Below are positions 1-40,366 of a DNA stretch of 40,366 nt, one piece after another; positions within the stretch are counted from its first letter, which is position 1; each line of letters opens with the position of its first letter. The DNA lies in contig JAAUSY010000017.1 in assembly GCA_012032475.1 (NCBI GenBank), positions 1 through 40,366 on the forward strand. The letters are read 5' to 3'. Source of the stretch: Chloroflexaceae bacterium (lineage in GTDB: Bacteria; Chloroflexota; Chloroflexia; Chloroflexales; Chloroflexaceae). Under the pieces are notes generated by a model. It did not search any database and was not told the origin of the DNA. It saw only the letters and a list, made by a program, of their open reading frames with translations. Both the position numbers and the translations under genes were made by a program.

Positions 1-2
1 AT

Positions 3-131
3 GAGCGGCTCGTGCTCCGCAACAGCCCGGATATTGGCGACGTGCGCACGAAGCTGGCGCTGCTTGAGCCGATGGGCGTGAGCGTTGAGCGGCCAGAAGC
101 ACACTGCCTGGCGCTGGGGCTTCGTCGCTGA
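3..131 (+). CDS. murA: MurA N-terminal fragment (5' end outside window, frameshifted)
   Basis: This is an open frame entering from the left edge and ending at TGA 129-131. It encodes residues such as [20 protein letters not shown], which match the MurA segment that follows the catalytic KNA loop (usually NVPDIADVRTMLELLESLGV). MurA transfers enolpyruvate from PEP to UDP-GlcNAc, the first committed step of peptidoglycan synthesis in the cytoplasm. The family sequence continues directly in the next frame from position 131, so one base appears to be missing between about 105 and 130; the GGGG run at 117-120 is the best candidate. The stop overlaps the next ATG as TGATG, so a genuine split with translational coupling cannot be excluded, but a sequencing deletion is more likely. 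Confidence 0.75.
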
Positions 132-1186
132 TGCCCGTCGAACCTGACCCGTTGTTGTGTCGCAAGATTCGGACCTCGACGCTCCTGGCCGGGCCACTGC
201 TGGCGCGGTTTGGCTTTGCGCGGCTGCCCCGTCCAGGGGGCGATGCCATCGGGCGGCGGCGGCTGGATACCCACCTGCTGGCGCTCAGCACGCTAGGGGC
301 TTCGGTTGAAGTGACCTCCCATGGGTATGAGTTTCGCGCCAGTAGATTGCGCGGGGCGGATATCTTTCTGGATGAGATGAGCGTGACCGGCACCGAGCAC
401 GCCATCCTGGCAGCCGTGATGGCCGAAGGGCATACGACGATTGGCAATGCGGCGTCTGAGCCGCATGTGCAGGATGTGTGCCGCTGCCTGAACGCGATGG
501 GGGCGCGGATTGAGGGGATAGGGACGAACGTGCTGGAAATCGAGGGGGTTTCGAAACTGGGCGGGACGGACTATACCATTGGCCCGGACTTCATGGAGGT
601 GGGGGCGCTCATTGGTCTGGCGGCTATCACGGGGAGCGAGCTACGCATTACCGACGCTCGCCCGCGTGACCACCGCATGACGCGCATTGTCTTTGGCAAG
701 CTCGGCGTGACCTGGAACTGCGAGGGTGAGGATATTGTTGTTCCGTCCGGGCAGGAGTTGCGCATCCAGGAGGATATCCACGGGGTCATCCCCAAGATTG
801 ACTCGTCGCCCTGGCCGGGCTTCAACCCGGATTTGCTCAGCACGGCGCTGGTGGTGGCGACCCAGGCGACCGGGACGGTGCTAATTCACGAAAAAATGTT
901 TGAAAGCCGCCTGTTCTTCGTGGACCGGCTGATTGGGATGGGGGCGCGGATTGTGCTGTGCGACCCGCACCGCGCCGTGGTCGTTGGCCCGTCGCAGCTC
1001 TATGGCGAGCCAGATGGGCTGCCAAGCCCGGACATCCGCGCCGGGATGGCGTTGCTGCTGGCGGCGCTCTGTGCGAAGGGGCGGAGCATTATCTACAATA
1101 TCGGCCAGATTGACCGCGGCTATGAGCGGATTGAGGAGCGCCTTGCCGCGCTTGGAGCCAGGATTGAGCGGGTGTCATCGCCGTGA
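131..1186 (+). CDS. murA: UDP-N-acetylglucosamine 1-carboxyvinyltransferase (main part)
   Basis: This 351-residue frame carries most of MurA (family length about 420-430), the enzyme making UDP-GlcNAc-enolpyruvate for peptidoglycan. Visible family features are [17 protein letters not shown] near residue 12, the active-site loop [16 protein letters not shown] near residues 35-50, [10 protein letters not shown] near 228 with the conserved Asp, [13 protein letters not shown] near 301, and [15 protein letters not shown] near the C-terminus with the conserved Arg. The loop cysteine that fosfomycin alkylates (Cys115 in E. coli) is Asp here, a substitution known from naturally fosfomycin-resistant MurA enzymes. 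The apparent start ATG lies inside the family alignment, so the true protein begins upstream of the window and this frame follows a single-base frameshift. Confidence 0.88.
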
Positions 1187-1242
1187 GGCCGGGGGTATGA
1201 AATTGCTGCTCACGACGTTGGAAAACCATATCCCCGACCCCA

Positions 1243-2412
1243 TCATCCAACTGGCTCCGGCGGGCCAAACCACACTTCCAGCACGCCGTTCCGGAAGGTC
1301 GCCCGCGTGGCCGGGCGGTCTGCCAGCACCAGAGGCAGGATCATGTCCCGGCGGAAATTGCCAATCTCCACAAACAGTTCGTCGCCTCGCTTGGTCAATG
1401 ACACTTTCCCAATTTCGACATGGGGCAGCGGCAGCCGCAAGATGTAGGTTTCCCCGTCGCGCACGATTTCCTGGGTGGTTCCGCGGAACTGCACCCGGAC
1501 GGGGTCAACCTCGCGGAAGAGGGCGTTGCCCACCTCCGAAAGGTCCTTCAGCCCGTGCAGGTCACGCGCATAGTAGGGAGATTCCCAGATGGGCAGCGGG
1601 GTGAAGATATCGTAGACCTGCTGGCGGTAGGTCTGCTGAATACGGGCCAGTTCTTGCATAAAGGTGCCTTCCGCCGAGTCGGGGGGGATGACGCGGTTCA
1701 GCACCACGCCGTCTATCGGGTAGCCGAACAGCGAGAGGTAGGTGGAGGCTCGTTGCGCTTCCTTGATGACCATGCGCTCCGGGTTGACCACCAGACGGTA
1801 GGAACAGACCTCCGGGTCAATCAACGTTTCGCGCAGGGCATCCACCCCCCGCGACAGTTTCTCCAGTGAGGAAAATACATCGGTGGAAGGCACCAGCGCC
1901 TTCACCAGGGGCCGTGCGGCCTTGAGCGTGTCCGGCTCCCAGTCGAGGATACGCTCGGCATACCACCGGAAAGTGTCGGGCATCGTCAGCAGTCGCACGG
2001 TTTCTCCGGTCGGGGCGGCATCCACAACCACCACGTCGAAATGGCCGTCCCGTGCTTGGCGGCGGATGTGGAGCAGGCTGACGACCTCTTCCATCCCAGG
2101 GATAATCGCCATCTCCTCGGCGGCAACGTCGTCCATCCCCCGTCGGCGCAGCACCGCCGAAAGGTATTTCTGAAGTTTGCCCCAGTTCTGGCGCACTTCT
2201 TCCAGCACGTTGATCTCCTGCCCCCACAGCAGGTCAGAAATCTGGGTGGGCAACGAGCCAAGCGGAATATCCAGCGCGTCCGCCAGACTGTGCGCCACAT
2301 CGGTGCTCACCACCAGGGTCCGGTATCCGAGTTCCGTCGCCCGGACGGCCGTTGCTGCGGCGGTGGTGGTCTTCCCAACGCCACCCTTGCCAAGATAGAG
2401 AATGAGACGCAT
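1243..2412 (-). CDS. ArsA/GET3-family ATPase with C-terminal HSP20-like domain
   Basis: This 389-aa protein begins with a deviant Walker A motif, GKGGVGKTTTAAA (residues 8-20), typical of the ArsA/GET3/MinD superfamily. DVAHSLADAL follows as the A-loop/switch I region, then DVVVVDAAPTGETVRLL (about 125-141) as the Walker B/switch II segment, and VVLNRVIP further on. Residues from about 305 to the end form a beta-rich segment resembling the HSP20-like domain often fused to bacterial ArsA homologues. Family members bind ATP as dimers and serve as arsenite-pump ATPases or as tail-anchored-protein targeting factors. No arsB, arsC or arsR neighbour is present and the Cys metalloid-binding set is not evident, so arsenite transport is not supported. 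It converges on murA with a 56-bp gap. Confidence 0.85.
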   Translation of the reverse strand: MRLILYLGKGGVGKTTTAAATAVRATELGYRTLVVSTDVAHSLADALDIPLGSLPTQISDLLWGQEINVLEEVRQNWGKLQKYLSAVLRRRGMDDVAAEEMAIIPGMEEVVSLLHIRRQARDGHFDVVVVDAAPTGETVRLLTMPDTFRWYAERILDWEPDTLKAARPLVKALVPSTDVFSSLEKLSRGVDALRETLIDPEVCSYRLVVNPERMVIKEAQRASTYLSLFGYPIDGVVLNRVIPPDSAEGTFMQELARIQQTYRQQVYDIFTPLPIWESPYYARDLHGLKDLSEVGNALFREVDPVRVQFRGTTQEIVRDGETYILRLPLPHVEIGKVSLTKRGDELFVEIGNFRRDMILPLVLADRPATRATFRNGVLEVWFGPPEPVG

Positions 2413-2490
2413 GCGAGTTTTTTCCTTCGGGGGTTCAGCCCCCTATCCCAATCCCAGGGGATACCAGTTCGAGATCCTGCCAGCGTGAGC

Positions 2491-2499
2491 ATTATACCA
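2491..2499 (-). promoter_or_regulatory. Extended -10 promoter for the ArsA-like gene
   Basis: On the minus strand the sequence reads TGGTATAAT, an extended -10 (TGn-TATAAT), about 80 bp upstream of the ArsA-like start. No good -35 hexamer lies 16-18 bp further upstream, which fits an extended -10 promoter. Confidence 0.5.
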
Positions 2500-2556
2500 C
2501 AGCCTTCCCCACGTCTGGGGGATGACGGGGGATGCATGGAACGATTCCCCCGGATC

Positions 2557-2565
2557 TGGTATACT
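2557..2565 (+). promoter_or_regulatory. Extended -10 promoter for the M28 peptidase gene
   Basis: TGGTATACT on the plus strand is an extended -10 about 70 bp before ATG 2634. It is divergent from the extended -10 of the ArsA-like gene, so the intergenic stretch 2413-2633 would hold two back-to-back promoters. No strong -35 is visible. Confidence 0.4.
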
Positions 2566-2633
2566 TGGGACTGGCGAAAGGACGAGAAGGCGAAGCGTTC
2601 AGGAACCGGCCAGGAACAAGGAACCAGAAACCT

Positions 2634-3497
2634 ATGACCAGACCCACTGCTTCTTCTAAACTTTCATCAGTGCTGCACCAGCGCGTGCTGACGCGCCGCC
2701 AGTTTCTCCAATCGGTGCTGGTGTTGCTCGGCGGGTGTGCCACCGCACGGGGCCCCGCGGGGACCGAACCCACCAGCGTTGCCGCGACGGCCACCCCTCC
2801 CCCCACGGTGCTCCCCCAGTTGGCGCACTTCAGCGGCGACTTTGCCTTTCACCATGCGATGGCGCAGATGCAGTATGTGCCGCGCCACACGGGCACCGAA
2901 GGCTGGCGCAAATGCGGAGACTACATCCTGAGCCAGTTTGCCACGCAGGGGTGGGTCGCCGAAGAACAGCCCTTCGTCTATCAGCAAACCGACTGCCGCA
3001 ACCTGATTGGCAAGCGGGGCGAAGGTCCGCTGCTGGTCATCGGGGCGCATTACGACAGCCGCCGTCGGGCCGACCGTGACCCGGACCCGGCCCAACGCAC
3101 CGAGCCAGTGCCGGCCGCCAACGATGGAGCCAGCGGCGTTGCGGTTCTGCTCGAACTGGCGCGGGTGCTCAGGCCAGAGGACCTTCAGCGGACTATCTGG
3201 CTCGTGGCCTTCGACGCGGAGGATAACGGCGGCCTGGATGGGTGGGACTGGATTGCTGGCTCACGCCACTTCGTCAGCACCCTCACCCAGACGCCCCAGG
3301 GCATGGTCCTGGTGGATATGATTGGCGACGCGGACCAGCAGATATACTACGAAGGCAACTCGCACCAGCAGATGCGCGAACAGATCTGGCAGGTTGCCGC
3401 CGACCTGGAATACCCCGCCTTTCTGCCAGAACTGCGCCACACCATGATAGATGACCACATCCCCTTTGTTCAGGAGGGCATCCCGCGGTTGACCTGA
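2634..3497 (+). CDS. M28-family glutaminyl-cyclase-like lipoprotein (frameshifted before its end)
   Basis: From ATG 2634 the N-terminus is a signal sequence with a twin-arginine-like LTRRQFLQS followed by the lipobox LLGGC, so the protein is probably exported and lipid-anchored. The body is a zinc-dependent M28 aminopeptidase/glutaminyl-peptide cyclotransferase fold: GAHYDSR with metal-binding His/Asp, ANDGASGVAVLLELARVL with the bridging Asp, AFDAEDNGG with the catalytic Glu, and VDMIGD. The final metal-binding His lies in the displaced downstream frame (YWHTTQDTLD). At about 3482-3485 one C seems to be missing: restoring it gives IPAVDLIDFDYPYWHTTQ and extends the protein to 3709, about 358 aa. 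An upstream in-frame start at 2532 is possible but would place the signal peptide internally. Confidence 0.82.
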   Translation: MTRPTASSKLSSVLHQRVLTRRQFLQSVLVLLGGCATARGPAGTEPTSVAATATPPPTVLPQLAHFSGDFAFHHAMAQMQYVPRHTGTEGWRKCGDYILSQFATQGWVAEEQPFVYQQTDCRNLIGKRGEGPLLVIGAHYDSRRRADRDPDPAQRTEPVPAANDGASGVAVLLELARVLRPEDLQRTIWLVAFDAEDNGGLDGWDWIAGSRHFVSTLTQTPQGMVLVDMIGDADQQIYYEGNSHQQMREQIWQVAADLEYPAFLPELRHTMIDDHIPFVQEGIPRLT

Positions 3498-3709
3498 TTG
3501 ACTTCGACTACCCCTACTGGCACACCACCCAGGATACGCTGGACAAAATCAGCACCGAGAGCCTGGAAGCCGTGGGTCGCACCCTGGAGGAATGGATACA
3601 GCGCGGCGCACCGGGAATGCCCCCATCCTCTCCCCCGGTAAGCACCCAGTTGCACGTACCGCTGGTGCTCCACCACCGGCGCCGGGAAGAGGGGGAGCAC
3701 GCCGTATAG
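3485..3709 (+). CDS. C-terminal part of the M28 glutaminyl-cyclase-like protein in the shifted frame
   Basis: This stretch in the +1 frame reads AVDLIDFDYPYWHTTQDTLD and continues through a helix (ISTESLEAVGRTLEEWIQ) to TAG 3707-3709. The family's last zinc ligand His (YWHT) and the DTLDKIS turn are unmistakable, so it is the missing tail of the gene at 2634. It has no start codon or ribosome site of its own. A single C insertion in the CCC run at 3482-3484 joins the two parts. Confidence 0.75.
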   Translation, partial: AVDLIDFDYPYWHTTQDTLDKISTESLEAVGRTLEEWIQRGAPGMPPSSPPVSTQLHVPLVLHHRRREEGEHAV

Positions 3710-3788
3710 CACGGACCGGGATGTTCCCCTGGTTTCTCGCCGGCCCTGACCGTACCCGTCACGCGTCATTCATCACTCATCACTGATT

Positions 3789-4721
3789 ATGAGCAAACGT
3801 TGTATTATCCTGAACCCGCGGGCCGGGCGCGGCCTGGCCGAGCAGCACCGCCCGGCCCTGGAACACGCCTTGCACCGGGCGGGACTCTCCTTCGACCTGG
3901 TGACCACCCACACGGACCGGGGCGCTACCACGCTGGCCTCGCAGGCCATTGAACAGGGCTACCGGCAGATTATCGCCGTCGGCGGAGATGGAACCTTCCA
4001 CGAAGTTATCAACGGCATCTTCAGCAGCCGCGGCCCGCGTGGCGGAGAGAGGGAGGGGGTGGCGCTTGGTCTGGTGGCGATGGGCACCGGCAATGACTTC
4101 ATCAAGTCGCTGGACGGTATGAAGCCCGGCGATATCTCCGGCACCGTCCGTCGCCTGGCTGAGGGGCGCACCCGAATGATTGACGTGGGCCGGCTCACCA
4201 TCACGACCGCGAGAGGAACCAGCACCCGCTACCTGCTCAACGACCTGGGGATAGGCATTCATGCCCTGGTAGCTCAAGAAGTGCTCAAACTCACCCGGCT
4301 GAGGGGAGCCATGGTCTACGCCGTTGCGGTGCTGCGGGCGCTGGCGGTCTACCGTCCCCGACGGATGACCGTTGCCTGCGAGGGCCACGAAATCTCCCGA
4401 AAATTCTTCCTCGTCAGCGCGGGCAACGGGCGCTGTCAGGGGGCTGGGTTTCGTCTCACCCCCGATGCCCTGCTTGACGATGGCCTGCTTGACCTGTGTC
4501 TGGTAGGCGCGGTCCGCCTCGATGAGATGATCCGCTACTTCCCGCGGGTGCTTAAAGGAACCCACACCCGCCTGTCCCCCGTCCGAATGCTCCGCACCCG
4601 CCGGGCCGTCGTGGAGAGCGACACCCCGATGCTGGTTTCATCCGATGGCGAGGTGGTGGCAACTGACGCGCACCGGGTTGAGGTTGAGGCCATTCCGCAG
4701 GCGCTCGAATTGATTGTATAA
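3789..4721 (+). CDS. Diacylglycerol/sphingosine-kinase-like lipid kinase (YegS/DagK family)
   Basis: This 310-aa soluble protein begins with the DAGK catalytic-domain signature: ILNPRAGRG (residues 7-15), then IIAVGGDGTFHEVINGI around 60-76 (GGDGT nucleotide-binding loop), and LGLVAMGTGNDFIKSL around 95-110. The C-terminal half contains the beta-rich domain with GNGRCQGAGFRLTPDALLDDGLLDL, matching the usual GGG.P.A...DG.LD motif. Length is normal for the family. The likely reaction is ATP-dependent phosphorylation of a membrane lipid such as diacylglycerol; the actual substrate cannot be read from sequence. The start ATG 3789 is preceded by no strong Shine-Dalgarno, but the N-terminal motif fixes it. 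Confidence 0.88.
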   Translation: MSKRCIILNPRAGRGLAEQHRPALEHALHRAGLSFDLVTTHTDRGATTLASQAIEQGYRQIIAVGGDGTFHEVINGIFSSRGPRGGEREGVALGLVAMGTGNDFIKSLDGMKPGDISGTVRRLAEGRTRMIDVGRLTITTARGTSTRYLLNDLGIGIHALVAQEVLKLTRLRGAMVYAVAVLRALAVYRPRRMTVACEGHEISRKFFLVSAGNGRCQGAGFRLTPDALLDDGLLDLCLVGAVRLDEMIRYFPRVLKGTHTRLSPVRMLRTRRAVVESDTPMLVSSDGEVVATDAHRVEVEAIPQALELIV

Positions 4722-4722
4722 T
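4717..4722 (+). promoter_or_regulatory. Possible -10 box for parB
   Basis: TATAAT overlaps the stop codon of the lipid kinase gene, about 117 bp before the parB ATG. A poor TTCCGC lies 18 bp upstream as a possible -35. The perfect -10 hexamer is the only real support. Confidence 0.35.
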
Positions 4723-4787
4723 ACTGGTATGGATGAGCACGGATGTAGCGAACAACCACGCACGGCGCATGGCCGAGTGCCATTGAC

Positions 4788-4815
4788 GCACCAAAGCACC
4801 AAAGCACCGAAGCAC
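4788..4815 (+). repeat. Short 8-bp tandem repeat upstream of parB
   Basis: Three and a half copies of an 8-bp unit, GCACCAAA (third copy GCACCGAA), sit 24 bp before the parB ATG. The function is unknown; the location just before the GAAAGGA ribosome site suggests only simple-sequence expansion. Confidence 0.5.
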
Positions 4816-4838
4816 GGAAAAACCGAAGAAAGGACGGC

Positions 4839-5237
4839 ATGAAACTGCTCTATCTCGACCCTAACCTGCTCGAACCAGACCCGGAGGGCGCACGCGAGGA
4901 ACCAGGCGACGTGGATGGACTGGCAAAGACGATTAACGAACAGGGGTTGCTCCAACCGCTCGGCGTGGTCAGCGTCGGCCAGGGGCGCTACCGCATCGTC
5001 TATGGCAACCGCCGCCGCAAGGCCGCCATTCAGCTTGGCCTGCAAAAAGTCCCCTGTATTCTGCTCGACGCTGATGACCAGGACCTGCTTTTGCAACAGC
5101 TCATCGAAAACGTCCAGCGCCAGGACCTCAACGATATGGAGAAGGCCCGTGCGTTTTCTCGCCTCCGCTCGCGTATCTTCGAAGCGCACGGCAAAAATCG
5201 GAGACCAGCCTTGATGACGAAACCGGACGGGCGGTAG
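4839..5237 (+). CDS. parB: ParB-like partition protein, N-terminal part (frameshifted)
   Basis: From ATG 4839 (preceded by GAAAGGA) the frame encodes the ParB/Srx CTPase fold: LEPDPEGAREEPGDVDGLA, INEQGLLQPLGVV, then YRIVYGNRRRKAAIQLGL near residues 50-67 (the family's G-(E/N)RR-R-AA box) and LIENVQRQDLNDMEKARAF near 88-106. ParB clamps onto parS DNA and, with ParA, segregates chromosomes or plasmids. The tail after AHGKN (residue about 120) is out of frame. At the A5 run 5193-5197 one A appears to be lost; adding it gives KKSETSLDDETGRAVGLTGKT and joins the next frame. The full protein would be about 355 aa. No parA neighbour is present, so it may be a solitary ParB-like protein. Confidence 0.85.
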   Translation: MKLLYLDPNLLEPDPEGAREEPGDVDGLAKTINEQGLLQPLGVVSVGQGRYRIVYGNRRRKAAIQLGLQKVPCILLDADDQDLLLQQLIENVQRQDLNDMEKARAFSRLRSRIFEAHGKNRRPALMTKPDGR

Positions 5238-5239
5238 GA

Positions 5240-5905
5240 TTGACCGGAAAAACCATCCGTCGCTACCTGCACTTGCTGAACCTCCCCCAGGAGGTGCAAT
5301 ACCTCATCCGCCGCGGCGAACTGAACGTTACCCAGGCGCAACACCTCGTTGCCATCCCCAACCCGCTCACCCAGATTGAACTGGCGCGGGCTGCCGTGGA
5401 TGAGGGGATGTCGGCAGCAGACCTGAGCCGCCTGTCACGATACTTCATCAATAACCCCAACCTCACCCTGGAATCCGCCCTTCAGATGCTTGAGCAGGGG
5501 GGGGCTATGGTTGAGCGCCTCGGCCCTGAAGTGACGGTCAGCGGCGGCCCGCTCTCAAAGGGCGCAGCGCTCTCGTCGGAGCCAGCAACCGATGACGACG
5601 ACGATATCTGGTTTGACGACGAGGAGGCCAAAGCCACTGCCGACGACGAGTTTTTGCGGGTCGAGGACGAGACGGTTGAGAACCAGCCCAGAAACAAAGC
5701 CCGCGTCTTTCGCCTCCGCTCGCTCGACCATATGGTCGAAGAAACGGACCGTCTTTCGCGAGCCTATGTCGAAGGTGACCTGGTCAAATGGGTGAAGAAA
5801 GATGACACGGCCCCTTTCAAGGTCCGCCTGCTGCTCAAGCAACTTGAGACGCTGGTGCGCGGGTTGCGCGAGATAGCGCAGCAGCAAGGGTGGGAAGGGG
5901 ACTAG
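5240..5905 (+). CDS. parB: ParB-like partition protein, C-terminal part
   Basis: The frame is open from about 5198 and contains the ParB helix-turn-helix region: VGLTGKTIRRYLHLLNLPQE, then VQYLIRRGELNVTQAQHLV, which would contact the DNA site. A spacer rich in acidic residues (DDDDDIWFDDEEA) follows, then a C-terminal segment with LRSLDHMVEETDRLSRAYVEGDLVKW and LLLKQLETLVRGLREIA, probably a helical dimerisation domain. The nominal start at 5240 lies in the middle of the HTH and has no ribosome site, so this is the same gene as 4839-5237, separated by a one-base deletion. Confidence 0.85.
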   Translation: MTGKTIRRYLHLLNLPQEVQYLIRRGELNVTQAQHLVAIPNPLTQIELARAAVDEGMSAADLSRLSRYFINNPNLTLESALQMLEQGGAMVERLGPEVTVSGGPLSKGAALSSEPATDDDDDIWFDDEEAKATADDEFLRVEDETVENQPRNKARVFRLRSLDHMVEETDRLSRAYVEGDLVKWVKKDDTAPFKVRLLLKQLETLVRGLREIAQQQGWEGD

Positions 5906-5985
5906 CGCGAGGCTTCGGGACGGAATGGGTGGGATATGGATAAACAGGCATACCCGGAGCGTCCGCGGCATCTGGTATCCCGCCA

Positions 5986-6034
5986 GTGACGAGTGGTGCG
6001 TGACAGGTCCGCCACGCATCACTCGCATCGTCAC
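5986..6034. terminator. Hairpin between convergent parB and cpaF
   Basis: The arms GTGACGAGTGGTGCGTG (5986-6002) and CACGCATCACTCGCATCGTCAC (split here as CACGCATCACTCG plus CATCGTCAC, 6013-6034) form an imperfect stem of about 16 pairs with a small bulge. It lies in the 135-bp gap between the stops of two convergent genes, where a bidirectional terminator is expected. No T-tract follows on either strand, so intrinsic termination is inferred only. Confidence 0.45.
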
Positions 6035-6040
6035 ATCACA

Positions 6041-7516
6041 TCACAATTTCACCCCGAAGACCTGTGGCGGCAGGTGGAAGCCGTGGGCTTCGAGCTGTGA
6101 GGTACACTTGGGGCGTACACCGGAGGGGCGGTGTTCGCAGATCAGCTTCCCTTCGGAGGTGCGGTCCACAATGTGGAGCTTGAAGATATCGGAAAGCACC
6201 ACTGTGTCGCCTTCCATCCCCTGGAGTTCGGTAATGTAGGTGATTTTGCGCTGGCCGTCGTCCAGGCGCGACTGCTGGATGATGAAATGCACGGCCACCG
6301 CGATTTGCTGCCGAATGACCATCACAGGCAGGTCCATCCCGGCCATCATACACATGGTTTCCAGGCGGCTGAGCGCCTCACGCGGGCTGTTGGCGTGCAG
6401 CGTTGACATCGAGCCATCGTGGCCGGTGTTCATGGCCTGGAGCATTTCCAGCGCCTCCCCTCCACGACACTCCCCGATGATGATACGCTCAGGCCGCATA
6501 CGCAGCGCGTTGATAACCAGGTCGCGGATACTCACTCGCCCGGTGCCGTCCACATCGGCGGGCTTGGCCTCCAGGCGAATGACGTGGTCCTGAATAAGCT
6601 GCAACTCGGCACTGTCTTCAATCGTTACCACGCGCTCTTTTGTGGGGATAAAGTTTGAGAGGCAGTTAATCAGGGTCGTCTTGCCAGAACCTGTCCCGCC
6701 CGAAACCACAACGTTTTTGCGGCTCACGACGATGGCTTCGAGAAAGTCGGCCATCTGCGGAGTGAACGAACCGAAGTTCATCAGGTCTTGAACCTTGAGC
6801 TTGTTCTTCGAGAACTTCCGAATGGTGATGTTCGTGCCGTCAATTGCGCAGGGCGGAATGACGGCGTTCACCCGGCTGCCATCGGGCAGGCGAGCATCAA
6901 CGAGGGGCCACTTGCGGTCAACGCGGCGGCCCAGCGGACGGATGATGCGGTCCACAATCTTGAGCAGGTGGTCATTGTCGGCAAAGACAATATCGCTTGC
7001 CTGGAGCTTCCCTTTTTTCTCAATGTAGACGCGGTTGGGGCAGTTGACCATGATTTCGGAAATATCGGTTGATTCGACCAGCGGTTGCAGTGGGCCAAAC
7101 CCCAACATTTCGTCGTAGACCAGCTTGAAGAGCCGCTTGGCATCCTCATCGTTGAGTTCTGCCGATTCGGGCATCTGGCGGTAGAAGTGGGCAAAGCGTT
7201 CTTGCAGCATCTTTTCGGTTTCTGGCGTCCGCTTGAGATCGGTGTTGGAGCCAAGGGAAGCCTGGATGCGGTCAACCAGTTTGAGCGAGAGCTTGACCAG
7301 TTCTTTGAATTTCTCGCTGCCGAGGGGCGGGTGGGTCCGGTCGTCCGGAAGCTGAACTCCCGTCGGGGGGGGAGGGGGCGCTTCGACCGGTGCGGCTGCC
7401 GGTGCTGGCGCTCCTTTGGCCTGCTTCGGGGCCGGCTCTGGCGGCGCGGTAACCGGTTGTGGAGCCTCCTGAACTGCGCTTCCGCTACTTCCTCCCAATC
7501 GTTTGAAAAGAGACAT
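6041..7516 (-). CDS. cpaF: CpaF/TadA-type secretion ATPase
   Basis: This 491-aa protein is the hexameric ATPase of a Tad/Flp-type or type II/IV secretion machine and works on the cytoplasmic face of the inner membrane. After a proline/alanine-rich N-terminus (residues 15-55), the N-terminal domain contains FGPLQPLVESTDISEIMVN. The ATPase domain has Walker A VSGGTGSGKTTLIN (about 270-283), VVTIEDSAELQL as the Asp box, and RMRPERIIIGECRGGEA plus DGSMSTLHANS as Walker B and His box. The C-terminus ITELQGMEGDTVVLSDIF is typical of CpaF. A GGAGG ribosome site precedes ATG 7516. It lies 57 bp downstream of the AAA+ gene, probably in one transcript. No tadB, tadC or pilin genes follow. Confidence 0.92.
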   Translation of the reverse strand: MSLFKRLGGSSGSAVQEAPQPVTAPPEPAPKQAKGAPAPAAAPVEAPPPPPTGVQLPDDRTHPPLGSEKFKELVKLSLKLVDRIQASLGSNTDLKRTPETEKMLQERFAHFYRQMPESAELNDEDAKRLFKLVYDEMLGFGPLQPLVESTDISEIMVNCPNRVYIEKKGKLQASDIVFADNDHLLKIVDRIIRPLGRRVDRKWPLVDARLPDGSRVNAVIPPCAIDGTNITIRKFSKNKLKVQDLMNFGSFTPQMADFLEAIVVSRKNVVVSGGTGSGKTTLINCLSNFIPTKERVVTIEDSAELQLIQDHVIRLEAKPADVDGTGRVSIRDLVINALRMRPERIIIGECRGGEALEMLQAMNTGHDGSMSTLHANSPREALSRLETMCMMAGMDLPVMVIRQQIAVAVHFIIQQSRLDDGQRKITYITELQGMEGDTVVLSDIFKLHIVDRTSEGKLICEHRPSGVRPKCTSQLEAHGFHLPPQVFGVKL

Positions 7517-7573
7517 GGATGATTCCTCCAGTTGTGTTCAAAAACCAGGCTGAAACCAGGCTGAATGTTCGGG

Positions 7574-8962
7574 TCAACTAATCTTGACAAAGTAAGCCAT
7601 GCAGGCGCGGTCTATCAATTCCCTGGTCATGGCTGGCTGGACGCCGCGATACTTTGCTTCATCGAGAATCTGGTCGCACAGGTCGCGGGGGTGGCACGAC
7701 CGCAGGTCGCGCCCGTATTTCATATAGTGCTCTTGAATCAGGTAGCGCAGGCCATCGTCGCTGTAGGGGATTTTCTTGGCTTTGGCAACGCGTTTGAAGA
7801 TTTCGCGGAATTCGTTGGGGGTGGGGTTCGGGACCTCGATTTTGTGGCGGATACGCCGCAGGAAGGCGTCGTCAACCAGGTCTTTGGGAGAAAGGTTGGT
7901 CGAGAAGACGATGAGCACATCGAATGGCACAGCGATTTTCTTGCCGGTCTGGAGGGCGAGGTAATCCACTTGCTTTTCCAGGGGGACAATCCAGCGATTG
8001 AGCAGGTCATGGGGGCGGCATTTCTGACGTCCGAAGTCGTCTATCAGGAACAATCCGCCGTTGGATTTCATCTGGAAGGGGGCTTCGTAAACTTTGGAGA
8101 TAGGGTCGAAGATGAGTTCAAGTTGCTCCAGAATCAATTCGCCTCCCACGACCACGTGGGGACGCTTACAGATAACCCACCGGGCGTCTGGCGGTCGCAT
8201 AACCGCTGCGGAGGGGCTACTAAATGGCTCGCTCTCATCCACATGGGTCACTTCGTGCTGCGCAATGACCTTGTGGTTGAGCGGGTCGAACAACTTGATG
8301 ATCTGGCCGTCTATTTCGACCGAGTAGGGGAGGAGGATGTGTCCGCTGAGCAGGTTGGCGATGCCTTCGGAAAAGGTCGTTTTGCCATTACCCGGAGGCC
8401 CGTAGAGGAAGAGTGAACGAGCCGAGTTAGCCGCGGGGCCGAGGCGGTCCAGCATACTGTTGCTGACGACCAGGTGGCTGAAGGCTTCGCGGATGGTGGC
8501 CTGGTCAACGACCATGTTGCCAATGGACTGGCTTTTGACCATTTTGACGTAGTCATCCAGCGGAACGGGCGCGGCTCCGGCATACTGGCTGCGTTCGAGC
8601 ACTTCCTGAACTTTGTTCAGACCTTTGCGGGCAATGACATACTGGAAAGTTCGTTCGCTGAAGCCCCCTTCGGCTCCGATGATATCCACATACTCTTCCA
8701 GTTTGAGGTAGTTGAGTACCTGGTCAATGACGCCCAGGTATGGGAGCTTGGTGACTTCTTCCATTTTGGTGGGCGTGATATTGCCGCTGAAATAGATAAT
8801 CTTGAGAATGAGGTCATTTAGAAAACCCCGCCCCAGGCCGGTTTCTTCTATGGAGTCGGGTTGGGGGGGGATGGGGACCGACAGATTTTTGTCAATGGTT
8901 GGCGTGGCAGTTGCCTGGGGAGTCTCTTCCGCGGCCGCAAAGTCAGTCAGTCGGAAGCTCAT
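7574..8962 (-). CDS. AAA+ ATPase with N-terminal winged-helix-like region
   Basis: The 462-aa protein has a low-complexity N-terminus, a helical segment at about 45-115 (TGLGRGFLNDLILKIIYFSG, then TKMEEVTKLPYLGVIDQVLN) that looks like a winged helix, and an AAA+ module. Walker A is LYGPPGNGKTTFSEGIANLL (about 190-209), Walker B is GGLFLIDDFGRQK (about 305), and sensor 1 is VFSTNLSP (about 358). RRIRHKIEVPNPT provides a candidate arginine finger/sensor region. I know of no assigned function for this exact architecture. Its position directly upstream of cpaF, sharing one promoter, suggests a role in assembling or regulating the same secretion system. Start chosen at ATG 8962 with AGGAGGT close upstream. 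Confidence 0.78.
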   Translation of the reverse strand: MSFRLTDFAAAEETPQATATPTIDKNLSVPIPPQPDSIEETGLGRGFLNDLILKIIYFSGNITPTKMEEVTKLPYLGVIDQVLNYLKLEEYVDIIGAEGGFSERTFQYVIARKGLNKVQEVLERSQYAGAAPVPLDDYVKMVKSQSIGNMVVDQATIREAFSHLVVSNSMLDRLGPAANSARSLFLYGPPGNGKTTFSEGIANLLSGHILLPYSVEIDGQIIKLFDPLNHKVIAQHEVTHVDESEPFSSPSAAVMRPPDARWVICKRPHVVVGGELILEQLELIFDPISKVYEAPFQMKSNGGLFLIDDFGRQKCRPHDLLNRWIVPLEKQVDYLALQTGKKIAVPFDVLIVFSTNLSPKDLVDDAFLRRIRHKIEVPNPTPNEFREIFKRVAKAKKIPYSDDGLRYLIQEHYMKYGRDLRSCHPRDLCDQILDEAKYRGVQPAMTRELIDRACMAYFVKIS

Positions 8963-9114
8963 TGAGTACCTCCTTCACCCGGTGTGCTGGACCCCGTAGC
9001 GGCTGATCCTGTTCCTGGTCCGGGTCTGTGTCGTTCAGGTGGCTGGCGTTTCCTGGGGTTTTGCCCTCTCTGATAATCCTGAAAATTTGGCAGAACCATT
9101 GATGTCTGTGTTGT

Positions 9115-9143
9115 ATTATAGCGGTTTGGGGAGCATCTGGCAA
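9115..9143 (-). promoter_or_regulatory. Sigma70-type promoter for the AAA+/cpaF transcript
   Basis: On the minus strand TTGCCA is followed by 17 bp and TATAAT. The predicted start leaves a leader of about 145 nt before ATG 8962, in which I see no further signal. It is back-to-back with the promoter at 9174. Confidence 0.7.
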
Positions 9144-9173
9144 TAGGATTTTTGGGTCATCCATGGCTTTTGC

Positions 9174-9202
9174 TTGCCCTTTCGGCCCAACCGCGCTATC
9201 AT
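9174..9202 (+). promoter_or_regulatory. Sigma70-type promoter for the Rpn-type nuclease
   Basis: TTGCCC, 17 bp, then TATCAT on the plus strand, about 77 bp before ATG 9279. Together with the divergent promoter at 9115 it explains the 316-bp gap 8963-9278, which shows no other feature. Confidence 0.55.
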
Positions 9203-9278
9203 GCACATGAAGAGCGATAGTGGGGGGACACGCCGCGCTGCATCCCGAACGAACCGCAACGAAAGGAACTGCTCACGT

Positions 9279-10205
9279 ATGGCAAAACCCGCCGACATCG
9301 GCAGCAAACGGTTGATTGGCCTGGACCCCGACGGATGGGTGCAGTGGGTGACCCAGCGGCCCGACGTGCGGGCGAAGGGCATCCTCGCCGCCACGGAGTT
9401 CCAGTGGATGAGCCGCGAAACCGACGCCATCATCCATGCCTATAGCCCCCAGGAGGGCGAATTCCTGATGGTCAACGACATGCAGCTGCGCTGCGACCAG
9501 GGCATGGCCTGGCGCACCCAGGCCTATTCCGCCCTGGCGGAGGAGAAGTACCGCCGGCCGGTCTATCCGGTGGTGGTCAACCTGCTGCCGCCCGGCCCGA
9601 ACGTGGTCATTGCCGAGCGCTACGAACACACGCTGTTCGGGTTGACGGCGCGACGGGATTTTCGGGTCATCAACCTGTGGGAAGTGGACGTGAACCTGGT
9701 GTTTCGCACGCCGCTGCCGCCGCTGCTGCCATTTGTGCCGCTGCTGCGGGGCGGCGGCACGGAAGCGATGGTGCGGCGGGCCGCACGGGCGCTGCGCCGC
9801 GACGAGACGTTGCGGGACCTGGAGACGTTGTTGGCGTTCTTTGCCCGCTTTGCGTTGGAAAGTCGGGTCATCCAGCAGATTATGAGGTGGGATATGGTGG
9901 TGTTACAGCAATCACCGTGGTATCAGGAAATCCTCCAGGAAGGCATATTGAAGGGGTTGGAGCAGGGGCATCAGGAGGAACGCCAGCGCACCATCCAGCG
10001 GGCGCTCCAGGTGCGGTTCGGGGTCGTTCCGCCCGACCTGTCCCACCGTCTGGTGGCGCTCACGGCGGAGCAGTTGGAGCCGCTGGTGGAGGCAGCGTGG
10101 CTCGCTCCCTCTCTGGAGGCGTTCCTTGCCCAGGTACCGGCCCCGAACCACCACGGCAACAGCAACGGCAGCGGGAGCGGGGAAGCGGCGGCTTCTGCAG
10201 AGTGA
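9279..10205 (+). CDS. Rpn/PD-(D/E)XK nuclease-family protein with DUF4351-like C-terminus
   Basis: ATG 9279 is preceded by GAAAGGA, so the 308-aa protein starts there although the frame is open further upstream. Residues 5-110 resemble the Rpn/'transposase-like' PD-(D/E)XK nuclease family: KGILAATEFQWMSRETDAII, then NDMQLRCDQGMAWRTQAYSAL and YPVVVNLLP. The expected E-x-Q/K strand is D-M-Q here, so catalytic competence is uncertain. The C-terminal part (RTIQRALQVRFGVVPPDLSH, then TAEQLEPLVEAAWLAPSLEA) matches the DUF4351 type of tail that commonly follows this domain. Such proteins are numerous in Chloroflexota and cyanobacteria, and some promote DNA-damage-inducible recombination. A Ser/Gly/Asn-rich tail ends the protein. 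Confidence 0.72.
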   Translation: MAKPADIGSKRLIGLDPDGWVQWVTQRPDVRAKGILAATEFQWMSRETDAIIHAYSPQEGEFLMVNDMQLRCDQGMAWRTQAYSALAEEKYRRPVYPVVVNLLPPGPNVVIAERYEHTLFGLTARRDFRVINLWEVDVNLVFRTPLPPLLPFVPLLRGGGTEAMVRRAARALRRDETLRDLETLLAFFARFALESRVIQQIMRWDMVVLQQSPWYQEILQEGILKGLEQGHQEERQRTIQRALQVRFGVVPPDLSHRLVALTAEQLEPLVEAAWLAPSLEAFLAQVPAPNHHGNSNGSGSGEAAASAE

Positions 10206-10264
10206 GCGGTGCGCCAGCCGGGTGGCACAATCCCAGACTCCCTCTCAATGACAGAGTCGAGCCG

Positions 10265-12382
10265 CTATCGCACCACCAGGCGGTAGCGGGCCGGTTCTGT
10301 CGTGAAGGGCGTTGCCCCGATAACCACCAGCACCACTTGCTCATCTGCCTCCAGTGCTGCGGTAGCCGAGAACGGTTCCTGTTTGACAGATGCGGGAGGC
10401 GGGTTGCGTAGCAGTGGCTCAACCCGGATGGTACCATCGCTGTCGATCCGCACCATCCGGAGTTCCCACTTCTGGGGGAGATCGCCATCAACCTGCACGA
10501 ATCCGCTGGCCTGCCAGCCACCGGTCCCTGTCTCCACGTCGTTCTCGTGGGAACATGTGCTCGTTTCCTCCCCGTGGCACAGGCGAATCGTGTCAAGCAG
10601 CATCCCTGCCTCGCTGATGGCTTCGTCGCTCACCTGCCAGAAACGCACCAGCACCTGGGTTCCTGCAAACGGGGTGAGGTCTATGGCTTCTTCAACCCAT
10701 TCGCCGCGTTTGCTCCGGTCCGTATCCACCCCTGGTCGTCCACTGATCCCCGTCCACCCGTGCCCGTAGTTAGCCCCTTGCGGGTCGGCACTAGTGGTAT
10801 GGCGACCCTCCAGCGTTTGCCACGTTTCGCCCCCGTCCGTCGAGGCGGTCACAAATCCGTAGTCGTAGGTGTGTTCTAGCTCATACCAGAGGCGAAACCG
10901 CAGCACGGCGGTTTCAAAGGTTCGCAGGTCAAAGGGGCGCGTCAGCGTTGCCATACTGTGGTCGCCGCGCCCGCTCCACCAGGCTTGGTTCCCCTGGGGC
11001 ATGGTTCCGACCAGGCTGACGGTGGTCGTCCCGGTGAAGGTCAGCCACCGACTCCCCCTCGGAAGGGATAGGTAGTCTACCCCAAACTGATGCACCGTGC
11101 CGCTGGTTTCACCCATTTGGACCTGCTCTGGCCTCACGGCCTGGGGCAGAGGTGGAATGGTGTCCTCGTCCTCCGAGATAGCCGGGTTAGAGACATAGGC
11201 GTAGCGCCCATCAGCTATCTGGGGATTGTTCAGCAGGTTGGCAACCGCCCAATCACCCACCAGGGTGCCAAAGCTGGTTATGTCCGGACGCCTCGCGGCA
11301 GCTTGTGCAACAAAGGCATCCAGGTTGTTGCTGGCATCGGCGCGGATGAGTGCGATCAACCCTCCCTGGTGAGCATATTGCTCGTAGAGGTAGCGCATGA
11401 AGAGGTTTGCGGCTCCGTAGTGGGCAATGGAGGCAGACGGCGAAGCTCCCCAGGCCGTAAGCTGCGTGTCAGGATTCGTCAGGTAGCTCTGGGCAAACCA
11501 GCTTTCGCCAAAGCCAAGCAGGTCCTGGTTCAGGGTGGCGCACCCCTCATTGAACCAGGTGGCTGAACGCCGCTGCTCGTTCCAGTGAATCATGTGTTGG
11601 AATTCGTGCGCCAGCACCGAAAGATAGGAAGGGTGGTCGGGCAAAATCTTCATGGTGAACATGTCCCGCTCATTGCTGAAGCGGTTGGCGCTCCGCGGCA
11701 CGGAGTCGCGGGGGGAGAAATAGCCGATGGCGCTGTCGCCCTGTCGGTGGGCGTGCAGAATGGTGATGCGCGGGTCTCCATCAACGCCCGGCTGCCACTC
11801 TGAGCCGAATAATGCGCGGGTGCGCGGGTAGATAGTCTGCTCAAACGCCCTGGCGGAATGTTCCAGGTCTTCCTCGTCAACGGAAAGTCCCTGCTCAACG
11901 TACATCAGTACGACCGGCCCGGCATAGCGCAGTTCTGCGGTGATGAGGTCGTTGTGGTCGTGCGTGATGTTGCTCACCCAGAACGGTTGCACCTCCCCTA
12001 CCGACACTTCCGGGGGCGTTGTTCGCACCACGGTCTGGTCGGGTTGACCTGCGAGCGCGTGCGCCAGGGCCACCCGGTTGAGCGGTTCGCGCTGTGCTTC
12101 CTGGAGGGCCGCTAACTCCGGTTCTGGCTCTTGCCCCTCCGGGGGGAGGGGGACGATGGTGGCGGCCTCGTGCTCGTCGGTCGCTTCATTTTCAGGGGAG
12201 GATGGTTTGATGGTGGAAGTGGATAGAAGCACGGTCGGTGGGTCAGAAGGCGGGAAAGCGGTGGGCCGTGTTTCCGCTTCTGAGCGGCAGGCCACCAGGA
12301 GCGCCGCAGAGAGAATCAGCACCATCAGGGTACCGGGAAGAGCCAGAGCCGTTTGCATCACTTGCCCCCCATTTTTCGTCAC
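10265..12382 (-). CDS. Secreted lipoprotein metallopeptidase (HExxH) with beta-sandwich C-terminus
   Basis: This 705-aa protein starts with a hydrophobic signal peptide ending in the lipobox LVAC (Cys32), so it is probably a lipoprotein; a Pro/Glu-rich linker follows. The zinc site is LAHEFQHMIHW (about 263-273) with the downstream Glu in WFNEGCATLNQDLL, a gluzincin arrangement seen in M6/M30-like peptidases. The segment at about 475-600 (FDLRTFETAVLRFRLWYELE, YDYGFVTASTDGGETWQTL) resembles the immune-inhibitor-A/MAM-like beta domain, and a C-terminal beta domain ends LVVIGATPFTTEPARYRLVVR minus its last residue. GTG 12382 overlaps the trmH stop; ATG 12358, eight codons later and preceded by GGGGGG, is an equally good start. 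It is likely co-transcribed with the translation operon upstream. Confidence 0.78.
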   Translation of the reverse strand: MTKNGGQVMQTALALPGTLMVLILSAALLVACRSEAETRPTAFPPSDPPTVLLSTSTIKPSSPENEATDEHEAATIVPLPPEGQEPEPELAALQEAQREPLNRVALAHALAGQPDQTVVRTTPPEVSVGEVQPFWVSNITHDHNDLITAELRYAGPVVLMYVEQGLSVDEEDLEHSARAFEQTIYPRTRALFGSEWQPGVDGDPRITILHAHRQGDSAIGYFSPRDSVPRSANRFSNERDMFTMKILPDHPSYLSVLAHEFQHMIHWNEQRRSATWFNEGCATLNQDLLGFGESWFAQSYLTNPDTQLTAWGASPSASIAHYGAANLFMRYLYEQYAHQGGLIALIRADASNNLDAFVAQAAARRPDITSFGTLVGDWAVANLLNNPQIADGRYAYVSNPAISEDEDTIPPLPQAVRPEQVQMGETSGTVHQFGVDYLSLPRGSRWLTFTGTTTVSLVGTMPQGNQAWWSGRGDHSMATLTRPFDLRTFETAVLRFRLWYELEHTYDYGFVTASTDGGETWQTLEGRHTTSADPQGANYGHGWTGISGRPGVDTDRSKRGEWVEEAIDLTPFAGTQVLVRFWQVSDEAISEAGMLLDTIRLCHGEETSTCSHENDVETGTGGWQASGFVQVDGDLPQKWELRMVRIDSDGTIRVEPLLRNPPPASVKQEPFSATAALEADEQVVLVVIGATPFTTEPARYRLVVR

Positions 12383-13176
12383 TGGTGTGACGCCCGACCG
12401 GCAGTTCGGGACTGCCGCAGCATCTCAAACAGGAGCACGCTCCCGGCCACCGCCGCGTTGAGCGATGCGATCCGCCCTTGCATCGGGATGGTAATGCGCC
12501 TGGTTGCCAGGCTGTGCCCCTCCGGGCCAATTCCCTGGGCTTCGTTCCCAATGATCAGCGCCACAGGTTGTTGCCAGTCCACCACATCGTAGGGGGTTTT
12601 GCCTCCCGCGTCGGCGGCATAGATGTGCAGAACACCTTGCAGGGTCTCGCGTATTTCCTCCCACGATTGCGATGAGCGCAATGATACGAAAAAGTGTGCC
12701 CCCATGGCGGCCCGCACGACCTTGGGGCTGTAGACATCGGCGGTGCCTTGACTACACACCACCTGCCCGATACCTGCCGCCTCTGCCGAACGGAGCAGCG
12801 TCCCCACATTGCCGGGGTCCTGCACCTCGTCCAGCACCAGCCAGCGCGGGGATGCCGGCGGCAGGTCGGGCCAGGGAGCTATCGCAACCACGCCCTGGGG
12901 TGTCACCGTGTCGGCAGCGGCACTGACCACGCGGGCCGTGGCTTCGTGGCTTTCTGGAAGGGTCGCCAGTTGTGCCAGAAGACGCTGCCCCGTCTCCGTC
13001 GTCTCCAGTTGTTCGGGCGCATAGAGCACCAGCCGCAAAGGCACGCCAGCGGCCAGCGCCTCAGCGACCAGCCGCACCCCTTCAAGAACCAGACACCGTT
13101 CGCGGGAACGCTCCTGGCGATGAGCAACCAGCGAACGGATAGCTTTCACATGCCCATGGGCCGTGCTGGTAATCAC
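12379..13176 (-). CDS. TrmH/SpoU-family RNA 2'-O-ribose methyltransferase
   Basis: The 265-aa protein has the N-terminal RNA-binding substrate domain ([20 protein letters not shown], then [10 protein letters not shown]) and the C-terminal SPOUT knot with its three motifs: [21 protein letters not shown] (one residue longer than usual quoting; motif 1, about 133), [11 protein letters not shown] (motif 2, about 206) and [20 protein letters not shown] (motif 3, about 230). It would methylate a ribose 2'-OH in rRNA or tRNA using S-adenosylmethionine. Its start overlaps the rplT stop as ATGA, so the two are translationally coupled; this placement downstream of rplT is common and suggests a ribosomal RNA target. 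Confidence 0.9.
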
Positions 13177-13529
13177 GGCATTGCGGCTTTGACCTGGGCC
13201 ACTACGTTCCCAAAGGCGGCGGGGTCGCGCACAGCCATGTCTGCCAGCATTTTGCGGTCCAGGTCAATACCTGCGAGTTTGAGGCCGTTTATCAGGCGGC
13301 TGTAGGACAGTCCGTGCAGCCGCGCCGCAGCGTTAATCCGCTGCACCCACAGGCGGCGAAAGTCGCGCTTGCGGTTGCGGCGGTCGCGGTAGGCATAGGC
13401 CAGCGATTTCATCACCGCTTCGTGCGCCACTTTGAAGTGGCGGCTGCGGCTTCCCCGAAAGCCTTTTGCCTGTTCCATCAATTTCTTGTGGCGCTTGCGC
13501 ACCATTACCCCACGTTTGACACGAGCCAT
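13173..13529 (-). CDS. rplT: 50S ribosomal protein L20
   Basis: 118 aa, the usual length. The N-terminus [20 protein letters not shown] and the run [19 protein letters not shown] are the RNA-binding extension of L20; the globular part contains [20 protein letters not shown] and [12 protein letters not shown]20 binds domain I of 23S rRNA early in 50S assembly. It lies 42 bp after rpmI in the conserved infC-rpmI-rplT order. In many bacteria L20 or its mRNA leader controls this operon, but no such structure was identified here. Confidence 0.97.
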
Positions 13530-13571
13530 CGTACTTCTTCTTTCTCCAATGCTCTTGTTCTTCTTTTTCCG

Positions 13572-13772
13572 CTACTTTATCCCGTATGGCAGTGCGACCT
13601 GCAAATGGTTCTTGTTGGTATCCGAGGTCGGGAGCATTTTGCCATACATTCGTCGCACCCGCTTGGCGCGGTTTCGCTTGAGACCGCGCCCTTCCTTTGC
13701 CTGGAGAATCTTTCCGCTCCCAGTAATCTTAAAGCGGCGACTTGCCCCTTTATGCGTTTTCATTTTTGGCAT
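13572..13772 (-). CDS. rpmI: 50S ribosomal protein L35
   Basis: 66 aa beginning [20 protein letters not shown], the diagnostic L35 N-terminus, followed by the basic segment [18 protein letters not shown]. It is a small 50S subunit protein. It lies 15 bp after infC and 42 bp before rplT, the standard gene order. Confidence 0.97.
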
Positions 13773-13787
13773 AATGTTTGTTCCATC

Positions 13788-14582
13788 CTACTTTTTATCG
13801 TCGTCTTCGTCTTCGTCCTCGTCGTCCTCGTCGTCTTCGTCTTCGTCCTCGTCGTCTTCGTCCTCGTCGCCTTCGTCGTCGTCTATCTCATCGCCCTCGT
13901 CCAACTCCTCCTCGTCCGGGGCATGGTCATCGTCGCCTGGCTTCGCTTCTGGTTCTGTTCTGGGCGCAGCAGAACCTTTGCTTTCTTGCTTATCCTGCCT
14001 GATCTTCTCCCTTTTTTCCTGCTGAGCACTCTTGAGCGTTTTGGCATTCGGAGCCAGAACCAGGGAAAACGCCCGGCTCTCCAGGGTTGGTTTCTGCTCA
14101 ATGACCGCGATGTCGCGCAGACTTTCTGCGATCTGGTCGAGCATCTCGCGCCCGATATTGGTGTGCGCCATCTCGCGCCCGCGGAACCGCAGCGTAAACT
14201 TGACCTTATCGCCAGAAAGCAAGAATTTCCGTGCCTGCTTTGCCTTGACCTGAAGGTCGTGGGTATCGGTTTTGGGTCTCAGGCGGACTTCTTTCAACTC
14301 CACCTGTTTCTGATGCTTCCGTGCCTCACGTTCCTTCTTGCTCTGCTCATAGCGAAACTTCCCATAGTCCATCAACCGGCAGACCGGAGGCGTCGCGTTG
14401 GGCGCAACTTCGACCAGGTCCAGATTGTGGTGGTCCGCGAGCTTCAGCGCCTCCTGGATGGGGACAATCCCGACCTGGTCTCCTTCGGGGCCAATCAGGC
14501 GGACTTCACGCGCCCGGATACGATGATTGATGCGATAGCGATCTCTGCCTCTGGGGGGGCTTCCCCTTCTCGTTTTATCCAA
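13788..14582 (-). CDS. infC: Translation initiation factor IF-3 with a long acidic C-terminal tail
   Basis: The core is canonical IF-3: YRINHRIRAREVRLIGPEGD, LDLVEVAPNATPPVCRLMDY, GKFRYEQSKKEREARK, then the C-domain with LRPKTDTHDLQVKAKQARKF, VKFTLRFRGREM and the late VIEQKPTLESRAFSLVLAP. IF-3 binds 30S subunits and checks start-codon pairing. I place the start at TTG 14582, which has GGAAGGA six bases upstream; a longer reading from 14615 lacks a ribosome site. A rare start codon is typical because infC autoregulates through it. After about residue 195 there is a roughly 65-residue tail ending in nearly uninterrupted Asp/Glu, encoded by GAY/GAR repeats at 13798-13905, which ordinary IF-3 (about 180 aa) lacks. 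Confidence 0.93.
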   Translation of the reverse strand: MDKTRRGSPPRGRDRYRINHRIRAREVRLIGPEGDQVGIVPIQEALKLADHHNLDLVEVAPNATPPVCRLMDYGKFRYEQSKKEREARKHQKQVELKEVRLRPKTDTHDLQVKAKQARKFLLSGDKVKFTLRFRGREMAHTNIGREMLDQIAESLRDIAVIEQKPTLESRAFSLVLAPNAKTLKSAQQEKREKIRQDKQESKGSAAPRTEPEAKPGDDDHAPDEEELDEGDEIDDDEGDEDEDDEDEDEDDEDDEDEDEDDDKK

Positions 14583-14629
14583 ACGTTCCTTCCCAGTGAA
14601 CTCCAACCAGAACAAATAAGAATGCTACC

Positions 14630-14658
14630 AGTATAGCGTTGGACGGGGGTTTCGTCAA
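14630..14658 (-). promoter_or_regulatory. Promoter of the infC-rpmI-rplT-trmH operon
   Basis: On the minus strand TTGACG, a 17-bp spacer and TATACT form a strong sigma70-type promoter. The predicted transcript would begin near 14622, giving a leader of about 40 nt before TTG 14582, too short for the long L20-type leader known from enteric bacteria. Confidence 0.8.
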
Positions 14659-14697
14659 CCCGCTGGTTGAACGCAACGGTTTACTTCGATAGGAAAC

Positions 14698-14755
14698 CCT
14701 GGGAGCACGAGCGTCTCGCCCGCGTCCGGGCAGGTAAGATGCCTGCCCTCCCCGG
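14698..14755. repeat. Dispersed palindromic GC-rich intergenic repeat
   Basis: The stretch contains GAGCACGAGCGTCTCGCCCG and, further on, a perfect 7-bp stem GGGCAGG/CCTGCCC around TAAGATG (14728-14748). I recognise this general wording (GAGCGTCTCGCCCGC linked to GGCAAGATGCC-type stems) as a repeat scattered between genes of several high-GC phyla; that is recollection, not a search. It marks the edge between the ribosomal operon and the mobile-element region. Confidence 0.5.
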
Positions 14756-14871
14756 TTGCTGCCCCCCAAAGGTGAATCGTTACAATGGGTATCAATCTGC
14801 TCTGTCGGGCACAGGTCACACAGGCGGAAGGTCATTCCCCGCCCGCGGCACCCGACCAGCAACCCGGAGGA

Positions 14872-15166
14872 ACAGGCGGCCTGGAAAGCCCCGTTTGCCG
14901 ACCAGGTCGCCGCCGCTGTCGCGACCCGTGCCGCTGATGACTCCCGCCCGGTGCTGGGATGGCGCAGGACGAAGGACGGTTTGGCCGCATCAGTACGCCG
15001 CAACGCTGCTGGTCTCCCAAAGGGGTGCGCCCCACGGCGCCCCGCCAGATCGGGCGCGAGTACGTCTCCGTCTCTCGTGCGGTGGCTCCCAGTCTCAGAC
15101 GGATGACCGCGCTCATTGTGCCGCAGACCAACACTGCCATGATGAACCTGTTCCTGTCCCAGGTTG
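14872..15166 (+). pseudogene. IS630-family transposase relic
   Basis: Two frames carry consecutive pieces of an IS630-type DDE transposase. The first gives WKAPFADQVAAAVATRAADD (from about 14881). The second, from 14959, gives QDEGRFGRISTPQRCWSPKG, then VRPTAPRQIGREYVSVSRAV and LIVPQTNTAMMNLFLSQV. The first catalytic Asp (QDEGRFGR) and the conserved C-W-x-PKGVRP stretch are clear. The later Asp and Glu of the DDE triad and both insertion-sequence ends are missing. The coding sequence stops abruptly where a 116-bp inverted repeat begins at 15170. The relic is dead by frameshift and truncation. Confidence 0.75.
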
Positions 15167-15169
15167 TCT

Positions 15170-15285
15170 GTTCTATCACCTCGTGACCAAGTTCGAGGAC
15201 ATCGTGAACACCCAACTTACTGCTTCCCAAAGGCCTATCTACGCTGTTCACGATATGGAAAATTTTAGTGACGAGGTGATAGAAC
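15170..15285. repeat. 116-bp two-block inverted repeat
   Basis: Outer arms GTTCTATCACCTCGT (15170-15184) and ACGAGGTGATAGAAC (15271-15285) are perfectly complementary, as are inner arms ATCGTGAACA (15201-15210) and TGTTCACGAT (15245-15254). The two blocks are separated on each side by exactly 16 non-matching bases, so the whole is symmetric about 15227/15228, with a 34-nt centre. It could be a MITE, a degenerate recombination site or a structured RNA. The remaining stretch 15286-15479 shows only a possible coding remnant ending TAG about 15420. Confidence 0.75.
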
Positions 15286-15479
15286 CGGACACCAGCACCA
15301 TCCGTCTGCGGCAGGCACTCGCGGCAGAACAAGATGACTTCTCGCTGCCCTGGCACCAGGAGAATCTCCAGCGGGCCGAGGAACGGTGCCTGGGGGCCGT
15401 GCGGAAAGCAATGGGAGGGTAGCAGGGAAGCCCATTGATTGATGGTCAGGAACGCGCCCCACCCGTGCCGTTCTTCCTG

Positions 15480-15510
15480 TATAATGAGCAGAACAACAAG
15501 AGAAAGGAGG
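15480..15510 (+). promoter_or_regulatory. -10 box and strong ribosome site before the AAA/PD-(D/E)XK gene
   Basis: TATAAT at 15480-15485 is followed by AAAGGAGG at 15503-15510, seven bases before ATG 15518. No convincing -35 lies 17 bp upstream. The Shine-Dalgarno is near-perfect and fixes the start. Confidence 0.5.
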
Positions 15511-15517
15511 CCAACCG

Positions 15518-17074
15518 ATGAACCGCTTCTTCAACACGGCGGGGCCGTGCAACCCGAACGACCACTATATGCTACCCGCAGCGGCTCGTCTGCCCGAAGT
15601 GACCCGTCTGATTGCCCAGAAACTCTACTTCGTGCTCCACGCCCCGCGGCAGACGGGCAAGACGACGGCCCTGCTTACCCTGGCGCAGGAACTCACGGCG
15701 GAGGGTGCGTACACTGCCGTGCTGGTTTCGATGGAGGTGGGGGCAGCCTTCAACGACAACCCAGGCGAAGCAGAAGAAGCTATCCTGGGACGATGGCGAG
15801 GGGCCGCAGACTGGCAGCTTCCTGCTGACCTCCAACCCCCGCCGTGGCCCGAAGCCTCCCCAGGTGAACAAATCGCCGCAGCTCTGACGGCCTGGGCCAA
15901 AGCCTCACTGCGCCCGCTCGTAGTGTTTCTCGATGAGATCGACGCGCTCCAGGATACAACCCTCATCTCCGTGCTACGCCAGCTTCGGGACGGCTACGCG
16001 GGCCGTCCCCGTGCCTTCCCCTGGTCGCTGGCGCTCATTGGCCTGCGCGACGTGCGCGATTACAAGGTGGCATCGGGTGGGAGCGACCGCCTGCACACCG
16101 CCAGTCCCTTCAACATCAAGGCCGAGTCCCTCACGCTGCGCAACTTCACTGCCGCCGAAGTGGCTGCGCTCTACCAGCAGCACACCGACGAGACGGGGCA
16201 GGTCTTCACCCCCGACGCGACCGCACGAGCCTTCTATCTCACCCAGGGGCAGCCCTGGCTCGTCAATGCCCTGGCGCGACAGCTTACTGAGGTGCTCGTC
16301 CCCGACCAGGCTCTACCCATCACGCCTGCGCACGTAGACCAGGCAAAAGAGTTGCTCATCCAGCGGCAGGATACCCACCTGGACAGCCTGGCCGAACGGC
16401 TGCGTGATCCCCGCATTCGGCAGGTCATCGAGCCAATGCTGGCCGGGCAGACTGTGCCCGATATTCCTGTTGATACCATTCGCCTGGTTCAGGACCTGGG
16501 GTTGTGCCGCACCGACCCGCTCGATGGTCTGGTGGTTGCCAACCCTATCTACCGCGAAATCATTCCCCAGATGCTCTCCTATGCGCTGATGACGACCCTG
16601 CCGCGATTGACCCCGATCTGGCTCACGCCCGACGGCAAGCTGGACCCGTCAAAGCTCCTGGAGGCGTTCCTGGCTTTCTGGAAGCAGCACGGGCAACCCC
16701 TGCTCAAGAGTGCGCCCTACCACGAGATTGCCCCCCACCTGGTGATGATGGCGTTCCTGCACCGCGTGATCAATGCCGGCGGGACGATTGAGCGAGAATA
16801 CGCGATTGGCAAGGACAGTATGGACCTGTGCGTGCGCTATGGCGGGGTGACGCTCGCCATTGAGTTGAAGACGTGGCGTGACCGCGACAAGAAGCGCGAC
16901 CCGCGGTCCAAGGGGTTGGAGCAACTGGATGCCTACCTGGCGGGGTTGGGGTTGGACACGGGCTGGCTCGTCATCTTCGACCAGCGCGAGGGGTTGCCCG
17001 ACCTTGCCGAGCGCACGACGACCGAGCCAGCCACGACCCCCGCGGGGCGGAGCGTGGTCGTCGTGCGGGGGTGA
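15518..17074 (+). CDS. AAA-like ATPase with C-terminal PD-(D/E)XK nuclease-like domain
   Basis: The 518-aa protein begins MNRFFNTAGPCNPNDHYMLP, a signature of the 'AAA-like domain' proteins abundant in Chloroflexota and cyanobacteria. Walker A is HAPRQTGKTTALLTLAQEL (about 42-60), Walker B is PLVVFLDEIDAL (about 130-141), followed by a winged-helix-type C-lid with TPAHVDQAKELLIQRQDTHL. The last 110 residues contain IEREYAIGKDSMDLCVRYGG and VTLAIELKTWRD, giving the Asp...Glu-x-Lys pattern of a PD-(D/E)XK nuclease fold. The function is unknown; STAND/defence or transposon-associated roles have been suggested for the family. It stands alone, intact, between mobile-element relics, and is rich in GC like the host. 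Confidence 0.75.
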   Translation: MNRFFNTAGPCNPNDHYMLPAAARLPEVTRLIAQKLYFVLHAPRQTGKTTALLTLAQELTAEGAYTAVLVSMEVGAAFNDNPGEAEEAILGRWRGAADWQLPADLQPPPWPEASPGEQIAAALTAWAKASLRPLVVFLDEIDALQDTTLISVLRQLRDGYAGRPRAFPWSLALIGLRDVRDYKVASGGSDRLHTASPFNIKAESLTLRNFTAAEVAALYQQHTDETGQVFTPDATARAFYLTQGQPWLVNALARQLTEVLVPDQALPITPAHVDQAKELLIQRQDTHLDSLAERLRDPRIRQVIEPMLAGQTVPDIPVDTIRLVQDLGLCRTDPLDGLVVANPIYREIIPQMLSYALMTTLPRLTPIWLTPDGKLDPSKLLEAFLAFWKQHGQPLLKSAPYHEIAPHLVMMAFLHRVINAGGTIEREYAIGKDSMDLCVRYGGVTLAIELKTWRDRDKKRDPRSKGLEQLDAYLAGLGLDTGWLVIFDQREGLPDLAERTTTEPATTPAGRSVVVVRG

Positions 17075-17115
17075 GGGGGTGAGTTATCGTGAACCTGGCT
17101 TCGTTGACTGCTGAG

Positions 17116-17298
17116 TCACGGCCCCATCCATTGTTGTTCGTACAGTCTATTCCAGGCCACGCGGATATGTTCCGGGCAAAAAAGCTATTGTTTGTGTTTG
17201 TTCCAGGCCTGCACTCCCTGGATTGCCGCGTCAACATCCTGCTGGATGGTTGGGTTTTCACGAGTAGCAAGCCAGTGGATGGTTGCCAGCAGTTCCAT
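17116..17298 (-). pseudogene. C-terminal relic of a DarG-type antitoxin
   Basis: The minus-strand reading MELLATIHWLATRENP, later VQAWNKHKQ, stop TAG (17185-17187), LFCPEHIRVAWNRLYEQQWM matches the C-terminal helical region of macro-domain antitoxins of the DarTG type (ELLATVHWVA, WN-RK, F-PEHI--AW--L). In intact DarG an ADP-ribosylglycohydrolase macro domain precedes it and removes ADP-ribose that DarT places on DNA. Here the macro domain is absent, an in-frame stop splits the fragment, and darT is not in the window. A 126-bp miniature element lies 29 bp away. Identification is from memory of the family pattern. Confidence 0.5.
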
Positions 17299-17326
17299 TT
17301 TGTTACATCAGAGCGATAAATGTGGT

Positions 17327-17452
17327 TAGGACTTTCGCTTGTGATATTTTGAACGAAGTAAGAATCCCCTTGTGAAAGGGTTTGAGACCCTGACTGTCAC
17401 TCAGTGCGACAGCACGAGGAGACCATATAATCGCTCAGAAGCGAAAGTCCTA
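17327..17452. mobile_element. 126-bp MITE with 14-bp inverted ends and 5-bp target duplication
   Basis: TAGGACTTTCGCTT (17327-17340) and its exact reverse complement AAGCGAAAGTCCTA (17439-17452) bound a 126-bp non-coding element. The flanking pentamers are identical, GTGGT at 17322-17326 and GTGGT at 17453-17457, which is the footprint of transposition. The inside holds a small CCCTT/AAGGG hairpin. The ends resemble the TAGGACTT-type termini of DDE insertion sequences in cyanobacteria and Chloroflexota (recollection). It has no transposase and would need one in trans. Confidence 0.85.
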
Positions 17453-17473
17453 GTGGTATTATTCCGGGGCAGG

Positions 17474-17652
17474 GTTCGCTCCACATCGCGGTGCAGTTCG
17501 CTCCACATTCCGGGGCAGGGTTCGCTCTACATCGGAGTTTTGCCGCATCTCAGTCACGTTCGACTGGGTTGCAGCAGGGGTCTGTGAGGGGGACACATCA
17601 CGGAAAGCACAGAAAGCAGAAGCACCAATCGAGGGCAAGGTTCGCTCCACAT
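17474..17652 (+). repeat. Four GTTCGCTCCACAT repeats, candidate transposon end
   Basis: GTTCGCTCCACAT occurs at 17474, 17496 and 17640, with a one-base variant (GTTCGCTCTACAT) at 17520. All are direct, and the first three are spaced 22 and 24 bp apart; copies 1 and 3 also share the preceding CCGGGGCAGG. Clusters of direct 20-odd-bp repeats next to tnsB/tnsC genes are the usual TnsB-binding sites at ends of Tn7/Mu-like elements. No inverted partner is found elsewhere in the window. The rest of the 752-bp gap 17075-17826 holds the darG relic and the MITE, and beyond 17652 nothing recognisable. Confidence 0.6.
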
Positions 17653-17826
17653 TGCAGCCAGCAGGCACCCTTGAAGATGCTATGTCTGCCGAGTGATCGA
17701 GATCCCTCGGAGGGCATGGTGTTGTGGTCAGACGTCCCTGATCCATAGCTTTTCTCTCCGTGTTTTCCTGTTCCACTGTATCCGTTCTCATTAGACCTGT
17801 ATCTGATCCCTTCGTGCAAGGGCCTG

Positions 17827-18747
17827 TTATCGAGTCCCCTTTGTTCGCTTCACCCATGTCTGTTCAATGCACTCCAGCACGTTCCGGGTGAACTGCCGCG
17901 GCTCATCTCCCCGTTGTTTCCCAAGACATCTGTCCGCAATGTACGCCAGGGTGCGAATCAGAAGCCACTCCTTGTCTGTCCATTCACTGAACCGAGCGGC
18001 AATCTCTTTCATTGGCAAATCTTCTGCCGGAACCGCTTGCAAGTTCTGACGCACCAGGCGCGTGATAATCTGGGCAAACTCCGTCCGGTCAGCGAGTGGC
18101 GCATAGACCATCGCATCTGGGAGCGCAGCCCGTGTGAACCCGGTGGTCTTCAACACCTTTCTGAAGGGAGTAGCTACTTTCTCCGTCGTCTCGGTATTGC
18201 CGCACAGAATAAGTCCCCGTTCGGGTCGGCGCAGCGACGTTCGGCGCGTCGGTGCATACAATTCAATCAGGTCGTGTAACGCAGGCGTATCCAGGTAATG
18301 TGCTTCCAACATGACGATAGCTTGCGGATTGAGTTTGTCCATCAGCGGCTTGATCGTGTGCCGCATCAAGGAAGAGAGTTGGCCCTGGGTACGCAGTGTT
18401 CTGGGGTTCATCAGCGGTTGGGGCAGTTCGCCATTCATGTTCGCACGCTCCAGCTCTTTCAGCGCCACCTCCAGACCAGTCAGAACATCGCTGACGACCG
18501 ATGCCGATGATCCTGGGTGGCGTGCTCGCACCAACAGGATTTCGTGGCTATTGATGGGATAATCGCCCGCAAACTCCGTATCCGCGCAGCCACCCTGCCA
18601 CCACCATTCGAGAAAGGCCCGCTTGCCGCTCCCACTGCCGCCAATGACCGGGAGGACCTCCAGGTCCAGCACCGCCTGATTCAGCCGTTGCACCCGTGCT
18701 GCGGTTTGGGCAGTGGTAATGTATTGATCAACATTGACATGCGCCAT
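17827..18747 (-). CDS. TnsC/TniB/MuB-like transposition ATPase
   Basis: 306-aa P-loop ATPase with Walker A VIGGSGSGKRAFLEWW (residues about 34-49; Lys-Arg replaces the usual Lys-Ser/Thr), a degenerate Walker B QAIVMLEAHYLDTPAL (about 143) and a sensor-1-like RGLILCGNTETTEK (about 177-190). This pattern and length match TniB/TnsC/MuB AAA+ regulators, which coat target DNA and recruit the DDE transposase. It lies 60 bp downstream of the TnsB-like gene on the same strand, the normal B-C order, with GAGAGG before its ATG. Both the Walker A Ser/Thr and the Walker B Asp-Glu pair look altered, so ATP hydrolysis may be weak or lost. Confidence 0.7.
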   Translation of the reverse strand: MAHVNVDQYITTAQTAARVQRLNQAVLDLEVLPVIGGSGSGKRAFLEWWWQGGCADTEFAGDYPINSHEILLVRARHPGSSASVVSDVLTGLEVALKELERANMNGELPQPLMNPRTLRTQGQLSSLMRHTIKPLMDKLNPQAIVMLEAHYLDTPALHDLIELYAPTRRTSLRRPERGLILCGNTETTEKVATPFRKVLKTTGFTRAALPDAMVYAPLADRTEFAQIITRLVRQNLQAVPAEDLPMKEIAARFSEWTDKEWLLIRTLAYIADRCLGKQRGDEPRQFTRNVLECIEQTWVKRTKGTR

Positions 18748-18776
18748 AGGCCGTTCCTCTCACGTCGCTCACGCAT

Positions 18777-19364
18777 CTACCGTAGCTCCACCATGCCCAG
18801 GAATACGCTACAACAGGGCATCAAAATCAATATCATCGAACGTATCACACCAGACGGCTTCTGCGGTGGGGGTGGGGTTGAGGGCCTGGTGCGGGTCGAG
18901 ATGGTGCGCGGTGCCCTGGATGCCAACCGATGGTCGGACGATGTATCTCCTGTATCAGGCGACGCTGATTCCGGTGCATCCGCCAATGCCGCTGTTTCAT
19001 CCCCTTCATCCTCATTATCCTGAAGAAGCTCCTGCACCATCCCATCCAGTTGCACGGCGAGGTCTGCATCCATCTCCCGCATCCTTTTGAGAGAGTGTGC
19101 AATCATCTGGTTGCGCCAGGCTTTGTTGATGCGCTGGCTGCATTTCAAAACCAGTCGCCGCCAACTGGTGTGTGGATTGTCCGGATCGAGGCAGCCTTCA
19201 ACGTACCATTGTTCATCATCCAGCTTGATGGCCTTCAGTGGAATGCGTTCTTTCCGCACAATTGCCACCAACCAGAGCCACCAGTCCTCCTCGGTTTCCA
19301 GACGTGGCTCGAAGTAGTCCTCGTGGTATTCCTCCAGAAAGCGTATCTTGATAATTGTCGATAG
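18777..19364 (-). pseudogene. TnsB/TniA-like transposase, C-terminal part
   Basis: Read from just after an in-frame TAG at 19365-19367, this frame gives IRFLEEYHEDYFEPRLETEE, LVAIVRKERIPLKAIKLDDE, QWYVEGCLDP and RINKAWRNQMIAHSLKRMRE: the post-catalytic beta-barrel and helical tail of a Mu/TnsB-type transposase. Near 18920-18935 the frame shifts again: the neighbouring frame yields LDPHQALNPTPTAEAVWCDT, FDDIDFDALL and TAG at 18808-18810, a much more natural acidic C-terminus than the one in this frame, which runs to 18777. The terminal peptide in such proteins recruits the TnsC-type ATPase. An initiation codon TTG 19271 exists but has no role if the gene is a single disrupted unit. Confidence 0.65.
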
Positions 19365-20390
19365 CTACGGGTTTCTCTGCCTTGCGCTGTTTCGGCATGA
19401 ATGCACCAGTTTGCGAATAGGTAGGGCTGGCCGCTTTCCTTTGGATGTCCAGAGTTCCCGACGAGTCTGCTTTCTATTCCCGAACGACCGATCACGCAGG
19501 TGTTCAAGATGGTCGTTGAGCAGTTTTTCCACCTTTTCGAGTGGGTAGAGTTCAGGGTGGTTCTGGGCATCGTGGAGACATTTCCAGTCGCCTTCGTCGG
19601 CAACAAACCCGGGATGACCATCGATGGCTTCATTGAGCAAGCCAAGCGCCTTCTCGACTTTCCCGCATGCTCGCGGACGACCAGGAATGCTCTTGACAAA
19701 ATGGATGAATGTGTCTCCTCCACCAGTGATATCTGCAATCAGTTCATCTGCCGTGATCTCAGCCAGAAGTTTGCCCACGGCTTTGTTGCTTGATGCATTA
19801 TCCGTATACAGTTCTTCGAAGCAGAAATCATCGAACCAGATGGCCGACGCGATGAGCACGGCCACATCATCAGCAGTAATATCGGCCCGTTTCGGGAGGT
19901 TATTCCAGTCAACAATCTTACGGGGGACCAGCCGGGCGCGAATAGGGAACCGTGAGAAGTCATCAATCATCAGCAGAATTGCCACCGTACAGACGATACC
20001 GTTATGTTTGATATACATGGGGAGTGGACGCGCATCGATGAGCACTCGTTGACCAGGGCGCTCTGCATCGTTGCGAGGGGTAGGCATATATTTGTTTCTG
20101 ATAACATCTGCGCCATATTGTGCCAGGTTGATGACCAGATCGGTTTCAGGACTCGACGAACGCATCAAACGGATGTATCGCTTGATCTTGTCAAGGCTCA
20201 CGGTGTCGTCGGGAAACAGGCGCGGGAAAATGCGGCGATGCAGGAAGGTCGGCCCGGGTTTTGTCGGGATTCGTATGGGTCCATCCTTGAGGTTGAGTTC
20301 TTTCCTGGGGTTTTTGATACCAACTTGCGTTATGGCATAGCAAATCTCATCGCGTTTTCGGGCAATCTGTAGCCATTTCAGTGTGCTTCG
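19365..20390 (-). pseudogene. TnsB/TniA-like transposase, catalytic core part
   Basis: The frame, open from 20390, carries the integrase-type (RNase H fold) core of a Mu/TnsB/TniA transposase. The triad is Asp in RVLIDARPLPMY, Asp in EELYTDNASSNK and Glu in CGKVEKALGLLNEA. The upstream part LKWLQIARKRDEICYAITQV and the following LHRRIFPRLFPDDTVSLDKI look like the linker between DNA-binding and catalytic domains. It ends at TAG 19365-19367 after LPIRKLVHS; an alternative frame there, MPKQRKAEKPVAIDNYQ, fits better, so a compensating indel pair near 19400 and 19355 is likelier than a single nonsense change. The enzyme would cut and join transposon ends. It cannot be made intact as sequenced. 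Confidence 0.75.
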
Positions 20391-20835
20391 TCAAAACGCA
20401 AATTGGTATGAGGACAAAAAGAATAACCCCTTGCTGCTCTTCCGTCAGGGTGATAGATGATTCCGGCCCCGGCGGTCTATCCAGCAATGCATCAATGCAT
20501 GGATTGGCCTCATAGCGCTCCAGTTTGTCATCAATGGTCCAGACCGTGACCTTCATTGCTTCCGCTGCCTGGTTTCGTAAACCAGTGCCGTACAGGGCAT
20601 CTTGATTGATGGACTGTCGGTTGTTTGCTTTTGCCTCGATCAGGCGCTGCATCCATTGTTCGAGTTCAATATACCAACTCTTGCCGCGCCCTCTGACTTC
20701 CAGAGCTTTCCATTCTTCGTCAGTCATCGTTTCAAAGCTCTTGACCCTGCGCCCTTTGAGCGGGACGATAGGAGAAAGTGATGGCTCTTCCTGAGACGCT
20801 TCATGCGGTTGCTCTGATGGTGCCTCACTACGCAT
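20347..20835 (-). pseudogene. TnsB/TniA-like transposase, N-terminal DNA-binding part
   Basis: ATG 20835 has a near-perfect AAGGAGG six bases upstream, so it is the true start of the transposase gene; the frame is open further upstream but encodes a different protein there. After a Glu/Pro/Ser-rich leader comes PLKGRRVKSFETMTDEEWKA and then a helix-turn-helix-like region ALYGTGLRNQAAEAMKVTVW with TIDDKLERYEANP. The frame loses sense after LFVLIPICVLTKHT at about 20388 and continues in the neighbouring frame with LKWLQIARKRDE. The rebuilt transposase spans 18808-20835, about 675 aa, the usual size for TnsB/TniA. Confidence 0.65.
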
Positions 20836-20866
20836 CGTTCCCTCCTTGCGCACATGTATTCCAATG

Positions 20867-21534
20867 TTACGCTTCTCTTGCTCTCTCCAGATAGCGCAGC
20901 ACTGGCGGATCGCCATAGGCCGCAAAGACGGCCTGGGGACGCTCAGTGCCGCGCTGGAACGCCCGGAGGTCACGCTGGACCCCGGCTCAATCCCCGACGC
21001 TGCGTTTTGATAGATGACCCCGTGGTACTCCACGCCATCGCGCACGGTTGGCACCTCGGTCGCTACCACCGGCAGCAGGTACCCTGCGACGACCGTGTCG
21101 AAGCCAGGCATGATGTATCCTCGGTCGCGGATTTTCCTCGGTACCTTCTCGTGCTCAATGCGGTGCGTTCCCTGATTCTCTCCCGTAAATCCGCGAGTAT
21201 ACAGCCAGGTTCGGATGGCGGTTTGCGCCGCCTGAACCGTCATCTGCTGCCGGGGAGCGCGGCGACGCCCCGGCAGTCTGGCGGGTTGGTATTTCTCCTG
21301 AAGATCAGCAATGGTCTGCTTAATGAAGGGATGGTTGGCGAGTTTCTCCTTCAGTCTTGCATCAGACATGTTCTGAACGCTGGCATGCATCCAGTATGCT
21401 GCTTCGCGGATGCCTGAAAGGTCGTGCTGTGACAACGGTCTGGGTAGCAGGATGTGTTCGAGCAGTCCGCGCAGCGGCCACTCGATGTTGTGAGGGTGCC
21501 AGATGGCGTCATACAGGGTGAGACCCCTCTCCAC
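20867..21534 (-). pseudogene. Possible second Mu/TniA-like transposase C-terminal portion (frameshifted)
   Basis: From a weak GTG 21534 the frame reads LYDAIWHPHNIEWPLRGLLE, AYWMHASVQNMSDARLKEKL, then RKIRDRGYIMPGFDTVVAGY and EVPTVRDGVEYHGVIYQNAA. The last part looks like the beta-barrel following the catalytic core of Mu-type transposases (usually R-V-x-RDGI-Y-G--Y). At about 20962-20970 one C seems lost; repairing it gives RAFQRGTERPQAVFAAYGDP and LRYLERAREA with stop TAA 20867-20869, 31 bp before the TnsB-like start. No catalytic domain precedes it, because the 195-aa gene occupies that place. Alternatively it is a small accessory protein of the same transposon. Confidence 0.42.
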
Positions 21535-22096
21535 TACATTCAAACATAACCACTTCCACAGCACGGAAGGCAGTGACAACATAACCCATTTTCTTGCTGA
21601 TTGATTCCTGTACTGTAGCAAAGCGCGAATCTTGCGTAATTTCTGTGCAGAGGTTGAGGTAGGAAAGGTAGTTTTGGGTCTTACACAACTGATAGTAGTT
21701 GTCCTTTCCCGTGATATAGCGATAGACCCGTGAATCCCATATCGGATACTGATGCGGGTTGATAAAATGGAGGAGCTTCGATGCGCCAACCAGCGAGTTA
21801 TTGATAGTCGCCACCATGCGTTCAAGTTCTGGTGCTCCTATCTGGTGTCCAGCTTTCACCTGATTGCAAATGGCTATGGCAGGAGCAAGATCATCCACCC
21901 GAAACTCGAACATAGTTGGCATCCACCCGTAGGTAAAATTGGCAGCGATGATGAGGTGATGTTGAGTTAATACCTCGTGGCTTGCCAGGTATGCTATAAA
22001 CTCAGGGTAAGCAAGTAAGAACGAGTCATGCGGCTGAAACTGTACTCGTTGCTCATCCTGGATAATTTGCTCGATGGTAATATGGCGTATTATCAA
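21509..22096 (-). CDS. Unknown 195-aa protein
   Basis: I do not recognise a named family. The protein starts at TTG 22096, five bases after the stop of the 391-aa gene, so the pair is probably co-translated. It is mostly helical, with LLAYPEFIAYLASHEVLTQH, ELERMVATINNSLVGASKLL and HFINPHQYPIWDSRVYRYI. The last motif resembles HhH/OGG-fold-like proteins that carry 'FINP-x-x-(F/Y)P-x-WDS', which is a weak recollection only. Its AT content is higher than its neighbours' and it ends inside the possible transposase fragment, overlapping it by 26 bp. It may be transposon cargo. Confidence 0.55.
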   Translation of the reverse strand: MIIRHITIEQIIQDEQRVQFQPHDSFLLAYPEFIAYLASHEVLTQHHLIIAANFTYGWMPTMFEFRVDDLAPAIAICNQVKAGHQIGAPELERMVATINNSLVGASKLLHFINPHQYPIWDSRVYRYITGKDNYYQLCKTQNYLSYLNLCTEITQDSRFATVQESISKKMGYVVTAFRAVEVVMFECSGEGSHPV

Positions 22097-22100
22097 TTTA

Positions 22101-23276
22101 TCAATTGGCGCTTCCCGGCAGGTCCGTGACCAGACTGGACAGGGAGAGCGACACCCCCGCGCTGCTCAGCGCATCCTGGAGATAGTCCAGTCGGTTACAA
22201 ATTGTTTGCTGTGCCGTGGGTGGCAGGCCCGCGATACGTTTCTCGGTGGCGTGCCGAATGCGCCCACGCTCCAGGTGGAGGTCAAGGGTGGGATGGTGCT
22301 GCTGGCAGCGCCACGTGACGAGAACAGACAGCGTGCTGAAGAGATAGCAATCAAAGATCTGTGCCGCGGTTGCCGCGTCGCAGCCCCGCTGTTGCATCAG
22401 GTCCCGCACAATCATCTCGCACATCTCGTCGGGCAGTCGTTCCTGGGCGTGTTTGCGATAGTCGCTGTGAGGTGGTTGGTGCCAGAGGCTCACGTCATAG
22501 AGCCTGTGGTGGGGAGAGACCCGCCTCTGGTCGGGCGCGTTCAGGTCGGGGTGCTGGAGCACCCGCGCAAGGCAGACCACATCGGCGCGAAGCTCACGCA
22601 GCACGGTAGGGAGGTCAATGGCTCCGCTGCTCTGACGGGCAGCCTCCGCAGCCTGGGATTGCAGCATGTCCAGTTCCGTCGCGTGGGGATAGGTTGCGTG
22701 GTGCAGCAGGGCGCTGTCGTCGGTGTGCAGCCACCTCTGCACCAGACTGCGGGCCAGGTGTGCGGCACGGCGGGGCATCTTTGCCAGGTCATAGGCGGCC
22801 TGCTTCGCGGTCCGGGGGTCGTGAAACAGTTCCTGGCTCATGAATGCGCTGGCCCATTGGGTCAGGTTATCGGAGGCAGCAATCACCGCCCGGATGCGGT
22901 CAAGGGTTGCCGCCACGGCAGGCGCGTCGAGCGGTGGGGCTTTCTTCTGGGGGTTGTGCCCAGGGGGGTGCAGGGCATGGGTGCGGTGCAGCCGTTGCAG
23001 ATAGGCTTCCTGCACGTGCGTCATCAGTGACCTGTGAGCACGGACCTCAAGCTGCCGGGCCAGGGGCAGGTAGTCCAGCGGCGCGAGCGTTGGCGCTACC
23101 TCGCGGAAGGCGGGCCACAGCGCACCAGGGTCAAGCGCATTGGCGTCCAGGTCGGCACGCTGCTTGCCCACGCACTGGCGAGCAAACGCCTCGATGAGGA
23201 CGCGGCGCGGTTCGATGATGGCGCGGGCTTCGGCTTCCAGCGCCGGGAGCGCGAAGAGTGGCGGATGAGTATCCAT
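22101..23276 (-). CDS. Unknown 391-aa helical protein
   Basis: ATG 23276 follows AAGGAGGGGG by eight bases, so it is the start even though the frame is open for another 76 codons. The protein appears almost wholly alpha-helical, with a His/Gln/Arg-rich composition: EARAIIEPRRVLIEAFARQC, YLPLARQLEVRAHRSLMTHV, MPRRAAHLARSLVQRWLH, ELRADVVCLARVLQHPDLNA and MCEMIVRDLMQQRGCDAATA. I see no P-loop, zinc-finger or nuclease motif, so it is not an evident TniQ, TnsA or resolvase. It opens a minus-strand run (391-aa, 195-aa, transposase genes) that is divergent from the BREX-like operon. Confidence 0.6.
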   Translation of the reverse strand: MDTHPPLFALPALEAEARAIIEPRRVLIEAFARQCVGKQRADLDANALDPGALWPAFREVAPTLAPLDYLPLARQLEVRAHRSLMTHVQEAYLQRLHRTHALHPPGHNPQKKAPPLDAPAVAATLDRIRAVIAASDNLTQWASAFMSQELFHDPRTAKQAAYDLAKMPRRAAHLARSLVQRWLHTDDSALLHHATYPHATELDMLQSQAAEAARQSSGAIDLPTVLRELRADVVCLARVLQHPDLNAPDQRRVSPHHRLYDVSLWHQPPHSDYRKHAQERLPDEMCEMIVRDLMQQRGCDAATAAQIFDCYLFSTLSVLVTWRCQQHHPTLDLHLERGRIRHATEKRIAGLPPTAQQTICNRLDYLQDALSSAGVSLSLSSLVTDLPGSAN

Positions 23277-23328
23277 CGGAATGTCCCCCTCCTTGCGGGA
23301 AGAGCACGAGCCGTACGTACATGCTACG

Positions 23329-23334
23329 ATTATA
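23329..23334 (-). promoter_or_regulatory. -10 box for the 391-aa gene
   Basis: A perfect TATAAT on the minus strand lies about 53 bp upstream of ATG 23276. The 17-bp-spaced hexamer upstream is GTTTTT, a weak -35. Confidence 0.45.
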
Positions 23335-23470
23335 CCACATGATGGGAGTGGAAAAACTGCGGTTCTGGGAAAAGAGGTCTCTTTGCGTAGGTGGCCTTCC
23401 CTGGCTCTCTGATGAGAGAAACAGGTACTCCAGGCGTATTCGGAGGAGCGCAGCATACCAGAAAAGGGTG

Positions 23471-23479
23471 TGTTATACT
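23471..23479 (+). promoter_or_regulatory. Extended -10 promoter for the BREX-like operon
   Basis: TGTTATACT is an extended -10 (TGn-TATACT) about 185 bp upstream of the DUF4007 start. No usual -35 is visible. It is the best promoter candidate in the divergent gap 23277-23661. Confidence 0.42.
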
Positions 23480-23492
23480 TGAGATTGATACT

Positions 23493-23536
23493 GAAAGACC
23501 CCACCCTGGTTGATTAGGTTCAGATGGGGTTCTTTC
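23493..23536 (+). promoter_or_regulatory. Leader hairpin of the BREX-like operon
   Basis: GAAAGACCCCA (23493-23503) pairs with TGGGGTTCTTTC (23525-23536) with one bulged base, enclosing 21 nt. It lies a few bases downstream of the predicted transcription start, so it would be at the very 5' end of the mRNA. There is no U-tract, so it is not an obvious terminator; an mRNA-stability element or operator is possible. Confidence 0.45.
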
Positions 23537-23661
23537 TGGTTCTCTATGATGCTGTTCACATGGTAGCATATTTGTTTGTTCAACGCAAGCGAGATCCCAT
23601 CACTGTCTGACAGACCGATGACCGCTTGACCGAACTGAATCAGGGGAAAGAAAGAGCACTG

Positions 23662-24474
23662 ATGCGCGACTTCAAGTTCCATAACAATTTCACCCTGAAC
23701 CGTGAGCGCCTCTCGGCCATGCTTCGCTGCGTCGTCCAAGACCGCACCGCATCGAGAGAAGCCGTGGCTGCCGCTATGGGGGTCAACCCCTACATGGTCG
23801 AGGGCTTTCGTGGCTGGTTGTGCAAGACTGGCCTGGGTCGCTTCGAGCGCAAAACCTACACCATCGCTGAGTTCGGCAACGCTGTTGCCCACTATGACCC
23901 CTACCTGGAGCAACCTGGCACCCTCTGGGGGTTGCACTACCACCTTGTTGCCAGCCAGCAGGAAGAGCGTGCCGCAGTGTGGCATAGCTTCTTCAACGAG
24001 TTTGCTACGCCGGGCAAGAGCTTTACCAGCACCGAAATGAAGGCATATATGGAGCGCACACTTGCTCACACCGCCAACAGCCTTGGCTATGTTCCCGATG
24101 ATTGCAAAGAGTTTCTCAAGTGCTATGTGCGCTCGGAAGCCCTGGGCAGCCTCGGCTTGCTCCACAGTAGCAAAAAGGATACCTACGAAGTTGTGGGCAC
24201 ACAACCTGATATATCTATCGTCGCCTACGTCCTGTTCGATAGCTGGCAGCGGCGCTTCCCCACCTTCGACACCCTGCGGCTGACCCAACTCTGCGAAGAA
24301 CCAGAGATGATCGGGCGTATCTTCGTGATGGGCCGTACCCAGGTGCGGCAAACGGTGGGGATGCTGCAAAGCAAGGGACTGCTCACCTTTGCCGACACGC
24401 AGCATGAGCCGGTCACTCGACGTTTTCACGACAACCCGCTCGCATTCCTGGCGCACTCCTATCAAAGCCTATGA
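23662..24474 (+). CDS. DUF4007-family protein of the BREX-like operon
   Basis: From ATG 23662 (the frame also reads from TTG 23626, without a better ribosome site) the 270-aa protein shows DUF4007 features: FKFHNNFTLNRERLSAMLRC, a helix-turn-helix-like AVAAAMGVNPYMVEGFRGWL, and the conserved HYDPYLEQPGTLWGLHYHL near residue 85. DUF4007 proteins occur next to PAPS-reductase-type genes and in type 4 BREX-like or phosphorothioation loci (from memory); their molecular role is not established, but the HTH suggests DNA binding. It is the first gene of the operon and its stop overlaps the next start as ATGA. Confidence 0.82.
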   Translation: MRDFKFHNNFTLNRERLSAMLRCVVQDRTASREAVAAAMGVNPYMVEGFRGWLCKTGLGRFERKTYTIAEFGNAVAHYDPYLEQPGTLWGLHYHLVASQQEERAAVWHSFFNEFATPGKSFTSTEMKAYMERTLAHTANSLGYVPDDCKEFLKCYVRSEALGSLGLLHSSKKDTYEVVGTQPDISIVAYVLFDSWQRRFPTFDTLRLTQLCEEPEMIGRIFVMGRTQVRQTVGMLQSKGLLTFADTQHEPVTRRFHDNPLAFLAHSYQSL

Positions 24475-24941
24475 CACCCCTTCTCGAACGAGCAACGCAG
24501 CAGCTTCAATGGTGCTTCCAGCAACCGCGCTACCGGGTTGCCTGGCTGACTGGCCCTCCACGCTCAGGCAAAACCCATCTCGCCCGGCAACTAAGCGACA
24601 CGTTTGGGTGGCACTACCTTGACCACACCCTGACCCCCGGCTACTTCGACGCCCTGACTGCAACCATTGCCACCTACCATCCCGACCACCTGCTACCAAC
24701 CCTGAAAACGTGGATGGAAGCACGTCCCGCTCCAGTGCTGATTGTGGACGAGATAGACGCACTGCTTGCTACCTGGTCGCACGATCAGCGGCGTGTCTGG
24801 GCTAGCAAAGCCAGTCGCATCCCTTACCCACGCTGTGGGGTGCTCATCGTCACCCATCTGCTTGATTGCAGTACGCTTGTCAATTGTCTTCCCGATCAGG
24901 ATACTCGCTATTGTCTTGACCTTACGGGGGAAAGCTCATGA
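24471..24941 (+). CDS. brxF: Small P-loop ATPase, BrxF-like
   Basis: 156 aa with Walker A LTGPPRSGKTHLARQL (residues 26-41) and Walker B APVLIVDEIDALLATW (about 87-102), followed by a sensor-like CGVLIVTHLLD. The size and position, directly before a BrxC-type ATPase, match BrxF, the small P-loop protein known from type 3 BREX. Its likely partner is the BrxC-like product. The start overlaps the DUF4007 stop (ATGA) and the stop overlaps the brxC-like start (ATGA), so the three are translationally coupled. The finding of BrxF in an otherwise type 4-like cluster is unusual as far as I recall. Confidence 0.72.
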   Translation: MTPLLERATQQLQWCFQQPRYRVAWLTGPPRSGKTHLARQLSDTFGWHYLDHTLTPGYFDALTATIATYHPDHLLPTLKTWMEARPAPVLIVDEIDALLATWSHDQRRVWASKASRIPYPRCGVLIVTHLLDCSTLVNCLPDQDTRYCLDLTGESS

Positions 24942-27900
24942 CTGACACCAACCACCGTCTTGCTGAACTGGTCACTGTTGATGCTGAATTCAAGCCTTCG
25001 GTGCAGCTCCCAACCGACTTTGAACACCCTGAACTGAATGCGCGGTTGGTCAAAAGCTACATCCCAACAACGGATAGCATCGCCCTCTTTACCGAGCTAG
25101 CGCAGAGTCTCAACCCCAACAGCACCGAACGGGCCCGGATGCTCGTGGGAACCTATGGAACGGGCAAATCCGACCTGCTGCTGATGATTTGCAACTACCT
25201 GTCGCGTCCCGTTGATGACCCCGTGATGCAACCTTTCTACCAGCGGGTGCAAGCTGCCGACCCCACCAGACACGAGATTATCGTTCAACGGCGGAGCGGC
25301 AAGCTGCCGTTTCTTGTGGTGCTGTTGCAGGCCGATCCCAACACCCGCTTTCCTGGCTTCGTGATGCACGGGATTGAACAGGCGTTGGCGCAGCATGGGT
25401 TGGCAGACCTGATGACCAGGACCAAATATGAAGCAGCTCGTGAAAAACTGACCGAGTGGGAACAGAGCGGACATCCCCGCTTTCACGACTACTGCCAACT
25501 GCTCCAGGAAAGCGAAGGCAAGGAGATAGCGGGACTGCTGGCTGAACTTGCCAGCCCCCAGGCTGACCTGGTCTTCCCGGCCTTTCTGCGGGTGTTCCAG
25601 AAAATCACCGGCACGGACTTCAATGTCTATGGCTACAGCCAGCCTCACGAGGCGTTGGTCCAGGTCACACGGGCACTGCATGAGCGGGGAACACACAGCG
25701 GTATTCTGATTGTCTGCGATGAGTTCACCGAATTCTTGCGGCGCTTTGAACGGGCGATTGACCAGCAGTCGAGCGAGATTGACTCCGAGACGATGGCGGT
25801 GCAGAATGTGGCCGAACGAAGTTATTCTTCCGGGGCGGCGCAACTGCATTTCCTGGTTGCCAGCCTCGAAAGTTTTGCCGCAGCATCCATGGAGAGCAAA
25901 AGCGGCCAGGCCAGCAAAGCCATTGAGCGCCTGGGCGGGCGTTTCAAGCAGCATTCACTGGCGATACAGGCCGGGGAAGAGCTTATCAAAGGGGCTATTC
26001 GCAAGCACCAGGACCTCACGCTCCCGAACAGCCAGCGCGATGCACTGATGGACATCGCGACCCCGATATGGAAGCAGCAGGGACGCAACCGCGACTGGGT
26101 GCGCGACACGGTTGTCGTGGGGGCCTTCCCGCTCCACCCGCTGACCACTTATGCGCTGCCGCTGATCAACCGCAGCGTTGCCCAGAGCCAGCGCACGATG
26201 TTTCAGTTCCTCAAGAGCGACGAAGGGTTGATGGGCTTTGTCAATCGGGAAAACCTTACCACCCCGTTCTCTTGCTGGTACACCCTGCTGACGCTGGATG
26301 TACTGTTCGACTATTTCCAGGAAAGCATTGCTACCAGAAAGCCCGACCTTACCGACGCCTATCACCACTCGCTGCAAGCGCTGCACACGGCAACGGTTGA
26401 CACGCAGCTTGCCGAACGGGTCTTGAAGATCATTGCCTTTTGTGAAGTTGTCGCTCCTGACCAGGTGTTGTCTCCTACCCGTGCGCGGTTACAGCAGGCA
26501 TTAAACCTCCCTCCTGAAGCCAGCAGCGACCTTCAGAAAGCCCTTGACATCCTGGAAAAAGTTGAGGCCATCTATCCACCGGGATCAGAAAACGGCCTCT
26601 ACAGTCTGCCGCTGCCGGGGCGCGTCAGCGTCGTCAAGCTCAGGCAGCAGATACGGGAAATATCGCAAAAATCCCCGGTCAACGTAGCAGCACTCCAGTC
26701 CCAGTATGGGGCAGAATCCATCCAGGCCAGGGACTACAATCAACAGCGGGGGAGTCACCGTGAACTGACCGCATACTATGTCAGTGCAGAGGCCCTGCTT
26801 CAACCGGCACAACTGAAACTGAAAGGAGACTTGAGCCGAGCACCCGATGCGCTGCTCTGGTACGTGGTGGCAGTCAGCGACACCGAACGAGCTACCGCAC
26901 AGAGCGCGGCACGCGAATTGACCCGCCAGCATCGCAACCTGATTGTTGCCGTCCCTGTGATGCCGCTGCACATCCTGAGTGCGCTCCAGGACTATAAAGC
27001 CCTGGAACGGGTGCGCGATGTCCCGGACCTGGAAGGTGGAGCGAAAGCCTATCTTCTGGATACTGGCTTGATCGGGAAGGTATACCGTGCCAACCTTGAT
27101 CAGTCCCTCAAGACCCTGCGCGATGTTCGTCACTGGGAGTGGTTTGTCAACGGTGTTGGGCATACCGCACAGAGCCAGCCAAAGGTGTATGAAGTTGCCA
27201 GCAAGCTCATGGGACAGCTTTTCCCCGACACTCCGCCCCATCAACTGGCCCATCATTTCAAACCCGGCGCTCCTTCTCCGAGCCTGAAAAAGGCCGTCGA
27301 GAGTATTATCAAGGGAGAAGTACAGATTGCAAAAGCATCGAAGGGAGCAACAGAAACCATTATTCGTACCTGTGCTTCCTCGTTGGGCGTGCTGAAACTC
27401 GACAGAACCGAAGGATCATACGAAGTCTATGGAGCGAGTGAGCCTGATGCCGGTCTCATAGCCAGTAGAAAAGTATGGCGATTGATCCATGAGCAATTGG
27501 TGGCGGGCAAATCCTGGTCAAGCATTGCCACAACGCTCCGCAAGCCCCCCTACGGGTTGTATGACTCGCTGCTGCTGGTCTATCTAGCGGCATTCATCAC
27601 CACCTATGCCGACTCCATCGAAATAGGACCCAAGAAAGCCACCGCTGGACGCCCGAATGTAGATATCACGCTGCTGATGACGCTGCTTGACCACCCCGAC
27701 AGCTACACACTGCGCTTCCATCCGTTGAGCGATGCAGAACGGCGGTGGCTGCGTGGCCTTGTTGAACACGGTCTCAAAAGACCACCAGTGTCAAGTACCA
27801 CCCAGGGCAAATCCTTGCGAGCGAACGTTGCCGACGAGGTACACACCTGGATCAGACAGCTCAAATTGCCACTGCTGGTGGAGCAACTGCCCCTGGAAAC

Positions 27901-28432
27901 CGCTCAGGAGTTGATGCCCGAATGTCCCCAGACCATCCTTGCTGCTGCCCTCCTGATGGTTCAGCACAGGAAAAACCCGTCGGTCGTGCAGGTCGTGCTG
28001 ATGGACGACCTGCCCCAATCTCTTGGCGCACCCGCAGATCGCACGCAGTGGGGTGACGAGCACGCAACCGAATTGATAGCCCACTTTGCTGAAGTCCGCG
28101 ATACCTTGAAGCAATTTCCGCATGCGGTCAGGCTCTATGCCGAACAGCGCGTTGCAACACGCTTTGGCTACGAAGATCTGCCTGCTGAACAGCGATGGAA
28201 TGCTATCTATGGGTGGCGGCAGAAAAGGCAGGTTGTCAATCCAGAAACATTGAACACCTCAACTCGTACCCTCTTTCGTCTGATCAACGAACCACGCGGT
28301 TCGATTGAGCAGACCATCCTGGAAGAATACGCAAAGACGATTATCGGTATCAATACCGAGTACCAGCGCTGTCGTCGCTTGATAGCCTGGCCCGACTGGA
28401 ACAGGAAATCCAGAAAGCGCTTCAGGAAATAG
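24938..28432 (+). CDS. brxC: BrxC-like large P-loop ATPase, N-terminal and middle part
   Basis: 1164 aa in this frame. Walker A is LVGTYGTGKSDLLLMI (residues 69-84) and Walker B is GILIVCDEFTEFLRRF (255-270), as in the BrxC/PglY (DUF6079-type) ATPases of BREX systems; RLGGRFKQHSLAIQ follows. The central region is helical. From about residue 930 a repeated module begins (LSDAERRWLRGLVEHGLKRP). The frame ends WPDWNRKSRKRFRK, which is meaningless compared with the adjacent frame, where LSSLDSLARLEQEIQKALQE continues seamlessly. One base, probably a G at about 28366, is missing, so the true protein runs on to 30015. BrxC is essential for phage exclusion and is thought to act with PglZ on DNA. Confidence 0.82.
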   Translation: MTDTNHRLAELVTVDAEFKPSVQLPTDFEHPELNARLVKSYIPTTDSIALFTELAQSLNPNSTERARMLVGTYGTGKSDLLLMICNYLSRPVDDPVMQPFYQRVQAADPTRHEIIVQRRSGKLPFLVVLLQADPNTRFPGFVMHGIEQALAQHGLADLMTRTKYEAAREKLTEWEQSGHPRFHDYCQLLQESEGKEIAGLLAELASPQADLVFPAFLRVFQKITGTDFNVYGYSQPHEALVQVTRALHERGTHSGILIVCDEFTEFLRRFERAIDQQSSEIDSETMAVQNVAERSYSSGAAQLHFLVASLESFAAASMESKSGQASKAIERLGGRFKQHSLAIQAGEELIKGAIRKHQDLTLPNSQRDALMDIATPIWKQQGRNRDWVRDTVVVGAFPLHPLTTYALPLINRSVAQSQRTMFQFLKSDEGLMGFVNRENLTTPFSCWYTLLTLDVLFDYFQESIATRKPDLTDAYHHSLQALHTATVDTQLAERVLKIIAFCEVVAPDQVLSPTRARLQQALNLPPEASSDLQKALDILEKVEAIYPPGSENGLYSLPLPGRVSVVKLRQQIREISQKSPVNVAALQSQYGAESIQARDYNQQRGSHRELTAYYVSAEALLQPAQLKLKGDLSRAPDALLWYVVAVSDTERATAQSAARELTRQHRNLIVAVPVMPLHILSALQDYKALERVRDVPDLEGGAKAYLLDTGLIGKVYRANLDQSLKTLRDVRHWEWFVNGVGHTAQSQPKVYEVASKLMGQLFPDTPPHQLAHHFKPGAPSPSLKKAVESIIKGEVQIAKASKGATETIIRTCASSLGVLKLDRTEGSYEVYGASEPDAGLIASRKVWRLIHEQLVAGKSWSSIATTLRKPPYGLYDSLLLVYLAAFITTYADSIEIGPKKATAGRPNVDITLLMTLLDHPDSYTLRFHPLSDAERRWLRGLVEHGLKRPPVSSTTQGKSLRANVADEVHTWIRQLKLPLLVEQLPLETAQELMPECPQTILAAALLMVQHRKNPSVVQVVLMDDLPQSLGAPADRTQWGDEHATELIAHFAEVRDTLKQFPHAVRLYAEQRVATRFGYEDLPAEQRWNAIYGWRQKRQVVNPETLNTSTRTLFRLINEPRGSIEQTILEEYAKTIIGINTEYQRCRRLIAWPDWNRKSRKRFRK

Positions 28433-28509
28433 AGGAGCGATGGAAGGAAGCAGCACCGGGCGAAGACGTCTGGCGGGTTGGTCTGGCAAATGCGGCGACT
28501 GGCCGCCCG

Positions 28510-30015
28510 ATGACCAGCGCCTCCACCAGCGAGGTGGCCCGACACCTTGTCGCATGGGCACAGGGGTTCGCGTGGCCCGCCTGTGCCACCACGATAGACC
28601 TGCCCCACCTTCAGCAACTCTACCCCGACCTGGAAGCACCACGGTGTCAGGACATGACTTACCTCTTGCAGCGGGTACACGATGACGCTGCTCAGTGGGA
28701 GGCAGAAATTATCGAAACGCTGGCAAAGCAGTTTGGTATCCAGAGTTGGCGCAAGCAGGAAGTCCAGGATGCGCTCGAACGCTTTGCCGCAGCACTCCAG
28801 CATGCCTCGCAATTTGATATGCGCCTGCGTCAGCATGTGCTGACCAGCATTGCCAGCATCTTTGCTGATGCGTACGGGCCGCCTGCAACCGACATTCGCC
28901 CTGCAATACGTGAGGTTCTGGCGCACTGGTATACTGAACATCCCATTCCAGCGGAGAATGATTTGTCCGACGATGCCAGCATATTGCTGCGCCATATCAC
29001 TGCGGAGACAGGGGATGCCGAAACGGTGCTGCTCAGCACCCTGCCCCGCGCCCTTGCCGATATTGGTCAGGCATACCAGCAGTGGCCCACCTGCCAGGTC
29101 CTGGACCATTACCTTGCCAGCGTGCAGCAGGTGGTTGGTGAAATCAACGCCTACGTACCCCTGACCGGAGCGGAGCACGCCTGGCTCACCAGCATCGTGA
29201 CGCAAGGGTTGCGGCGACCACTGACTGAGACAGCCTGGGAGCAGCGGCGCTTGCTGGCGATAGTAGCGCAACACCTCCACGACTGGCTTTCTTCGCACCG
29301 GCTCCCCAGGTTTGCTGCTACTCTGAGTGAGCATGATATGCGGGAGTTGTTCCCGAAGTTTCAAGAACCCATAATCGCTACCGGCAGCGTGCTGGTTCAC
29401 TGTCTGTCCTGCTTGCCCGACGAGCTTGCATCCATGCTGCTGACCACGCTGCCCGCCGCGCTCGGTCAGCACGCAGCCAGCAGCGAATGGGGACAGAACG
29501 ATGTTGACGACCTGCTGGAGCGTTTCATGCTGGTATGCCAGCTTGTCAGGACGTTGGGCAACCGATTAGAGCACCATCTCTACACCTCAATAGGCAAGGC
29601 GTTCGGCGTAGCTGACGATGGCGACACGATTGCAACTATCCTGGCCGGGATTCACAACTGGCCGAAGCAGCACATCCTGCTGCCCGGCGAGAAGCTCTCT
29701 CCCAATGCGACCGCGCTGCACAGCGCTCTCCAGACAAGCGAGGCTGATCCCCGCAGTGCGTTGCTGGTCCGGCTCCCTCGAGAGATTTGCGAGGTGGGCG
29801 AGTCGTATGAGAAGTGGCAAACCTGGAATATCCGCACGACCTATGTCACCAGAATCTGCGAGGCCGCCTGCGAGATAGCGCAGCGCGGGCGGGTCGGTGA
29901 CGCCACGCCGCAGGTACAGACCCTCTGGGAGCAGTTCAAAGCACAGTTGAACGAACTCACCCCCGATGAACGGCGCTGGCTGATCAAGGCATTCAACGAG
30001 GAATTTCAGCCGTGA
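28510..30015 (+). CDS. brxC: BrxC-like ATPase, C-terminal part (continuation after frameshift)
   Basis: The frame is open from about 28369, giving LSSLDSLARLEQEIQKALQE, EIEERWKEAAPGEDVWRVGL before the first ATG at 28510. That ATG has no ribosome site, so this is the tail of the preceding gene rather than a separate one; together they make about 1,690 aa, well above the 1,200 aa or so usual for BrxC. It has no P-loop. It repeats a module already present in the first part: LTGAEHAWLTSIVTQGLRRP (from 29161) and LTPDERRWLIKAFNEEF (from 29956) echo LSDAERRWLRGLVEHGLKRP at 27725. Its stop overlaps the pglZ GTG start. Confidence 0.7.
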   Translation: MTSASTSEVARHLVAWAQGFAWPACATTIDLPHLQQLYPDLEAPRCQDMTYLLQRVHDDAAQWEAEIIETLAKQFGIQSWRKQEVQDALERFAAALQHASQFDMRLRQHVLTSIASIFADAYGPPATDIRPAIREVLAHWYTEHPIPAENDLSDDASILLRHITAETGDAETVLLSTLPRALADIGQAYQQWPTCQVLDHYLASVQQVVGEINAYVPLTGAEHAWLTSIVTQGLRRPLTETAWEQRRLLAIVAQHLHDWLSSHRLPRFAATLSEHDMRELFPKFQEPIIATGSVLVHCLSCLPDELASMLLTTLPAALGQHAASSEWGQNDVDDLLERFMLVCQLVRTLGNRLEHHLYTSIGKAFGVADDGDTIATILAGIHNWPKQHILLPGEKLSPNATALHSALQTSEADPRSALLVRLPREICEVGESYEKWQTWNIRTTYVTRICEAACEIAQRGRVGDATPQVQTLWEQFKAQLNELTPDERRWLIKAFNEEFQP

Positions 30016-32348
30016 TAACCATTCTGGAAGACCCGCACCACTACCAATCACCACCGCCCGACGCGCTCACAGCAGCGCACATTGCCGACTACGTCCCTGT
30101 GCGAATGGCGATTCAGCGGGCGCTGAATGACCACACTGCGCTCACCGTGCATGTTACCCATCCCACGCTGCTCCACTGGTTCAAAGACCTGCGAACCTAC
30201 CCCACTGATGTGGTCGCCTGGAAAATGGCTGACCCTGCCGAGGAGTTTGTTGCCTTCTTCGGCTTCGCGCCGCCTTCGCTCTTCACACGAGAGCGTATTG
30301 TCCAGCTTGATCTGGCATCGCTGACACCCCCACAGCCAGGCATTGCCGTTGACCCGGTGGCCTGGATTCTGGGACAGAAACTCGATGACCTGTGGGGATA
30401 TCCTCACGCCTACCCCGATCACCTGGCCCAGCTTGCAGCGTGGGCCGCGCAGCAACCCGCGCCCATCTCCAACCCTCTGCTGCCGCTGGCACAGGCACAG
30501 CTTGACCAGTGGGTTGCACAGAACGCTGCTTATGGTTATTTACAGGCTGCCACGCTCCGCAACGATAGCATCCGCATGCTTTTGCACGCCACGCTGTACC
30601 GCTACGACACGCAGTGGCTCCAGCAGCAGGGTTGGTACGATGCTCCGCTGATTGATGCCCCCCGCAACCAGTACGAGGTGTGCATCGCGCTCCTGGGCGA
30701 ACGAGCATCACTCATTGCATCGTACTGGAGCCGGGCATTTGCGGCCTCAGAGCAATCGCCTGAACTGCGTATCGCAGCTGCGATTGACCAGATGTCAGGA
30801 CTGAGCCAGGCGGAACTCACCTCCCTGACCAGCATTCTTGACCGTCACCCTGATGTCCTCGATACCGACCTGCTGCAACGCATTGCAGTGCGATTCGACC
30901 AACTGCCCACTGCCAGCAAGGTGGTGCAGGAGCTTGCCACGCGGGTGGTGCCCGCAACGCCACCCCTCCCCGACCCGGCGTGGTCTGTCGAGCGGTGGTT
31001 GCGGTGGGCAACGCAGGAGTATATGCCCTACTTCGCCTGGACTATCCGCAGCGGTCAGACACGCGAGCACCAGCGTGCCTGTGCCATCGCGTTTGCCGAC
31101 TGGCTCGCCGAATCCTACCCTGCCTGGCTCAACACTGAACCATCGCCCATCGTCATCAACCAGTATCAACAAATGCGCCAGGTCCTCGACCGCGACGCGC
31201 ACGCGCTGGTCGTCTGGCTCGTGGTGGATGGGCTGACGTGGTGGCAGGGAGAGCATCTCGGCGCAGCGTGCGAGCAGCGTGGCGTCTATCCACAGGCGCA
31301 GGCAGCAGGCGTGGCCGCGCTTCCTTCCATCACCAGCGTCTCCAAGCGCGTGCTGGTAACGGGGTTGCCTGCAACCGAGACGTTGCCCCCGACCATTGCC
31401 CAGGCCGCACGTGAACAACTTGGCAAGAGCGGCATCCCCCACCACGTCTGTTCCACGATGCAGGAAGGCATCAGCGTGCTGCAAAGTGGTGCTCCCCTCC
31501 GCTGCCTGGTAGTGCTGTTCAATCTGCTCGACCACGTTGCCCACGACACCCCGACCTTTACTGACAATGCTGGCATCCGCGGCTACCTGAACGACCTGGC
31601 CGACGGCCTGGTGAGAATGATGCAGACGTGTATTCAGCAAGGACAGGCATTTCATGCGCTGATTGGCAGCGACCACGGCAGCACGCTGCTGCCTGCCGAC
31701 GCCACGTGTCTGCCGCTCCCTGCTGAAGCTCAGGAGGTGTTCGACATCTGGGAGGATGAGACGACGGTCCAGGCTGAGAAGCACAGCCCACGGGCAGTTG
31801 TCGTCACCGACCCGCACCAACTACCACCCGATGTAACCACCCACTGGTATGTGCTGGAACGCACGCGCTACCAACTTGCACAGCACTACCTCGTACCACG
31901 CGGCTACGCCGCCATCAAGCGCCGCCCCACTGGGTGGACACACGGTGGCCTGACACCGGAGGAGGTGATCGTGCCGCTGCTGCACCTTGCACCAGAGCGG
32001 CTTCCACTGGAGCAGATTACGGTGCAACTGGTGGGAGCACTGCGAGCTAACCAGCAAACCGCGCTCACGCTGGAGGTGGTCAACCCCAACCCGGCCCCAC
32101 TCAACGCGGTGAGCATCCAGGTGGACGGGGTTGGCTCGCTGCCCACGATTGAGCGCATTGCTGCAATGAGTACGCACCGGATGGAGATAACCTTCCCCCC
32201 CATCTCGACCCGCGAGACGGAACTGGTGGTGCGGTGGGTGGTGCGCTGCCACGTTGCCGGTACACCCCACGAGCAGCAAGGGCAGCAGCGCATCCCGGTG
32301 CGACGGTTGCAGGTTGAGGACGAGAGCATAGACGATTTCTTTGATTGA
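30012..32348 (+). CDS. pglZ: PglZ-domain protein (alkaline-phosphatase fold)
   Basis: 778 aa starting at GTG 30012, overlapping the brxC-like stop. The N-terminal 330 residues are helical and lineage-specific. The PglZ domain of the alkaline phosphatase superfamily follows: VVWLVVDGLTWWQG with Asp406 as metal ligand, LPSITSVSKRVLVTG (439-453) as the nucleophile loop, LFNLLDHVAHD (503-512), ALIGSDHGSTLL (549-560) with the Asp-His metal ligands, and GWTHGGLTPEEVIVPLLHL (641-659) with the last His. The C-terminal 110 residues look like an immunoglobulin-like beta domain. PglZ is the hallmark of BREX/Pgl phage-exclusion systems; at least one homologue is a metal-dependent nuclease/phosphodiesterase. 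Confidence 0.92.
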   Translation: MITILEDPHHYQSPPPDALTAAHIADYVPVRMAIQRALNDHTALTVHVTHPTLLHWFKDLRTYPTDVVAWKMADPAEEFVAFFGFAPPSLFTRERIVQLDLASLTPPQPGIAVDPVAWILGQKLDDLWGYPHAYPDHLAQLAAWAAQQPAPISNPLLPLAQAQLDQWVAQNAAYGYLQAATLRNDSIRMLLHATLYRYDTQWLQQQGWYDAPLIDAPRNQYEVCIALLGERASLIASYWSRAFAASEQSPELRIAAAIDQMSGLSQAELTSLTSILDRHPDVLDTDLLQRIAVRFDQLPTASKVVQELATRVVPATPPLPDPAWSVERWLRWATQEYMPYFAWTIRSGQTREHQRACAIAFADWLAESYPAWLNTEPSPIVINQYQQMRQVLDRDAHALVVWLVVDGLTWWQGEHLGAACEQRGVYPQAQAAGVAALPSITSVSKRVLVTGLPATETLPPTIAQAAREQLGKSGIPHHVCSTMQEGISVLQSGAPLRCLVVLFNLLDHVAHDTPTFTDNAGIRGYLNDLADGLVRMMQTCIQQGQAFHALIGSDHGSTLLPADATCLPLPAEAQEVFDIWEDETTVQAEKHSPRAVVVTDPHQLPPDVTTHWYVLERTRYQLAQHYLVPRGYAAIKRRPTGWTHGGLTPEEVIVPLLHLAPERLPLEQITVQLVGALRANQQTALTLEVVNPNPAPLNAVSIQVDGVGSLPTIERIAAMSTHRMEITFPPISTRETELVVRWVVRCHVAGTPHEQQGQQRIPVRRLQVEDESIDDFFD

Positions 32349-32364
32349 GCCAGGGGGAAACAGC

Positions 32365-33780
32365 ATGGCGGAACTCCAGCGCTACGAGCAAAAGGCACAG
32401 CAGGTGTTTGGCGAAGTGTGTGTGAACAAAGCCCTGGTGCAGCAGGCTGGTTTCGGCACACGCAGCATCCCCGCCTTCGTGAGCGAGTGGATTGTCACGC
32501 GCAACGCGCCGGATGGCGTGCTCGACGACACATCCCGCGAGCGCATTCGCACCTTCCTGAACAAACACCTCCCTACCCGCGACCAGAAAGAGCACCTCAA
32601 AGCGCAGCTTCGCAACGGCGAAACCCTCACCGTCCTCGACCAGTACCGCGTGACGGTTGACCTGCACCAGAATGAGTTTCGCCTTGCCATCCCCTGCCTG
32701 GACGAAGCGGCAGCAAGTATTGAAAGCCACCTGCCCGAAACATACCCGCTGCTGCTTGGCGGCGGTATCTGGGGCGTGGGCAAACTGCAATACTATCCCC
32801 CCGATTATCAGCGCAAGACGGGGCAAATCTGGATGGTGGATTTTCGCCCGATGCAGAACGCTCGCCTGGATATGGATCTCTTCTGCGAGAACCGCGCCGC
32901 GTTTGAGCTAGACGAGTGGCGCAACCTGCTGATTGCCAGCATGGGCTACAACCCGGAGGCATACAGCATCGCGCAGCAGATGCACCTGCTCACGCGGCTC
33001 GTGCCGATGGTGCAACAGCGGGTGAACCTGATCGAACTTGCGCCGAAGGGCACGGGCAAATCGTTCATCTTCCTCAACCTCTCGCGCCATGTGCGGCTGG
33101 TGTCGGGCGGCAAAGTGACCGCCGCTGCGCTCTTCTACAACAACGCCACGCGCCAGCCGGGGCTGTTGAGCAACTACGACGTGGTGGTGTTCGACGAGGC
33201 GCAGTCCATCTCGTTCGACAACCCCGGCGAGATTATCGGTGTTCTGAAGGACTACCTGGAGTCGGGTAGCTTTGCGCGTGGCGGCACGCAGAAAATTGAG
33301 GCGGGGGCGGGGCTGGTGCTGCTGGCAAACATCCCGCTGGACGAATACAAGCGCCCGCTGTACGACAACCTCTTCGCGGAACTGCCCGCCTTCCTGGGCG
33401 AAACCGCCTTCATAGACCGCATGCACGGCATCTTGCCAGGGTGGGAGCTGCCGCGCATCCAGCAGTCGTTCATCGCAACGGGGATGGGCTTCAAGGCCGA
33501 CTACTTTGGCGACGTGCTGCACCACCTGCGGAGCCGTGCAGGGTATGAGCACCTGGTGCAGCAGCACAACATGATTACGGGCACGAACGACCGCCGTGAC
33601 CTCACGGCGATCTCGCGACTGGCGACGGGCTTCTGCAAGCTGCTCTTCCCGCACGCGACGATGAGCGCGGGCGACTTCCGCGAATACTGCCTGAAGCCGG
33701 CGGTGCAGTTGCGCCAGCGTGTGCGTGACCAGCTTTGCCTGCTCGAACCGGAGTATGAGGCAGTGCGGATGGGGTGGTAG
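32365..33780 (+). CDS. brxL: BrxL-like AAA+ protein, short form without Lon protease domain
   Basis: ATG 32365 with AGGGGGAAA upstream, 16 bp after pglZ. The 471-aa protein has the BrxL N-terminal domain (FGEVCVNKALVQQAGFGTRS, then IPAFVSEWIV), a beta-strand segment with NGETLTVLDQYRVTVDLHQN, and an AAA+ domain with Walker A IELAPKGTGKSFIFLNL (about 223-239), Walker B YDVVVFDEAQSISF (271-284) and sensor LVLLANIPLD. Long BrxL proteins (about 680 aa) add a Lon-like domain; this one ends soon after the AAA+ lid. I recall a shorter BrxL subfamily of about 450 aa, so it is probably complete. BrxL forms DNA-binding ring multimers and is needed for exclusion, not for methylation. Confidence 0.9.
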   Translation: MAELQRYEQKAQQVFGEVCVNKALVQQAGFGTRSIPAFVSEWIVTRNAPDGVLDDTSRERIRTFLNKHLPTRDQKEHLKAQLRNGETLTVLDQYRVTVDLHQNEFRLAIPCLDEAAASIESHLPETYPLLLGGGIWGVGKLQYYPPDYQRKTGQIWMVDFRPMQNARLDMDLFCENRAAFELDEWRNLLIASMGYNPEAYSIAQQMHLLTRLVPMVQQRVNLIELAPKGTGKSFIFLNLSRHVRLVSGGKVTAAALFYNNATRQPGLLSNYDVVVFDEAQSISFDNPGEIIGVLKDYLESGSFARGGTQKIEAGAGLVLLANIPLDEYKRPLYDNLFAELPAFLGETAFIDRMHGILPGWELPRIQQSFIATGMGFKADYFGDVLHHLRSRAGYEHLVQQHNMITGTNDRRDLTAISRLATGFCKLLFPHATMSAGDFREYCLKPAVQLRQRVRDQLCLLEPEYEAVRMGW

Positions 33781-33861
33781 ACAACAAAAGAACTCCATAT
33801 AGCAACCCCACATTATCTGTAAACCAGAACGGGGGTGCTGATCTACCTTGGCCTGGCTCCG

Positions 33862-33889
33862 TTCACGAATCAGACAGGCTCGCTATAGT
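33862..33889 (+). promoter_or_regulatory. Promoter of the CHAT protease module
   Basis: TTCACG, a 16-bp spacer and TATAGT lie 35 bp before ATG 33924, in the 143-bp gap after brxL. It would make the CHAT module a separate transcript from the BREX-like operon. GAGG lies seven bases before the ATG. Confidence 0.5.
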
Positions 33890-33923
33890 TCACTGGTTGT
33901 AATGGAAAGACAATGAGGATATA

Positions 33924-36509
33924 ATGCACGAACACCTTGACAAGAAGAAGTTCCGGGGACTGCTGATACTCACAAGTGTGATATTGATTATAGTTCTCTT
34001 GCTAACTTACAGTGGTCCCTGGATACTGAAGACATTAGGTGTGACCAAAGCGTTTCTCCTGATCGGAGCATATGGAGTTGGCACTTCTGGTATTACGCTT
34101 TTTTTTGTTTCCATCAGACGGCACGTACCGGCGCGATGGAGGAGAACCGGAGGGTGCGTCGTGCTGGCAATGTTGTGGTTTGCGTGGGCAGCACTGGGAT
34201 CATTAGTAACCGGGGCATTTGGCATTACTGGCGGAACTACACTCCTTATATTGACTTGCGCTATCGTCTTTCTGTCATTACGTATTTTTCCTTCTCAGGC
34301 AGGGTTTCTGATAGTACGCAATCTCCCGCACACGATCCAGGTAGCGGCTGATCTTCACGCATTACCGCTTGTTTTTTTGAAGCCTGAGCGATTTCCACGA
34401 TTCCTTGCCCGTCAGCATGCAAATGTAGCCTTGTTTATTTATCTTACGCCCCTTGGCGATAAATCGGAGAACGAGGAGAAAGCAATCTGGCACTTACACC
34501 AGGCACTTGAGGTATACGAACAATGCAAAGAGGCTTCTTCCAGAGATCTGGCACGATGGGCTGATGTTATGTGCCGTCTGTCCCGGGTTTACATCGATCG
34601 TATTCGAGGAAACCCTGCTGAGAACAAGACTACTGCACTGCGTTATTTGCAATGTGTCGAAGAGTATACTCGACCTATCAGATCGAAGGAGTGGGCAAAA
34701 GCACTGGCTTTAATGGGGACAATCTACGTAGCACAGAAGGCAGAAGATGATTCAGAGATGTCAGCAAACATTGAACAGGCAATCGGACTATATCACCAGG
34801 CATTGACCATTATGAACCGTATATCACATCCTGCTGATTGGGCAGTTATAAACACACAACTGGCACGAGCCTACCACGAAAGGTTGGAAGGCGAGAAGCA
34901 GCATAACCTGGAGCAGGCCATAGTCCATGCACAAAGATCGCTGGAGGTATTCACTCGTCAGAAAAACCCCTATTTGTGGATGCTCGCTACAGAGCAACTT
35001 ATCTTTGCTACGTATAAGCTTGCCACACTACGAGATGAACTGGAAGCACACATAGAATGGATTATTGATGCAAACAAGCATATTTTGAAAACACTCTCGC
35101 CCGCCTCTCTTCCCAGGGAATATCGCCTTCTTGCCACAAGGCTTGGCTCGTTATACGTGGACAAAGGTGACACCTATAACGCCATTCGGTGGTTTGAAGC
35201 AGCACACCGTGCCATCCAGCACCTGCGCGGCGAAGCCCCGCGCCAGGAAACGAAGCGTCGTATCTCGCAGGAGAATGTCAACCTTTACGCTCAACTTGTT
35301 GCCTGCTGTTTGCACGAGAACGATACCACCTCGGCATTTGAGTACACTGCCGCGGGCAAGGGTCGGGCCTTTGTTGACACGCTTGACAGCACGCGCTTCG
35401 ACTTGCTGGTTGCTGTCGCGGACGACCCGACCCTGGCGCAGGATTGGCAGCAGGCTCGCGCCCTGCGTCAGCAGATAGACAACATCCAGATGCAACTTGG
35501 TGGTCAATCTGGTGCCATTGCCGATGGAGAACAAAACCAGCGTATGTTGTTTGACACCCTGCCCAGGTTGAAGCAGCAAGAGAAGACACTGTGGGAAGAC
35601 TTGAGCTACAAGTACCCCGCACTTACCGCCACACAACAAGCTCCCATGCTCACCACCGCCGACGCGCAGGCACTGGCGCGGGAGCTTGGCGCAACCCTCG
35701 TTGAATACTACTATCATGCCGAGGGATGGTGTGCCTTTGTCGTGTCGCCAGAACAGGTGCAGTATGTGACCCTACCAGCCATCACGGAAGATCTGATGGA
35801 TAAGATGATCGACAGGTTATTCAAGATGGACGACCCTTTCTGCCGCACCAACCCTAAGCTGATGGACGAGTACCTGCACGACTGGCACGCAGCGGTCATC
35901 GCGCCTCTGCGCGAACATCTACCTGCTGGTGGCAGGGTTATGCTAGCTCCGCACTGGGTGCTCAACTTCTTCCCCATCGGCGCAGCGTGCGACCCGCAGA
36001 GTGGGCGCTATGTTTGCGAGGACTATTTGCTTGCCTTCGCGCCAAGCCTCTCTGCGCTGTGGGTGATGCACCAGCAAGCCGCAAAAACGCAGCCTTCCGA
36101 GCGTGGGCGAAATAGCTTGCGCGTTTTCAGTGCCGCCTATGCACCCGACATCCCCGGCCTGGTACCCGCTACCCGTCAGACGGTGCAGGCATTTGCACCA
36201 GACCTGATTGAACAGTATGATAGGGTTACGCCCGACGCCATCATCGCCGCGGTGCGGCAACAACCCGCCCCGGACGTCCTCCACATCGCGGCCCACGGCT
36301 GGTTTGATAGGGAGATGCCCGAACAATCGGGGCTGGAGTTGCAAGGTGGCTGGCTCACCGTGCAGCGCATCATCATCGAGATGCCCTTGCAGCACACCCG
36401 GCTGGTCACGCTAGCCTCGTGCCTGCTTGGGCGGGCCAGCCTGGAGCAGAGCGGCGAGGCGGTCGGCATCACGCAGGCATTCCTCACGGCAGGGCGCGGT
36501 CGGCGGTGA
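33924..36509 (+). CDS. Membrane-anchored TPR-CHAT caspase-like protease (frameshifted near the end)
   Basis: The rebuilt protein is about 922 aa. The N-terminus has four predicted membrane helices at about 13-33, 43-65, 77-96 and 99-120 (for example LLILTSVILIIVLLLTY). Residues about 165-470 are TPR-like helical repeats (AIWHLHQALEVYEQ, ALRYLQCVEEY, AIGLYHQALTIMNR, AIVHAQRSLEVF, AIRWFEAAHRAI). From about 595 a CHAT domain begins: GATLVEYYYHAEGWCAFVVS, HWVLNFFPIGAA, the catalytic His in VLHIAAHGWFD (about 791) and catalytic Cys in LVTLASCLLGR (about 833). The frame derails at the GGG run 36492-36494, where one G is missing. CHAT proteases are caspase relatives that act in immunity and cell death. 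The first 1.2 kb is distinctly AT-richer than the CHAT half. Confidence 0.85.
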   Translation: MHEHLDKKKFRGLLILTSVILIIVLLLTYSGPWILKTLGVTKAFLLIGAYGVGTSGITLFFVSIRRHVPARWRRTGGCVVLAMLWFAWAALGSLVTGAFGITGGTTLLILTCAIVFLSLRIFPSQAGFLIVRNLPHTIQVAADLHALPLVFLKPERFPRFLARQHANVALFIYLTPLGDKSENEEKAIWHLHQALEVYEQCKEASSRDLARWADVMCRLSRVYIDRIRGNPAENKTTALRYLQCVEEYTRPIRSKEWAKALALMGTIYVAQKAEDDSEMSANIEQAIGLYHQALTIMNRISHPADWAVINTQLARAYHERLEGEKQHNLEQAIVHAQRSLEVFTRQKNPYLWMLATEQLIFATYKLATLRDELEAHIEWIIDANKHILKTLSPASLPREYRLLATRLGSLYVDKGDTYNAIRWFEAAHRAIQHLRGEAPRQETKRRISQENVNLYAQLVACCLHENDTTSAFEYTAAGKGRAFVDTLDSTRFDLLVAVADDPTLAQDWQQARALRQQIDNIQMQLGGQSGAIADGEQNQRMLFDTLPRLKQQEKTLWEDLSYKYPALTATQQAPMLTTADAQALARELGATLVEYYYHAEGWCAFVVSPEQVQYVTLPAITEDLMDKMIDRLFKMDDPFCRTNPKLMDEYLHDWHAAVIAPLREHLPAGGRVMLAPHWVLNFFPIGAACDPQSGRYVCEDYLLAFAPSLSALWVMHQQAAKTQPSERGRNSLRVFSAAYAPDIPGLVPATRQTVQAFAPDLIEQYDRVTPDAIIAAVRQQPAPDVLHIAAHGWFDREMPEQSGLELQGGWLTVQRIIIEMPLQHTRLVTLASCLLGRASLEQSGEAVGITQAFLTAGRGRR

Positions 36510-36691
36510 CGGCGCTCTGGTCGGTGGAGGTGAATGCAACGATGAGGCTCTTTCAGGCGTTCTACCACCGCATCAGGGCCGGTGAGCCGCCCGCCGTGGC
36601 GATGCGCGGGGCGGTGGAGGAGATCCGCAGGGAGGGATGGGAGCATCCCTACTACTGGGCGGCGTTTCAGGTGTATGGATTGGCGTTTTAG
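36494..36691 (+). CDS. C-terminal end of the CHAT domain in the shifted frame
   Basis: This frame gives ARSAVTALWSVEVNATMRLF, QAFYHRIRAGEPPAVAMRGA and YYWAAFQVYGLAF with stop at 36689-36691. It is the invariant CHAT C-terminus (usually GA-SVV-SLW-V-D--T, then P-YWA-F-L-G). Restoring one G in the run at 36492-36494 fuses it to the upstream frame as LTAGARSAVTALW. It has no start site of its own. Confidence 0.85.
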   Translation, partial: ARSAVTALWSVEVNATMRLFQAFYHRIRAGEPPAVAMRGAVEEIRREGWEHPYYWAAFQVYGLAF

Positions 36692-36717
36692 CGAAGGGTA
36701 AGAAGGAGGAAGCCGTG

Positions 36718-37167
36718 ATGGAAGATAATGAGGCGCTTGTTCGACACGGATCGGGTTTGCTCGAATTGATGACCATGGACCCGGATACTCTCTGGGCCGC
36801 CCTCGATGAGGAGGAGCGGGAGAGGGTGGTGCATACCTTGCAGCAGTTCGACGTTCGTCTTGCCGCCGCAACGACTGAAGCGGACCTGGCCGGGGTTGCT
36901 TCCGAGGTGTTGCGCCTGGTCAACGATACCCCGCCCCTGCGAGATATGCTGGTTTCCGACGAGATGAAAGCGCAGATGACCACCATGAGTGGCGGGGGCG
37001 GCGTTCTGGGTGGATCTGGAACGATAGCCCCCGGACGACGGACAGAGTATGCCAGAGCGATGCGCTACAACGTGGCAGTCGTGCTTCATCGTCCGCCGGG
37101 GGGGCGTCCGCCGGGGGGGCGTCCGCCGGGGGACCCGACCACTCTCCCACCACCACCGTCGAGATGA
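36718..37167 (+). CDS. 149-aa protein of the CHAT module with Pro/Gly-rich tail
   Basis: ATG 36718 is preceded by AAGGAGG, 26 bp after the CHAT stop. Residues 1-85 are helical and acidic (LVRHGSGLLELMTMDPDTLW, EEERERVVHTLQQFDVRLAA, LAGVASEVLRLVNDTPPLRD), then a Gly-rich hinge GGGGVLGGSGT, and a tail containing GGRPPGGRPPGD and TTLPPPPSR. I recognise no family. The tail is encoded by three 15-bp tandem units containing G7 runs, so its reading frame is vulnerable to sequencing error. Sitting between a protease and a membrane protein, it could be an adaptor, an inhibitor or the protease substrate; this is inference from position only. Confidence 0.6.
   Translation: MEDNEALVRHGSGLLELMTMDPDTLWAALDEEERERVVHTLQQFDVRLAAATTEADLAGVASEVLRLVNDTPPLRDMLVSDEMKAQMTTMSGGGGVLGGSGTIAPGRRTEYARAMRYNVAVVLHRPPGGRPPGGRPPGDPTTLPPPPSR
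37091..37135 (+). repeat. Three 15-bp tandem repeats
   Basis: GTCCGCCGGGGGGGC occurs twice in tandem, followed by a diverged third copy GTCCGCCGGGGGACC. They encode the repeated GGRPP of the 149-aa protein's tail. The G7 runs may vary in length by slippage or be miscounted. Confidence 0.8.
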
Positions 37168-37210
37168 AGATGCTGTTGTCGATTCGGACACCCTGCAAGG
37201 ATGAGCGGCC

Positions 37211-38197
37211 ATGTTTACCAAACTCCCGGAACTCTTTGAGCGGAACTTTCTGATCGGGTACTTCGTGCCAGTGCTGAGTTTCCTGGTTGCCAGCCTGTTT
37301 CTGCTCGGCGAATTCGGTGTTTTGCCACCCACCCTCACCACCAATCTGACCATCACCAGCGAAGTTGATGCCCTGATTGGCGTCACGGTCATTGGCCTGT
37401 TGACGTGGGTGGTGAGCATCTTTCTGCTGGCAATGAACCGCGATATCGTGCGGGTTATCGAAGGGTATGGCGGCTGGAATCCCGCACGGGTCTTTGCTGG
37501 CCTGGAGCGACGACACTACCAGCGACTCTGCCGGGAGATATCCCGTCTGAATGAGGAGTATAGAGCCTGTCATGACGAGGGGCAGCTTTTCCCGCCGCAG
37601 AAACATGCACGGCTTGCGCAACTGCTGCAAGAACGAGTCGGGCACTTCCCGGACGATGCACAATGGCTGCTGCCCACCTCGTTTGGCAACACCATCCGAG
37701 CCTTTGAGGTCTACCCACGGGTGATGTATGGTGTGGACGCTATCCCTGGGTGGAACCGCTTGCTGGCGGTGATGCCAGAGGCGTATGCCCAACTGGTGGA
37801 CAATGAAAAGGCCATCGTAGACTTCTGGGTTAACATGTGGCTGGCAAGCCTGTTGTGCCTGGTTGAATACGTGGGGGTCGCCCTGTACACCCACACGATA
37901 GTGGCCCCCTTGCTGCCGCCGATTGCGCTTGCGCTGCTGCTCTTTGCCTACCTACGAGCCAGAAGCGCCGCAGTCGAGTGGGGGGATATGTTCAAAGCGG
38001 CCTTTGACGTGTTTCTCCCCGATCTGCACCGCAAGTTTGGCTTCACTGGAACGCGCAAACCCAGGAAGAGCAACATGCCACCTGGAAACAGTTCAGCCAG
38101 GCGGTTCTCTACTCCAATCCAGACCATCTGCCAGAACGGTCGTGGGAGGAGTGAGGGGGAGGATAAGCAGGGGCAATTTTCCACAGATACTGCCTGA
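37211..38197 (+). CDS. Four-helix membrane protein of the CHAT module (frameshifted near the end)
   Basis: ATG 37211, 43 bp after the 149-aa gene. Two hydrophobic helices lie near the N-terminus (about 14-34, LIGYFVPVLSFLVASLFLLG; about 53-76, ALIGVTVIGLLTWVVSIFLL), then a 125-residue cytoplasmic or external soluble loop with LERRHYQRLCREISRLNEEY and FGNTIRAFEVYPRVMYGVDA, then two helices at about 205-250. After FGFTG (about residue 282) the frame is lost: adding one base at about 38052 gives AQTQEEQHATWKQFSQAVLY, SNPDHLPERSWEE and TGA 38152-38154, so the likely protein is about 314 aa. No known family is recognised. The position suggests the membrane effector or receptor of the module. Confidence 0.72.
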   Translation: MFTKLPELFERNFLIGYFVPVLSFLVASLFLLGEFGVLPPTLTTNLTITSEVDALIGVTVIGLLTWVVSIFLLAMNRDIVRVIEGYGGWNPARVFAGLERRHYQRLCREISRLNEEYRACHDEGQLFPPQKHARLAQLLQERVGHFPDDAQWLLPTSFGNTIRAFEVYPRVMYGVDAIPGWNRLLAVMPEAYAQLVDNEKAIVDFWVNMWLASLLCLVEYVGVALYTHTIVAPLLPPIALALLLFAYLRARSAAVEWGDMFKAAFDVFLPDLHRKFGFTGTRKPRKSNMPPGNSSARRFSTPIQTICQNGRGRSEGEDKQGQFSTDTA

Positions 38198-38248
38198 AGT
38201 TCGTAGTGAGGCTGCGGACGGAGTGGAAAGAAAAGGGGAAAGGTGCGT

Positions 38249-39295
38249 ATGAAAAGGATGGGTATAGAACTTCAAACCCTGACACCGCTCTGGACGGGCG
38301 GGGCCGATGGAAAGGTTGACCGCATCCATGAGACGGGGTTGCTCGGCAGTTTGCGCTGGTGGTATGAGGTAATGGTGCGTGGGACGGGTGGGGAGGTGTG
38401 TGACACTGTTAGCTCTGGCTGCGTGCTTGATGACAGAAAAGTGGGGCTATGTGATGTGTGCCAGCTTTTTGGCGCAACAGGTTGGCGGCGGCGGTTTCGG
38501 CTATCATTGGCCCATAATCAAGTAAAATCCATGTCGGATTTCCCACAGAAAATCACTGCATCACCACCACGCATTCGAGGCAGTGGAACAGGACAACCAT
38601 CCTGGTACTTCCAGTATCAAGATGACCAGATGCGAAAGCCTAACTCTCCAATGAGCGGTTCTTTCTCTGTGCATATCCAGAGCCTCGTTCCTACCTTTCC
38701 CGCTGAAGTTATCGCTGGCCTTGTCCAGTTTGTAGCTGACTGGACAGCGATAGGCGCACGAGCACAGATGGGCTTTGGTGTGTCCCAGGTGCAAGGGGAG
38801 CGTGTTGACACAGCCCCCCTTTATAACCACCTGGCGGCATGTCAAGGGAGTAAAACGTATTCAAATTTACCCTCTCTGAATAACATGTTCCTGGCTCGCA
38901 TTCAAGTGACAAATCAGCAACCCCAGGAGACGTTTAATCTCAAGTATGATCTGCGTGCTCTGTTTCGAGGCAATACTACAGTGCGACACTTCATCATGGG
39001 GACAGTGGACAAGAAATCGCCTGTTGGACCCGAGCGCATGGCGGCGAAGATCAAGATGTCGCATCCCTACGGCGATGGCTTGATGCGTGTCTGGGGATGG
39101 GTACCAGCGCTGCCGAAAGGGGCCGAGATGGAACGCGACGAGGTTCTTACCGCAATCCACGCCCATCTCGAAAGCAACTACCCTATCGAGTGCTGGCGCG
39201 AGATGAACTCAGACCGCGACACGCAGACCAAGCAACAAACAGATGCCAGTGCATTTCTCCGTTCGCTTTTGCAAGGAGAGGACACGCAGCCATGA
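38249..39295 (+). CDS. cmr1: Type III-B CRISPR RAMP protein Cmr1
   Basis: ATG 38249 (GGGGAAAGG upstream; GTG 38243 is also in frame). The 348-aa protein starts with the Cmr1 hallmark IELQTLTPLWTGGADGKVDR, then HETGLLGSLRWWYEVMVRGT and CDVCQLFGATGWRRRFRLSL. A Gly-rich RAMP loop, GARAQMGFGVSQVQGE, lies near residue 168, and the second RAMP half includes FNLKYDLRALFRG and KIKMSHPYGDGLMRVWGW. Cmr1 (Cas7 group) sits at the 3'-guide end of the Cmr effector complex and helps bind target RNA. It is usually the first cmr gene. Its stop overlaps the next start as ATGA, showing an operon. Confidence 0.92.
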   Translation: MKRMGIELQTLTPLWTGGADGKVDRIHETGLLGSLRWWYEVMVRGTGGEVCDTVSSGCVLDDRKVGLCDVCQLFGATGWRRRFRLSLAHNQVKSMSDFPQKITASPPRIRGSGTGQPSWYFQYQDDQMRKPNSPMSGSFSVHIQSLVPTFPAEVIAGLVQFVADWTAIGARAQMGFGVSQVQGERVDTAPLYNHLAACQGSKTYSNLPSLNNMFLARIQVTNQQPQETFNLKYDLRALFRGNTTVRHFIMGTVDKKSPVGPERMAAKIKMSHPYGDGLMRVWGWVPALPKGAEMERDEVLTAIHAHLESNYPIECWREMNSDRDTQTKQQTDASAFLRSLLQGEDTQP

Positions 39296-40248
39296 GCTAT
39301 GATTTTTTTGCCCAGACCCAAGAACTTACCCTGCAAGAGCTACAGAGTAAGGAGAAGTTGCCATTGTGGAAAAGCAAGCGTCCTGATCCAGCAATTGAAT
39401 GGCTCAAACGACTTGATTTGCTCCCAACGAGCCAGATAGATTCTGTTATCGAACACTTGCCCCCTCTGAGCTTTGCCCTCACGCTGCAATTTCAGCTCGC
39501 CAAACCCTATATCAGCCGTGACGAAACGTCGTTCTCCATTATCGAGAACCCGGTTCGCAAGGAGTGGGTGTTCAAGGTGCCGTATGTCGCGCCGAGCGGA
39601 TGGAAGGGTGCGCTGCGGGCGGCACTGTGGCAAAACCTTGGAAAAGAGGTGCATGAGACTGACGAGCAGGTAAAACGTTTGTTTGGCGAAATTCGAGACG
39701 ATACAACTGGACAAGCAGGCTGCCTGCACCTTTACCCAACGTTCTTCGACCAGGTAGGGCTGGAAGTCATCAATCCTCACGACCGTGAGAGAGGTATCGG
39801 GAAACGAGGCCCCATCTATTTTGAGTGTGTGCCAGCACAGGCGACCGGGCGATTAACCATGCTCTATGTGCCTATCAAGGTTCCCGCAAGGGCTGCGGAG
39901 GTGGCAGAGGATTTGCGAATTTTGGCAGAAGGGGTCGTCGCTATGCTCACCACCTACGGCTTCGGCGCGAAGACCAGCAGCGGCTATGGTACTGCGGAGG
40001 ATGCATTGCAGGGAGTGGGGCAACTGGTGGTGCATGCTGCACTGTCATACCCGGGTGTTGCTGAAAAGCCTGGGGATACAACGCAATCTGAAACACCACA
40101 AGCCCCCTCACGCTATCAGGAACCTTCAGGGTACCTCATTGCCGCTCTCCGTCAGGATGATGGCAGCTTGAAGTCTGAAGCGGATTATCAAGCCAGCGTT
40201 GAACGGCAGGGGAAAAAGTACACCAAAAGCGAAAAAACAGTTCTATGA
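39292..40248 (+). CDS. RAMP-superfamily type III CRISPR protein (frameshifted near window end)
   Basis: ATG 39292 overlaps the cmr1 stop; a longer reading upstream is only the shadow of cmr1. The N-terminal 60 residues are helical (SYDFFAQTQELTLQELQSKE). RAMP features follow: FALTLQFQLAKPYISRDETS, the NPVRKEWVFKVPYVAPSGWK pattern running into GALRAALW (the insertion-strand and helix typical of Cas7-like proteins) and a Gly-rich TTYGFGAKTSSGYGTAED near residue 230. Identity within type III is unclear: it is not Cas10, which normally follows cmr1, and resembles no single Cmr subunit well enough to name. At the A6 run 40232-40237 the frame shifts; the protein continues to the window edge. Confidence 0.72.
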   Translation: MSYDFFAQTQELTLQELQSKEKLPLWKSKRPDPAIEWLKRLDLLPTSQIDSVIEHLPPLSFALTLQFQLAKPYISRDETSFSIIENPVRKEWVFKVPYVAPSGWKGALRAALWQNLGKEVHETDEQVKRLFGEIRDDTTGQAGCLHLYPTFFDQVGLEVINPHDRERGIGKRGPIYFECVPAQATGRLTMLYVPIKVPARAAEVAEDLRILAEGVVAMLTTYGFGAKTSSGYGTAEDALQGVGQLVVHAALSYPGVAEKPGDTTQSETPQAPSRYQEPSGYLIAALRQDDGSLKSEADYQASVERQGKKYTKSEKTVL

Positions 40249-40366
40249 GAAAGCAAAGAAATGGTGGGAACGCGAAGGGCGTGATTTCTGGCAGCAGCAA
40301 CAGGCTACCCCGGAGCCTGCACCTGCACCAAAACCCTTCCTACAACAACAGCCTACCCTTTCGAGA
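40238..40366 (+). CDS. Continuation of the RAMP protein in the shifted frame (runs off the window)
   Basis: After the A6 run this frame reads QFYEKAKKWWEREGRDFWQQ, then QATPEPAPAPKPFLQQQPT to the window end. The charged helix and Pro/Gln-rich linker follow naturally from KYTKSEK in the upstream frame if one A is removed. It has no start site. The Pro/Gln linker suggests a further domain beyond the edge. Confidence 0.62.

Follow-up and report, generated by a model that had tools for sequence, protein, structure and literature searches.

Which enzyme, if any, marks self DNA for a BREX-like operon whose contig carries neither a PAPS reductase nor a PglX methylase? The question is raised by five consecutive genes in the genome of a Chloroflexaceae bacterium, for which the first-pass annotation had left two answers open: a hybrid system marking self by an enzyme encoded elsewhere, or a system stripped of its modification gene. 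Here we argue that the five genes are, with high probability, the restriction half of a two-complex, phosphorothioate (PT)-coupled BREX-like defence system that has become separated in this genome from the sspBCD genes.

The five-gene operon

The window, the whole stretch of DNA analysed here (40,366 nucleotides), is the entire contig C69 of a 4.61 Mb assembly that comprises 310 contigs and is 92% complete. The named relatives of the source genome belong to the Chloroflexales (Chloroploca, Oscillochloris, Viridilinea). The operon and its parts are as follows:

23662-33780, plus strand: operon DUF4007'-small AAA ATPase-brxC'-pglZ-brxL
23662..24474, plus strand, ATG start: DUF4007', putative DNA-binding subunit of SspB/BrxA type in the restriction half
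24471..24941, plus strand: small AAA+/STAND-like ATPase (156 aa), candidate BrxB/BrxF counterpart
24938..28432, plus strand: first part of brxC' up to the frame break, ORC/Cdc6-type ATPase with Walker A motif GTYGTGKS
28363..28381, plus strand: approximate site of an apparent one-base frameshift in brxC'
28378..30015, plus strand: C-terminal part of brxC' in a second frame, with a 501-aa ORF from 28510
30012..32348, plus strand, GTG start: pglZ, alkaline-phosphatase-fold nuclease, predicted effector
32341 (TTG) or 32365 (ATG) to 33780, plus strand: brxL, a short version lacking the Lon protease domain

All five plus-strand genes lie where the first-pass annotation had placed them, with the overlaps it described (ATGA, ATGA and GTGA). 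Profile searches identify DUF4007' by PF13182 (100.7 bits) and PADLOC SspB (2.1e-27), and the protein is 44-55% identical to the product of the second DUF4007 gene in composite loci of close Chloroflexales. The small ATPase is matched by Pfam AAA (2.1e-5) and AAA_22 (4.5e-6), carries Walker A (GPPRSGKT) and Walker B (VLIVDEID) motifs and is modelled with an AAA+/ORC-type core (pLDDT 86.6). Its earlier label as BrxF-like holds only weakly: the protein is the genome's best match to NF033453, but its score of 17.5 bits falls short of the cut-off (50). BrxL is matched by PF13337 (BrxL_ATPase, 4.9e-110), PF20442 (3.3e-24) and TIGR02688 (465 bits).

By sequence, PglZ is weakly matched (NCBIfam, 1.8e-7 to 7.7e-6, all under cut-off). 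When its structure model (pLDDT 88.7) is searched with Foldseek, the top PDB match is the Acinetobacter BREX PglZ (9zn5_B, E 1e-15), followed by PorX. Residues D406, T441, D507, H511, D554, H555 and H644 are invariant across 11 aligned sequences. T538/H741 mutation of the E. fergusonii PglZ reduced or abolished cleavage (PMC12205998); T441 and H644 of the window protein match these two in residue kind and in spacing (203), a correspondence drawn from spacing and fold rather than from direct alignment. The window protein has both the PglZ fold, in its structure model, and the metal-site Thr/His pair expected of BREX in the broad sense.

The BrxC-like ATPase gene reported earlier is indeed present (24938-30015), but in two frames rather than one open frame. 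Profile matches (PADLOC SspC 1.3e-55, BrxC 7.1e-14) assign its predicted product to the SspC/BrxC-type ATPases. Identity to the full-length BrxC' proteins of relatives is 46-50% for the first part; for the C-terminal part, compared with residues ~1150-1700 of the same proteins, it is 33-41%. This latter part contains a second copy of the C-terminal repeat, with 22% identity to BrxC' residues 927-1144. Seven relatives have BrxC' as a single protein of ~1,680-1,740 aa, and the alignment with these follows window frame 2 for 24938-28381 and frame 1 for 28378-30009. Since the relatives' proteins are continuous over both frames, we read the window sequence as one gene with an apparent one-base frameshift; the 501-aa ORF (28510-30015) is excluded as a separate sixth gene because the relatives' BrxC' runs through it.

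As the first-pass annotation had noted, the complete contig has no match to PF01507 and none to Eco57I/PglX methylases. Pfam and PADLOC profile searches likewise found no HerA/FtsK translocase among the operon genes. When remnants of sspBCD were sought upstream by tblastn, the matches were the homologous DUF4007' and BrxC' themselves and nothing else. A broken transposon in the upstream region, as proposed, is plausible. Among the minus-strand fragments at 17.8-23.5 kb, one encodes a TnsC/TniB-like AAA protein (Pfam AAA_22), and another, spread over several frames and matched by no profile, reads plausibly as a TnsB/Mu-type transposase. Further upstream, the stretch 16529-17083, which falls inside a gene for a 518-aa AAA ATPase, is duplicated at 82% identity at the left end of another contig, C131 (34-581).

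The displaced sspBCD genes and the relatives of the operon

A genome-wide search for PAPS reductases and PglX, as the first-pass annotation had advised, located both. The PAPS reductase is SspD on contig C131, which encodes a complete sspB-sspC-sspD PT-modification set, the gene complement of SspBCD-dependent PT defence, with an apparent frameshift in sspC (PADLOC: SspB 1e-87; SspC 1.2e-219 for its second part; SspD 1.2e-111). This SspD is intact, is the sole PAPS-reductase-family (PF01507) match in the assembly and scores 370.9 bits on the PADLOC SspD model vs 34.6 on that for BrxP. Its presence speaks against a system stripped of its modification gene: the sspBCD marking partner is displaced, not lost. 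PglX forms part of a separate type 1 BREX system, with BrxC and PglX parts on C220 (1-3.8 kb) and the PglX end, PglZ and a Lon-type BrxL on C230 (L143), which apparently brings the BREX-like systems of the source genome (G000) to two or more. Elsewhere on C220 (15080-15784, minus strand) lies a third, truncated DUF4007 gene of SspB type, with transposase-like ORFs nearby.

C69 and C131 overlap at their right ends, in head-to-head orientation:

40159..40366, no strand assigned: contig-end overlap with C131:34529-34323 (reverse), 206/209 identical

C69 ends with cmr1 and cmr6, and reversed C131 supplies cas10, cmr4, cmr5 and cmr3. The joined order cmr1-cmr6-cas10-cmr4-cmr5-cmr3 makes one type III-C operon with each subunit present once, which supports the adjacency independently of the overlap; the evidence for the join is a single overlap of 209 bases between metagenome contigs, plus the CRISPR gene complement. 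Along it run the five-gene operon, a CHAT-domain protein, two uncharacterised genes, the type III CRISPR-Cas genes and an inverted sspD-sspC-sspB set on the minus strand, with ~12.3 kb between brxL and sspD. Neither SspE nor SspFGH was recognised among the scanned C131 genes, the neighbour of sspD being the type III CRISPR operon. A cysteine desulfurase gene is absent from C69 and C131, with candidates elsewhere in the genome.

The CHAT gene of the window (33924-36509), located after brxL and ahead of the type III CRISPR-Cas genes, encodes a TPR-CHAT protein, as does another gene on C131 (L004:2379-5222); both products are possibly CRISPR-associated protease effectors. The two uncharacterised genes between the CHAT gene and cmr1 (36637-38197) encode proteins of 176 aa and 328 aa with no Pfam or NCBIfam match; the larger, which has an N-terminal hydrophobic stretch, has no PADLOC match either.

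A class-wide search found relatives of BrxC', and a GTDB-wide scan yielded 35 loci that were labelled with profiles built here. The five-gene order, for which a survey of other genomes had been suggested, does occur in them, mostly directly behind sspBCD. In ~22 distinct loci, in which the small-ATPase slot is sometimes filled by an unlabelled ORF of similar size and some of which are cut by contig ends, the order is sspB-sspC-sspD-DUF4007'-small ATPase-brxC'-pglZ-brxL, all on one strand. These linked loci span the Chloroflexota, Bacteroidota (Hymenobacter), Desulfuromonadaceae, Myxococcota and Thermomicrobiota. Carriers of the system that are in culture include Chloroploca sp. Khr17, Viridilinea mediisalina and Levilinea saccharolytica. 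A search with SspD found sspD upstream of the five-gene set on the correct strand in genomes G001 and G040. Within the class, SspD is present in 12 of the 15 genomes with the restriction half vs 20 of the 143 others (Fisher p = 2e-7, indicative as the genomes are related). That sspBCD sits directly upstream in relatives explains the missing modification gene of the window; the modification gene that BREX in the broad sense carries in the same locus is absent from the window and present in most relatives. Together with the C131 genes and the contig overlap, the linked loci support the first of the two answers, a hybrid in which the enzyme for marking self is encoded at another place. At two loci examined by sequence reading (L089 and L092), a cysteine desulfurase-like gene lies behind the locus.

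A second split case is found in genome G045, with the restriction half on contig C8 and sspBCD on C2, both large contigs; no recognisable effector lies beside sspBCD on C2. In Kamptonema, sspD is downstream and inverted, beside sspE, and a cysteine desulfurase gene is upstream. A Rubrobacter MAG and Clostridium lacusfryxellense have a PglX-like methylase in the place of sspBCD, that of Rubrobacter identified by NF033452 (3.6e-17) and Eco57I (5.6e-18) and that of Clostridium by similarity to it. One genome counts against our explanation: G005, 93% complete, has the half-operon and no SspD match, and its BrxC' is the closest relative of the window BrxC'.

Two further loci showed unusual arrangements. 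In the first (L052:7295-11590, G048:C254), most of SspC is joined to BrxL in one frame of 1,431 aa beside sspB, the result of a deletion that fused the two or else an artefact of assembly; SspD was not found in the G048 genome. The second, from Bacillota bacterium AS20ysBPTH_44 (L085:2154-13543), encodes a DUF4007 protein, a 1,438-aa BrxC-like ATPase, a BrxP-like protein, a second DUF4007 protein and a second ATPase, with no PglZ match in this stretch, and suggests that reader/ATPase sets occur in pairs more widely.

Phylogenetic comparison across BREX types made use of BrxL instead of PglZ, since the shared PglZ domain is too divergent. In the BrxL tree, the window sequence nests among linked composites from Chloroflexales, the SspBCD-linked sequences as a whole have the methylase-linked pair as their neighbouring branch, and canonical type 4 and type 1 sequences lie outside on long branches, that of type 4 being very long. 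In the SspC tree, the C131 protein is sister to two linked composites (98/98). Among Chloroflexales, linked composites intermix in this tree with other Ssp systems, including an SspFGH-linked one, and co-evolution or strict co-inheritance of the two halves is therefore not demonstrated.

Comparison with known defence systems

The operon had been labelled as type 3-like and type 4, and both labels fail at profile cut-offs. With type 4 BREX (brxPCZL) it shares DUF4007, an ORC-type BrxC ATPase, PglZ, BrxL and, probably, PT chemistry; both BrxL and DUF4007, features of type 4, are present in the window. Type 4 differs in having a single BrxP, whereas here a separate SspB-SspC-SspD set would do the marking, and the restriction half is equipped with a DUF4007 and an ATPase of its own as well as a free small ATPase. 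There is no BrxP in the window operon, as judged by PF01507, and PglZ reaches 24.7 bits on NF033445 against a cut-off of 140, where the canonical type 4 PglZ of genome G389 scores 617.9 bits. Conversely, the models of the present group give only 18.9 (PglZ), 49.7 (BrxC') and 358 bits (BrxL) for L153, a canonical type 4 locus with a single BrxP-like gene. In a 2026 survey of BREX diversity, type 4 is one set of five or six components, and a PAPS reductase is missing from the neighbourhood of about 11% of the loci annotated as type 4 (PMC12839542). Type 3 BREX also has a small P-loop ATPase adjoining BrxC and PglZ; the window operon differs from it in having no BrxHII and no PglX-type methylase, and in addition to the low BrxF score given above, its PglZ scores 27.2 bits vs a cut-off of 250 on NF033449.

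The known partners of SspBCD are SspE and SspFGH. Both SspABCD-SspE and SspABCD-SspFGH have the SspBCD modification genes in common with the system described here but differ in the effector, for which the present system has a five-gene BREX-like set, and a sspBCD-sspF-sspG locus was found in a Chloroflexota genome. As counterparts of the five genes, we rejected SspFGH, the proteins of which differ (PMC8092258), and PbeABCD, whose helicase-nuclease, CxC ABC-ATPase and DndE are all absent here (PMC6459918, PMC10853773). BRC (BREX-related capture) systems, as set out in the BREX survey, also bring together DUF4007, a STAND-type ATPase, a BrxC-like ATPase and PglZ, a HerA/FtsK translocase being defining and GNAT or TGT often present (PMC12839542); the window operon has BrxL in the translocase place, with no HerA/FtsK, GNAT or TGT seen. 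The two-set arrangement was not found in the sections of that survey's main text that were consulted (PMC12839542) or in the other papers cited here, and the five-gene set looks like a further SspBCD partner beside SspE and SspFGH.

A two-complex model and its alternatives

In its intact form, the system would comprise eight genes, sspB-sspC-sspD followed by DUF4007'-STAND-brxC'-pglZ-brxL. Addition of the PT mark by SspBCD is applied here by homology (PMC8092258, PMC12839542): SspB as DNA reader, SspC as ORC-type ATPase and SspD as PAPS-reductase-type sulfurtransferase would, with a cysteine desulfurase, place sulfur onto the DNA backbone at a short motif. A second set, with a separate DUF4007 reader and a further ORC-type ATPase that would load or translocate on DNA, would detect incoming DNA that lacks the sulfur mark, and PglZ (a predicted metal-dependent nuclease) and BrxL (a DNA-binding AAA+ protein) would be directed against this unmarked DNA, with the small STAND-like ATPase perhaps serving as switch or scaffold. 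Apparently, then, one DUF4007/ORC-ATPase set is for marking (SspBCD) and the other for attack (PglZ/BrxL), and the separated halves of this genome would work together.

A less probable account, though one to be taken seriously, is that after the rearrangement both large ATPase genes became frameshifted, leaving neither marking nor restriction working here. The apparent frameshifts in brxC' and sspC point this way, as do the broken transposon genes directly upstream of the operon and the truncated further DUF4007 fragment on C220, and once marking was gone, loss of the attack half would be favoured too, since SspFGH is toxic when no PT marks restrain it (PMC8092258). Against this, pglZ, brxL, sspB, sspD, DUF4007' and the small ATPase each retain an open frame and a conserved sequence, and the sole differences between C69 and C131 in their overlap are three homopolymer indels, which suggests sequencing error as the source of the frame breaks. 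The same assembly contains an intact rpoB (1,403 aa), so that such errors are not everywhere and decay may be real; sequence error and decay are both possible for the breaks in brxC' and sspC.

It is unlikely that the five genes form a mark-free innate system sensing replicating or invading DNA, with sspBCD merely a neighbour in a defence island. The G005 operon would suit such a system, and DndFGH has been proposed to stand alone (PMC10853773), but contiguity with sspBCD in ~22 loci, the strong co-occurrence and the substitution of a PglX-like methylase for the upstream sspBCD in two loci all argue for a link with marking. Least credible of all is an ordinary type 3 or type 4 BREX using the PglX of the type 1 system in trans, for although that PglX is encoded in the genome (C220/C230), its operon is a different one, complete with a BrxC, a PglZ and a Lon-type BrxL, the scores of the window proteins fall under the type 3 and type 4 cut-offs and the relatives pair with sspBCD.

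We consider the chances evenly balanced that the five-gene set is an interchangeable attack cassette for self marks of different chemistry, served by the SspBCD PT mark on the backbone in most lineages or by PglX-like base methylation in Rubrobacter and Clostridium, and that the SspBCD version uses two separate ORC-ATPase complexes for marking and restriction, where type 1 BREX shares a single BrxC.

Marking and restriction by type 1 BREX both require the same BrxB-BrxC-PglZ set (PMC13326643), and this sharing makes the switch between the two hard to see. Here, marking and restriction apparently have a reader and an ATPase each, and their genes may even lie at separate places; the halves should therefore be separately expressible and the sensing of unmarked DNA directly testable. 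The system would add an effector type to the SspBCD family, together with a methylase-linked version of the same effector for comparison.
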